NCBI GenBank assembly: GCA_029007645.1
Contig: JAQXIE010000061.1
Span: 1 to 48,998 of the forward strand
DNA length: 48,998 nt
From: Bacteroidales bacterium
GTDB lineage: Bacteria > Bacteroidota > Bacteroidia > Bacteroidales > Muribaculaceae
Direction: 5' to 3'
Every line of letters begins with the position of its first letter. Position 1 is the first letter of the stretch. Shown here in pieces: positions 1 to 48,998 of the stretch. The notes under the pieces were generated by a model. The model did not search any database, was not told the DNA's origin, and saw only the letters and a program-made list of their open reading frames with translations. The position numbers and the translations under genes are program-made.

Positions 1-554
1 GCTATGGCGTCGGCTATGCGGTCCACAGCCTCGTCAAGATTGTCATTGACCACACGCAGGTCGTAGCGGGGAGCGAAGCCCATCTCATACTCGGCCTTGT
101 CAAGGCGGCGCCGTATCGAATCCTCGTCATCGGTATTGCGGTCGCACAGCCGCTGCTCCAGGACAGCGAGGCTCGGCGGCTCGACAAATATTGTCAGCGC
201 CCGCGCGCCGTAACGTTTCTTGACGTTCATGGCACCTTCGACATCGATATCCATTATCAGGTTGTCGCCGCGGCCCGTAACGCGCTCCACTTCCGACGCC
301 AACGTGCCGTAGCGCGTGCCGGCATATACCTCGGCCCATTCCACGAAATCTCCGGCCTCGACCTTGCGCCCGAACTCCTCGGGAGTGAGGAAATAATAAT
401 CCACCCCGTCGCGCTCGGCTCCGCGGGGCTTGCGGCTCGTGGCCGAAACCGAAAAACCGAGCTTCAGATCCGGACGCTGCATGAGGTGGCCGATTATCGT
501 CGACTTGCCGGTGCCCGACGGCGCCGACAGCACTATTATCTTTCCGTTCTTCAT
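1..554 (-). CDS. gmk: Guanylate kinase, C-terminus cut by window edge
   Basis: Cytoplasmic kinase that converts GMP to GDP with ATP in purine nucleotide synthesis. The reading frame begins at the ATG at 554-552 and has a guanylate-kinase P-loop at residues 11-18 (APSGTGKS). It continues with the GMP-binding stretch around SRKPRGAERDGVDYYF and the motif VEWAEVYAGTRYGT. The later segment FVEPPSLAVLEQRL is also typical of the family. About 184 residues are visible, close to the usual 185-205, so only the last helix is missing. It lies 21 bp downstream of yicC on the same strand, a pairing found in many bacteria, and is probably co-transcribed with it. Identification is firm. Confidence 0.96.
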   Translation of the reverse strand, partial: MKNGKIIVLSAPSGTGKSTIIGHLMQRPDLKLGFSVSATSRKPRGAERDGVDYYFLTPEEFGRKVEAGDFVEWAEVYAGTRYGTLASEVERVTGRGDNLIMDIDVEGAMNVKKRYGARALTIFVEPPSLAVLEQRLCDRNTDDEDSIRRRLDKAEYEMGFAPRYDLRVVNDNLDEAVDRIADAI

Positions 555-575
555 ACCACTTGCGGGATTCAAATA

Positions 576-1463
576 TCACAATACGTTGAGCACCTGCTCC
601 TTGATCTGCTCAAGCTCATCCTTCATGCGGACCACGACTTTCTGCAGCTCGGCATGATTGCTCTTTGATCCGAGGGTATTGATCTCGCGACCCATCTCCT
701 GGGCGATAAATCCAAGTTTCTTGCCCTGGCCCACACCGGTGGTATCGTCATCACCGCCCATGGTCTCAAGAAAGTAGTTGAGATGAGCGCGGAGCCGGGT
801 CTTTTCCTCGGTAATGTCGAGTTTCTCGATATAGAAGATCATTTCCTGTTCCAGGCGACCCTTGTCGTATTCGATCGAGTCGAGACGGGCAAGCTGGTCT
901 TCGAGACGGGCTTTGATCTTCGGCACGCGCTCGGCCTCGTAAGGATCAACCTCGGCGAGGAGTCCGAACAAGGCATTGATTTTCCCTTTGAAGAAATTGT
1001 AGAGTTTGCGGCCTTCGGCCAGGCGGAACGCGCAGATTGCCTCAACGGCACCTGAGGCGGCTTGCATCAACGCACGGCTGTCATCGTCGTCAAACTGTAC
1101 GGGCGACTGCTTCATGGCGTCCGGAAGCCGCAGCAGCACGGCGTACCAGTCGGAAGGCTCGGGGATTCCGACCTTTGCGCTCAGCGCCTCGATCTGCTGT
1201 TTGTAATTGGAGATTGCCTCGGCGTCGAAACTTGCGCCAAGAGATTTTCCGGTCAGCTCCTCGCTCACCGTCATCTCGACCTTGCCTCTTTCGAGCGACG
1301 TCGAAACCATGTTGCGCAGTTCCACTTCAAATTCCCGCATGGTCTGCGGCATGCGCACCTGCAGATCCAGTTGCTTGCTGTTCAGCGACTTCAGTTCCAC
1401 CGTAACAGTCCGGTTGTCGCTCTTCCCCACCCCGCGGCCGTAGCCGGTCATCGACATTATCAT
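576..1463 (-). CDS. yicC: YicC/YloC family endoribonuclease
   Basis: YicC-family protein of 295 aa, the normal family length. The N-terminus carries the family signature MSMTGYGRG. The C-terminal DUF1732-type region ends with FIAQEMGREINTLGSKS and a terminal helix. In other bacteria the family acts as an endoribonuclease on RNA, for example RyhB in E. coli; activity here is inferred from family. Two starts are possible, ATG 1463 and, two codons later, ATG 1457, which begins exactly at the conserved MSMTGYG. A good promoter lies just upstream (1496-1526) and gmk follows after 21 bp, so yicC-gmk is a likely two-gene or longer operon. Confidence 0.95.
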   Translation of the reverse strand: MIMSMTGYGRGVGKSDNRTVTVELKSLNSKQLDLQVRMPQTMREFEVELRNMVSTSLERGKVEMTVSEELTGKSLGASFDAEAISNYKQQIEALSAKVGIPEPSDWYAVLLRLPDAMKQSPVQFDDDDSRALMQAASGAVEAICAFRLAEGRKLYNFFKGKINALFGLLAEVDPYEAERVPKIKARLEDQLARLDSIEYDKGRLEQEMIFYIEKLDITEEKTRLRAHLNYFLETMGGDDDTTGVGQGKKLGFIAQEMGREINTLGSKSNHAELQKVVVRMKDELEQIKEQVLNVL

Positions 1464-1495
1464 ATCATCTTCATTTTAGCGCCCCACACTTAATG

Positions 1496-1526
1496 CAAAT
1501 TTACAAATATTTTCTCAAACAGCAAA
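1496..1526 (-). promoter_or_regulatory. Promoter for yicC-gmk
   Basis: On the minus strand a -33 element TTTG (1526-1523) is followed, after 19 bases, by a -7 element TAAATTTG (1503-1496). This matches the Bacteroidota primary sigma consensus TTTG-N19-TAnnTTTG. The predicted transcript start is near 1490, leaving a leader of about 27 nt before the yicC ATG. Confidence 0.75.
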
Positions 1527-1560
1527 ACGGCATAATACAACAGGATACAACAAGGTGTAT

Positions 1561-2229
1561 TTATTGGGGACAGAATTTGTGGCCGTCGCAGGTACAGGGA
1601 GTGGCATTGGCGAGAATGCCGCGCATCTCGTCGGAGAGGAGATAGTACTTGGGGGTCTGGAAGCTGCGGAAACGGTTGAAATATGGATCGGTCGAGAAAT
1701 ACCATTTCATCTCCACGACCTCGGGATTGCGTAGAAAGGCATCGTGCATCTCGAAGATACGTGTCCGGGCCATCGGAGTAAGTCCCTCGGTGCCATCTTT
1801 CCAGCGCGTTACGAGGATGTAATGCGGCTTTACCTTCCTGTCGCTGTCGCGCGTCTCTGCGGTGATGCGATGGCTCACCGTGATGTGACGTGAGAAGCGG
1901 CGGTTGATTTCATTCATGAGGTGTCGGAACATCACACCGTGCGGGGCCGTGTCCCGCTTGTTGTTGTACCATAACCAATAATGTATCATCTCATGAATCA
2001 GCACATCGTCGAGTTCGGTGGGCTCCAGATCATGCCGTCGGCTTATACGTATGCAGCACTCCAGCGGAACGGTCACAGGATAGCCGTCGGCCCGGTACTT
2101 TCCTATGAACATGCCCGCATGCGTGGCAGCATCCGAGATCTGGATCTTGGGTTCCGGCAACCGACTGCCGAAGATTCGGGAGTTGAAGTAACGGAATCGG
2201 TCCTTGATGTAAGCTAAATCCGGTTTCAT
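1561..2229 (-). CDS. SprT-like zinc metalloprotease domain protein
   Basis: 222-aa protein with the SprT/Spartan-like fold. The HExxH zinc motif is at residues 79-83 (HEMIH). A downstream HGVMFRHLMNEIN stretch supplies the third ligand, probably H97. Upstream LPEPKIQISDA and the GKYRADGYP segment fit the family N-terminus. The C-terminus ends in a short Cys-rich tail (CTCDGHKFC) that could be a remnant metal site. Bacterial SprT proteins are poorly characterised; the eukaryotic relative Spartan degrades DNA-crosslinked proteins, so a repair role is only a family-level suggestion. The start codon lies 4 nt from a -7 box, suggesting a leaderless mRNA. Confidence 0.9.
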   Translation of the reverse strand: MKPDLAYIKDRFRYFNSRIFGSRLPEPKIQISDAATHAGMFIGKYRADGYPVTVPLECCIRISRRHDLEPTELDDVLIHEMIHYWLWYNNKRDTAPHGVMFRHLMNEINRRFSRHITVSHRITAETRDSDRKVKPHYILVTRWKDGTEGLTPMARTRIFEMHDAFLRNPEVVEMKWYFSTDPYFNRFRSFQTPKYYLLSDEMRGILANATPCTCDGHKFCPQ

Positions 2230-2233
2230 GCCA

Positions 2234-2241
2234 CAAAAATA
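2234..2241 (-). promoter_or_regulatory. -7 promoter box of the SprT-like gene
   Basis: Minus-strand TATTTTTG (TAnnTTTG match) ends 4 bases before the ATG at 2229. I see no clear -33 TTTG at the expected distance. If the box is used, transcription would begin at or next to the A of the start codon. Confidence 0.45.
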
Positions 2242-2316
2242 GTCAGTAATATGGGAATATTCGGGACTTTTCTATTAAAATTTGCAATAATAGGTTAAAT
2301 ATATGGCAAAAATCAT

Positions 2317-2324
2317 TAATTTTG
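2317..2324 (+). promoter_or_regulatory. -7 promoter box upstream of the phosphohexomutase
   Basis: TAATTTTG matches TAnnTTTG, 70 nt before the ATG at 2395; no good -33 partner is visible. The leader that would result contains an imperfect hairpin with GGACC (2340-2344) pairing with GGTCC (2362-2366). Confidence 0.4.
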
Positions 2325-2394
2325 TGTTTGAGAATAAGAGGACCTGCGGTCATCAGGCCGGGGTCCAGCCATGGAAACTAATTTATAACCCGAT

Positions 2395-4146
2395 ATGAGC
2401 AACGAAAAATTATTGCAGGAAGTAACCAAGCGTGCTGAGGCATGGCTTGGCCCCGACTATGACGAAGAGACACGCAAAGAAGTAAAAGCGATGTTGGAAG
2501 CCGAGGATAAGACTCCACTTATCGAAGCATTCTACCGTGATCTTGAATTCGGCACAGGCGGACTTCGCGGCATCATGGGAACGGGAACTAACCGCATGAA
2601 CCGTTATACGGTTGGCTCTGCCACACAGGGACTGGCCAATTACCTGAAGGACTGCTTCAAGGAGCTTCCCCAGATCAGCGTAGCCATCGGACACGACGTA
2701 AGGCACCGCAGTCGCGAGTTTGCCGAGCTCTCAGCCGACATTTTCTCGGCCAACGGCATCAAAGTATATTTGTTCGACGGACCTTGCCCCACTCCGGAGG
2801 TAAGCTACGCCATCCGCAAGCTGGGTTGCCAGAGTGGTGTGATGATCACGGCCAGCCACAACCCCAAGGAGTACAACGGCTACAAAGCCTATTGGAGCGA
2901 CGGCGCCCAGATGATCGCCCCCCACGATGTCAAGACCATTGAATATGTGAACGCCATCACAAGCCTCGACCAGGTGAAATGGGAACCTAATAAGGATCTG
3001 ATTCAGGCCATCGGCAAGGATATCGACGAGCAGTTCCTGGCCGACATCCATACGCTGAGCCTTGATCCCGAAGCCGACCACCGCCACAAGGACATGAAGA
3101 TCGTCTACACTCCTATCCACGGTACCGGCAAGCGACTGATGTACGACTCGCTGAAACTCTGGGGCTTCGAGAACGTGATCCACGTACCCGAACAGGATGT
3201 TCAGAGCGGCGACTTCCCCACTGTCGTATCGCCCAACCCCGAGAACGCATCGGCAATGGCGATGGCTGTTGCCAAAGCAAAGGAAACAGGCGCAAGCATC
3301 GTTCTGGCCTCCGACCCGGACGCCGACCGTATCGGCCTGGTGGTTCGCGACCGCGAAGGCAACTACCAGTTGATCAATGGTAACCAGATATGCATGCTTC
3401 TGATCTACTACATCATCACCAAGAACTTGGAAAACAAGGCCATGAACGGTAATGAATATGTAGTGAAGACCATCGTGACCACCGAGACCATCAAGCGTAT
3501 AGCAGATGCCAACAGGGTAAGATGTTTCGACTGCTACACGGGCTTCAAGTGGATCGCCAACGTGATGCGCGACATGGAAGCGACCGGCCGTTACCTGGGC
3601 GGCGGCGAGGAGAGCTACGGCTTCCTGGCCGAGACCTTCGTACGCGACAAGGACTCCATTTCAGCCAACTCGCTGATAGCCGAGTGCGCCGCATGGGCAG
3701 CCGACAAGGGTATGAGCCTCTACGATGTGGTTGTTGACATCTACGCACAGTACGGCTTCTCGCGCGAACGTGGCGTCAGCGTGGTTCGTCCCGGCAAGAC
3801 GGGCGCCGAAGAAATCGTAGCCATGATGAAGAACTTCCGCGAGAATCCTCCCAAGGAATTGGCCGGAAGCCCGATCACATGCATCAAGGACTACAGCGAC
3901 CTGAACTGCCGCAACCTCAAGGACGGATCGGTTACAAAACTCGACTTCCCGACCACGAGCAACGTGCTGCAGTTCTTCACCGAATCGGGCGACAAGGTAT
4001 CTATCCGTCCTTCGGGAACGGAGCCGAAGATCAAGTTCTACGTCGAGATCCGCGAAGACATGAAGGACAAGGCCGACTACGAGGCTACTGTTAAGAAAGC
4101 CGAGGCCCACATTGACCAGGTGCTCAAAGACCTGGGCGTGGCATAA
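2395..4146 (+). CDS. Phospho-sugar mutase (phosphoglucomutase/phosphomannomutase)
   Basis: Alpha-D-phosphohexomutase of 583 aa, interconverting hexose 1- and 6-phosphates for glycogen, nucleotide-sugar and envelope synthesis. All four family sites are present. The active phosphoserine loop is TASHNP with S154. The Mg-binding loop is DPDADR (307-312). The sugar-binding loop is GEESYG (404-409), and the phosphate-binding loop is RPSGTEPK (from 538). The length resembles the long PgcA-type enzymes (about 580 aa) rather than the 450-aa PMM/PGM type. Whether glucose- or mannose-phosphate is preferred cannot be read from the sequence. It is a single gene closed by a terminator at 4176-4211. Confidence 0.95.
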   Translation: MSNEKLLQEVTKRAEAWLGPDYDEETRKEVKAMLEAEDKTPLIEAFYRDLEFGTGGLRGIMGTGTNRMNRYTVGSATQGLANYLKDCFKELPQISVAIGHDVRHRSREFAELSADIFSANGIKVYLFDGPCPTPEVSYAIRKLGCQSGVMITASHNPKEYNGYKAYWSDGAQMIAPHDVKTIEYVNAITSLDQVKWEPNKDLIQAIGKDIDEQFLADIHTLSLDPEADHRHKDMKIVYTPIHGTGKRLMYDSLKLWGFENVIHVPEQDVQSGDFPTVVSPNPENASAMAMAVAKAKETGASIVLASDPDADRIGLVVRDREGNYQLINGNQICMLLIYYIITKNLENKAMNGNEYVVKTIVTTETIKRIADANRVRCFDCYTGFKWIANVMRDMEATGRYLGGGEESYGFLAETFVRDKDSISANSLIAECAAWAADKGMSLYDVVVDIYAQYGFSRERGVSVVRPGKTGAEEIVAMMKNFRENPPKELAGSPITCIKDYSDLNCRNLKDGSVTKLDFPTTSNVLQFFTESGDKVSIRPSGTEPKIKFYVEIREDMKDKADYEATVKKAEAHIDQVLKDLGVA

Positions 4147-4175
4147 TCGAATCAGTCTGAACAATAAGCATTAAC

Positions 4176-4211
4176 GGAGGGAGGATGTCACGACCGACAC
4201 CCTCCCTTTCT
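4176..4211 (+). terminator. Intrinsic terminator after the phosphohexomutase
   Basis: GGAGGG (from 4177) pairs with CCCTCC (to 4206), with an inner TGTC/GACA pairing, and is followed by TTTCTATT. The U-tract is modest. Confidence 0.7.
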
Positions 4212-4240
4212 ATTAACCGTTACATAATTTTACCCGTACA

Positions 4241-4816
4241 ATGTCAAAGATTGATTGGAGACCGGGCACGATGGTCTACCCTGTGCCGGCAGCGCTAATA
4301 ACCGTCGGATCCACTCCCGAGGAGTGGAATCCGCTCACCGTGGCATGGATCGGCACCATCTGTTCGGATCCCGCCATGCTCTCGATTTCCGTACGTCCGG
4401 AACGTCATTCGTTCCCGATATTGATGCGGAACATGGAATTCACCGTCAACCTCACTACAGTCGAGATGGCGCATGCCGTCGACTGGTGCGGCGTACGCTC
4501 GGGAGCGGAATACGATAAATGGAAGGAAACAGGTCTGACTCCGCTGCCCGGCGTCAGGGTGGCGTCGCCCACAATCGAGCAAAGTCCCCTCAGCATCGAG
4601 TGCCGCGTGCGGCAGACAATGGATCTCGGTACGCATACGATGATCATAGCCGAAGTTGTCAATGTCCGCGCCGACTCACGCTTCATGGACCCTGAAACGG
4701 GACGGTTCATGCTCGAAAAGTCCGGACTGCTGGCCTATGTGCACGGCCATTACTACGCCCTTGGCGAAATGATCGGCAAGTTCGGATTCTCGGTTCAGAA
4801 AAAAAAGAACAACTAA
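4241..4816 (+). CDS. Flavin reductase-like FMN-binding protein
   Basis: 191-aa protein of the flavin reductase/flavoredoxin split-barrel family. These bind FMN and use NAD(P)H or a partner protein to transfer electrons. Supporting segments are the N-terminal YPVPAALITVGS, then NPLTVAWIGTICSDPAMLSISVRPERHS, FTVNLTT, and the later HTMIIAEVVNV. The physiological substrate cannot be inferred. No signal peptide or membrane segment is seen, so it is probably cytoplasmic. It lies between two unrelated genes with a terminator upstream, so it is probably its own transcription unit. Confidence 0.88.
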   Translation: MSKIDWRPGTMVYPVPAALITVGSTPEEWNPLTVAWIGTICSDPAMLSISVRPERHSFPILMRNMEFTVNLTTVEMAHAVDWCGVRSGAEYDKWKETGLTPLPGVRVASPTIEQSPLSIECRVRQTMDLGTHTMIIAEVVNVRADSRFMDPETGRFMLEKSGLLAYVHGHYYALGEMIGKFGFSVQKKKNN

Positions 4817-4900
4817 GGAACGGGACATAACCAATTGCTGGTTGAGGGTGCTTTTTAACTATTCCGGGACAGAAATCAAGGATATTCAAAAAAAAGATAT

Positions 4901-4908
4901 TATCTTTG
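4901..4908 (+). promoter_or_regulatory. -7 promoter box for the class A PBP gene
   Basis: TATCTTTG matches TAnnTTTG; no strong -33 TTTG is visible at 19-21 bases upstream. A start near 4914 would leave a leader of 11-17 nt. Confidence 0.45.
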
Positions 4909-4924
4909 CATATCGTTTTGACTG

Positions 4925-7405
4925 ATGCGTATGGCTAAAGACGATAATTTATACAATATAGACAGTCCCGACGGGTTCGACCCAAAGGCGGCGAAACGCC
5001 GTCTTCGTAACAGAAAGTTTGTGCAGTGGCTCTGGATCTGTTTCCTGAGTCTCGGCTTCTTCATTGTCCTGATGATGCTCCTGATCTATAACGGAGTAAT
5101 CGGCTACATGCCCCCCGTCGAGGAACTGGAGGACCCCCACGACAAACTGGCATCGCTGGTATATGCGTCCGACGGCACCGAGATGGGCCGGTATTTTCAG
5201 GGCACGGGCAACCGTGTCTACACCGACTACAACGGCATCTCGCCACACGTGATCAACGCACTGGTAGCCACCGAGGACGTACGTTTCCGCGAACATTCGG
5301 GCATAGATTTCAAGGCTCTGGGCCGAACGATGGTCAAAACCCTGATAATGGGCGACAAATCTGCGGGCGGAGCCTCGACCATTACCCAGCAGCTTGCCAA
5401 GCAGCTTTATTCCCAACCGTCGTCGAACATTGTGAAACGCGCCCTGCAAAAACCGATCGAGTGGATGATCGCCGTCAAACTCGAGCGGTTCTACACCAAG
5501 GACGAGATTGTGAACATGTACCTCAACCGGTTCGACTTCCTCCACAACGCCGTGGGCATCAAGACAGCGGCCAACGTATATTTCGGCAAGGAGCCCCGCG
5601 ACCTGAACATTCAGGAAGCCGCGATGCTGGTGGGAATGCTTAAGAATCCGAGCTATTACAATCCTCTTCGTCACGAAGAGAGGACATTGTCGCGCCGCAA
5701 CACAGTGTTCGAGCAAATGGTCAAGGCCGGTTTTCTGACCCAGGCGGAATGCGACTCGCTGTCGCAGCTGCCGCTCGGTCTGGACTATCATAAGGTAGAC
5801 CATAAGCAGGGTGTCGCACCCTATCTGCGCGAGGAGATCAGGCGCCTGATGACTGCTAAAAAGCCGGAACGTCCCAAACGTTCGGACTACAGCACCCTGG
5901 CAGCCTATCATGTGGCCATGGGAGCATACAACACCGACTCCACCGCCTGGGAGGAGAATCCGCTGTACGGATGGATATTGAAAAATCCGAAGCCCGACGG
6001 CAGTTATTACGACCTCTACACCGACGGACTGAAGATCTACACGCCGATCGACCTGACGATGCAGCGTTATGCCGAAGAGGCTGTTTACGAGCATCTCGGA
6101 GGCTATCTGCAGCCGGCGTTCGAGAACGAGAAAAGAGGATCGCGCACGGGGCCTTATACCACCAATCCCAACGAGCTCAGCGCCCAGGGCGTACAGAAAC
6201 TTATCAAGAACGCACTGCGGCAGACCGAGCGCTGGCGCACCATGAAGGCCTCGGGATCATCCGAGGAGGAGATAATGCGCGAGTTCCATACGCCCTATAC
6301 GATGGACGTATTTGCCTATGTACGCAAGACCACCAAGGAAAACGGCAAAAAAGTGACGAGGATCGTACCCGGTACTAAAACCGTCAAGATGACCCCTTAC
6401 GACTCGCTGCTCTATATGAAGACCATTCTGCGCACGGGAATCATGAGCATGGACCCGGCCAGCGGATTCGTCAAGGCATATGTGGGAGGACCCGATTTCG
6501 CACACTTCCAGTACGATATGGTGTCGCGTGGAAAACGTCAGATCGGATCGACGGCCAAGCCGTTCCTCTACACGCTGGCCATGGAACAGGACTATACGCC
6601 CTGCTCGATGTTCAGCAACACGCAGCCGGTGTTCGGCAACTGGGCGCCCCGAAATTCCAGCCGCGCACGCGTGGGCGAGATGGTCGACCTGCGGTGGGCG
6701 CTGACCAACTCGAACAACTGGATATCCGCCCGACTGGTCAACGAGCTTACACCCGGCGCGCTTGCCAACAAGATGCGCATGTTCGGAATCACGGGCTATA
6801 TCGATCCGGTATTGCCGTTGTGCCTCGGGACTGTAGATGTGCCTGTGGGACAGATGGTAGGCGCCTTCACGGCATTCGCCAACCGTGGAATCCGCGTCGA
6901 TCCCGTACTGGTGACCCGCATCGAGGACAATCAGGGCAATATGATTTATTCGGCGGTGCCCCACCGCACGGAGGTGATGAGCGAGGACGCCTATTACAAG
7001 ATTGTCTCGATACTGCTTAACGTAGTAGACAGCGGTACGGGCGCAAGCCTGCGCAGCCGTTACGGAATCTCAGCCGAAATGGGCGGAAAGACCGGTACGA
7101 CCAACTCCAACTCCGACTCATGGTTCATGGCGTTCACGCCCGACCTGGTGACCGGCGTGTGGGTAGGCGGCGAGGAGCGTTACATCCACTTCAACTCCAT
7201 GGCCTTCGGCCAGGGTGCCCGGGCTGCACTCCCCATCTACGGTCTCTTCATGAAGAAAGTTTACTCAGATAAGAAATTACCATATTCCCAGGATACCAAA
7301 TTTGAATTCCCCGACGGTTTCTCTCCTTGCAACAATGGCGAAGGACCTGTGGTACATACCTCGTACGTCGAAGAATCGGAAACCGGAGCCGGTGTGTTTG
7401 ACTAA
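4925..7405 (+). CDS. mrcA: Class A penicillin-binding protein (PBP1A type)
   Basis: 826-aa bifunctional cell-wall synthase anchored in the inner membrane, polymerising lipid II and cross-linking stem peptides in the periplasm. A short cytoplasmic segment (residues 1-35) precedes one TM helix (about 36-58). The GT51 glycosyltransferase domain follows, with TEDVRFREHSGID and the GGASTITQQLAKQL motif. The transpeptidase domain has SxxK at S542-K545 (STAK), SxN at S596-N598 and KTGT from K722. All catalytic motifs are intact. The start may be ATG 4925 or ATG 4931 (MAKDDN); neither has a clear ribosome-binding site. Long insertions between the two domains are usual in Bacteroidota homologues. Confidence 0.96.
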   Translation: MRMAKDDNLYNIDSPDGFDPKAAKRRLRNRKFVQWLWICFLSLGFFIVLMMLLIYNGVIGYMPPVEELEDPHDKLASLVYASDGTEMGRYFQGTGNRVYTDYNGISPHVINALVATEDVRFREHSGIDFKALGRTMVKTLIMGDKSAGGASTITQQLAKQLYSQPSSNIVKRALQKPIEWMIAVKLERFYTKDEIVNMYLNRFDFLHNAVGIKTAANVYFGKEPRDLNIQEAAMLVGMLKNPSYYNPLRHEERTLSRRNTVFEQMVKAGFLTQAECDSLSQLPLGLDYHKVDHKQGVAPYLREEIRRLMTAKKPERPKRSDYSTLAAYHVAMGAYNTDSTAWEENPLYGWILKNPKPDGSYYDLYTDGLKIYTPIDLTMQRYAEEAVYEHLGGYLQPAFENEKRGSRTGPYTTNPNELSAQGVQKLIKNALRQTERWRTMKASGSSEEEIMREFHTPYTMDVFAYVRKTTKENGKKVTRIVPGTKTVKMTPYDSLLYMKTILRTGIMSMDPASGFVKAYVGGPDFAHFQYDMVSRGKRQIGSTAKPFLYTLAMEQDYTPCSMFSNTQPVFGNWAPRNSSRARVGEMVDLRWALTNSNNWISARLVNELTPGALANKMRMFGITGYIDPVLPLCLGTVDVPVGQMVGAFTAFANRGIRVDPVLVTRIEDNQGNMIYSAVPHRTEVMSEDAYYKIVSILLNVVDSGTGASLRSRYGISAEMGGKTGTTNSNSDSWFMAFTPDLVTGVWVGGEERYIHFNSMAFGQGARAALPIYGLFMKKVYSDKKLPYSQDTKFEFPDGFSPCNNGEGPVVHTSYVEESETGAGVFD

Positions 7406-7540
7406 GACTCCGATAAATCAGATTTGTTAATGCCAGAGATTAAAAAACAGCCCGTAAGCTGATAATACAAACAGATTCCGTTCAGAAAATCTGCAACTTG
7501 TGAAACATATTTTTCGGAACGGGGTCCAAAGATAAGAGTT

Positions 7541-9430
7541 ATGACAAAGGTTCTAAAAGTCAGAGATCTTACTCTGCGTGACGGCCAGCAGTCGCTGTTC
7601 GCCACCCGTATGAAACAGGAAAATATCGACAGGCTTCTGCCGCTCTACAAGGAGGCGAAGTTCTACATCATGGAGGTGTGGGGAGGAGCAGTTCCCGACT
7701 CCGTGATGCGCTACCTGGGTGAATCGCCCTGGGATCGTCTGCGCGCATGCTCGAAAGAGATGAAGGGCATCTCGCTTCTGTCGGCACTGTCGCGCGGTCG
7801 CAACCTGTTCGGTTACGTTCCCTACCCCGACAGCGTGCTCGAAGGTTTCTACAAGGAAGCCATCAAGAACGGCCTGAACATAATGCGTATCTTCGACGCC
7901 CTCAACGACATCGACAACATCCGCTCGTCGGTCAAGATGATCAACGAACTCGGCGGCATCGCCGACACGGCCGTCTGCTACACCGTCGATCCCAAACCGG
8001 AACCCAAAGCTGAAGTGAAGAAAGGATTCTTCGCCAAGCTCTTCGGCAAGAAAGAGGAGGAAGAGACACCTGAGCAGATATTTACCGACGAATACTTTGT
8101 CAACCTGGCAAAGAACATGGAGAACCTGGGCGCCAAGATGGTGACGCTCAAGGACATGGCCGGTCTGGTAAATCCTGCCCGCATCTATTCGCTGATGCCC
8201 AAGATGAAAGCCGCTCTGAATGTTCCCGTTGACTTCCATACGCACTGCACACCGGGTTATGGTCTGGCATCCGTGCTGACGGCCATCATCAAGGACGTCG
8301 ACATCATCGACACCAACATCTGGTGGTTCGGCGGCGGTTCCGCAGCACCGGCCATCGAGCTGGTATGGATCTTCTGCCAGAAGCTGGGCGTGACGCTGGA
8401 TGTCAACATGGAGGCCGTTGCCAAGATCCGCAAAGAGCTGGTCAACGCACGTAAAGCACTGGCCGATTTCGACCTCAACAAGAACAACTGGCCCAACGAC
8501 TTCGACGAGTATTACAAGAACATGCCCTCTGAGATCGACGCCGAGTTCGATCGCGCCATCGCAGCTGCCAAGGCCTGCGACGAGCCCACGCTGCTCGACG
8601 CCTGCCATAAGATCGAGGCTTACTTCGGATTCCCGAAACCCAACGAGCTTGTCAAGAACGCCGAGGTGCCGGGCGGCATGTACTCCAACATGGTCGCCAA
8701 TCTGCGCGCCCTCAAAGCCGAAGATCTGCTTGACGAGGCCATGAAGCTGATTCCCAAGGTGCGCCGCGACGCCGGCCTGGTGCCCCTGGTAACGCCCACC
8801 AGCCAGATTGTCGGCTCGCAGGCCGTGTCGCTGGCCATGGACCGCCGCAACGGCAAACCCGACTACTCCACGCCGAGCAACCAGTTTACCGCCCTCGTCA
8901 AGGGTGAATACGGCCACACTCCCGTGCCCGTTGATCCTGCGTTCCGTGAGAAGATTACCGGTTCGCCCGTCGAGACTCCCTACGACACATCGACATTCAA
9001 GGCTCCCGCCAATCCCGAACTTCCCGAATACGGCGGCGTGAAACTGGCTCAGAACGATGAGGAATACCTGCTTCTCGAACTGCTGCCGGCAGTGGCTCAG
9101 ACCTTCCTGAAGAACAAGCGCAAAGCCGAATATGAAGCCACAAAGACCGACGCTCCCAAAGCTGAGGTAAAGGCTGAGGAAAAGGCCGAAGCTCCCAAAG
9201 AGACCGTCGAGATCACAGGTCCGACATTCAAGGCACCCATGGGTGGTTCGGTAATTGAAATCAAAGCCAAGCCGGGTCAGAAAATCAAGATCGGTGACAT
9301 CGTGCTCGTTTACGAAGCCATGAAGATGGAGAACGACCTGGCCAGCGATATGGAGGGTGTCGTGAAACGCGTACTGGTAAACGAAGGGGACGTAATCGCC
9401 ACCAACCAGCCCCTGATTGAATTCGAATAA
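7541..9430 (+). CDS. oadA: Biotin-dependent carboxyltransferase, OadA/PycB type
   Basis: 629-aa protein combining a carboxyltransferase TIM barrel and its own biotin carrier domain. The N-terminus has LTLRDGQQSLFATRM (family motif with the metal-binding Asp). FHTHCTPGYG supplies metal-binding histidines. A PYC_OADA-type middle domain follows, then an Ala/Pro/Lys/Glu linker and the C-terminal biotinyl domain with the EAMKME biotinylation site. The family is oxaloacetate decarboxylase alpha or pyruvate carboxylase subunit B; sequence alone does not separate them. No beta/gamma membrane subunits lie nearby. A charged insert around residues 152-182, containing KKGFFAKLFGKK, interrupts the barrel after CYTVDP. 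A perfect terminator follows. Confidence 0.94.
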   Translation: MTKVLKVRDLTLRDGQQSLFATRMKQENIDRLLPLYKEAKFYIMEVWGGAVPDSVMRYLGESPWDRLRACSKEMKGISLLSALSRGRNLFGYVPYPDSVLEGFYKEAIKNGLNIMRIFDALNDIDNIRSSVKMINELGGIADTAVCYTVDPKPEPKAEVKKGFFAKLFGKKEEEETPEQIFTDEYFVNLAKNMENLGAKMVTLKDMAGLVNPARIYSLMPKMKAALNVPVDFHTHCTPGYGLASVLTAIIKDVDIIDTNIWWFGGGSAAPAIELVWIFCQKLGVTLDVNMEAVAKIRKELVNARKALADFDLNKNNWPNDFDEYYKNMPSEIDAEFDRAIAAAKACDEPTLLDACHKIEAYFGFPKPNELVKNAEVPGGMYSNMVANLRALKAEDLLDEAMKLIPKVRRDAGLVPLVTPTSQIVGSQAVSLAMDRRNGKPDYSTPSNQFTALVKGEYGHTPVPVDPAFREKITGSPVETPYDTSTFKAPANPELPEYGGVKLAQNDEEYLLLELLPAVAQTFLKNKRKAEYEATKTDAPKAEVKAEEKAEAPKETVEITGPTFKAPMGGSVIEIKAKPGQKIKIGDIVLVYEAMKMENDLASDMEGVVKRVLVNEGDVIATNQPLIEFE

Positions 9431-9451
9431 TTGATAGATTTCAATTCATAT

Positions 9452-9488
9452 ATTGCGCCGGGATTCGGAAATCCCGGCGCAATTTTTA
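9452..9488 (+). terminator. Strong intrinsic terminator after oadA
   Basis: A perfect 14-bp stem (9452-9465 with 9469-9482) has a 3-nt loop and is followed by a T run (TTTTATT). Confidence 0.92.
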
Positions 9489-9515
9489 TTAAAGGACATT
9501 AATTGGCATTTCAAC

Positions 9516-9612
9516 ATAGCTGAGTAGGGACATCGCTTCGCGATGTTTAGCTGTATGTGATATATACGTATTGCAAATCAAACATCGCGAAGTGATGTCC
9601 CTACTCAGCTAT
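9516..9612. repeat. 97-bp inverted repeat, BIME/REP-like double palindrome
   Basis: Two 33-base arms (9516-9548 and 9580-9612) are reverse complements with one mismatch, separated by 31 bases. Each arm contains its own small hairpin, ACATCGC-TTC-GCGATGT in the left arm and the near copy in the right. The layout matches paired, inverted REP units as in BIMEs. No transposase lies alongside. It sits in the 348-bp gap between oadA and the barrel protein; the remaining 9613-9778 shows nothing else recognisable. Confidence 0.85.
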
Positions 9613-9778
9613 ACATCATCGCCACAGCATGTTATGTATCTCTTTGGTATATAATGTATGTCCTTCAAAATCGTGTCTGTACTAAAGCGGCATCATCGAT
9701 GCCAATATGCGATGAATTTTCAGTCTGTATTGCATTCGGGATTTTAGTACGAACTATATTAAAATTAACTTCACACAT

Positions 9779-10372
9779 ATGAAGCAGGTCATATACTGTC
9801 TGGTGGCGATAGTGCTTATGTCGCAGCCGTTGTTTGCGCAGGAAGAAAACGTGGTTGAGAAATGGAATACTCCTTATCCGGTGCAAGCAGTGGAGGGCGA
9901 AGTTTTTGCAGGATTCTCTTTTCCGGCCGACTCCTACCATCACGCCACGGCAAAGGCCAGTATGGAGTTTGGTCTCGCACTGAGGTACAATTTCCCCAAC
10001 AGTCCTTTCGACTTCGGTCTGCAAGTCGCATTCACGACCGTACAACGCGACATTCCCGTCACCGGCCAATACCCGGAAAGCCAGACGAACCGCATATTAT
10101 CCTTGACGGCTACCGGTGCCTACAACTTCCGTCAGGGCCACAAGGTGAATCCGTTTGCCGGAATAGGCATTGGTGTTGGAAGAATGGATGTAGTAGGCGA
10201 CGCGCCATATTGGGTAAAAGGAACCAATATCCTGTTCGTGCCGAAGATTGGCTGCGAGTTCTGGGGGTTCCTACGGGTCTATGCCTCGGCTCATATAATA
10301 AGGAAAGGCTTTAACTCGCTGGATGTAGGGATAGGTTTCGTGATTGGCGGCCGCAAAAAGCGCATGCAGTAA
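9779..10372 (+). CDS. Outer-membrane beta-barrel protein, copy 1
   Basis: 197-aa protein with a signal peptide (about residues 1-21, ending LFAQ). The mature part is rich in alternating aromatic/glycine strands (ALRYNF, FDFGLQVAF, TATGAYNF, FAGIGIGVG, FWGFLRVYASAH) and ends near IGFVIGG. This is typical of small 8-strand OmpX/OmpW-like barrels. The specific function is not recognisable. Copy 2 begins 30 bp downstream and shares long blocks such as EKWNTPYPVQ, FPADSYH, TATGAYNFRQGH, NPFAGIG and VPKIGCEFWG, so the pair is a tandem duplication and probably one operon. Confidence 0.85.
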   Translation: MKQVIYCLVAIVLMSQPLFAQEENVVEKWNTPYPVQAVEGEVFAGFSFPADSYHHATAKASMEFGLALRYNFPNSPFDFGLQVAFTTVQRDIPVTGQYPESQTNRILSLTATGAYNFRQGHKVNPFAGIGIGVGRMDVVGDAPYWVKGTNILFVPKIGCEFWGFLRVYASAHIIRKGFNSLDVGIGFVIGGRKKRMQ

Positions 10373-10402
10373 GCTATCCTGCATTTAATAATATTCTTGC
10401 AT

Positions 10403-10993
10403 ATGAGAAGGATAATTACCGCCATAATGGCTATCGCCATGCTATCAACGATGATGACGGCACAGGAAACCGGCAAACCGGAGAAGTGGAACACGCCCTA
10501 CCCGGTGCAGCGCGTGGAAGGTGAACTATTTGCCGGATTACCGTTTCCGGCAGACTCCTACCATGGCGCCACAGCCAAACCCGGACTTCAGTTGGGTGCG
10601 GCTATAAGATACAATTTCAAAGGTACGCCATTCGATGTGGGCCTACAATTCGATTATACCATTGTGAATCATGGCAATATACAAAGTGAAAACTGTTATG
10701 GCGGACAGACCAACACATTGCTGTCGTTGACAGCTACGGGTGCCTACAATTTCCGTCAGGGTCATAACGTGAATCCTTTTGCCGGCATTGGAATGGGATT
10801 TGCACGTATGCATGTGGATCAAGGATATCCTTATCCTGTCAATGGATATAATTTTTTGTTAGTACCGAAGATTGGTTGTGAGTTCTGGGGATTATTCCGC
10901 GTTTATGCCTCGGCGCATGTGATACGAAAAGGTTTCAACTCGCTGGAAATAGGAATCGGAGTGGTATTAGGCGGGCGTCCAAAACGGAAGTGA
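10403..10993 (+). CDS. Outer-membrane beta-barrel protein, copy 2
   Basis: 196-aa paralogue of the preceding gene. The start is taken as ATG 10403 (MRRIITAIMAIAM), which gives a clean signal peptide ending MTAQ; an in-frame TTG at 10397 is less likely. The same strand pattern and conserved blocks are present (EKWNTPYPVQRVEGELFAG, VGLQFDYT, RQGHNVNPFAGIG, PKIGCEFWG). Differences concentrate in segments between predicted strands, as expected for surface loops. The partner or ligand is unknown. It is followed by the independent rpmE2 promoter at 11005. Confidence 0.85.
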   Translation: MRRIITAIMAIAMLSTMMTAQETGKPEKWNTPYPVQRVEGELFAGLPFPADSYHGATAKPGLQLGAAIRYNFKGTPFDVGLQFDYTIVNHGNIQSENCYGGQTNTLLSLTATGAYNFRQGHNVNPFAGIGMGFARMHVDQGYPYPVNGYNFLLVPKIGCEFWGLFRVYASAHVIRKGFNSLEIGIGVVLGGRPKRK

Positions 10994-11004
10994 TTTAGCG
11001 AAAT

Positions 11005-11035
11005 TTTGTCAAGTCGCGGAATTTTTGTAATTTTG
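11005..11035 (+). promoter_or_regulatory. Promoter for rpmE2
   Basis: TTTG (11005-11008), 19 bases, then TAATTTTG (11028-11035) is a full match to the Bacteroidota consensus. The predicted start near 11041 leaves a leader of about 58 nt. Confidence 0.8.
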
Positions 11036-11098
11036 TGGGCCAATTAGTGGGATCGCGACCTGCTAAACTTAATTGTAATTATAAACTGCAGTATTAAA

Positions 11099-11353
11099 AT
11101 GAAAAAAGATCTTCATCCCAAGGAGTACCGCGAAGTGTGCTTCAAGGATATGTCGAACGATGAAACATTCATCACCCGTTCCACAGTCGCATCGCGCGAG
11201 ACAATTGAGATAGACGGCAAAGAGTATCCGCTGGTAAAGCTCGAGATCACCAGTAGCTCGCACCCCTTCTTCACCGGTAAGCAGAAGCTGGTCGACACCG
11301 CCGGCCGCGTGGACAAGTTCCGCAGCCGCTACGGAAACCGCTCGAAGAAATAA
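11099..11353 (+). CDS. rpmE2: 50S ribosomal protein bL31 type B
   Basis: 84-aa ribosomal protein of the large subunit, at the central protuberance and bridging the subunits. The sequence begins [17 protein letters not shown] and contains [22 protein letters not shown], the diagnostic L31 signature. It lacks the zinc-binding CxxC pairs of type A L31 and so belongs to the zinc-independent type B. Bacteroidota commonly use type B as their main L31. It has its own promoter and terminator and is probably monocistronic. Confidence 0.96.
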
Positions 11354-11377
11354 TCCGTCAGAGAGACAGAAATTCCC

Positions 11378-11411
11378 GCGGACATCGTCATTGGCGATGT
11401 CCGCCTTTTTT
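11378..11411 (+). terminator. Intrinsic terminator after rpmE2
   Basis: GCGGACATCG (11378-11387) pairs perfectly with CGATGTCCGC (11395-11404) across a 7-nt loop and is followed by CTTTTTT. Confidence 0.92.
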
Positions 11412-11425
11412 GGGCTCGACAGCTT

Positions 11426-11457
11426 TTTGCTCATGTCGTAAAATTTCTGTAATTTTG
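11426..11457 (+). promoter_or_regulatory. Promoter for def-ettA
   Basis: TTTG (11426-11429), 20 bases, then TAATTTTG (11450-11457). The predicted start is near 11463, about 13 nt before the def ATG at 11476. Confidence 0.8.
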
Positions 11458-11475
11458 TACTTTAAAATCACGCAA

Positions 11476-12030
11476 ATGATTCAGCCAATATACCTGTACG
11501 GTCATCCTGTACTAAGACAAGAAGCAGAAGATATCACCCCGGACTATCCGGAACTGCAGAAACTTATCGCCGACATGTTCGAGACCATGTACAATTCAGA
11601 CGGAATCGGACTGGCCGCCCCTCAGATAGGCAAATCGATAGCCGTCTTCGTGATCGACGGCACACCGCTGGCCGAAGATTTCCCCGAATGTAAGGATTCC
11701 AAGATGGTCTTCATCAATCCGCAGCTCGATATTATCGAGGACATGGATCCCGTGAGCCGTCCCGAAGGTTGCCTCTCACTCCCCGGCCTGTCGGAAAACG
11801 TGAAACGCGTGGAACATGTGCGCCTGGAATGGGTCGACGCGAATTTCCAGCCCCACGTGCAGGAATTCAGCGGATTCCTGTCACGCATCATCCAACATGA
11901 GTACGACCATCTGCTCGGCGAGGTCTTCACCGATCATATCGCCCCGATCCGCAAGCAGATGATCCGCAACAAGCTCCACAATATGGAACGCGGCAAGGCA
12001 AAATGCGCTTACCGCACCGTATCCAAATAA
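11476..12030 (+). CDS. def: Peptide deformylase
   Basis: 184-aa metalloenzyme that removes the formyl group from the N-terminal Met of nascent proteins. All three motifs are present: GIGLAAPQIG (from residue 43), EGCLSLPG with metal ligand C99, and HEYDH (141-145) with H141 and H145 as ligands and the catalytic Glu between them. The ATG at 11476 is chosen because it gives the usual MIQPIYLYGHPVLR start. An in-frame TTG at 11410 would add 22 unconserved residues and would lie upstream of the promoter. ettA follows after 44 bp and is likely co-transcribed. Confidence 0.96.
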   Translation: MIQPIYLYGHPVLRQEAEDITPDYPELQKLIADMFETMYNSDGIGLAAPQIGKSIAVFVIDGTPLAEDFPECKDSKMVFINPQLDIIEDMDPVSRPEGCLSLPGLSENVKRVEHVRLEWVDANFQPHVQEFSGFLSRIIQHEYDHLLGEVFTDHIAPIRKQMIRNKLHNMERGKAKCAYRTVSK

Positions 12031-12074
12031 CTTCCAACAACCGCCGGCTGATTGACCGGACCAATGTCATTGAT

Positions 12075-13760
<1,686 letters not shown>

Positions 13761-13807
13761 ACAGACACTATATACTATAAACAACAAATATACAACATTA
13801 CCCTTTC

Positions 13808-15502
13808 ATGGATTGGCTTATCAAACTACTTGAACCCGGCAACACGGCCCTTGCGAGCACCATCCTGCTCTATTCGGTCGTGATATTCGTCGGCATCTGG
13901 CTCGGAAAGATCAAGATGTTCGGCGTTTCGCTGGGTGTGACTTTTGTACTTTTCGTAGGCCTGCTGCTCGGCCATATCGGCTACCGCGTCGATGACAACG
14001 TGCTGCATTTCCTGCGGGAGTTCGGACTTATCCTGTTCATTTTTTCGATCGGTATGCAGGTCGGCCCCGGTTTCTTCTCATCGTTCAAGGAGGGAGGCAT
14101 CCAGATGAACGCCCTGGCGCTGTTGGGCATCACGCTGAATGTCGTCATCATGCTGGGCATCTATTTCATCCAGGGCGGCTCCGAGGGGAGCACCTCTATC
14201 TCCCAGCTGGTCGGCATCATGAGCGGTGCCGTCACCAACACTCCGGGGCTCGGTGCCGCACAGCAGACGTTCCAGCAGATTGTGCCCGACGGCAACGCCG
14301 TGAGTCAGGAAATGTCGATGGGTTACGCCGCCGCATATCCCCTTGGTGTTATCGGCATCATCCTGACAATGCTGCTGCTCAAGGCCTTCTTCCACATCAA
14401 TCTTGAGAAGGAAACCGCAGCCATCGACGCCGAATCCAATTCCGACGAACTTACCCCCGCCATGGTCACCTTCAAGGTGACCAACGAACTGGTTTCGGGC
14501 CTGACAATGTTCAAGCTTCACAACCTGATTTCGGCCGACTATGTGATGTCGCGTATCGAGAAACCGGACGGAACCATAATCATCCCCACGTCGAAGACCG
14601 AAATCCACCTTGGCGACGTATGTCTGGTGGTATGCAAGAAGCAGGATTCGGAGATCTTCAACCGCTTCCTGGGTCCGGAGATCGAGAAGAAATGGGAAAT
14701 GGACCGCGGTCCGGTAGTTTCGCGCCGCATTCTGGTGACACGCACCGAATACAACGGCACCAAGCTCGGATCGCTTCACCTGCACGACGCCTATCAGCTG
14801 AACGTGACACGCGTGAACCGTGCGGGCATCGACCTGATGGCCACTCCCGGACTCACACTGCAGATGGGCGACCGAGTGACGGTAGTGGGCAAGCTCGACG
14901 ACATCCACCATCTTGCCGAGAAACTCGGCAACTCGATGAAACGCCTCAACGAGCCTAACCTCATCACGATGTTCATCGGCATTTTCCTCGGAATCCTGGT
15001 GGGAAGCATACCTTTGCAGTTCCCCGGCATGACGGTGCCCATGAAGCTTGGACTCGCAGGAGGTCCTCTGATCGTGGCTATCCTGCTAAGCGCCTACGGA
15101 CATAAGATACATCTGGTTACCTACACCAATTCGTCGGCCAATCTGCTGCTGCGCGAACTGGGTATCTGCCTCTTCCTCGCATCGGTAGGCATTGCTGCCG
15201 GCAAGGACTTCGCCGCCACCGTCTTCACGCCTCAGGGCGCCGTTTGGGTTGCATACGGTTTTGCGATTACAATGATTCCCCAGCTTGTGATGGCTATAAT
15301 TGGCCGCGCACGCTACAAGATGAATTATTATCAGATCTGCGGTCTGCTCAGCGGCAGCTACACCGATCCCCCGGCTCTGGCTTACGCCAACAAGGTAGCA
15401 AACAACGACGCTCCCGCCGTGGCTTATTCCACGGTCTACCCGCTGACGATGTTCATGCGTGTGATCGCCGCCCAGCTTGTCATCCTGTTCTTTATAGCCT
15501 GA
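13808..15502 (+). CDS. AspT/YidE-type antiporter with TrkA_C domains
   Basis: 564-aa inner-membrane protein of the AAE (aspartate:alanine exchanger) family. An N-terminal block of about five TM helices (residues 1-200) contains the GxMSGAVTNTPGLGAA repeat motif. A cytoplasmic region (about 210-375) has two TrkA_C/RCK_C-like domains (TIIIPTSKTEIHLGDVCLVV and GLTLQMGDRVTVVG). A second TM block (380-564) carries the paired motif GLLSGSYTDPPALAYA. The duplicated NTPGL/DPPAL motifs are typical of YidE/YbjL proteins. The substrate cannot be told from sequence. Its transcript probably ends at a hairpin inside the converging ruvX gene (15558-15595). Confidence 0.92.
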   Translation: MDWLIKLLEPGNTALASTILLYSVVIFVGIWLGKIKMFGVSLGVTFVLFVGLLLGHIGYRVDDNVLHFLREFGLILFIFSIGMQVGPGFFSSFKEGGIQMNALALLGITLNVVIMLGIYFIQGGSEGSTSISQLVGIMSGAVTNTPGLGAAQQTFQQIVPDGNAVSQEMSMGYAAAYPLGVIGIILTMLLLKAFFHINLEKETAAIDAESNSDELTPAMVTFKVTNELVSGLTMFKLHNLISADYVMSRIEKPDGTIIIPTSKTEIHLGDVCLVVCKKQDSEIFNRFLGPEIEKKWEMDRGPVVSRRILVTRTEYNGTKLGSLHLHDAYQLNVTRVNRAGIDLMATPGLTLQMGDRVTVVGKLDDIHHLAEKLGNSMKRLNEPNLITMFIGIFLGILVGSIPLQFPGMTVPMKLGLAGGPLIVAILLSAYGHKIHLVTYTNSSANLLLRELGICLFLASVGIAAGKDFAATVFTPQGAVWVAYGFAITMIPQLVMAIIGRARYKMNYYQICGLLSGSYTDPPALAYANKVANNDAPAVAYSTVYPLTMFMRVIAAQLVILFFIA

Positions 15503-15524
15503 CGTAAATCTTAAGGAACAAGCT

Positions 15525-15938
15525 CTAAGGCCGGCTTTCGAGCCAGCTTGTAAGTATAAGGACTGCCGACATCTCGTCGGCCAGTCCTTTTTTTTGGCGG
15601 TCGCTCTTCTTGAACCCGGCTGTCAGCATGTCGCGGTGTGCCTGCACTGACGTGAAGCGTTCATCCCACATCTGCACGGGTATATCCGGCATCAGATTGT
15701 GCAGCCGGTTCAGAAACGGGCGGATATAACGCATAGATTCCGATTCCTCGCCGCGCACAGTCCTGGGTTCGCCGACCAGTATCAGTTCGACATCCTCTCG
15801 GGCCACATAATCGGTCAGGAACTTCTCAAGGTCGCACGTGCGCACGGTCGGCAGCCCGTTGGCCGAAATCTTCAATATGTCGGTCACCGCCACTCCGCAG
15901 CGGCGTCGTCCATAGTCAATTGCCAGTACCCTTCCCAT
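15525..15938 (-). CDS. ruvX: Pre-16S rRNA nuclease / Holliday junction resolvase-like YqgF
   Basis: 137-aa RNase H-fold protein, the usual family length. Conserved acidic and signature segments are LAIDYGRRRCGVAVTD (catalytic D8), ILVGEPRTVRGEES, MWDERFTSVQA and LADEMSAVLIL. In E. coli the family matures the 5' end of 16S rRNA; a resolvase role was proposed earlier. It is convergent to the antiporter gene. Its 3' coding segment encodes KKGLADEMSAVLIL in DNA that also forms a plus-strand terminator. Confidence 0.94.
   Translation of the reverse strand: MGRVLAIDYGRRRCGVAVTDILKISANGLPTVRTCDLEKFLTDYVAREDVELILVGEPRTVRGEESESMRYIRPFLNRLHNLMPDIPVQMWDERFTSVQAHRDMLTAGFKKSDRQKKGLADEMSAVLILTSWLESRP
15558..15595 (+). 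terminator. Intrinsic terminator for the antiporter gene, inside ruvX
   Basis: AAGGACTG (15558-) pairs with CAGTCCTT, with an inner CGAC/GTCG pairing, followed by a run of T. Read on the plus strand it is a good terminator 55 bp past the antiporter stop. It lies wholly within ruvX coding sequence. Confidence 0.82.
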
Positions 15939-15979
15939 AGATGCATTTGTTTCAATTTAGAGCTTGTTGCTTTTAAACG

Positions 15980-16009
15980 CAAATTTACGAAAAAATAAGG
16001 CGCCACAAA
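15980..16009 (-). promoter_or_regulatory. Probable promoter for ruvX
   Basis: Minus-strand TTTG (16009-16006), 18 bases, then TAAATTTG (15987-15980). The spacer is one base short of the usual range. The -33 element lies in the loop of the upstream rubrerythrin terminator. Confidence 0.55.
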
Positions 16010-16022
16010 AGTGACGCCTTAC
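15991..16022 (-). terminator. Intrinsic terminator after rubrerythrin
   Basis: On the minus strand AAGGCGTCAC pairs with GTGGCGCCTT around a TTTT loop, followed by ATTTTTT. Confidence 0.85.
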
Positions 16023-16041
16023 ATATTCCGAATTCGGCTGA

Positions 16042-16599
16042 TTATTTCTTGTTGCCGAAGTAGCGTTCGTAGAGACCTTTGAATCCGCATCCGTGACGAG
16101 CCTCGTCCTTGGCCATCTCATGCACGGTGTCATGGATAGCGTCGTGACCTGCCTCCTTGGCATTCTTGGCGATGCGCATCTTGTCGGCGTTGGCACCGGC
16201 CTCGGCCATCATACGTTTGTGAAGATTGGTCTTCGTATCCCAAACCACATCACCGAGGAGCTCGGCAAACTTGGCGGCATGCTCGGCCTCTTCCCAAGCG
16301 TAACGCTTGAAAGCCTCGGCGATCTCGGGATAACCCTCGCGATCAGCCTGACGGGACATGGCCAGATACATTCCGACCTCTGTGCATTCGCCATGGAAGT
16401 GGGTATTGAGGTCCTTGATCATCTCCTCGTCGCTGCCCTTGGCAACGCCCAGTGTATGTTCGGTGACAAACTGAACAGCCTCATCCTCGTTCAGTTCATT
16501 AAATTTGCTGCGAGGTGCGCCGCACTGCGGGCACTTTTCGGGTGCTTCTTCACCCTCTGCGATGTAGCCGCAGACGGTGCAAATCCATTTCTTTGCCAT
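16042..16599 (-). CDS. rbr: Rubrerythrin, N-terminal rubredoxin (reverse) type
   Basis: 185-aa non-haem iron protein that reduces hydrogen peroxide in anaerobes. The rubredoxin domain comes first, with CxxC pairs C7/C10 and C23/C26 (WICTVCGY and EKCPQCGAP). The ferritin-like diiron domain follows, with [25 protein letters not shown] and [12 protein letters not shown] supplying Glu and ExxH ligands. In classical rubrerythrin the rubredoxin domain is C-terminal; this order matches the reverse rubrerythrins known from clostridia, which accept electrons from NADH:rubredoxin oxidoreductases. It is monocistronic with a clear promoter and terminator. Confidence 0.94.
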
Positions 16600-16674
16600 T
16601 TCTATCGATATTAATTTAAATTTTTGTCTGATTTTGGATCTTCTTTCGAAGTGTCCGGGTCGGACTTTTCATTG

Positions 16675-16706
16675 CAAATATACACACTTATGAATACTTC
16701 TCCAAA
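16675..16706 (-). promoter_or_regulatory. Promoter for rubrerythrin
   Basis: Minus-strand TTTG (16706-16703), 20 bases, then TATATTTG (16682-16675). The predicted start near 16669 gives a 70-nt leader. It is divergent to, and only 9 bases from, the tilS -7 box. Confidence 0.78.
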
Positions 16707-16715
16707 TTTATTTGC

Positions 16716-16723
16716 TAAATTTG
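16716..16723 (+). promoter_or_regulatory. -7 promoter box of tilS
   Basis: TAAATTTG ends exactly 4 bases before the tilS ATG (16728). An in-frame TAA overlaps the box, so no earlier start is possible. A leaderless transcript is the simplest reading. Confidence 0.6.
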
Positions 16724-16727
16724 CACT

Positions 16728-17672
16728 ATGAATCCACTTAGAATCATAGGCAAAGTCGAGCAACAGACCCGAGCTATTCTGTATAACAAACAACTGAGCC
16801 GGATAGTTCTCGGGCTCAGTGGCGGTGCCGACTCGGTGGCATTGTTACGGATTCTGTTGAGACAGGGCTTTACCGTATTTCCGGTACATTGCAATTTTCA
16901 TCTGCGGGGTGCGGAGGCCGACCGCGACACGCGCTTCTGTCAGGACTTGTGCAATTCGCTGGGAATTGGTCTGGACATCGTGCACTTCGATGTTCCCGCA
17001 TACGAATCGGAGCATGGGGTCAACGCGGAGATTGCATGCCGCGAGCTGCGTTACGCCTATTTCCGCGAAGCAGTGGTACGCAACGATGCCCAGCGCATCG
17101 CTGTGGCTCATCATGCCGACGACAACATCGAGACTATGCTGCTCAATCTGTTCCGCGGCTCGGGCATTTCCGGCCTACGCGGCATGCTCCCCGATGCCAA
17201 CGATATAATCCGGCCTCTGCTCACGACGACACGGGCCGAGATCCTGGAATATCTCGAGGCCATCGGACAGGATTACATTGTGGATTCATCCAATCTTTGC
17301 AGCGATTACCGACGCAACTATATCCGCAACGAGCTGCTGCCGGCCATCGAGAGCCGATGGGCCGGAGCCCGCAAGGCTATCACAAACACCATCGGCAATC
17401 TGCAGGCCGACGAACGGGCCTTAAAAGCGATTGAGCTGAACTATCTGGACCTTGAAGATCCTCAATTCCTTCCTTACGATAAGATTCGCGAGGCTCCGGA
17501 TGCTCAATGGGTGTTGCATCGCTGGCTGTCGCGCTTCGGCTGCCGTGCCAATGTTGCGCGCGAAATCGCAGCTATGATGCGCGTTTCCCGTCCAGCGGCA
17601 GGCAAAAAATGGAAAGCCTTCCCGGGTACCGTCACCGCTACCCGAAAAGGCCTCGAATATTCTTTATTATAG
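16728..17672 (+). CDS. tilS: tRNA(Ile)-lysidine synthetase, short form
   Basis: 314-aa N-type ATP-pyrophosphatase that adds lysine to C34 of the CAU-anticodon tRNA-Ile so that it reads AUA. The PP-loop SGGADS is at residues 31-36. Further family signatures are HCNFHLRGAEADRD, AHHADDNIETMLLNLFRGSGISGLRGM and RNYIRNELLP. The protein ends just after the middle domain (GKKWKAFPGTVTATRKGLEYSLL). Most Bacteroidota TilS proteins are about 430 aa with an extra C-terminal tRNA-binding domain, absent here. The short Aquifex-type enzyme is similar in length, so it may be functional. No frameshifted remainder is visible before the convergent gene at 17684. Confidence 0.93.
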   Translation: MNPLRIIGKVEQQTRAILYNKQLSRIVLGLSGGADSVALLRILLRQGFTVFPVHCNFHLRGAEADRDTRFCQDLCNSLGIGLDIVHFDVPAYESEHGVNAEIACRELRYAYFREAVVRNDAQRIAVAHHADDNIETMLLNLFRGSGISGLRGMLPDANDIIRPLLTTTRAEILEYLEAIGQDYIVDSSNLCSDYRRNYIRNELLPAIESRWAGARKAITNTIGNLQADERALKAIELNYLDLEDPQFLPYDKIREAPDAQWVLHRWLSRFGCRANVAREIAAMMRVSRPAAGKKWKAFPGTVTATRKGLEYSLL

Positions 17673-17683
17673 CGTTCGCTCAG

Positions 17684-18481
17684 TTACCAGCGGAATCCGA
17701 GGGTAATGCGGAACGAAGGATGCGTGTACTTGATTTTGGTACCGCCACCTTTGTAACTGATACCTTCATCGCCGTATTCATAATCTTCCTCGTCGGTCGA
17801 CATCAGAGTCTTATATTTGGCTGATCCCCAGCGACCCTCTACGCCGAGCGTAATAAACTTCCACTGGAAGTTCAAACCATAGTCGACAGCGGGGACAAAA
17901 GCCCAGCTTGCCTGCATATCTCCATACATATCTTTGTAAAGCAGTACGGAAGCCGAAGGATTGAAGTGGCAATAAAGGTTTGCACGCAGGAAACGCAGTG
18001 CGTTGTCGGAACTCGAGAACGGAGCCACAACGATTGCCGGACCTACACCCACACCGATGTGCAGCTGATGGGAGCCGAGATCGAACTCGCCCTCCTCGTC
18101 ATCATAGACGTCATCCAGATAGTCATCGACGTCGTCCCAATAGTCTCCAAAAGACGAGCCGCCCTTAGACTTATATTCCGGAAGATCCTTGTAGTTTACA
18201 TAGCTGATGTCGAACCAGCGGGCGTCTACACCGACCTTGATGCGGTTACCGGCCCAACCCTCGCCCTTCGGCCACAGATACTGAGTACCGACGCTCATGG
18301 AGATGCCAAAACTGCTGTTGTACTGGATTTTGGGAAGCCAAGCTTCATCACACTTAAGACTTTGATGCGTAACGAAGCCAAGCGTGATTCCTTTATTTTT
18401 CTTCCAGATGTCGGTGTGCTGTGCCATTGCAGCAGGCGCAAGGGCTCCAAGCAGAATTGCGCAAGTAATTAATTTCCTCAT
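17684..18481 (-). CDS. Outer-membrane beta-barrel protein with acidic loop
   Basis: 265-aa protein with a signal peptide (residues 1-20, APAAMAQ). Amphipathic strands (GVDARWFDISYVNY, LHIGVGVGPAIVV, LRANLYCHFNP, VDYGLNFQWKFITLGVEGRWG) follow, ending in an aromatic terminal strand (SFRITLGFRW) as barrel-assembly substrates do. A very acidic stretch around residues 122-142 (WDDVDDYLDDVYDDEEGEFD) and a second acidic patch near 230 probably form loops that could bind divalent cations. The function is unknown. It is convergent with tilS with only 11 bp between stops and has its own promoter. Confidence 0.85.
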   Translation of the reverse strand: MRKLITCAILLGALAPAAMAQHTDIWKKNKGITLGFVTHQSLKCDEAWLPKIQYNSSFGISMSVGTQYLWPKGEGWAGNRIKVGVDARWFDISYVNYKDLPEYKSKGGSSFGDYWDDVDDYLDDVYDDEEGEFDLGSHQLHIGVGVGPAIVVAPFSSSDNALRFLRANLYCHFNPSASVLLYKDMYGDMQASWAFVPAVDYGLNFQWKFITLGVEGRWGSAKYKTLMSTDEEDYEYGDEGISYKGGGTKIKYTHPSFRITLGFRW

Positions 18482-18553
18482 ACGTTGTTATTTAATGTTC
18501 TAAGTGAATGACAGAATCCGGCTTGCAGTAATCGGACCCGGTTTCTCACTGCG

Positions 18554-18584
18554 CAAAATTACTAATTATTTGCAGAAATTCAAA
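18554..18584 (-). promoter_or_regulatory. Promoter for the acidic-loop barrel gene
   Basis: Minus-strand TTTG (18584-18581), 19 bases, then TAATTTTG (18561-18554). The predicted leader is about 67 nt to the ATG at 18481. Confidence 0.78.
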
Positions 18585-18622
18585 TTTTTTAACAATTCAA
18601 AAAAGCACACGCCTCCATGGCA

Positions 18623-18650
18623 CAAAAAAAGCCCGGCACATTGCCGAGCT
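18623..18650 (-). terminator. Intrinsic terminator after tRNA-His
   Basis: On the minus strand GCTCGGCA pairs with TGCCGGGC (one G-T pair) around ATG and is followed by seven T. Confidence 0.88.
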
Positions 18651-18653
18651 TGA

Positions 18654-18731
<78 letters not shown>

Positions 18732-18764
18732 ATTCAGCATCAGGGTTTCCCTCTTTTGCGATTG

Positions 18765-18796
18765 CAAAATTACAATATTTTTTTCGATCTACCAAA
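18765..18796 (-). promoter_or_regulatory. Promoter for tRNA-His
   Basis: Minus-strand TTTG (18796-18793), 20 bases, then TAATTTTG (18772-18765), about 34 bases upstream of the mature tRNA. Apart from this, the tRNA, its terminator and the barrel promoter, 18482-18849 shows nothing else. Confidence 0.75.
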
Positions 18797-18849
18797 TCCG
18801 GAACGGAATTTTGTTAAAATTTATATCTATTCGGTTGATGCTATGACAT

Positions 18850-19443
18850 TTACTTCTTGTCTTCGGCGAGAAGTTTCTCCAATGCCACGTAGAATTCCGG
18901 ATCGTCGCCGATTGTGATGTTGCGGATTTTACCCGCGGGATCAACTATTACCTTGGTCGGGAAACCGGGCACGGAGTAATCCTGGAGCACTTTGCCGCCC
19001 TTAGGATCCGGATTCCAGAGATTGACCCAAGGAAGCTCATATCTTTGCAGAGCCCGAATCCACATCTCTTTGGGATCACGGCATGCGACACCTATCACTT
19101 CCACCTGTGTCTGATACTTGGCATAGGCCTCCTTCAAGGCGGGAATTCCTTTGATGCAGTAACGGCACCAGGAGCCCCAGAAATCGATTATTACCCATTT
19201 GCCCTTGAAGTCGGAGAGGCTTACATCCTTACCCTCGCGGTCCTGGAAAGTGAATGCCGGAGCATCGACATCTCCCTGCTGCAGGCGCGCGATCCTGCGT
19301 TCCAGCTCCAGCTGTGCGGCACTGATCTGGTTTTCCTGCGGCGCAGCGCCGGCCCCGGTTGTTTCTGATTGGGCATCGGCAGCCAATACTCCCGACAGTA
19401 ATGCCATCGCCACTATAAAACTTTTTTTCATTTTCATAATCAT
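18850..19443 (-). CDS. TlpA-like periplasmic thioredoxin-fold protein
   Basis: 197-aa exported thioredoxin-like protein of the TlpA/ResA (AhpC-TSA/Redoxin) family. The signal peptide spans about residues 5-25 (ADAQ); ATG 19443, 19434 or 19428 could each start it. A helical stretch (ISAAQLELERRIARLQQ) precedes the thioredoxin domain, which begins APAFTFQDREGKDVSL. The redox motif WCRYC has C93 and C96, and the cis-Pro loop is GFPTKVIVDPAG. It likely acts as a periplasmic thiol-disulfide reductant; the partner is unknown. It is the last gene of the rho-aroC-radical SAM cluster, 21 bp after its neighbour. Confidence 0.9.
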   Translation of the reverse strand: MIMKMKKSFIVAMALLSGVLAADAQSETTGAGAAPQENQISAAQLELERRIARLQQGDVDAPAFTFQDREGKDVSLSDFKGKWVIIDFWGSWCRYCIKGIPALKEAYAKYQTQVEVIGVACRDPKEMWIRALQRYELPWVNLWNPDPKGGKVLQDYSVPGFPTKVIVDPAGKIRNITIGDDPEFYVALEKLLAEDKK

Positions 19444-19464
19444 AGTATTATTATTGTAAAACGA

Positions 19465-20373
19465 TCAGACCGGCAGTTTATTTTCAGCCAGACGTTTCAG
19501 CAGCATATCGGTAAATACATAATTTTTTACGCCCCATTTGGGCATCACCACCATCTCGGGGGGTGCCGTCGACAGAAACCGGTCGATTGCGATATGACGC
19601 GGCACCCTGTGCACGATCTTCTCGCACAATTCGAGATACTGTTCATAAGTATAAGGTTCGAGCGTCACTTCTCCCCTATCGATCATATCGGCCAATGGAG
19701 TGTCACGTAGCACCTGCAACTGATGCATCTTGATTGATTCCACGGGCAGCCGGCAAACGGCATCGACGGTCGCAAGGATATCGCTCTCGGACTCACCGGG
19801 CAGACCGGCAATCAGATGGACGCCGACATGCAAGCCGCGGCGCGCAGCCCTGCTGACCGAACCTACGGCAGTCGCCGCATCATGTCCGCGGTTGATAAGC
19901 CGCAGAGTCCTGTCGTGTAGACTTTCCATACCGAATTCCACAATCACCGGCACCTTGTGTCCGATTTCGGTAAGAACGTCAAGCACCGCATCCGGGACGC
20001 AATCGGGCCGCGTGCCCACAACGATACCAATGACATCCTCCACATCCAGAGCCTCCGTCAGATCAGCCTTCAGGTCAGCCGCATTACGGCCGTAAGTACT
20101 GCTGAACGACTGGAAATAAGCAAGATATTTCATCTGTGGATATTTCCGGGCGAAAAATTTCTTGCCGGCTTCGAGTTGCGCAGTTATCCCCTTGACGCCG
20201 AAGCAATAAGCGGGCGTGAATGACTGGTTGTTGCAATAAATGCAACCTCCACTGCCTAAGGTCCCGTCGCGGTTGGGGCATCCACGGTCGGTATTGACCG
20301 AGATTTTCTGCACCTTCACGCCGGGGAAAAGGGTCGCGAGATACTGACTGTAGTCGGTGAACCAAGGGTTCAT
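19465..20373 (-). CDS. TIGR01212-family radical SAM protein (YhcC-like)
   Basis: 302-aa radical SAM protein of the Elp3-like YhcC group, function unestablished. The iron-sulfur cysteines are C32, C44 and C47 (GCPNRDG, GGCIYC). Later motifs FGMESLHDRTL, GVHLIAGLPGES and IKMHQLQVLRDTPLA fit the group. The ATG at 20373 (MNPWFTDYSQYL) is chosen because homologues begin in this way. An in-frame start at 20430 would add 19 residues reading through the end of aroC. It sits 10 bp after aroC, so translational coupling is likely. The substrate is unknown. Confidence 0.9.
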   Translation of the reverse strand: MNPWFTDYSQYLATLFPGVKVQKISVNTDRGCPNRDGTLGSGGCIYCNNQSFTPAYCFGVKGITAQLEAGKKFFARKYPQMKYLAYFQSFSSTYGRNAADLKADLTEALDVEDVIGIVVGTRPDCVPDAVLDVLTEIGHKVPVIVEFGMESLHDRTLRLINRGHDAATAVGSVSRAARRGLHVGVHLIAGLPGESESDILATVDAVCRLPVESIKMHQLQVLRDTPLADMIDRGEVTLEPYTYEQYLELCEKIVHRVPRHIAIDRFLSTAPPEMVVMPKWGVKNYVFTDMLLKRLAENKLPV

Positions 20374-20383
20374 GCGTTCAGAA

Positions 20384-21340
20384 TCAAAGTCCGGCCATTC
20401 GCCACATATCGGCGATAACCATCCAGGCACGGGCCTCGACTACGGGGACAGCGCGGATTGCCACGCAGGGATCATGCCGTCCTTTGGCCGGAATCGCACA
20501 CGGCGAGCCGTCGGGATTCATGCCTGGCACCTCGCGCATCAGCGTGGGCGTCGGCTTGAAATAGACCGTGAAATTAACCGGCATTCCGTTGGAAATGCCG
20601 CCAAGGACACCCCCGTTATGATTGCTGAGGCATGTGGGGTCCTCGCCACTCGTGTTGAACAAATCGAGACACTCGCTGCCATGCATGGCCGCCATTGCCA
20701 TGCCGTCGCCGTACTCGAACGCATGCGCGGCGTTTATACCCATCATAGCCTCCGCCAGACGCGCGTGCAGCTTGTCGAACACCGGCTCTCCAAGCCCGAC
20801 CGGCAGGCCCTCGATGACGCAATGCACGATGCCGCCGGTGCTGTCGCCCGCATTCCGAGCTTCTTCAACCGAATTGGTTTCCTCGAACGTCGCGGAGATT
20901 TTCACACCGAGAGTCTTGAGCCATTCGCGGCACAGGGCACCTCCCACAACCCAGTTGACGGTCTCGCGGGCACTGGCCCGGCCACCGCCGGCATAGGCGT
21001 TGATGCCGTACTTGGTGCGGTAGGTGAAATCGGCATGGTTGGGCCGGAACCGCTCGGCGTAATCGCCGCTACGCTGGTCCGTGTTACGGATTATAAAACC
21101 GATGGGCGTACCCAGCGTGAGACCGTCCGCACTGATGCCCGACAGAAGTTCCACGCGGTCAGGTTCCATGCGTTGCGACGTCAGCGGGCTTGCGCCCGGA
21201 CGCCTGCGGTCCAATACCCGCTGAATTTCCTCGGGGTCGATATATACCCGCGAAGGGAGCCCGTCAAGGACTCCCCCCATGGCAGGCCCGTGGCTCTCGC
21301 CGAATGTGGCGAGACGTACAAGTGTGCCTGTGCTGTTCAT
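20384..21340 (-). CDS. aroC: Chorismate synthase, compact form
   Basis: 318-aa enzyme making chorismate from 5-enolpyruvylshikimate-3-phosphate with reduced FMN, the last common step of aromatic amino-acid synthesis. Diagnostic segments are TLVRLATFGESHG, RRRPG, ENTDQRS-like RNTDQRSGDY, RPNHADFTY, GGGRASARET, GLGEPVFDKL, GGVLGGISNG and KGRHDPCVAIRAVP. All are intact. It is shorter than the usual 350-360 aa. Roughly 25-30 residues are missing between the GVKISATFEE region and GDSTGGIV, and the C-terminus stops soon after the last motif. It lies between rho and the radical SAM gene with 10-bp gaps on both sides. Confidence 0.94.
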   Translation of the reverse strand: MNSTGTLVRLATFGESHGPAMGGVLDGLPSRVYIDPEEIQRVLDRRRPGASPLTSQRMEPDRVELLSGISADGLTLGTPIGFIIRNTDQRSGDYAERFRPNHADFTYRTKYGINAYAGGGRASARETVNWVVGGALCREWLKTLGVKISATFEETNSVEEARNAGDSTGGIVHCVIEGLPVGLGEPVFDKLHARLAEAMMGINAAHAFEYGDGMAMAAMHGSECLDLFNTSGEDPTCLSNHNGGVLGGISNGMPVNFTVYFKPTPTLMREVPGMNPDGSPCAIPAKGRHDPCVAIRAVPVVEARAWMVIADMWRMAGL

Positions 21341-21350
21341 TTGTTCCGAT

Positions 21351-23357
21351 TTATTTGTCCATGGTTACGAGCAGCTCCTCATTGGTGCGCGTAAGTTCCA
21401 TGCGTTTTTTGATAAATTCCATAGCCTCGACCGAGTTCATGTCGGAGAGGTAGTTGCGCAGGATCCACATGCGCGACAGCATCTCCTGCGAGCAGAGCAG
21501 GTCGTCGCGACGAGTGGAGGATGCCGTGATGTCGACGGCCGGGAAGATACGCTTGTTCGAGAGCTTGCGGTCAAGCTGCAGCTCCATATTTCCGGTTCCT
21601 TTGAATTCCTCGAAAATCACCTCGTCCATCTTGCTGGAAGTCTCTGTCAGCGCCGTGGCGATAATTGTCAGCGAACCGCCATGCTCAATGTTTCGGGCCG
21701 CGCCGAAGAAGCGTTTGGGTCGCTGCAGTGCATTGGCGTCGACACCTCCAGACAGGATCTTGCCGCTGGCGGGCGATACGGTATTGTATGCACGTGCAAG
21801 ACGAGTAATGGAGTCGAGCATGATCACCACATCATGACCGCATTCCACCAGACGCTTGGCCTTCTCCAGGACAAGGCCGGCTATCTTGACATGGCGCTCG
21901 GCCGGCTCGTCGAAGGTCGAAGCTATGACCTCGGCATTAACGCTGCGGCTCATGTCGGTAACCTCCTCAGGGCGCTCGTCGATCAGCAGCATTATGATGT
22001 AAGTGTCAGGATGATTCTCGGCGATAGCATTTGCGATATCCTTCAGCAGCAGGGTCTTACCGGTCTTGGGCGGAGCCACGATCAGAGCGCGCTGGCCTTT
22101 GCCGATCGGGGCGAACATATCTACTACGCGCGTCGAGATGTTCTGCTGGCGGCTGCGGATCAGATTGAATTTCTCGTCCGGGAAGAGGGGCGTCAGATGT
22201 TCGAAAGCCTCGCGGTCGCGAATCACCTCAGGATTAAGACCGTTGACGCTCTTCACTTCGCACAACGGGAAATATTTTTCACCGATACGTGGAGGACGGA
22301 TCGTACCTTCCACAACGTCGCCGGTCTTGAGACCGTACTGGCGGATCTGTTGCTGGGTGACGTAAACATCGTCGGGGCTGCCGAGGTAGTTGTAGTCGCT
22401 GCTGCGCAGGAAACCATAACCGTCGGGCATCACCTCGAGCAGACCGTAAGTCGACACGATGCCGGCCAGATCGTAATGGCTCTGGAACTGCGGCTGCTGA
22501 CGCTGCTGACGCTGCTGCTTCTTGTTCAGCTTCCTCTGCTGGTTGGGGTTATGCTGTACCTGCGGTTCCTGGATGGTGATGGGACCTGCGGGAGCCATCT
22601 GCACCGGAGCCGGTGCGGGAGCCTGAGCCATGTTCTGCTCATCGTTTTCTATTTGCTGCTGGCTGCGGGGCGTAAACGTGCGACCTTTGCCGAAAAACGA
22701 ATTGAGGCTGGCGTTCTTGCCCTGATTTTCCAGTCCGGGTTTCTGTTTCAGCTTCTGCTTGCGTCCGGGATTCTCGAACAGATCGGCGGGCATGCCGGCG
22801 ATTGTGGCTTTTTCCTCTGCAAATGCCGGTTCCGGAGCATTCTGCACCTCCGCCGGGGCTTCGGCTACGGGAGTCTGGGCAGCAGGTTCGGGTTCAATAG
22901 CTTCATTGGGTTCCTGAGCCGGGTTTTCCTGGCGGGCGGCTTCGGCCGCAGCCTCGGCCTTTTCGGCCTCAATCTGCGCCTTCGACTTGCGGCCACGCTT
23001 CTTAGGAGCCGGTTTCTGCTCAGCGGCAGCTTCGACAGTTTCGGGCTGCGCCTCGGCTGCAGGTATTTCAGCCGGCTGTTCGGCAGGAGTCTGCTTGGGT
23101 TTGCGACCACGTTTCTTGGACTCGGCCTTGGGTTCCTCCCCTTCGGCGGCATTGTCGGCCGCCTTGGCACGCGACTTGCGGCCGCGCGGCTTCATTTTGG
23201 CCATCTCCTCGCGTGCGGCCTGTACCGACGCGTTGTCGATAATGTAGTAAGCCAATTCCTGCTTGTCGGCATTCTCGACTTTCTTCATTCCCATTGATGA
23301 CGCCTGCTCCCGCAGCGCATTCTCATCCATGCTTATGAGTTCTTCGAAACTTTGCAT
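21351..23357 (-). CDS. rho: Transcription termination factor Rho with long disordered insert
   Basis: 668-aa hexameric RNA translocase that ends transcription. The N-terminal Rho_N helical domain ([20 protein letters not shown]) is followed, at about residues 50-290, by a low-complexity region rich in Ala, Glu, Pro, Lys and Gln. This region holds repeated basic RGRKSK/RGRKPK motifs. After it come the cold-shock RNA-binding domain ([21 protein letters not shown]), the ATPase with P-loop APPKTGKT (about residues 427-434), the [12 protein letters not shown] box and the arginine-finger region. E. coli Rho has 419 aa. The insert is common in Bacteroidota, and for B. thetaiotaomicron it has been reported to drive condensate formation. 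First gene of a four-gene cluster. Confidence 0.96.
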
Positions 23358-23372
23358 AATTTATCGTTTCTG

Positions 23373-23398
23373 CCGGAGCACCTGGTTTGATCCTCCGG
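23373..23398. other. Inverted repeat in the rho leader
   Basis: CCGGAG (23373-23378) pairs with CTCCGG (23393-23398) across 14 bases, about 16 bp upstream of the rho ATG on the minus strand. It could be a leader hairpin; rho genes are often autoregulated, but nothing more specific can be read here. Confidence 0.35.
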
Positions 23399-23650
23399 GG
23401 TTCTCTCACGACAAAGTGAAAAAACAGTATTTTTATTTTTACGGAATTGCGACCTCTGCCTCCCGGCAATATGGGCTTTGACCTATAAATTAAATGGGCA
23501 GTGGGTCGGAAATGTACTAAAGAATTACATTTAAGCTCATTCTTCATCAATATAACGCATATTTCGGCTTAAATGCACTGCAAATTTAGAAAAATTTTCT
23601 TTTTCCAGCAAATTATAGCGCCAATCAATGAAATAATGCGTTATAATATC

Positions 23651-24709
23651 ATGATGAAAAGGTATGCATTGCTTATATTGATAGCGGCTGCGGCCGTTTT
23701 TCAGGCGGTCTGGGCCGAATGGCATTTCCCGGAAAAATACAGGGGGCCGAAGTATTACACCACCGACACGACCTGGCATGAGGACATATTGCCGGGCTAC
23801 GAGGCGCGCTATGTCAACCAGGGCAAAGCGTTCGACGGGCCCTGCAGGTGCACGATAGTGCGCTTGCTCAGTAAGGACACGACACGTCGCGCCTTCCTGT
23901 ACGTCCACGGGTTCAACGATTATTTCTTCCAGTCGGAGATGGGCCGCAGATTCGTCGATTCGGGCTATAATTTTTATGCCGTCGACTTGCGTCGTTACGG
24001 CCGGAGCTGGGAGCCCTGGCAATATCCGTTCGATGTCCGCGACCAGAGGGAGTATTTCAACGACATCGATTCGGCGATATCCCAGATCCGCCGTGACGGC
24101 AACACCGACATCACACTGGGCGGTCACAGCACTGGCGGCCTCACCGTGGCCTATTACGCCGCGGAGCGCGGCAAGGATATCCCCGTGCAGCGCGTTGTGA
24201 CCAACTCGCCGTTCCTGGAATGGAATTTCTCACCGTTCATGCGCAATGTCGCCATACCTATTGTCGGCGCTCTGGGCAAAATATTTCCGGAGGCCAAGCA
24301 GAAACAAGGTCATTGCGACGGCTATGCCTACAGTCTGCTGCGTCAGTATCACGGCGAATGGGAATACAATACGGACTGGAAAATGATTTATTCGCCGCCG
24401 GTGACGTGGGGCTGGATCGGATCGATCAACACCGCGCACAGCCGTCTGATGAAGCATGCCGACCGGATCGCGGTGCCGATCCTGGTGATGCACAGCAGCC
24501 GCAAGATCGACGGCTGCAACTGGCGTCCCGACTTCCAGACAGGTGACGGCGTGCTGGATCCGGCCGAGATTCAGCGCCAGGGCGAACGGCTGGGCACCCA
24601 CCGGCATGTATGCACCATCGACAGCGGTATGCACGATTTGATCCTCAGCGAGTTCCGCCCTCGCGAAGCCACATACGACACGATTTTCTCATTTATCCGC
24701 AGTCATTAG
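23651..24709 (+). CDS. Secreted or membrane-anchored alpha/beta hydrolase
   Basis: 352-aa serine hydrolase of the lysophospholipase/monoacylglycerol-lipase-like alpha/beta group. A hydrophobic N-terminal signal (residues 5-22) precedes the domain. FLYVHGFNDYF forms the oxyanion region, GHSTGG holds the nucleophile S160, and SGMHDLILSE near the C-terminus carries the catalytic His. The cap-like middle contains DGYAYSLLRQYHGEWEYNTDWK. ATG 23651 is chosen (ATG 23654 and 23636 are also in frame). The substrate is unknown; lipid or ester hydrolysis in the envelope is a family-level guess. It is divergent from rho. Confidence 0.85.
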   Translation: MMKRYALLILIAAAAVFQAVWAEWHFPEKYRGPKYYTTDTTWHEDILPGYEARYVNQGKAFDGPCRCTIVRLLSKDTTRRAFLYVHGFNDYFFQSEMGRRFVDSGYNFYAVDLRRYGRSWEPWQYPFDVRDQREYFNDIDSAISQIRRDGNTDITLGGHSTGGLTVAYYAAERGKDIPVQRVVTNSPFLEWNFSPFMRNVAIPIVGALGKIFPEAKQKQGHCDGYAYSLLRQYHGEWEYNTDWKMIYSPPVTWGWIGSINTAHSRLMKHADRIAVPILVMHSSRKIDGCNWRPDFQTGDGVLDPAEIQRQGERLGTHRHVCTIDSGMHDLILSEFRPREATYDTIFSFIRSH

Positions 24710-24744
24710 CCGGACCGGGATTAGCATTTTTGTATTAATTTTTG

Positions 24745-24752
24745 TAAATTTG
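24745..24752 (+). promoter_or_regulatory. -7 promoter box of relA
   Basis: TAAATTTG lies 20 bases before the relA ATG. Upstream TTTG copies are present but the nearest is only 12 bases away, so the -33 element is uncertain. Confidence 0.45.
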
Positions 24753-24772
24753 CCCTATCAACCGAATCGACC

Positions 24773-26977
24773 ATGAGTGAAGAAACTGCAGAACTGCCCC
24801 TGTTGCGTGCCGAGCTCGGCGATATAATACTTGCCGAGCGGGATCTACACGGCATCGCCCGCAGCATATTTACCGACGAAGAGATTCAGATTATCGAGCC
24901 GCTGTTGAGCGAGGGTTACCGCCGGTTGCCCGCGCGCGATGCCAAAGGGCTGCCGATTGCGTTGAGCACATTGAATTGCGCCATTGAATTCGCGCACCTC
25001 ATCGACCCGGACCGCAATATCATGCTGGCCATAATGCTGCAGCCGCTCCATGCCGCCGACATGATGTCGGACCAGCGAATCAAGGAACTCGGCGGCGACG
25101 ACGTCCTCTCCCTGATACAGGGCATCGAGGCCGTCACACGGTTCAGCGACCGCAACAACGCATCGAACCAGGAAAACTTCCGCGGCCTGATGCTGGCTCT
25201 GGCGCACGACATCCGCGTGATCATCATCATGATAGTCCGCAATCTGGTGCTGATGCGGGCCATAAATCACCATCCCGACCAAAACTGGGTGCGCAGCGTG
25301 GCGTTCGAGGCAAATTACCTGTATGCACAGCTGGCACATCGCCTGGGACTATACAAGATCAAGGGCGAGCTCGAGGACCTCTCGCTCAAATATACCAACC
25401 GCGAGATATACTCCCAGATAGCCCTCAAGCTTAACGAGACCAAGAAATCGCGCGACGAATACATTCAGAATTTCATAGCCCCCTTGCGCGAGAACCTGGC
25501 CAAGGAGGATTTCTGTTTCGAAATCAAGGGACGCACCAAATCCATCTCTTCGATCTGGAACAAGATGAAGAAGCAGAAGGTGGATCTGCAGGGCATCTAC
25601 GACCTGTTCGCCATCCGCGTGATCATCGACACGCCGCTGGAGCGCGAGAAGACCGACTGCTGGAAGGCCTATGCGATACTCTCGGACATGTACCAGGCCA
25701 ATCCTGCGCGCATGAAGGACTGGATTTCCTTCCCCAAGAGCAATGGCTACGAATCGCTTCACGGCACGGTGATGGGACCCGGACACAAATGGGTAGAGGT
25801 ACAGTTCCGCACCCGCCGTATGGATCTTGTGGCCGAAAAGGGCCTTGCCGCGCACTGGCGTTACAAAGGCGTCAAGAGCGACAGCACCGACCAGTGGATG
25901 GCCAATATCCGCGACATTCTGGAGACCGCCGAGGCCGGTCCCATGCAGCTCATGAAGAGCATCAACATGGACAATGCGGCCAAGGAGGTATATGCCTTCA
26001 CTCCCAAAGGGGATCTGTTCCGGCTCTCGTCGGGGGCCACGGTCCTGGACTTCGCCTTCCATATCCACTCCAACATCGGTTCGCGCTGCACAGGCGCCAT
26101 TGTCAACGGCCAGCATCGCAAGATGACTTATCCGATCCACAACGGCGACACGGTGGAGATTCTGACCAGCGCCAACCAGGTGCCCCGTCAGGAATGGCTC
26201 AACATCGTCAAATCCACCAAAGCCCGCAACAAGATCAAGCAGTGTCTCAACGAGCAGAAACAACGCCTGGCCGATATCGGCAAGGAGGCCCTGACTCGCC
26301 GGGCAAAAAACCGAAAGATTGATCTTGACGAGGCTCTGCTGATGAAACTTATCAAGAAGCAGGGACATAAGTTCGTCACAGATTTCTACGCCGAGATCGG
26401 CGACGACAAGATCGACCCCGGACGTTTCCTGAACACCTACCTCGACTTCGTGAACCGCGAACATGAGAGCGAAAGGCTTTCGGCCCAGGAGTTCAGGATC
26501 AAGCAGGCCGAGCAGGAGGAAGGGACCGCCGATGTGCTCCATATCGGAGAAAAGACCATCAACGGCCTCAACTACAAGTTCGCACGCTGCTGCAACCCTA
26601 TCTATGGCGATGATGTGTTCGGATTCATATCTTCCGACGGAACGGTCAAGATCCACAAGGAGAGCTGCCCGAACGCGTCAAATATACGAGCCCGCTACCC
26701 TTACCGCATCATCAACGCCACATGGAGCGGCAAGACGGGCAATGTGATGCCCGCGACAATCCGCGTGATCGGCAACGACGACATCGGCATCGTGGCCAAC
26801 ATCACCGGAATTATCTCGCACGAACCGGGCGCCGTGCTGCGCAACATATCCATCGACTCCAACGACGGGATGTTCCAGGGATTCCTGGTGGTCGGAATCT
26901 CCGACTCGCGGCAGCTCTCGTCGCTGATCAAAAAAATCAGGACCGTGAAAGGCGTCAAGGACGCCGTCAGAATATAA
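24773..26977 (+). CDS. relA: (p)ppGpp synthetase, RelA type with degenerate hydrolase domain
   Basis: 734-aa long RSH alarmone enzyme. The N-terminal HD hydrolase domain has lost its metal site. The usual LLHDVVED is replaced by LQPLHAAD near residues 89-96, the ADRLHNMR motif reads VRNLVLMR (155-162), and the upstream conserved His is absent. The synthetase domain is well kept: GRTKSISSIWNKM, YDLFAIRVI, SNGYESLHGTV and VEVQFRTRRMDLVAEKGLAAHWRYK. TGS (VYAFTPKGDLFRL), the Cys-containing zinc-finger-like CCNPIYGDD and a C-terminal ACT domain complete it. Expected to be synthesis-only, with a separate SpoT elsewhere. A lipoprotein gene follows after 81 bp. Confidence 0.93.
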   Translation: MSEETAELPLLRAELGDIILAERDLHGIARSIFTDEEIQIIEPLLSEGYRRLPARDAKGLPIALSTLNCAIEFAHLIDPDRNIMLAIMLQPLHAADMMSDQRIKELGGDDVLSLIQGIEAVTRFSDRNNASNQENFRGLMLALAHDIRVIIIMIVRNLVLMRAINHHPDQNWVRSVAFEANYLYAQLAHRLGLYKIKGELEDLSLKYTNREIYSQIALKLNETKKSRDEYIQNFIAPLRENLAKEDFCFEIKGRTKSISSIWNKMKKQKVDLQGIYDLFAIRVIIDTPLEREKTDCWKAYAILSDMYQANPARMKDWISFPKSNGYESLHGTVMGPGHKWVEVQFRTRRMDLVAEKGLAAHWRYKGVKSDSTDQWMANIRDILETAEAGPMQLMKSINMDNAAKEVYAFTPKGDLFRLSSGATVLDFAFHIHSNIGSRCTGAIVNGQHRKMTYPIHNGDTVEILTSANQVPRQEWLNIVKSTKARNKIKQCLNEQKQRLADIGKEALTRRAKNRKIDLDEALLMKLIKKQGHKFVTDFYAEIGDDKIDPGRFLNTYLDFVNREHESERLSAQEFRIKQAEQEEGTADVLHIGEKTINGLNYKFARCCNPIYGDDVFGFISSDGTVKIHKESCPNASNIRARYPYRIINATWSGKTGNVMPATIRVIGNDDIGIVANITGIISHEPGAVLRNISIDSNDGMFQGFLVVGISDSRQLSSLIKKIRTVKGVKDAVRI

Positions 26978-27058
26978 TTTAAACCGGATATAATTTCAAC
27001 CGGCTACGACTTTTCAACACCCTAAAGCGTTATAGAGGATGAACAAAAACTGAATTAC

Positions 27059-27802
27059 ATGTTGAAACGAAATTATAAACATATCGCCACCGCCCTGCTG
27101 ATGTTGCCCGTTATAGGTTTGGCATCCTGTTCGGGAGGCAATGCCGAACGGTCGGCAGACAAGGCCTACGCCGCTGCGCTGAAGGACTCGATCCGCAACA
27201 TTCAGGCCGAGATTGACTCGTGCGACCGGAATCTGGACATCCTGCGCGACAACCAGGACGTATGGCTGCGCGATTTCACTACTGTAGCCAACAGTCGCGA
27301 AGCCGCGCCATATATGATCTACACGCCGTTCAAGGAAAAATATCCCCCGACCGAGACGGGTCTGATTGCCCGGCTGGCCGAGAACGGACAGCTGGAACTG
27401 ATAGCCTCGCTCCGGGGCGCACGGTTTGACCAGATAGCGGTTACCGCCGACATGGAGACCGTCACATCCGACGTCGTATCGCCCGACCAGGCGCTCAATT
27501 ATTTCGCCGACGGCCTCAACACCGTTATGTTCACAGGGCCGAAAGCCGATATGATAGGCCACCTTATCGCCGACAACGAGCTGAACCCGATCACGGTGTC
27601 GTTCATCAACGGCAAGCCCGTCAAGGCCATGAAATTGCCGGAGGAGTACAGCAAGATGATTTCGACTACGTTCGGGCTCTACAACACCCAGAAGCAGATC
27701 GCCGCGCTGGAGCGCCGCGTCCCCATGCTGCACCGCAAAATCGACCTGCTGCGCAGCCATCTTGACAAAACAGAGCAAAGAGACTCCACCGATAACCGCT
27801 GA
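27059..27802 (+). CDS. Putative lipoprotein with coiled-coil ends
   Basis: 247-aa protein with a lipoprotein signal: positively charged MLKRNYKH, a hydrophobic core and lipobox LASC with Cys24. Helical segments flank the middle (KAYAAALKDSIRNIQAEIDSCDRNLDILRDNQ, then near the end TQKQIAALERRVPMLHRKIDLLRSHLDK). The middle contains MIYTPFKEKYPPTETGLIARLAENGQLELIASLRG. I do not recognise a named family. It sits between relA and guaD with the latter only 16 bp away and is probably co-transcribed. Envelope location is inferred from the lipobox. Confidence 0.8.
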   Translation: MLKRNYKHIATALLMLPVIGLASCSGGNAERSADKAYAAALKDSIRNIQAEIDSCDRNLDILRDNQDVWLRDFTTVANSREAAPYMIYTPFKEKYPPTETGLIARLAENGQLELIASLRGARFDQIAVTADMETVTSDVVSPDQALNYFADGLNTVMFTGPKADMIGHLIADNELNPITVSFINGKPVKAMKLPEEYSKMISTTFGLYNTQKQIAALERRVPMLHRKIDLLRSHLDKTEQRDSTDNR

Positions 27803-27818
27803 CAATAATGAAAAAAAT

Positions 27819-28319
27819 ATGAAAGACACAGAGAAAGATAAACAGTTTGACGACTACAGGCCGCAATTCATGGATATGGCGGCCAGGCTGTCGTACGACA
27901 ACATCGACATCGGAGGAGGTCCATTCGGCGCCGTGATAGTCAAGGACGACGAGGTGGTTGCCACAGGCGTCAACAGCGTCACCAACGACAATGACCCAAC
28001 GGCACACGCCGAGGTCAACGCCATCAGGCACGCATGCCGCAAACTCGGCTCGTTCCAGTTGAAAGGATGCATCGTCTATTCCAGCTGCGAACCGTGCCCC
28101 ATGTGCCTGTCGGCGCTATACTGGGCCGGCGTAAAGAAAATATTTTTCGGAAATACCAAAGAGGATGCCGACGCCATCGACTTCTCCGACAAATTCATAT
28201 ACGACGAACTTGCACGCCCACGTTCCGAACGCAAGCTGCCGACCGTGAAAGTCGACAGCACCGAGACCATCAAGGCATTCGAGAAATGGGCGGCCACAGA
28301 CTCAAAAACAAAATATTAA
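27819..28319 (+). CDS. guaD: Guanine deaminase (cytidine-deaminase fold)
   Basis: 166-aa zinc deaminase converting guanine to xanthine and ammonia. The zinc site is complete: HAE with H63 and catalytic E65, and PCPMC with C93 and C96. Overall it resembles the small Bacillus-type GuaD, including GGPFGAVIVKD, DPTAHAEVNAIRHAC, SSCEPCPMCLSALYWAGVK, and the terminal segment DFSDKFIYDEL, which normally contributes to the active site. That tail argues against tRNA adenosine deaminase TadA. ATG 27819 is chosen; an in-frame TTG at 27762 lies inside the upstream gene. Confidence 0.9.
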   Translation: MKDTEKDKQFDDYRPQFMDMAARLSYDNIDIGGGPFGAVIVKDDEVVATGVNSVTNDNDPTAHAEVNAIRHACRKLGSFQLKGCIVYSSCEPCPMCLSALYWAGVKKIFFGNTKEDADAIDFSDKFIYDELARPRSERKLPTVKVDSTETIKAFEKWAATDSKTKY

Positions 28320-28339
28320 AACAACATAACCTTTAAACC

Positions 28340-29866
28340 ATGAAACTGGAAAACGTAGATCTGGAATTGCTCCAGAAAAAAGGAATTACATCAGAACAAC
28401 TTGAAGAACAGCTTGAAATGATAGCCAAGGGATTCCCCTGGCTCAATATAGAATGCGCGGCGACACCGGGACACGGCATCTCAGTGCTGTCGCCCGCCAT
28501 GCAGGAAGGCGCCATCAAGATCTGGGACGATTTCCTGGCCTGCGGCGGCTCGGTGCTGAAAATGGTGCCTGCCAGCGGCGCGGCTTCCCGCATGTTCAAG
28601 GATATCTTCGCCTTCGTCAACGGCGATTCCGACAAGCCGAAGACCGATTTCCTGTCGACCTACTTCACCAACCTCGAGAAATTCGCTTTCTTCCCCGAAC
28701 TGAACCGCGTCTGCATCGACCTTTATGGCCTCGGTGCCCTGACCTTGATCGAGGAGAAACGTTTCAAGGATGTGGCCAAGGCCATGGTCGAGGCCTCCGG
28801 AATGAACTACGGCCAGCTGCCCAAGGCGCTGCTCCGCTTCCATAAGGTGATCGGCACATCGCGCACGGCTCTCGAGGAGCATCTGGCCGAAGGCGCTCAG
28901 TACGCCGCCGGCAAGAATGCCGTGGTCCGCGTGCATTTCACCGTTTCCGAAAACCATCTCCCGCTTGTCAAGCTTAAAGTCGAGGAGGCCGCCCGCCATC
29001 TCGCCAACAAATACGGCGTGAAGTACGAGGTGACATACTCCGTTCAGAAACCGAGCACCGACACCGTTGCCGCCAATAAGGACAATACCCCCTACCGCGA
29101 AAATGGCAACCTCTTCTTCCGTCCCGGCGGTCACGGCGCGTTGATCGAGAACCTGAACGATCTCGATGCCGACGTCATTTTCATCAAGAATATCGACAAT
29201 GTTGTTCCCGACATGCACCGCCAGCCCACCATCTTCTATAAGAAGATATTGGGCGGAACGCTGGTCGGAGTGAAGCAGCGCGCCGACAGCTACTGCCGCC
29301 TGATCGCCGAAGGCAAACCCACCGACGAGGATATCGAGGGCATGCTGGAGTTCCTCCACAAGGTGCTCTGCATCTCGCACGACAACGCCGACAACATGTC
29401 GCGTGAGGAGAAACTGCAGTATATCTACGCCAAACTGAACCGTCCATACCGCGTCTGCGGCATGGTGCGCAACGAAGGCGAACCCGGCGGCGGCCCGTAT
29501 CTGGTGTTCAATCAGGACGGCACCGTCAGCCCGCAGATCCTCGAATCCTCGCAGATCAACACCAAGGACAAGGATGCCAGGGAGATGATGCAGAAAGCCA
29601 CTCATTTCAATCCCGTGGATCTGGCCGTATGCACCAAGGACTGGAAGGGCCATAAGTTCAACCTGCCCGACTTCGTGGACAAATCCACAGGATTCATCTC
29701 CGAGAAGAGCCGCGAGGGAGTCGAGATCAAGGCTCTGGAGCTTCCCGGACTCTGGAACGGCGCCATGTCGGACTGGAACACCATCTTCGTTGAAGTTCCC
29801 GCCGAAACGTTCAACCCGGTCAAGACCGTCAACGACCTGCTGCGTCCCGTGCACCAGGTTGACTGA
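28340..29866 (+). CDS. DUF4301-like protein
   Basis: 508-aa protein that I match by recall to the DUF4301 family, common in Bacteroidota and without assigned function. Notable segments are VPASGAASRMFKD near residues 75-87, LFFRPGGHGALIENLNDLDADVIFIKNIDNVVPD, KKILGGTLVGVKQR and RVCGMVRNEGEPGGGPY. The glycine-rich GAASRMF and GGHGALI motifs are reminiscent of sugar-phosphate nucleotidyltransferases, but this is a weak inference. No signal peptide or membrane helix is seen. It lies 20 bp after guaD, likely last in the relA-lipoprotein-guaD run, and is closed by a terminator. Confidence 0.75.
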   Translation: MKLENVDLELLQKKGITSEQLEEQLEMIAKGFPWLNIECAATPGHGISVLSPAMQEGAIKIWDDFLACGGSVLKMVPASGAASRMFKDIFAFVNGDSDKPKTDFLSTYFTNLEKFAFFPELNRVCIDLYGLGALTLIEEKRFKDVAKAMVEASGMNYGQLPKALLRFHKVIGTSRTALEEHLAEGAQYAAGKNAVVRVHFTVSENHLPLVKLKVEEAARHLANKYGVKYEVTYSVQKPSTDTVAANKDNTPYRENGNLFFRPGGHGALIENLNDLDADVIFIKNIDNVVPDMHRQPTIFYKKILGGTLVGVKQRADSYCRLIAEGKPTDEDIEGMLEFLHKVLCISHDNADNMSREEKLQYIYAKLNRPYRVCGMVRNEGEPGGGPYLVFNQDGTVSPQILESSQINTKDKDAREMMQKATHFNPVDLAVCTKDWKGHKFNLPDFVDKSTGFISEKSREGVEIKALELPGLWNGAMSDWNTIFVEVPAETFNPVKTVNDLLRPVHQVD

Positions 29867-29897
29867 GACGAATATGAATAGTTAAGACATCATCATG

Positions 29898-29926
29898 AAG
29901 TCCCGCTTGACGGCGGGACTTTTTTT
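29898..29926 (+). terminator. Intrinsic terminator after the DUF4301-like gene
   Basis: AGTCCCGC pairs with GCGGGACT around a TTGACG-type loop and is followed by seven T. Confidence 0.92.
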
Positions 29927-29942
29927 ATTACTTTAAAATTGA

Positions 29943-29950
29943 TAACTTTG
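29943..29950 (+). promoter_or_regulatory. -7 promoter box of the porin gene
   Basis: TAACTTTG ends 4 bases before the GTG start at 29955. The TAA of the box is in frame with the gene, so no start exists upstream of it. No clear -33 TTTG is seen in the T-rich terminator tail just upstream. Confidence 0.5.
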
Positions 29951-29954
29951 CAGT

Positions 29955-32000
29955 GTGAAAAGTTTTGTACTGAAAACGATCTCGGTGATTCTGGCCCTGA
30001 TTGCCGCCTGTTTCCTGCCGGTTGCAGGACAGTCGCGTAACGGCAGTCAGGAGACTGCGAAAAAGAAGACCTACAAGCCCGGTTCGGCATGGACACTCGC
30101 CACGCCGCTCGGTCTGCATGAATCATCGACCATCGACACCCTGCTGTATAATTACCAGCGTCAGTTCATCCCGGCCCTCACGTCGGACGCCTACGCCACA
30201 ACGGGACAGCTGTCGGGCCCTGGCCTCGATATGATATACATGAACCGACGGGAACCTTCCCGGTTCTTTTTCAACACGTCAGTCGACCGCTGGATACCAT
30301 CATTCGACAAGGAAAAGTTCTACAACGTCTACATTCCGATGACGTTGCTCAGCTATAATTTTTCGACCGGACGCGACTCGCATTCCGACCTGCTCAAAGC
30401 TGTTTTCGCAGGCAACGTCAACCGCCGCATAGGCGTGGGCGCATTTATAGAATATCCCTATACGAAGGGCAGCTATGCCGAGCTGGCCACCAAGGAGCTG
30501 TCGTTCGGTTTCCAGGCCTATTATACGGGCGACCATTACCAGATGCAGGCGTTCTACAATCACTACAACCATGTGAACAAGGAGAACGGCGGTATCACCG
30601 ACGACCGTTACATCACGAATCCCGCGGAAGTGCAGGGCGGCGTGACATCGATAGAGTCGCTCAACATTCCGGTTCGGCTGTCGGGCGTGCAGAACAGACT
30701 GCGCGGGCAGGAATTCTACATGTCGCATTCATATGCCGTCGGGTTCCGCCGCGAGATAACGCAGGATACCGACACCGTGCCGCGTTTCGAGCTGGTGCCG
30801 GTGATGAAATTCACCTATTCGCTCGATGTCAACCAGAACGACAGGCAGTTCCTGTCGCGTGATCCGGCCGCCGCGTCCGAGTTCTGGGAGCATACCTACT
30901 TCGATCCGACGGGATCGGATCAGCAGACGCGCCATTGGTCGGTGGCCAACACGTTGGGCATCCAGATGATCGAGGGTTTTCAGAAATGGTTTCCGTTCGG
31001 GCTTTCGGCCTGGGCCACATACGACATTGACCGTTACTGGTTCCGCTTCACTTTGCCCGAAACCGATCCCGCAGAACCGGAGACGCCTGGCACCGATGAA
31101 CCGGCCGACGACGGGCTGACACCGTTGCCCGAGGGGGCCGACGTCAGTCCGCGGCAAACGCGGCACAGACTCTGGCTCGGCGCCCGCATCGAGAAGACGC
31201 GCGGCAAGACCATACGCTATTTCGCTCAGGGCAAATTCGGTCTGTCGGGCGATGCCGCCGGCGATATAGATGTCCGCGGCAATATCACTACCCGTTTTCG
31301 TCTGGGCCGCGACACTGTGGAACTCAGTGCCTACGGATCGTTCAAAAATCAGGAACCCGACTGGATCCTGAAGAACTATGCCGGCAACCACTTTATCTGG
31401 AAAAACGACTTCGGAAAGACCCGCTCGTTCCGCGTGGGCGGACATCTGTATATACCCTGGACACGGAGCGACATCAGCGTCGCGTTCGAGAATATCCAGA
31501 ACATGGTATACTTCAACGGCTCGTCGATGCCCGTACAGAATGGCGGCTCGGTGCAGATCTTCTCGGCGTCGCTCGACCAGAAGCTGCGCTTCGGCATCTG
31601 GAACTGGAACAACCGCATCACCTATCAGACCTCGTCCAATCAGTCGGTGCTCCCCTTGCCCAAGCTTGCCATCTACAGCAACATGTTCCTTAACTTCCGG
31701 CTGTTCAAAGTGCTGAACGTGCAGGTAGGCGTGGACTGCGACTACTATACGCTTTATCCGGGCATGCTCTGGCAACCGGCCACGATGTCATTCCACGTAC
31801 AAGGGGATAATGCCGTGAAAGTCGGCAATTATCCCCTGTGCAACGTATATCTGACATGCAAGCTTTACAAGGCCCGGTTCTTCGTGATGTGCAGCCACGT
31901 CAACGAGGGCCTGTTCGGCAACAAGTATTTCTCGATGCCGGGCTATCCGATAAATCCACGCCAACTCCGGCTTGGAGTCAGCGTGGATTTCGCCAATTAA
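29955..32000 (+). CDS. Putative porin (Porin_10-like outer-membrane barrel)
   Basis: 681-aa exported protein. The signal peptide spans about residues 1-25 (SVILALIAACFLPVAGQ). The remainder is a large beta-barrel pattern with many alternating aromatic strands (RFFFNTSVDRWIPSFDKEKFYNVYIP, LSFGFQAYYTGDHYQMQAFYNHYNH, VGGHLYIPWTRSDISVAFENIQNMVYFNG) and the terminal RQLRLGVSVDFAN. This layout fits the Bacteroidota putative-porin family. A Pro/Glu-rich loop (DPAEPETPGTDEPADD) interrupts it near residue 375. The only available start is GTG 29955, immediately after a -7 box. Substrate unknown. Convergent with kbl. Confidence 0.82.
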   Translation: MKSFVLKTISVILALIAACFLPVAGQSRNGSQETAKKKTYKPGSAWTLATPLGLHESSTIDTLLYNYQRQFIPALTSDAYATTGQLSGPGLDMIYMNRREPSRFFFNTSVDRWIPSFDKEKFYNVYIPMTLLSYNFSTGRDSHSDLLKAVFAGNVNRRIGVGAFIEYPYTKGSYAELATKELSFGFQAYYTGDHYQMQAFYNHYNHVNKENGGITDDRYITNPAEVQGGVTSIESLNIPVRLSGVQNRLRGQEFYMSHSYAVGFRREITQDTDTVPRFELVPVMKFTYSLDVNQNDRQFLSRDPAAASEFWEHTYFDPTGSDQQTRHWSVANTLGIQMIEGFQKWFPFGLSAWATYDIDRYWFRFTLPETDPAEPETPGTDEPADDGLTPLPEGADVSPRQTRHRLWLGARIEKTRGKTIRYFAQGKFGLSGDAAGDIDVRGNITTRFRLGRDTVELSAYGSFKNQEPDWILKNYAGNHFIWKNDFGKTRSFRVGGHLYIPWTRSDISVAFENIQNMVYFNGSSMPVQNGGSVQIFSASLDQKLRFGIWNWNNRITYQTSSNQSVLPLPKLAIYSNMFLNFRLFKVLNVQVGVDCDYYTLYPGMLWQPATMSFHVQGDNAVKVGNYPLCNVYLTCKLYKARFFVMCSHVNEGLFGNKYFSMPGYPINPRQLRLGVSVDFAN

Positions 32001-32025
32001 TTATTCAATTTCGCGTTCGCGAGAA

Positions 32026-33222
32026 TTAGATCACATTGAGATTTTTGCCGACCTTGATGAATGCGGCAATGGCCTTGTCAAGCTGCTCGCGCGTATGGGC
32101 GGCGCTGAGCTGAACGCGGATACGTGCCTGACCCTTGGGTACTACGGGATAGTAGAAACCGGTGACGTAGATACCCTCCTTCTGCATTTCGGCGGCGAAG
32201 TCCTGCGACAGCTTGGCGTCGTATAGCATCACTGCGCAGATGGCGCTCTGCGTGGGTTTGATGTCGAAGCCGGCATCCAGCATCTTCTGGCGGAAATATG
32301 TCACATTCTCCATCAGGCGGTCGTGCAGGTCGTCGCTCTCGTCGAGCATCCTGAACATCTCGAGGCTTGCTCCGACAATTGCGGGAGCCACCGAATTGGA
32401 GAAGAGATAAGGACGCGAGCGCTGACGCAGCATGTCGATTATCTCCTTGGGTCCGGTAGTGAAGCCGCCCATGGCGCCGCCGAACGATTTGCCCAGCGTT
32501 CCGGTGAAGATGTCGATCCGGCCGTAAGCGTCGAACTGCTCGGCCACTCCGCGACCCCGTTTGCCGACAACGCCGGCACTGTGGCTCTCGTCGACCATCA
32601 CCAGAGCGTCATACTTCTCGGCCAGGTCGCAGATCTTGTCGACCGGGGCCACATTGCCGTCCATCGAGAACACGCCGTCGGTGGCGATGATGCGGTAACG
32701 GCAGTCCTGGGCTTCCTTGAGGCAACGTTCCAGATCCTCCATGTCGGCGTTCTTATAGCGGAAACGTTTGGCCTTGCAGAGGCGCACACCGTCGATGATC
32801 GAGGCATGGTTGAGCGAATCGCTGATTATGGCGTCCTCCTCGGTGAACAGGGGCTCGAACAGACCGCCGTTGGCATCGAAACAGGCGGCGTACAATATGG
32901 TGTCCTCCGTCTTGAAATATTTGCTGATGGCACGCTCCAGCTCCTTGTGCAGGTCCTGCGTGCCGCAAATGAAGCGCACGGAACTCATGCCGTAGCCACG
33001 CTCGTCCATCGCCCGCTTGGCTGCTTCGATCAGGCGGCTGTTGTCGGCCAGGCCCAGATAGTTGTTGGCGCAGAAATTAAGCACCTCACCCTTCTTACCG
33101 TCGTTCTCAACCTCGATGTCGCTACTTTGCGGAGTCACTATGATACGCTCGTTCTTGTACAGTCCGGCATCCTTGATGGCCGTCAACTCCTTCTGCAGAT
33201 GTTCCTTGAAGTTCTTATACAT
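32026..33222 (-). CDS. kbl: Glycine C-acetyltransferase (2-amino-3-ketobutyrate CoA ligase)
   Basis: 398-aa PLP enzyme, the same length as E. coli Kbl. It cleaves 2-amino-3-oxobutyrate with CoA to glycine and acetyl-CoA, the second step of threonine breakdown. The PLP lysine is K245 in TGTLGKSFGGAMGG. D211 and H214 in MVDESHSAGVVG contact the cofactor. SLNHASIIDGVRL and NNYLGLAD are further alpha-oxoamine synthase signatures. The neighbouring divergent gene encodes threonine dehydrogenase, which makes its substrate; this argues for Kbl over other alpha-oxoamine synthases. Confidence 0.95.
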   Translation of the reverse strand: MYKNFKEHLQKELTAIKDAGLYKNERIIVTPQSSDIEVENDGKKGEVLNFCANNYLGLADNSRLIEAAKRAMDERGYGMSSVRFICGTQDLHKELERAISKYFKTEDTILYAACFDANGGLFEPLFTEEDAIISDSLNHASIIDGVRLCKAKRFRYKNADMEDLERCLKEAQDCRYRIIATDGVFSMDGNVAPVDKICDLAEKYDALVMVDESHSAGVVGKRGRGVAEQFDAYGRIDIFTGTLGKSFGGAMGGFTTGPKEIIDMLRQRSRPYLFSNSVAPAIVGASLEMFRMLDESDDLHDRLMENVTYFRQKMLDAGFDIKPTQSAICAVMLYDAKLSQDFAAEMQKEGIYVTGFYYPVVPKGQARIRVQLSAAHTREQLDKAIAAFIKVGKNLNVI

Positions 33223-33290
33223 GGTAACAGATTTATATCGCTTGGGTGCTCGCCGGGAGGCCGGGTCGCACTTCCGCTGTTATTTTTCTT

Positions 33291-33321
33291 CAAAATTAGT
33301 ATTTTTTTGAAGTGTTTCAAA
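33291..33321 (-). promoter_or_regulatory. Promoter for kbl
   Basis: Minus-strand TTTG (33321-33318), 19 bases, then TAATTTTG (33298-33291). The predicted start near 33285 gives a 62-nt leader. It overlaps the divergent tdh promoter. Confidence 0.78.
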
Positions 33322-33339
33322 CATTTTTAATTAAATTTG
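33306..33339 (+). promoter_or_regulatory. Promoter for tdh
   Basis: TTTG (33306-33309), 22 bases, then TAAATTTG (33332-33339); the spacer is slightly long. Its spacer contains the -33 element of kbl on the other strand. Confidence 0.65.
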
Positions 33340-33394
33340 CAAGTACAATTTGATTCTGCACTTACCTTAAACTATCGGACAACGGCATCTCATC

Positions 33395-34366
33395 ATGAAA
33401 AACATTCTTGTAATCGGAGCCACAGGACAGATTGGATCGGAGCTGACCATGAAGCTTCGCGGCATATACGGCAATTCCAATGTTGTCTGTGGATATATTC
33501 CCGGCGCAGAGCCTCACGGAGCGCTGCTGGAAAGCGGACCGGCCGAAATTGTGGACATCACCAATCCGGAGCAAATCTCGGCCACAGTAAAGAAATACAA
33601 CATCGACACCATCTATAATCTGGCGGCACTCCTTTCGGCCGTGGCCGAGGCCAGACCCCAGCTTGCCTGGAAAATAGGTGTAGGCGGTCTTTACAACTGT
33701 CTTGAAATCTCGCGCGAGCATGGTTGCGCACTCTTCACGCCCAGTTCCATCGGATCGTTCGGCGCGTCGACTCCGCACGTCAAGACCCCGCAGGACACAA
33801 TCCAGCGGCCCGACACGATCTATGGAGTGACCAAAGTCACCGGCGAACTTCTCAGCGACTATTACGCGCGCCGTTTCGGAGTCGACACCCGTTCGGTCAG
33901 ATTCCCGGGGTTGATTTCCTACACTACCCTGCCCGGCGGCGGAACGACGGACTATGCTGTCGACATCTACTATGCGGCCGTCAAGGGAGAGACTTTCAAA
34001 TGTCCGCTGAAACCGGGCACATTCATGGACATGATGTACATGCCCGACGCGCTGCGCGCCGCTGTCGAAATCATGGAAGCCGACCCGGCGCGGCTCATCC
34101 ACCGCAATTCCTTCAACATAGCCTCGATGAGCTTCGATCCGGAGATCATTTACAACAAGATCCGTGAGCATATCCCGGAATTCCGGATGGAATATGAGCT
34201 CGATCCGCTCAGGCAGAAGATAGCCGATTCCTGGCCCGACTCGCTTGACGATACCTGCGCACGCCAGGAATGGGACTGGGCTCCCGAGTACGACCTCGAG
34301 GCCATGACCCGCGACATGATCCTCAACCTCCGCAAAAAATTACTGGTTCCAGAACCGGCACTATAA
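33395..34366 (+). CDS. tdh: L-threonine 3-dehydrogenase, SDR type
   Basis: 323-aa extended short-chain dehydrogenase that oxidises threonine to 2-amino-3-oxobutyrate with NAD. The Rossmann motif GATGQIG is at residues 8-14. The catalytic YGVTK has Y143 and K147, with the serine in TPSSIGSFG upstream. The segments YNLAALLSAVAEARPQLAWKIG and RFPGLISYTTLPGGGTTDYAVDIYY are characteristic of epimerase-like threonine dehydrogenases rather than UDP-sugar epimerases. It is divergent from kbl with interleaved promoters, so the two are likely co-regulated. Confidence 0.93.
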   Translation: MKNILVIGATGQIGSELTMKLRGIYGNSNVVCGYIPGAEPHGALLESGPAEIVDITNPEQISATVKKYNIDTIYNLAALLSAVAEARPQLAWKIGVGGLYNCLEISREHGCALFTPSSIGSFGASTPHVKTPQDTIQRPDTIYGVTKVTGELLSDYYARRFGVDTRSVRFPGLISYTTLPGGGTTDYAVDIYYAAVKGETFKCPLKPGTFMDMMYMPDALRAAVEIMEADPARLIHRNSFNIASMSFDPEIIYNKIREHIPEFRMEYELDPLRQKIADSWPDSLDDTCARQEWDWAPEYDLEAMTRDMILNLRKKLLVPEPAL

Positions 34367-34889
34367 TCCCCGACTGGCAAGACTCTATGGTCAGCATCGG
34401 CAATTGACTCTATAGTCAGAAACAACTACAATTTACCATAACCCAATAATATGGCACTCTTCACAGGGTGCCATTCTTATTGCCGCATTACGCTGATTTA
34501 ACCGTTCCCGCTCGATCCTCTCACCTACAACTCCGGCCCTCATGTCGTCAACAAAACCACTGCCCTGAAAAGCTCAAAGCCGGCAACAGTCACAGACCGA
34601 GTTCCCCGCCCTCTTCACTCCATAAAAATGTAATAGTCAGACTGTATTTGTAATATGGTCTGACATTCTCATTTACCAATTTTGAGATTTGGTATATAAA
34701 ACAAAGACTAAAACAAAAGTTACATGATAAAACTATTGGCACCCATAAGAATGTTTATTATTGCCATTAAAACTTATACTATCGACCCATCCGGCTCCCG
34801 ATTGGACTATAGAGAAAGTGGTATTGACCTCCTGATGCCCAGACAAGCCACACCTTTTGCCGCGCATTTTATGTTTAGCAACATATTCA
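34367..34889. other. Gene-poor junction between core DNA and AT-rich island
   Basis: About 520 bases without a convincing gene, where base composition shifts from GC-rich to AT-rich. It contains a near-palindrome TGACTCTATAGTCA (34405-34418) with a related copy at 34381. A hairpin ATGGCAC/GTGCCAT (34451-34474) could act as a weak terminator for tdh. An inverted repeat GTCAGAC/GTCTGAC occupies 34636-34664, and ACCAAT/ATTTGGT lies at 34675-34693. TAGTCAGA occurs twice (34413 and 34634). A 63-codon frame at 34724-34915 has no supporting signal. No integrase, tRNA or insertion sequence is visible. Confidence 0.6.
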
Positions 34890-34920
34890 GTTGTCATACC
34901 AAAAATTCTTTGTAAATTTG
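34890..34920 (+). promoter_or_regulatory. Promoter for the vWA-tubulin-protease genes
   Basis: GTTG (34890-34893), 19 bases, then TAAATTTG (34913-34920). The predicted start is near 34926, about 43 nt before the vWA gene ATG. Confidence 0.65.
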
Positions 34921-34968
34921 CATTAATAGCAACAATAGTAACCACTAAGATCTGAACAACAGTATATA

Positions 34969-36741
34969 ATGTTTATTCAACCCATCAAAATTAAATCGCT
35001 CTTCACGCTGATTGTGCTCTTACTCGGCACTCTAAACTTGTCGGCCCAACGCGAAAAGAACTACATCTACTTGTTTGATTGCACGTGGTCTATGAAAAAA
35101 AATGGATTATGGGATCCTGCACAATCTGCTTTGAATAGCAACATTGCCCTTCGCGCATCAATCCCGGGTTCTCATTTCACGGTTATCCCGTTTGGTGATA
35201 ACCCTTACGATGTTTTTTCATTTGACAATGGGAATTATGCTACTAATAAACAAGCCATCGGCAATGCGTTTGATAAGTATATCAATCAAGCTAAATTCAC
35301 CAACATATCCGATGTCTTAAAATCCGGCTTCCAAAAGGTCGATTCAAAAAAAGATAACGAAATTTATCTTTTTACTGACGGCATGCCGAATAACACGGAC
35401 TCTCCGAGCCGAGTTGCCCAGACAATCAGAAATTGGTGCGCCAGTCACCGCAACTCCAAACTGTATTATGTTGCATTGACCAAAGGGGTTATCAACCCCG
35501 TGATAAAGCAAGCAATCGATGAATGCTCCGACGCTTCTATCGTGCAATGCGAAAATGGTGTAATTCCCATAATTACAACTGTTTCCAATGACATTTATAC
35601 CAATTTGGAGGAATTGGGCTCTGGAATTGAAACATCATTCAGCATTCCGGGCAGTCATAGCATATCAGCATCGACGACTGATAGTAATTTTGATGCATCT
35701 GTAGCCGGCAATAAGACGTCAAATGGAAAATTCACTTTAAGAATTTGTTCCAGAGAAAATCTTACAACTGACCAACTACACCAACTACTGCAAGGCGAAG
35801 AATATGAGTTCCCGGTTACGGTCAATTGCCTGGACAAACGTTTTACAATCGTCAATCCCATTATCAATGTTCATGTCTCTGATGAAGTGCCATCTAAACT
35901 CACATTAGCCGGTGGAGTCGATGAGATACAGACCGATGGAGTGAAGTGGTATGACTCCTTTCTTTGGAGTGACGCTGCGCCTGATAAAAAAGTTGTCTGG
36001 GACTTGGCTCCTGTATTCAAGAACGAGCTTCATAATTCAAGACTTGAACTTAGATTTTCAATTCCCGAACGAGAAACCAATGATTTTCAAGTCTGGTATA
36101 ACGGCCATGCGATAAGCAATGGTCAAACCATATCAATTTGCCCAAATCAACCGGCTTTGTTGGAAGTTCAATTCAATCACGATGCCCAGACCGGTAAAAG
36201 ATATTTCTCTTTGATACCGTCAAGAATTGACAACCTTAACTTTATAAACGACCAGCCGACTGAAGAATACCAAGGCACCTCACTTCGCACAGATTATAAT
36301 GTCGGGTGGAACCCATTAAAGACATTCTTATTATGGCTCGGCATTATTTTGCTTGTTGCGTTAATCTTATGGTTCGCCATATTAAGGCGCATATTCTTTC
36401 CTCCGATTAAACTGAGCAAGATCACAATAACCGGTCCAGGCTCATATTATTCCTCTAAAAAGATTAGAGGCGCCCGCAAAGCAATACTTACTTCCAAACG
36501 TAAATCTCAGAATATATTTTCAAGAATTTTCACCGGCGAGATTAAGTACATCATTGCAGAGCATTTATCTCCGGAACTTTCCATTGTACCTGCAGGAGGT
36601 AAGAGGAAAGTAAAATTACGATATGAATCCAGGCAGATTAATCCTTGGGAAATATATCCATCTTCTATATTCGGACAATACGAAAAAGGAACAATGACCA
36701 ATAAGGTCACAAATGACAAGTCCGATATAGAATTCAGCTGA
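34969..36741 (+). CDS. Membrane-anchored extracytoplasmic vWA-domain protein
   Basis: 590-aa protein. Signal peptide residues 1-26 (FTLIVLLLGTLNLSAQ) lead directly into a von Willebrand A domain (about 30-210). Its MIDAS metal motif is D37-T39-S41 (DCTWS, a DxTxS variant), with a second TDG loop in YLFTDGMPNNTD. Residues 215-445 are beta-rich and Ig-like in appearance. One TM helix at about 449-470 (FLLWLGIILLVALILWFAIL) is followed by a basic cytoplasmic tail of about 120 residues. The vWA domain thus faces the periplasm and the tail could contact the tubulin-like protein encoded 25 bp downstream. vWA domains bind protein partners through the metal site. Exact role unknown. Confidence 0.85.
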   Translation: MFIQPIKIKSLFTLIVLLLGTLNLSAQREKNYIYLFDCTWSMKKNGLWDPAQSALNSNIALRASIPGSHFTVIPFGDNPYDVFSFDNGNYATNKQAIGNAFDKYINQAKFTNISDVLKSGFQKVDSKKDNEIYLFTDGMPNNTDSPSRVAQTIRNWCASHRNSKLYYVALTKGVINPVIKQAIDECSDASIVQCENGVIPIITTVSNDIYTNLEELGSGIETSFSIPGSHSISASTTDSNFDASVAGNKTSNGKFTLRICSRENLTTDQLHQLLQGEEYEFPVTVNCLDKRFTIVNPIINVHVSDEVPSKLTLAGGVDEIQTDGVKWYDSFLWSDAAPDKKVVWDLAPVFKNELHNSRLELRFSIPERETNDFQVWYNGHAISNGQTISICPNQPALLEVQFNHDAQTGKRYFSLIPSRIDNLNFINDQPTEEYQGTSLRTDYNVGWNPLKTFLLWLGIILLVALILWFAILRRIFFPPIKLSKITITGPGSYYSSKKIRGARKAILTSKRKSQNIFSRIFTGEIKYIIAEHLSPELSIVPAGGKRKVKLRYESRQINPWEIYPSSIFGQYEKGTMTNKVTNDKSDIEFS

Positions 36742-36766
36742 ATAATTATTAAAGACATATATAACT

Positions 36767-39556
36767 ATGGCAAAACTAAGAAGAACTCTTCTTATAGGAC
36801 TGGGAGGTACGGGTATCAAGGCAATACTCAATGCCAAGAAAATGTTCTATGAGAATTATGGGCAAATTCCGCCCATGATCGGGTTTATAGGGATGGACAC
36901 CGATAAGCCGGGGTTGAGCAATGCTTCTGTGACTGCTAACGACGGTACAAAGATCACGCTCAACAAGTCAGAACAGCTTTGCATCTCGGTAGACACTCCT
37001 ACAGCGATCTATTTCAACAATCAGGCAAAACATTTGTTTGACTGGATGCCAGAATGCAATGTACAGGGTCTTACTGCACTTTCAATCGGAGCCGGAGCGA
37101 TGCGAAGCAATGGCAGGTTTGCTGTGACTGTCAACGAATTAAACGTCAAATCGTTTATAAACAACAAAATCACAGAAATCAACAATGCTTCCATAATTGA
37201 CAATGTTGACTACGATCTTCTTAGCTCTGAAACGGAAGTCCACATGGTGTTCTCATTAGGTGGCGGAACCGGGAGCGGTACATTCCTTAATACCGCTTAT
37301 CTTATCAAGCGGATGTATCCCACAATCAAGCTGTCGGGATACGCCGTTCTGTCTGATGTTTTCCGCAATATGGCTACCGGAGCCATGACTGCGCGTGTAA
37401 AGACCAACGGCAAAGGTGCGATTATCGACCTCGATTACCTCGCACACCTCACACCTGATTCAACTCCTGTTGAAATAAAATGGCTTCGTGATAAGGATAA
37501 CGTCAACTACCGTCCGTTTGACGCTTTGTATTTCATTGACAACTCCAATGGAAACAATGACATGTTCAACCATGTCGATCCGCTGTGCGAAATGATTGCT
37601 CTTGCCATCGTTACCTCTGTAGGAGAGTTGGGTGTCGCTCTCGCATCGGTCAGCGATAATGTCAGCAAACTTATAGCTGACGGTGCAATGGACATCAAAA
37701 ACAAGAAAGCATGGGTCGCCGGCTTTGGCTGCGCCGAAATCATATTCGACGGCAAACGCCTGGCTAAAATATATGCCCGCAAGGCTGAAGCACAGCTTAT
37801 CAACAAGATGCTCAACGGTGGCTGCGATGACCCGACAACTATTGCCAACAACTGGTTTGACAATACCAAAATCCGAGAAAACCTCGGTAAAGATGATGTC
37901 ATAGACTATTTTATGACTCCTATGCCGCAGCACATTTTCAGTGACCTGGATGATCCTGAAAATCCGGAATCTGAATGTCTCCAATACGTGGCTAATCGCG
38001 CAATGGAGCCACAGGCTAAACTCGACGAGAAACTCACAGACCTCGAAGCTCGTGTTGATGAGGCCCTAACTCGCTTAATGAGCGAGCAAGCTAATAGAGA
38101 GTGCGGAATACATCTCTGCCAGCAGATTCTTCTTTCCATTCTTCATCAAATCGAACTTTGCGATGGTGAAATGAAAGATGAAAAAGAGCACCTTGAAGTT
38201 GAAATGCCCAGATTGGAATCTGGCCTCAAGACTGCTTGCAAGGAGTTGGCCGAATGTATGAGCACATTCTTCAAGCGTAATCGTAAAGACTATGAGACAG
38301 AGGTGGTAAACCAGACTATGAAACTCGCAGTTGCTCAGCGCGAAGTGGCACGTCGGAAAATGGCTATCCAATTCTACTGCTGGCTTAAAGAGCGGGTAAA
38401 TCAGTCCATCAGCAGAGTTGACATCATAATCAACAATCTCCAAACCGTCAGAAACGAATGCAGCTCCGATGTACAGCGAATCTTACGTTCGAACGAAGGC
38501 CGCAGTTTCTTTCAATTTGACTTGTCGGCAGACTATGCCAACAAAGTTGAATGTCCTATGAACGACATCGTGTTTAACGATTTCGCAAAAGATATGCAGT
38601 CGGATGGAGGCATAGCCTCTCTCGCCGGACTTACATCCAAGCAAACAGAAGAAACGCTAATGCGATTTATCCATACGCTTCCCAGAGTCAAGGAATACAT
38701 GACAATGACTGTTGACGATGCATTGGATAAACTTTCGGACGATGAACTAAAGAAGCTCATCGGGAAAGCGGTAAAAAAATCACTCCCGTTGTTGCCGTAC
38801 ACGCTTCGTGGCTTCGATGCAGACCTCCGCGAAAGACCTGTTGAATGTTACTATATTGGCATAGCCAATAAGAACCGTTCACGTCTTACCAAAGACAACC
38901 TGTTCCAAAACATAGTTCCCGACGCCAAAGACATTCAGTTCTCTGAAGTCGGTCTTGACAATAGGATCATCATCTACCGTCAACTGGGTGTCGTTCCTGC
39001 CTTTACGGTCAAAGCTCTCGACAGCTATGAAGCCGAGTACGAACGTTGGGAAAATGACAAACATGCCGGTTCACATTGGGACAAGAACCTTTGCAAACGC
39101 ATGACAGAAGAACGCTTCAATCTTTCCCCGAAAGACGAAGTGTCAACGACTCATCTGTTGGAAACCTGGATAAACGCCATCATCTTAGGTCTGATCAAAT
39201 TTGATAGCACGTCCAATAAGTACCAAATCAAAAGCCGTGGAATGGGGGGACGTGCACTCAAGGGATGGATGGTTGAAATGGGCTTCTCTCGTCAGGACGC
39301 GTTCCGTTATCTTGAAGACAATATCGATGTCCTCGGAGCTGAGATTCGCCAAGCCATTAATGATATGGACGTTCCCGGCCCGGAAAATCCCATCAGAACC
39401 CTCTCGGAGAAAGCCGTGAAGGCGTGCCAGGACAACACCTATCTCCAGGAAGTCTCTCAATGCCCCATCTCAATGGAAAACATCGAGTACTATCCGGCAG
39501 AAATGGACTTAATCGAAAAAGAAATCGAATACATTTTAGACAATATCGCTAAATAA
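36767..39556 (+). CDS. FtsZ/tubulin-like GTPase (Tubulin_2-like) with coiled-coil extension
   Basis: 929-aa protein. The N-terminus has the nucleotide-binding loop IGLGGTGIKAI (residues 10-20). The hallmark tubulin/FtsZ signature is GGGTGSG at 165-171, preceded by a hydrophobic strand (VHMVFSL). These two elements place it in the FtsZ-tubulin superfamily, most likely the divergent Tubulin_2 group seen next to vWA proteins. The GTPase part spans about residues 1-400. A long helical, coiled-coil-rich region (about 410-575) and a further roughly 350-residue region of unknown fold follow. No membrane segment. It probably polymerises on the cytoplasmic face of the membrane (inference). Its TAA is directly abutted by the ATG of the next gene. 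Confidence 0.85.
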   Translation: MAKLRRTLLIGLGGTGIKAILNAKKMFYENYGQIPPMIGFIGMDTDKPGLSNASVTANDGTKITLNKSEQLCISVDTPTAIYFNNQAKHLFDWMPECNVQGLTALSIGAGAMRSNGRFAVTVNELNVKSFINNKITEINNASIIDNVDYDLLSSETEVHMVFSLGGGTGSGTFLNTAYLIKRMYPTIKLSGYAVLSDVFRNMATGAMTARVKTNGKGAIIDLDYLAHLTPDSTPVEIKWLRDKDNVNYRPFDALYFIDNSNGNNDMFNHVDPLCEMIALAIVTSVGELGVALASVSDNVSKLIADGAMDIKNKKAWVAGFGCAEIIFDGKRLAKIYARKAEAQLINKMLNGGCDDPTTIANNWFDNTKIRENLGKDDVIDYFMTPMPQHIFSDLDDPENPESECLQYVANRAMEPQAKLDEKLTDLEARVDEALTRLMSEQANRECGIHLCQQILLSILHQIELCDGEMKDEKEHLEVEMPRLESGLKTACKELAECMSTFFKRNRKDYETEVVNQTMKLAVAQREVARRKMAIQFYCWLKERVNQSISRVDIIINNLQTVRNECSSDVQRILRSNEGRSFFQFDLSADYANKVECPMNDIVFNDFAKDMQSDGGIASLAGLTSKQTEETLMRFIHTLPRVKEYMTMTVDDALDKLSDDELKKLIGKAVKKSLPLLPYTLRGFDADLRERPVECYYIGIANKNRSRLTKDNLFQNIVPDAKDIQFSEVGLDNRIIIYRQLGVVPAFTVKALDSYEAEYERWENDKHAGSHWDKNLCKRMTEERFNLSPKDEVSTTHLLETWINAIILGLIKFDSTSNKYQIKSRGMGGRALKGWMVEMGFSRQDAFRYLEDNIDVLGAEIRQAINDMDVPGPENPIRTLSEKAVKACQDNTYLQEVSQCPISMENIEYYPAEMDLIEKEIEYILDNIAK

Positions 39557-42500
39557 ATGTCTTCATCCGTCACTATCTGGACATCCTCATCGACGGCACA
39601 CAGTCAGTCTCGGGTTGCGCAAATTATACGCGCAGCCCGGCTGGCTGATGCCGTCCATGATACTATTTCGATGGCAGGACTTTCTACACCTGAGATTGTA
39701 GAGAATCTTAATAAAGTTTTTAACAGATCTATTACAATGACGATGTCAGATCCAACTCTGCACATCGTTGCTGTAATTCCTCTTTATGAAGAAGATGCTG
39801 CACAGCATATTCAAACATTATACGATGCCTGCACATCGTTTGAACATAATTTCAGCCTCCATATTTTAGGCCTGGCTCCAGCGATCAGCCATATTTTCGA
39901 AACCAAAGAGAATGTACAGAACGAAAAAGAGGCTTTTGAAAAATCTCATATTCTCCTCAAAGACCTTGGTAAAAAATCATCAATAGGATTATCATATTCT
40001 ATAATTGATGATTACGCCGAGAACGGCGCACCGATTGGATTCACACTGGAAAGCTTATCACGCTATATCGCCACCTTTCAGGTTGCCTTAATGCAAGACT
40101 ATTACAAAATACTGTCGCCTGCATTACTGACTGCTCATCCGGGAGATAATTTGGCGATTGGAATTTCGACTCTCTCATTCAATCGGGAAGCTGTGGCACA
40201 ACAAATGCTTGGTCTCAGTTTTCTTGAAGCACTTGACAACGTCGGTATTAATAATAAAGAAGTTGATGCTCAAAAAGCTGTTCGTGAAGCTGAGTCATTT
40301 TTGGCCGGTATAGCAAATCGATATCCTGATTTATACGAGAGATCCATCAAACAGCTCTATAAAGACCGTGGTATTGACGAAGGTCAAGTTATTGCTAACG
40401 CTTCTTCAATTTTAGATGAAGATCTGGATAATCTAAAAAATGAGATACTTTCATTATTAAATAAGGAGTCCCTGTCTCTACCCGAAAGAGAAGCCGTACT
40501 GGCACTGATATTGGGAAGGGATAACGAATACCTCCGAGGGATGCAATATGAGCATGAAGGTTCTCTGTTAGACGATGCTTGCGAAAAGCCCATAGATCTT
40601 TATGTTGATGCATTCAATCACTGTTGCAAGGATTCCAAAGCTTTGCCTGTAAGGGGTGATTATGAGGCACTAAAGAAATTCAAGTGGAATGAATCCACTG
40701 AAGAATTTGAAGAAAGTTCCGAAAATTCCGAAGCGTTCAATCCACTTTCGGATATAAAGCGGCTGAAACAGGAAATCATAAACACAACTTCTTTCATTCG
40801 CGATAAGAACGACGAATTATCGGGTATTCAAAATTCGGTCCAGCAACGCCAGGATGCCGAAGAAATAAAAAGGAAGTGGCACAAGCCTAAAGGGTTATTG
40901 AAAGATGTTGATTACAAAGAGCAGCCGCTTGACGATCAATACATACCATCTCCGGGACTAAAGATTAAAGAGACGGTAGATTTGAGAAAATTCTTTACGC
41001 CTGTCAAAAATCAATTGGATCTCGGTTCATGTACCTCATTTGCTGCTGTGGCTATGTATGAGGCCATGATGAACCAAGTGGGCGTAGAAGGTGCTCACGA
41101 CATGAGTCCGGCATATTTGTATTATTATTCAAATATACTTAAAGGAAGACCCGCCGGTGGAAGTAATTTTTACGAGCAACTGGAAGTTCTCGGAAAGCAC
41201 GGCGTATGCCACGAAAGTCTATATGTTTATGATACCGATAAGCCGGAAGCCAAGCCCTCCGAACAAGCAGATGATGATGCAAAAGAGCATAGGGTAATTG
41301 CGGCTAAGCAAATTCCATTGATCGATGAATTAGATAAATCAGAGACACTGAAACGTAATCATACAATCTTAACAAGTGCACTTTCGGAGGGATATCCAAT
41401 AGGAATTTCTCTCAAGGTATATGACAACCTGGGTAAAGACGGAGCATTCATTCTGCACCCTGACGATTCGCCCAATGCTAAAGAAGACGGGTGGCATGCA
41501 ATGGTGATTGTGGGTTATTCGGAAGAAAACAATTTCTACATCGTTAGAAATTCCTGGGGTACTGATTTTGGAGAAAACGGCTATTGCTACATTCCCTCCG
41601 CATATATTGACGACCCCGATTATATGAACTTCGCCTGTATTATTACCGAAATAAGCGATAATACAGACGGTAATAAAACTGACGTACCGACTGTTTTGGC
41701 AAATTTCGCTGCAACCGAAACCGAAATTCGTATTGCTGCCATAAGAAATGCCATTGCTAAAATGCGCATTGACCTAAAAAACAGCCAAAAACTATATTCT
41801 GAATATTACAAATATTATCAGAAACTAATAAACCAACTGACAATCCCCCAGATACAGAACAATATTCGTTCGGCTGCCGAAATTGCTCAAACAATAAATT
41901 ATATAAACGTTGACGAAAGGAAACGCCAACTTGAAGATTCCTTCGTCGGTAAATTCAAAGATTATAAGAACTATCTAAAGAAAATTATAATCGCCCTTTC
42001 AATTTCAGCTCTTGGATTGGGAGGTGGGGCTTATTTCAGCAGGAGTGTAGTGGTGTTTATTATTTTCGTCATTTTTGTTATGCTTTGCGCTCTCACAATT
42101 GGCGGCTACAAGTGGTGGAAAAAGATTAAACGCAACCAACTGCAAGAAGAACTTGACAATGTAGCAGTTGAAGCTATGCGTCAGGCCGACCAACTGCTTG
42201 AAATGCAAATCAATTTTCATGTAGCGGGCATGTGGTTACAACGTTTTCATAAGCTTTCGATTGAAATTGGAAATGTGTACGACCGCCTTGCAAGCTACAA
42301 CAACACGTTAAGAGCATGGCAAGAATCCTATTCCAGACAAATAGGCAGTCCTGAAATTCCTGAAGGACAAATGTTTCGTGTCCTTGATGCATCCCCAATG
42401 CTACAAGAGTTCTTTGCACAAAACAAATCGTCAATTGTCAATGAAGTTAATCTTATAGAACTTTTTGACAATTATACAGCCAATCCGAACAGTCTCGAAA

Positions 42501-42838
42501 AATCTCATCAAGAGATAAAGGATTCAGTCATGTCTGTCATTAATAATCTTATGTCTGATTTTAATATGGCTAATTTCTTACTTGGCCATAGTTATCCCTA
42601 TTTAAATCAGATAAAAACAGCTGACGAATTCTACACATTACTTAATGTCGGGCAACCGTCATATCGTAATCGGGCTATGAACGCGACCACCCCTATTTTC
42701 ATTGTTATGACAAACGTAGGCGTTGAAATGGAAAATCAGTGGATTAACAACACCGCAATTTTATTTCCGATGCGACCGATCCTTTTAAATTCAGAGGATA
42801 GTACAACGCTCATAGTCCTAACTATCCATCCCCAGTAA
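39557..42838 (+). CDS. Papain-like cysteine protease with transmembrane hairpin
   Basis: 1093-aa multidomain protein. Residues 1-250 look like an alpha/beta domain (HIVAVIPLYEEDAAQHIQTL, SLHILGLAP), function unknown. Residues 250-470 are helical and charged. Residues about 465-690 form a C1A papain-type peptidase with all catalytic residues: VKNQ..GSCTSFA with C492, GWHAMVIVGY with H647 and VRNSWGTDFGENGY with N665. Two adjacent hydrophobic helices (about 809-828 and 831-853) form a membrane hairpin. Lacking a signal peptide, both ends probably face the cytoplasm. The C-terminal 240 residues are helical then beta-rich. It directly abuts the tubulin-like gene, implying coupled expression and partnership. 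Confidence 0.85.
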   Translation: MSSSVTIWTSSSTAHSQSRVAQIIRAARLADAVHDTISMAGLSTPEIVENLNKVFNRSITMTMSDPTLHIVAVIPLYEEDAAQHIQTLYDACTSFEHNFSLHILGLAPAISHIFETKENVQNEKEAFEKSHILLKDLGKKSSIGLSYSIIDDYAENGAPIGFTLESLSRYIATFQVALMQDYYKILSPALLTAHPGDNLAIGISTLSFNREAVAQQMLGLSFLEALDNVGINNKEVDAQKAVREAESFLAGIANRYPDLYERSIKQLYKDRGIDEGQVIANASSILDEDLDNLKNEILSLLNKESLSLPEREAVLALILGRDNEYLRGMQYEHEGSLLDDACEKPIDLYVDAFNHCCKDSKALPVRGDYEALKKFKWNESTEEFEESSENSEAFNPLSDIKRLKQEIINTTSFIRDKNDELSGIQNSVQQRQDAEEIKRKWHKPKGLLKDVDYKEQPLDDQYIPSPGLKIKETVDLRKFFTPVKNQLDLGSCTSFAAVAMYEAMMNQVGVEGAHDMSPAYLYYYSNILKGRPAGGSNFYEQLEVLGKHGVCHESLYVYDTDKPEAKPSEQADDDAKEHRVIAAKQIPLIDELDKSETLKRNHTILTSALSEGYPIGISLKVYDNLGKDGAFILHPDDSPNAKEDGWHAMVIVGYSEENNFYIVRNSWGTDFGENGYCYIPSAYIDDPDYMNFACIITEISDNTDGNKTDVPTVLANFAATETEIRIAAIRNAIAKMRIDLKNSQKLYSEYYKYYQKLINQLTIPQIQNNIRSAAEIAQTINYINVDERKRQLEDSFVGKFKDYKNYLKKIIIALSISALGLGGGAYFSRSVVVFIIFVIFVMLCALTIGGYKWWKKIKRNQLQEELDNVAVEAMRQADQLLEMQINFHVAGMWLQRFHKLSIEIGNVYDRLASYNNTLRAWQESYSRQIGSPEIPEGQMFRVLDASPMLQEFFAQNKSSIVNEVNLIELFDNYTANPNSLEKSHQEIKDSVMSVINNLMSDFNMANFLLGHSYPYLNQIKTADEFYTLLNVGQPSYRNRAMNATTPIFIVMTNVGVEMENQWINNTAILFPMRPILLNSEDSTTLIVLTIHPQ

Positions 42839-43103
42839 ATATCTGACGACCATAGCATGATTTTCTACAGACCTTCTTGATGCGCAGGGTTAATTTCAAA
42901 TCATCGCACCCCATTACTCCTTATAACAAATTGAATTTCAACAGCTTCATAGCACTCTTATAAATTTTTAGTGGACACTAATGTAATAGGTTAAAAGTAG
43001 ATATCAAGGACTTATAGCATCCTACCACACTGAATAAATAAGGTTGAGTTATTAATAATTCGGGATTTATCGTTTACATTTTTAATGTGAATGATATTAA
43101 GAA

Positions 43104-45548
43104 GTGAATCAAACTTACGAAAGACGAATGCACGACAATTTAAAGCTGACAAAGCTCTTCCATATCGATGATGCCTTCAGGAGACTATCTTCTGATACAA
43201 CTTATATCGGCATTGATTTTGGCACCAGCACCACAGTAGTGTCTCTGGCTACATATAATATGCTCACCGGAGAAATAGAGTGTGAGAGTATGCAATTGCC
43301 ACAGAAGGATAAATACGGTAATGCAATGGAAGGGGAACTCTTCCCTACAGTGATTGCCGTTAATGCAAATGACGGCAAACCTATTTATGGACAAGGTGCA
43401 TATGATCTCAAATGGAACCATGACTACACTTTCGGTGTTAATCTTTGGCATTCATTTAAGATGGAGCTTGGCAAAGATTTAGGGCCACGATGGTATGAAA
43501 GCCAGCAGAGCAAGATAAAATCCCCGCAGGATGCTACGAAGATGTTCTTTAAGTTCTTGAAACGGTCAATCGAGAAGACGGTGCGAGAGAGGAACTTGCC
43601 CCAGAATATTAAGTATGCGATCAGTATACCCGCATCATTTGAGAGCAACCAACGCAAAGACCTTCTTGAAGCATTGAAAGCAAATGAAATTATTGTAGAT
43701 GGTTCTCTATTCATAGATGAGCCAAATGCAGCATTTATCGGCTATATCAATAATCCAGAGTGTCAGCCCATTGAACTGAAAGCAGAATACAATCCGAAAG
43801 TGCTTGTGTTTGACTTCGGTGCAGGGACCTGTGACCTCTCTCTTCTTGAGATTACTGCGGATCATCAAGGCCTCCACTCCAACAATCTCTCAATCTCCCA
43901 GTTCGCAGAATTAGGAGGCAATGACATCGACAGGTACATCTCTCATAATTATCTCTTGCCACAGCTTCTTAAAGCAAACGATCTTGCAGGAGATAATGAT
44001 TTCCTGACAACTAAACAGAAGGAAGTAATCGCGAATCAGCTTCTTGGGGTAGCTGAGAACATGAAGAAAAGACTCTGTAACGAGGACTTTAACTTTCTTC
44101 TCTCCGAACCCGACATTATGAATGAAGTCGTTGCTGCCGGCCATGGTATCACGATAGAGACACCGGATCTTCAGATTCCCACCAATAATGGAGTTCTTAA
44201 GATTCAGAAGCTATGGTTGAGCTATGCCGATTTCATCGAAACGATGAAAGTCTTCTTCAAAAAATCATTATTCACTAATCATAGTGCTTATACTATCAAG
44301 GGCCAACAGAAGAAATACAATAGTATTCAATCGGCCATTGATACCGCTCTCCAAAAAGCTCATGTCAATAAGGATGAAGTTGACTATGTGATTATGATCG
44401 GAGGCAGTTCTAAAAACCCCTTCGTTCAACAGAAGATTAAGAGTTATTTTTCTGACGCAACGGTAATGGTACCACGCGAACTACAAGCACTGGTATCGCA
44501 AGGTGCCGCTTTGCATTCAATTCTGAACAATGGGTTTGGGATACAAGCTGTACGACCCATTGTTGGTGAATCTATAATTGTGGTCACTCAAAATGGCAAT
44601 GCCCCTATAATTTCAGCAGGAACAGAAGTCCCATTCGAGACTTCGATTGACGATGCATTCTCGACTGGAGGTAAGAAATATAAAGAAATAGAAATTCCAG
44701 TTTGCGTTGGTAATGATAAGAAGCTGCTATATAATCTCCATCTAACTCGCCAGAATAACGAGATTTTTCCGGAGAATACACCGGTTTCTCTGCATTTCGA
44801 AATGGACGCAGACAAAATCCTGGTTGTTAAAGCCAAGGCAATGGGAGAAGAGTGGGAAGCGAAATGCGAGAATCCTCTTGACAATGCAGCCATGACGGAT
44901 GGAGAGGCAAAAGTACTTAAAGCCCAACGAGCAGCATATATCTCAGCAGAAAATAACAATCACCGACCTACTTCAAAATCCCTTGATGCGCTTTGCCGCG
45001 CCTATGAGGATAATAATCAGTATTTTTTGGCTGGAGAGATATTGGAAGAACGAATTCAGTACTACCCGGATGCATCACTTTACAATCGTATAGGTGTACT
45101 GTTTCATAATAGCGGGGTTTACAATCGAGCAATTGCCAATTTTCGGGAGGCTGTAAAAAGAGATCCCAACAATGCTGTTGTCCTAAACAATTTAGGACAT
45201 GACCTATACATAATTGGCAAGACTAAGGAAGCAAGAGAATATGTGGAGAAAGCGGTCAATCTACGCGGTGATTATGCTATTGCATTAGTCGTACTCGGCC
45301 GTATCGAAGCAATAGATAAAAATGAAGAAAAGTCAAATGAGGATTTCAGGCGAGCGTTCAATATTTTTACGCGACGTTGGAAATCTAATGATCTGGATGA
45401 TTGTGAGAAAGGATGGTTCAAGTCCGTGGCTAATGAACTGAAAGAAACAGAAACATATAATCAACTTACGCAGGAATTACGTAATAGCACCCTGTCTAAA
45501 GGCTATTCTTTGGAGAATACTCTATTCGGTTCACATGATAAGATATAA
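43104..45548 (+). CDS. Hsp70 (DnaK-like) ATPase fused to TPR repeats
   Basis: 814-aa protein. The Hsp70 nucleotide-binding domain has phosphate-1 GIDFGTSTT (36-44), phosphate-2 VFDFGAGTCDLS (from 235) and adenosine motif IGGSSKNPFV (from 432). A beta-rich substrate-binding-like region follows (about 500-600, with GTEVPFETSIDDAFSTGG). TPR repeats occupy about 657-760 (ASLYNRIGVLFHNSGVYNRAIANFREAV, AVVLNNLGHDLYIIGKTKEAREYVEKAV). The start is GTG 43104 or, eight codons later, ATG 43128. It is not the housekeeping DnaK: the lid is replaced by TPRs and no dnaJ/grpE lie nearby. It heads a second, tightly packed group of four genes after a 265-bp gap without an obvious promoter match. Confidence 0.88.
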   Translation: MNQTYERRMHDNLKLTKLFHIDDAFRRLSSDTTYIGIDFGTSTTVVSLATYNMLTGEIECESMQLPQKDKYGNAMEGELFPTVIAVNANDGKPIYGQGAYDLKWNHDYTFGVNLWHSFKMELGKDLGPRWYESQQSKIKSPQDATKMFFKFLKRSIEKTVRERNLPQNIKYAISIPASFESNQRKDLLEALKANEIIVDGSLFIDEPNAAFIGYINNPECQPIELKAEYNPKVLVFDFGAGTCDLSLLEITADHQGLHSNNLSISQFAELGGNDIDRYISHNYLLPQLLKANDLAGDNDFLTTKQKEVIANQLLGVAENMKKRLCNEDFNFLLSEPDIMNEVVAAGHGITIETPDLQIPTNNGVLKIQKLWLSYADFIETMKVFFKKSLFTNHSAYTIKGQQKKYNSIQSAIDTALQKAHVNKDEVDYVIMIGGSSKNPFVQQKIKSYFSDATVMVPRELQALVSQGAALHSILNNGFGIQAVRPIVGESIIVVTQNGNAPIISAGTEVPFETSIDDAFSTGGKKYKEIEIPVCVGNDKKLLYNLHLTRQNNEIFPENTPVSLHFEMDADKILVVKAKAMGEEWEAKCENPLDNAAMTDGEAKVLKAQRAAYISAENNNHRPTSKSLDALCRAYEDNNQYFLAGEILEERIQYYPDASLYNRIGVLFHNSGVYNRAIANFREAVKRDPNNAVVLNNLGHDLYIIGKTKEAREYVEKAVNLRGDYAIALVVLGRIEAIDKNEEKSNEDFRRAFNIFTRRWKSNDLDDCEKGWFKSVANELKETETYNQLTQELRNSTLSKGYSLENTLFGSHDKI

Positions 45549-45551
45549 ATT

Positions 45552-46727
45552 ATGAAGTGGTTGCCAGGAGAAAACGATTTGGTAAAAGAGCAGACTGACT
45601 TTCGAAGCAAAGTTTGGTCTGAATCCGGGAATGTGTATGTTTCCGGATTCCCAGGCTCAGGAAAAAGTGTGTGTTTACTTTATGCAGTAAAGACGATTCG
45701 AGATAAAAAACCTGACGCGAAGATTCTTTTTGTAGAGTTTACCCATGCTCTTATTAAGATGATCGAAGCGGCCCTCGAGGAATTGCATCTAAATAATGTT
45801 CCTGTGGTCACTTATAATGATTTCAGACGAAATTACAACGACCATTATGATTTTATAATCTGTGATGAAGTTCAGGACACATCAGCTCCACTTCTGCATC
45901 TGATGAAGCAAAGAGCCACACGGGTTATTGTCGGCGGCGATCCCAATCAATCAATTTATGAGAAATTGCCAGGGAACGAAGAGCCCACCGTTGGTCCTGA
46001 AGAAATGAAAAGGATACTTACACCAAGTACCACGGAATTAACCATCCTGCATAGGCTCAACAAATATATCATTCGAGGAATAAATAGTTTTTTCCCTCAG
46101 ATGCACATCCTCGCCGAGAAATCCTCTATGCTGAAAAAACATAAGCCAGCTTATGTCTGGCATTGTGCAGATCAGAAAGATGAGGTGAAACGGATTATGA
46201 ATGATGCTAAAAACGCTCTGAATTTTGGCGAAAGTGTTGCCATCCTCTTGCCTAACCATAATAAGATAGAATCATTTGTAAATTTATATCTGGAAGCATG
46301 CGGAGTTGAATCTTTCGACTTTTCCAGAAACCGTCAATATGGTAAACCAAACTATGGCTTACTTAATGAGTATCTTGCAAAGAATAATATTAAAATGCAA
46401 TCCATCACCAACGGTTTTGGTTCTCTGGTAACAGACAGCGACAAGATTATTCTATCTACATATCATAGTTCAAAAGGGCTCGATTTCGATAAGGTCTTCA
46501 TGCCATTCTGCAATGAGTCATATAATGAAGATGCTCGTTTGTTCATGGTTGCGATGTCGCGTAGCCGCAAAGATCTCATCATCTCGTATACCACAACTAT
46601 GAATCGGTTTGTGAGAAAATTCTACAATAATAAAGAGGCCTGCCAGTTTGTTGATTATCCAGACATGGCAAAAGGTCCCACTATATTTGGTAACAATAAT
46701 GCCTCAGACGAGGATGAAGATTGGTAA
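45552..46727 (+). CDS. Compact UvrD-type SF1 helicase-like ATPase
   Basis: 391-aa ATPase carrying SF1 helicase motifs in a very small frame. Walker A GFPGSGKS is at 32-39. Motif II ICDEVQD follows, with D105 and E106. Motif III GGDPNQS spans 128-134, and motif V is STYHSSKGLDFD (302-313). Motif VI is VAMSRSRKDLIISY (333-346). UvrD-type helicases are usually 650 aa or more; here the 1B and 2B accessory domains appear absent. Such short forms may act as nucleic-acid-responsive switches or translocases rather than processive helicases (inference). It begins 3 bp after the Hsp70-TPR stop and ends 6 bp before the next gene. The acidic tail (ASDEDEDW) may mediate protein contacts. Confidence 0.87.
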   Translation: MKWLPGENDLVKEQTDFRSKVWSESGNVYVSGFPGSGKSVCLLYAVKTIRDKKPDAKILFVEFTHALIKMIEAALEELHLNNVPVVTYNDFRRNYNDHYDFIICDEVQDTSAPLLHLMKQRATRVIVGGDPNQSIYEKLPGNEEPTVGPEEMKRILTPSTTELTILHRLNKYIIRGINSFFPQMHILAEKSSMLKKHKPAYVWHCADQKDEVKRIMNDAKNALNFGESVAILLPNHNKIESFVNLYLEACGVESFDFSRNRQYGKPNYGLLNEYLAKNNIKMQSITNGFGSLVTDSDKIILSTYHSSKGLDFDKVFMPFCNESYNEDARLFMVAMSRSRKDLIISYTTTMNRFVRKFYNNKEACQFVDYPDMAKGPTIFGNNNASDEDEDW

Positions 46728-46733
46728 ACAACT

Positions 46734-47735
46734 ATGGTACAATATAATCATATCGCATTAGTCAGACGCGACGAGGTGATTGAGCTTTTCAAGAATGGAT
46801 GCTTATTCCCTCAGTCCACAATACAATTTACCGGTTCCTTGGCTGCATTAGCCAAGAAACCGAAGGATGTCTTGAAAATTTTCGAGAAGACACCAGTTAT
46901 TGAGTATAGCATCAATTACTTCATGCTTTACTTTCGGACTGAGAATAAATCTTTGAGCAAGGGCCTGAAGTATAGCGATCTTATTTCTATCATCCCTCTC
47001 GATGAAGATGCGGAGCGTATGGGATTGTCATTATCCCCCCAAGTAAAACTCGAACGCCCTATCTTCCAGCAGGCATATCTGTTGTACTTGCAGAAATCAG
47101 CAATCAATAACGCAATTAAAGGCGTAGAAAACATTGGGGTTATTTTCGGATATGATGACTTGCAGACATCAATAAAGAAAGTGACAAAGAAGATAATCGG
47201 CACATGGGTAAATCTTATTTTGGATGAGGAAGGGAAAACGAGTCCCAAGACAATCTGGGAATTCCTTCTTACTTATGTAAGAAGTCAAACATATCCTAAT
47301 GGGACTGCTGGAGCATTCCTTGACACCATGTCTGTCGTTCATAACTTCACCAAAGGCAGGGATGAGATGAAAGACCAGAAATGCACCACTACAGGGCGAT
47401 TAATCCTGGAGATCTCTAAGCCAACTTATAGCCAGCTGACAGAATGTCTTGCCCAGTCTTCAAATTTTACTAAAGCTGCAGACAAGGGATATAAAGGGTT
47501 CTGGAAGATTGCCCCAATGTACTTCATATTGCTCGATAAGTTGAGTACGGCATCCGAAGATGGCACTTATATCGGCAATACACCTTTAAATGAATTTGTA
47601 GCCAGCGTAAGGACTCACTATGATGAGGACATTCTCAAACCGGCTCTCTTCTTGGTGGGGATCACTCTTGGCCAATCAAGCACATATAAGATGTTATACG
47701 CCATAAAGAAAGGAGAATTACCTTTTTTGATGTAA
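46734..47735 (+). CDS. Unrecognised 333-aa protein of the island
   Basis: I do not recognise this protein. It has no signal peptide or clear membrane segment and looks soluble and mostly helical. Features include an N-terminal HIALVRRDEVIELFKNG, a charged FRTENKSLSKGLKYSDLI stretch, SAINNAIKGVENIGVIFGYDDLQ, and a C-terminal LFLVGITLGQSSTYKMLYAIK. Its position, 6 bp after the SF1-like ATPase and 20 bp before the small membrane protein, indicates it belongs to the same transcription unit. It may be a target-recognition or adaptor subunit; that is inference only. Confidence 0.75.
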   Translation: MVQYNHIALVRRDEVIELFKNGCLFPQSTIQFTGSLAALAKKPKDVLKIFEKTPVIEYSINYFMLYFRTENKSLSKGLKYSDLISIIPLDEDAERMGLSLSPQVKLERPIFQQAYLLYLQKSAINNAIKGVENIGVIFGYDDLQTSIKKVTKKIIGTWVNLILDEEGKTSPKTIWEFLLTYVRSQTYPNGTAGAFLDTMSVVHNFTKGRDEMKDQKCTTTGRLILEISKPTYSQLTECLAQSSNFTKAADKGYKGFWKIAPMYFILLDKLSTASEDGTYIGNTPLNEFVASVRTHYDEDILKPALFLVGITLGQSSTYKMLYAIKKGELPFLM

Positions 47736-47755
47736 TCGATGTTTACATTAGGAAT

Positions 47756-48190
47756 ATGAAATATATAGTCATAATACTTGCGGTGATGTGGCTGTTTAGC
47801 TATGTCAAGTTTCGGAAGAAATGGAAGATGGATCGGATGATGTGTGAGTTTACACGTCACTTATATGATGAGGATTCTGGCGATCCAATGACTGCCATTG
47901 AGTATGGCAGCGCATTGATGCAGGCTCAGCAATACAAGAGTGCCTTGACGATGTTCGAGGGTATTAAGCGACGTGTTGCGATGGCAAGTACATTATATCC
48001 TTTCTTGGATGCCAACATTGAGTTTTGCAAAAAGCCGCTCCCGTGGAGTAGTTGCGCGAAAGACCATAAGGGCGGTAGTTGGTGGCATAACTTCCAGCTT
48101 GTCCGTTTCGGTGGTCGCCGTCAGGTAGCCATATCACAGCAGACCGGTCTTGCGTTTAATTCAATGCTCCGAATGATGAACCGACGCTAA
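47756..48190 (+). CDS. Small membrane-anchored protein with TPR-like helices
   Basis: 144-aa protein with an N-terminal TM helix (residues 3-17, YIVIILAVMWLFSYV) and a basic flank (KFRKKWK), so the rest is probably cytoplasmic. Residues about 40-75 (DPMTAIEYGSALMQAQQYKSALTMFEGI) resemble one TPR or Sel1-like hairpin. The C-terminal half (SWWHNFQLVRFGGRRQVAISQQTG) is unfamiliar. It is the last gene of the plus-strand group, and its TAA overlaps the stop of the converging CHAT gene. It may tether the Hsp70/ATPase module to the membrane (inference). Confidence 0.7.
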   Translation: MKYIVIILAVMWLFSYVKFRKKWKMDRMMCEFTRHLYDEDSGDPMTAIEYGSALMQAQQYKSALTMFEGIKRRVAMASTLYPFLDANIEFCKKPLPWSSCAKDHKGGSWWHNFQLVRFGGRRQVAISQQTGLAFNSMLRMMNRR

Positions 48191-48998
48191 TTCAGTAGGA
48201 CGAACGCTGCCCATTTATCGGGGCTATATCCCTTTTCTCGGAGAGCTCGTTGAGCAACGACAAGAGCGTCATCCGGCTCACGACCGGCGATTAGGCCACG
48301 GTAGAATTCAGTCATCAGTTCTGCTGTGGCTTTGTCATCCACACTCCATAGACTCATCAATACGCTCTGCGCTCCAGCTAACTTAAAGGCTCGCTGCAAA
48401 CCATACACTCCTTCAGAGTTATATTCTCCAAGGCCTGTCTGACATGCGGAAAGCACTACGAGACGACATCCGCTCAGATCTAATTTTGATATTTCATCAG
48501 CACGGAGAATGCCATCGGCGTCATTGATAGAAGATGGAAGACTTTCTGACATCCAATATTTTTGAGAATTTGCAAAGAGCAATCCTGCATTTTGCATAGG
48601 ATTGGTGAATGTTCCGGAATCATGAAAAAATCCATGAGTCGAGACATGGAGTATATAGTCCTTCTTACCGGAGCGAGAAATAAACGATTTTTCGGTTGCT
48701 GATGTTCCGGATATAACCTTGGGATGATTACCTTTGGAACTCAACAGCAGTGCAATGTCATTTACTTCTTTCAATGAATTAGGCAACTTCCCAAGCATAT
48801 CGCCACGCATAATGCCTCTCGTTTCCGATATTACGTCAACTACAGTATCCATTAAACCATATTCGACGCCACCCCAGAGTATGGAATTTTTAGCCATCAT
48901 ATTCAGTTTATCAGATGATTTGATGGCCGGGATTTCTGTAGGCGAACCAATAACATGAATTTGGGCAATGTCGGCAAATATATGTCCGTAAGCGTCAA
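48187..48998 (-). CDS. CHAT-domain (caspase-like) protease, N-terminus beyond window
   Basis: The frame is open from the TAG at 48187 to the right edge, so about 270 C-terminal residues of a longer protein are visible. An internal ATG at 48900 is not the true start, since the frame continues upstream in conserved-looking sequence (IAQIHVIGSPTEIP). The CHAT fold is clear: ILHVSTHGFF with the catalytic His (codon 48636-48634), LVVLSACQTGLGE with the catalytic Cys (codon 48444-48442), then AGAQSVLMSLWSVDD, TAELMTEFY, and a C-terminal WAAFVLLN. CHAT proteins are clan CD proteases, often with TPRs ahead of the domain and often in defence or cell-death loci. It converges on and overlaps the end of the island gene group. 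Confidence 0.92.
   Translation of the reverse strand, partial: DAYGHIFADIAQIHVIGSPTEIPAIKSSDKLNMMAKNSILWGGVEYGLMDTVVDVISETRGIMRGDMLGKLPNSLKEVNDIALLLSSKGNHPKVISGTSATEKSFISRSGKKDYILHVSTHGFFHDSGTFTNPMQNAGLLFANSQKYWMSESLPSSINDADGILRADEISKLDLSGCRLVVLSACQTGLGEYNSEGVYGLQRAFKLAGAQSVLMSLWSVDDKATAELMTEFYRGLIAGREPDDALVVAQRALREKGYSPDKWAAFVLLN

Follow-up and report, generated by a model that had tools for sequence, protein, structure and literature searches.

We found that, in gut Bacteroidales, a membrane vWA protein, a Tubulin_2 GTPase and a papain-containing protein, together termed VTP here, are encoded by a conserved operon of fixed gene order, which in the analysed window (48,998 nt, an entire contig) lies beside two independent cassettes. 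Our main reading, to which we give a probability of roughly 0.4, is that VTP may be a membrane-tethered protease scaffolded by the tubulin-like GTPase, with immunity a likelier purpose than envelope upkeep. All eight reading frames of 34969..48998 were confirmed, and the domain calls of the first-pass annotation (Pfam VWA, Tubulin_2, Peptidase_C1, HSP70/TPR, SF1 and CHAT) stand. The VTP genes are as follows.

34969..36741, + strand: VTP gene 1, vWA protein, 590 aa (Pfam VWA, 2.7e-6)
36767..39556, + strand: VTP gene 2, Tubulin_2 (FtsZl1-type) GTPase, 929 aa (PF13809, 4.2e-48, cut-off passed)
39557..42838, + strand: VTP gene 3, scaffold protein with C1 papain domain, 1093 aa (PF00112, 2.7e-19)

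Of 30 distinct Bacteroidales loci, all 30 have the tubulin gene directly before the papain gene, and in 29 the vWA gene comes ahead of the tubulin gene, the remaining locus being cut by a contig end. Intergenic gaps in the window measure 25 nt (vWA to tubulin) and 0 nt (tubulin to papain). The full papain protein is present in 7 of 111 genomes of the genus, and a match reaching beyond the papain domain in 21 of 297 family genomes, two of these without papain. Flanks in most Bacteroidales loci examined look like ordinary chromosome, as judged by eye and without a count; in one genome (G054), VTP is flanked by a CRISPR-like repeat array on one side and, at a greater distance, by a Csx1-type gene on the other.

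A simple scan placed hydrophobic segments in the vWA, tubulin and papain proteins and in a protein of the neighbouring third unit (G, below). Those of the vWA protein (1-19, N-terminal, and 445-463) fit a putative periplasmic location of its vWA domain. The metal-binding motif here reads D37-x-T39-x-S41 (DxSxS type), and across 31 aligned rows D37 is kept in 26, T111 in 27 and D137 in 28; the other rows have gaps or other letters, and some of them are C-terminal pieces of split genes. The C-terminal tail, about 120 residues, is likewise conserved. The tubulin is strongly conserved, with a mean column identity of 83% across seven genomes of the genus; G167, G171 and N214 occur in all 41 aligned rows, T168 in 40 and N259 in 38. 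Its hydrophobic segment (277-295) falls within the GTPase domain. We set aside GTP hydrolysis via the T7 loop motif owing to an unsure alignment and variable columns there.

In the gene 3 protein, the papain domain (about 470-690; PF00112, 70.6 bits against a cut-off of 20.7) and a hydrophobic hairpin (810-849; segments 810-828 and 831-849) sit between conserved N and C parts; these segments are compatible with a predicted membrane hairpin. Q486, H647 and N665 are present in 30 of 30 rows and C492 in 29, with serine in the other; Gln, Cys, His and Asn presumably form the active site of the C1 peptidase. Matches to solved papain-type proteases were confined to the papain stretch among 60 listed, save one starting at 396. 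Both the papain domain and the hairpin lie within a scaffold that also occurs without them: in G242 (locus L239), N and C parts were both recovered (iE 1.6e-26 and 2.1e-42) and no papain was. The X protein of G458 (locus L215), which matches the N part only (iE 8.7e-5; hhalign 1.5e-4), is probably another papain-free scaffold; its sole relative among 84 genomes was itself.

Profile comparisons hint that the scaffold might possibly be a degenerate tubulin relative. A first comparison, with fewer rows, gave E values of 0.015 (N part) and 0.021 (C part) versus 0.19 to 0.9 for five other pairs. HHsuite probabilities were 23% (N part) and 5% (C part), and one block-shuffle set scored above the real C part. 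HMMs run both ways against single sequences gave no domain above 8 bits, whether the sets were real, reversed or shuffled.

Plasmids from Thermales, Deinococcus and Azospirillum also carry relatives. On four Thermales plasmids, the tubulin gene (in one, its last part only) and a third gene precede brxL, which in two of the four is followed by a DrmD/HmaA/BrxH-like helicase gene. The vWA-tubulin pair of these loci is homologous to that of VTP (vWA, 7.1e-20; tubulin, 1.3e-50 and 4.2e-11). The third gene has no papain, and homology of its product to the scaffold was unsupported (E 0.45).

In our main reading, the vWA domain would be on the outer side of the inner membrane and the tail of the protein on the inner side, as the hydrophobic segments suggest, and envelope damage or phage entry, for example, could be sensed at this domain. 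The tail might then relay the signal, upon which the tubulin-like GTPase would assemble at the membrane; by binding the gene 3 scaffold it would concentrate the papain protease, which could then cut host or invader proteins. This model is based on the fixed order and tight spacing of the genes, on the retained tubulin, vWA and papain motifs, and on the existence of the scaffold without papain. Immunity against phages or other invaders appears somewhat likelier as its purpose than envelope upkeep; the scattered presence of VTP, the brxL context of its Thermales relatives and, in G054, the CRISPR-like array and Csx1-type gene count in favour of the model. A defence role, which had been put forward from the DNA alone, is upheld as a possibility. 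We regard a more specific version as rather unlikely, namely an immune device in which a vWA sensor triggers the co-assembly of the GTP-binding tubulin with a GTP-free, papain- and hairpin-bearing tubulin relative, switching the protease on.

Strong conservation of the tubulin, unlike in many immune sensors, and the mostly ordinary flanks count against the immunity model, as does the lack of a PADLOC family for VTP proteins; against the model in general counts the absence of detectable relatedness between the Thermales third gene and the scaffold. The same conservation and flanks favour an FtsZl1-vWA type of device that serves the envelope or cell shape, in which the papain protein would trim envelope or division proteins and immunity would play no part. 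We consider this a tenable, if less probable, explanation; membrane segments in two of the three VTP proteins agree with it, and the same vWA and FtsZl1 core pair is predicted to act in membrane remodelling in the parts of PMC2875224 covered here. The presence of VTP in few genomes of the genus and family is, however, unlike that of a core device, and the brxL context of the Thermales relatives also speaks against this explanation.

TubZ-type tubulins act in the partition or upkeep of mobile elements. The plasmid-borne relatives and the scattered presence would be in line with such a role for VTP, but we consider it improbable, as no plasmid record matched more than 80% of the VTP tubulin, no viral contig was confirmed among 45 pattern-matching stretches for the tubulin, and no partition gene was noticed beside VTP among the flanks scanned.

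Downstream of VTP, five further genes follow.

43104..45548, + strand: Hsp70-TPR fusion, 814 aa, separate cassette (HSP70, 1.4e-24; TPR)
45552..46727, + strand: compact SF1-type ATPase/helicase core, 391 aa, separate cassette (Viral_helicase1, 2.7e-14; UvrD_C, 8.6e-13)
46734..47735, + strand: unknown F, 333 aa, separate cassette (no family)
47756..48190, + strand: unknown G, 144 aa, third unit (N-terminal hydrophobic segment 1-19)
48187..48998, - strand: CHAT protein, C-terminal 269 aa only, third unit (CHAT, 2.2e-48)

The Hsp70, SF1 and F genes (genes 4-6) are a second cassette, independent of VTP, which one further genome of the genus carries in full. In G150, the Hsp70-TPR protein has a full-length relative (74% identity) and the SF1 protein one of 78% identity, with gene order kept. 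Gaps within the cassette are 3 nt (Hsp70-SF1) and 6 nt (SF1-F), followed by 20 nt to G. Protein F has 59 homologous proteins, occurs in only 2 of the 111 genomes available for the genus, and matched nothing in Pfam, PADLOC, NCBIfam or on plasmids; among 20 pattern-matching stretches for F, no viral contig was confirmed. G and CHAT form a third unit, whose neighbouring cassette varies between genomes; in G021, a TerY-P-like set adjoins G. The two genes meet tail to tail with a 4 nt overlap, and are also convergent in G150, G109 and G102. Since the window is the whole contig, the CHAT gene is truncated at its end; 269 aa are encoded here, whereas two relatives have 874 and 888 aa. G is found in 5 of the 111 genomes, with rubredoxin, below cut-off, as its only Pfam match. 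Both genomes with F fall among these five, so it is the G/CHAT locus, not the tubulin operon, that the Hsp70 cassette accompanies. In PADLOC, the best match of Hsp70 was PDC-M61B (E 1.3e-4) and the SF1 protein matched many helicase families; the other six proteins had no match better than E 0.01. No NCBIfam model exceeded its cut-off for any of the eight.

The first-pass annotation had separated a vWA/tubulin/papain group from an Hsp70/SF1 group, and this split was correct. Its proposal that all eight genes constitute one system is very improbable and was rejected on the neighbourhoods. The eight are adjacent here, seven of them on one strand and with similar GC. Of the other VTP loci, however, 20 extend 3 kb or more downstream, and none of these carries Hsp70, SF1, F or G there (a CHAT protein is present in one). 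VTP is missing from G150, which has F and G, and from G102, G109 and G021, which have G; the papain protein, F and G coexist in this genome only among the 111, and 265 nt separate the papain and Hsp70 genes. The groups occur independently of each other, an outcome that the annotation itself had named as refuting its proposal.

The AT-rich character ascribed to the region holds locally, with a GC content of 0.423 in genes 1-3 versus 0.544 upstream. Genes 1-3 are GC-poorer than their flanks in only 18 of 27 measured rows (17 of 26 after counting once a genome met twice; one further row was dropped for short flanks, and the papain-free relative is included as row L215). AT-richness therefore does not characterise the system. 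A common AT-rich origin of VTP was ruled out by this comparison. Promoter-like sites (53 versus 37.8 in shuffles, sd 7.3) and terminator-like sites (20 versus 12.1, sd 3.4) show a mild excess. The single tRNA is distant from the eight genes.

Among the known systems closest to VTP are the FtsZl1/Tubulin_2-vWA systems, for which membrane remodelling is predicted in the covered parts of Makarova and Koonin 2010 (PMC2875224), a lead of the first-pass annotation that proved right. In both, one operon encodes an FtsZl1-type tubulin and a vWA protein; here, the Tubulin_2 protein and an adjacent vWA protein with metal-binding motif are both present, and in the systems of that paper vWA proteins often bear a signal peptide or membrane segment. 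VTP differs by its papain partner, none being found in those parts, where the words protease and peptidase are absent; frequent though not universal partners there (kinases, a diverged GTPase, OmpA proteins) are missing among our eight genes. No description of a vWA-tubulin-papain set was among the matches listed in open-licence PubMed Central papers.

The GAP1-N2 GTPase-centric systems, for which Kaur et al. 2020 (PMC7159879, parts covered) predict a role in conflict, resemble VTP in having tubulin genes as well as vWA proteins that are extracellular and carry membrane helices. Hsp70 belongs to another theme, described there as not overlapping with the tubulin theme. They are built on a GAP1 GTPase, for which our eight genes gave no Pfam match, although a diverged one could escape and the contig ends at CHAT. 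CoCoNuT and TerY-P parts, including Hsp70-like proteins and helicases, occur in predicted defence loci (PMC11090510, parts covered). The Hsp70-like and helicase genes here, and the TerY-P-like set beside G in G021, recall these, while the Hsp70 here is, unlike in CoCoNuT, a TPR fusion beside unknown F; neither the CoCoNuT McrB GTPase or McrC nor the MoxR AAA+ ATPase of MoxR-vWA ternary systems had a match among the eight genes.

The roles so far found for FtsZl1/Tubulin_2 in the covered parts of these papers are predictions only, namely membrane remodelling (PMC2875224, 2010) and conflict (PMC7159879, 2020), and a constant partner whose protease active site is evident offers a directly testable activity for the family. 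If the scaffold is a tubulin relative, VTP would represent a bacterial pair of GTP-binding and non-binding tubulin-like proteins with a built-in protease. When the best 25 PADLOC families were taken for each of the eight proteins (for SF1, the best 25 of 52), neither brxL nor pglX/drm of BREX/DISARM was among them. The Thermales BREX/DISARM-like plasmid loci share the homologous vWA-tubulin pair with VTP; brxL and a papain-free third gene accompany it there, whereas in the Bacteroidales loci papain is present and brxL was not noticed among the flanking genes scanned. With brxL at its side, the Thermales version provides a concrete testable phenotype, phage restriction.

The eight reading frames proposed in the first-pass annotation exist at the correct positions, and each of the domains it named is backed by Pfam; unknown F had no Pfam match and unknown G none over a Pfam cut-off. 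The window represents contig C61 in full; the draft genome to which it belongs measures 2.0 Mb, and its nearest named relatives are MAGs recorded as Porphyromonadaceae, Bacteroides or Muribaculaceae, and the CHAT gene is truncated at the contig end. The sole tRNA of the window, a tRNA-His (18654-18730), is distant from the eight-gene region.

The first three genes encode a membrane vWA protein, a Tubulin_2 GTPase and a papain-containing third protein (VTP). Loci were obtained from the genus, from a scan of 84,980 species (best 80 of 152 confirmed) and from a survey of 297 family genomes. With the window included and genomes met twice removed, we found 30 distinct loci containing papain and tubulin genes. 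The tubulin gene was located directly upstream of the papain gene in all 30, and the vWA gene upstream of the tubulin in 29; in the exception (G022), the contig starts 199 bases before the tubulin. The vWA gene of L098, in place of which an antisense frame had been called, was revealed by tblastn, and in L105, L229, L231 and L104 the gene is split in two pieces. Left out of the count were L100/L240, the remaining half of the locus in G406, as well as L238 and L239 (papain absent, contig ends). In 62 further loci (L106-L167), vWA and tubulin matches were absent, and the papain profile was the sole match in 61 of them. An Alistipes MAG harbors a second, shorter tubulin (744 aa) downstream of the papain gene (L105 13337-15571).

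Counting the own genome, 7 of 101 relatives showed a full-length match to the tubulin; distant partial matches only were obtained in four other genomes and at second places in G033 and G054. The full papain protein was present in 7 of 111 genus genomes, which are the same seven; the other 15 genus genomes with a match showed the papain stretch only. In the family survey, 170 of 297 genomes had some match to the papain protein and 21 a match beyond the papain domain, two of which (G288 and G242) are without papain within the sequence piece covered.

The first-pass annotation had proposed a candidate system that joins VTP with the other five genes, which encode an Hsp70-TPR fusion, a compact SF1 ATPase, unknowns F and G, and a CHAT protein. 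This claim did not hold: 20 of the 29 other VTP loci continue for 3 kb or more beyond the papain gene, and Hsp70-TPR, SF1, F and G were missing from all 20 according to tblastn. CHAT was matched in one of these (L229), ~6 kb away and with 40% identity. F was found in 2 of 111 genus genomes (own and G150); counting the own genome each time, it also occurred in 3 of 297 family genomes, where one of the matches is a distant fragment, and in 1 of 344 order genomes. G was found in 5 of 111 genus genomes. Among the matches listed, the only full-length Hsp70-TPR relative outside the own genome was that of G150, the remaining ones being partial and mostly ordinary Hsp70 proteins.

The convergent G/CHAT pair occurs in the own genome, G150, G109 and G102; the sequence from G021 covers G only.

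Window 47756-48998; L085, L086, L242, L243: G/CHAT site, flanking cassettes differ.

In G150, Hsp70-SF1-F is followed by G, a gene for an 888-aa CHAT protein and another two genes. G109 carries G, CHAT (874 aa) and the same two gene kinds, one encoding a Peptidase_C14 protein, together with only a short Hsp70 remnant; vWA, TerY_C, PP2C and kinase genes adjoin G in G021, and G and CHAT precede DUF1848, vWA, coiled-coil and helicase genes in G102. Because the neighbors of G vary among these genomes, G with CHAT constitutes an anchor accompanied by differing cassettes, namely Hsp70-SF1-F, sets of TerY-P-like or of DUF1848-vWA-helicase genes, and a remnant. The region resembles a site of cassette exchange. 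In G109, the genes upstream of CHAT (L086 2603-4872) are the Peptidase_C14 gene, which encodes a caspase-like protein, and another gene that Pfam does not match, so CHAT and the caspase-like protein may act jointly. The G109 locus is found on contigs C4 and C15 (L086, L087) with equal gene lengths and match scores, reflecting either a duplication or an assembly artefact.

A profile search with the tubulin identified 1221 proteins. The phosphate-loop glycines are kept in the alignment, as are N214 (41/41 rows) and N259 (38/41); in tubulin, asparagines at such places bind guanine. Nine of 344 order genomes were matched, two of them full-length (own and G458). In the tree of the N-terminal domain (41 rows), the 31 papain-linked rows cluster with the G458 row (93/98) and the nine others lie apart; the papain-linkage label needs two changes versus a shuffled mean of 9.2. 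Fine placement is unsure due to several long branches and a fork drawn open. Another Tubulin_2 locus type in the genus (L047-L050) combines a tubulin of ~1020 aa with small secreted proteins, papain being absent.

Papain is the sole domain of the third protein recognized by Pfam and sits between two conserved parts (N and C part), which form a scaffold; a profile search identified 97 proteins. G242 encodes a natural 585-aa scaffold protein (L239 5143-6900) that has both parts and lacks papain as well as the hydrophobic hairpin stretch. In G458, the gene downstream of vWA-tubulin matches the N part only, and in the papain protein of L236 (8994-12251) the catalytic cysteine is replaced by serine. 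We compared profiles of eight slices with one another (28 pairs). The two lowest E-values were 0.00099, for the N part against the tubulin N domain, and 0.0019, for the C part against the tubulin C domain; these two pairs run in matching order, and the next pair had E 0.03; an earlier run with fewer rows had given 0.015 (N) and 0.021 (C). In an enlarged comparison (125 and 161 sequences; 60 column and 60 block shuffles), the N part scored 35.7 versus shuffle maxima of 26.8 (column, n = 60) and 32.9 (block, n = 60). The C part scored 29.9 versus 24.7 (column, n = 60) and 31.1 (block, n = 60) and was thus beaten by a block shuffle. HHsuite assigned the kinship probabilities of 23% (N part) and 5% (C part), and HMM searches against single sequences detected nothing. 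Judged from these sequence comparisons, the chances that the scaffold might be a degenerate tubulin are about even or a little less.

Given the fixed linkage, the membrane segments, the GTPase and the protease, VTP fits a gated membrane protease. The Thermales context, the G054 locus and the scattered distribution favor a role in immunity somewhat over an envelope role; flanks at other loci, which look ordinary by eye, and the conserved tubulin weaken the immunity reading.

L041 about 1187-7121; L042 3773-5170: surroundings of VTP in G054.

On one side of this locus lies a CRISPR-like repeat array with a core shared by 19 places, which are spaced ~70 nt within runs; bactofilin-like, SPFH/zinc-ribbon and Csx1-type genes lie on the opposite side. 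The PADLOC scan of flanks comprised 10 proteins from five loci, one being the G150 CHAT protein.

A papain partner of Tubulin_2 is not described in the accessible portions of PMC2875224, PMC7159879, PMC11090510, PMC12839542, PMC9871819 and PMC5898192, and the word tubulin is absent from the main text of the BREX survey among these (PMC12839542). Searching 72,556 plasmids with our tubulin by tblastn yielded four records, three from Thermales, each covering ~36% of the query; Meiothermus proteins as queries added a fourth Thermales plasmid. Other plasmid tubulins have different partners. Plasmid p2 of Azospirillum sp. TSA2s (L252 7674-14638) represents another tubulin with protease neighbors, as a tubulin-like gene adjoins two caspase-family genes, with OmpA genes also present; an OmpA gene is likewise near the tubulin in Deinococcus radiophilus.

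The Thermales tubulins match ours with E 1.3e-50 (N) and 4.2e-11 (C), and the vWA proteins with E 7.1e-20. In T. thermophilus SNM3-3, the third gene and brxL are preceded by just the end portion of the tubulin, and vWA was not seen. Directly after brxL follows a DrmD/DrmA/HmaA/BrxH-type helicase gene in Allomeiothermus and T. thermophilus (in the latter with a DrmMI-like methyltransferase), a winged-helix gene in Meiothermus and an exonuclease gene in T. oshimai. An HmaC/DUF499-like gene is located two genes upstream of vWA in Meiothermus, and sugar-transport and TROVE genes lie upstream in T. oshimai. Three Thermales plasmids (Meiothermus, Thermus oshimai and Allomeiothermus, the last with an insertion sequence preceding brxL) carry vWA, tubulin, a third gene and brxL in sequence.
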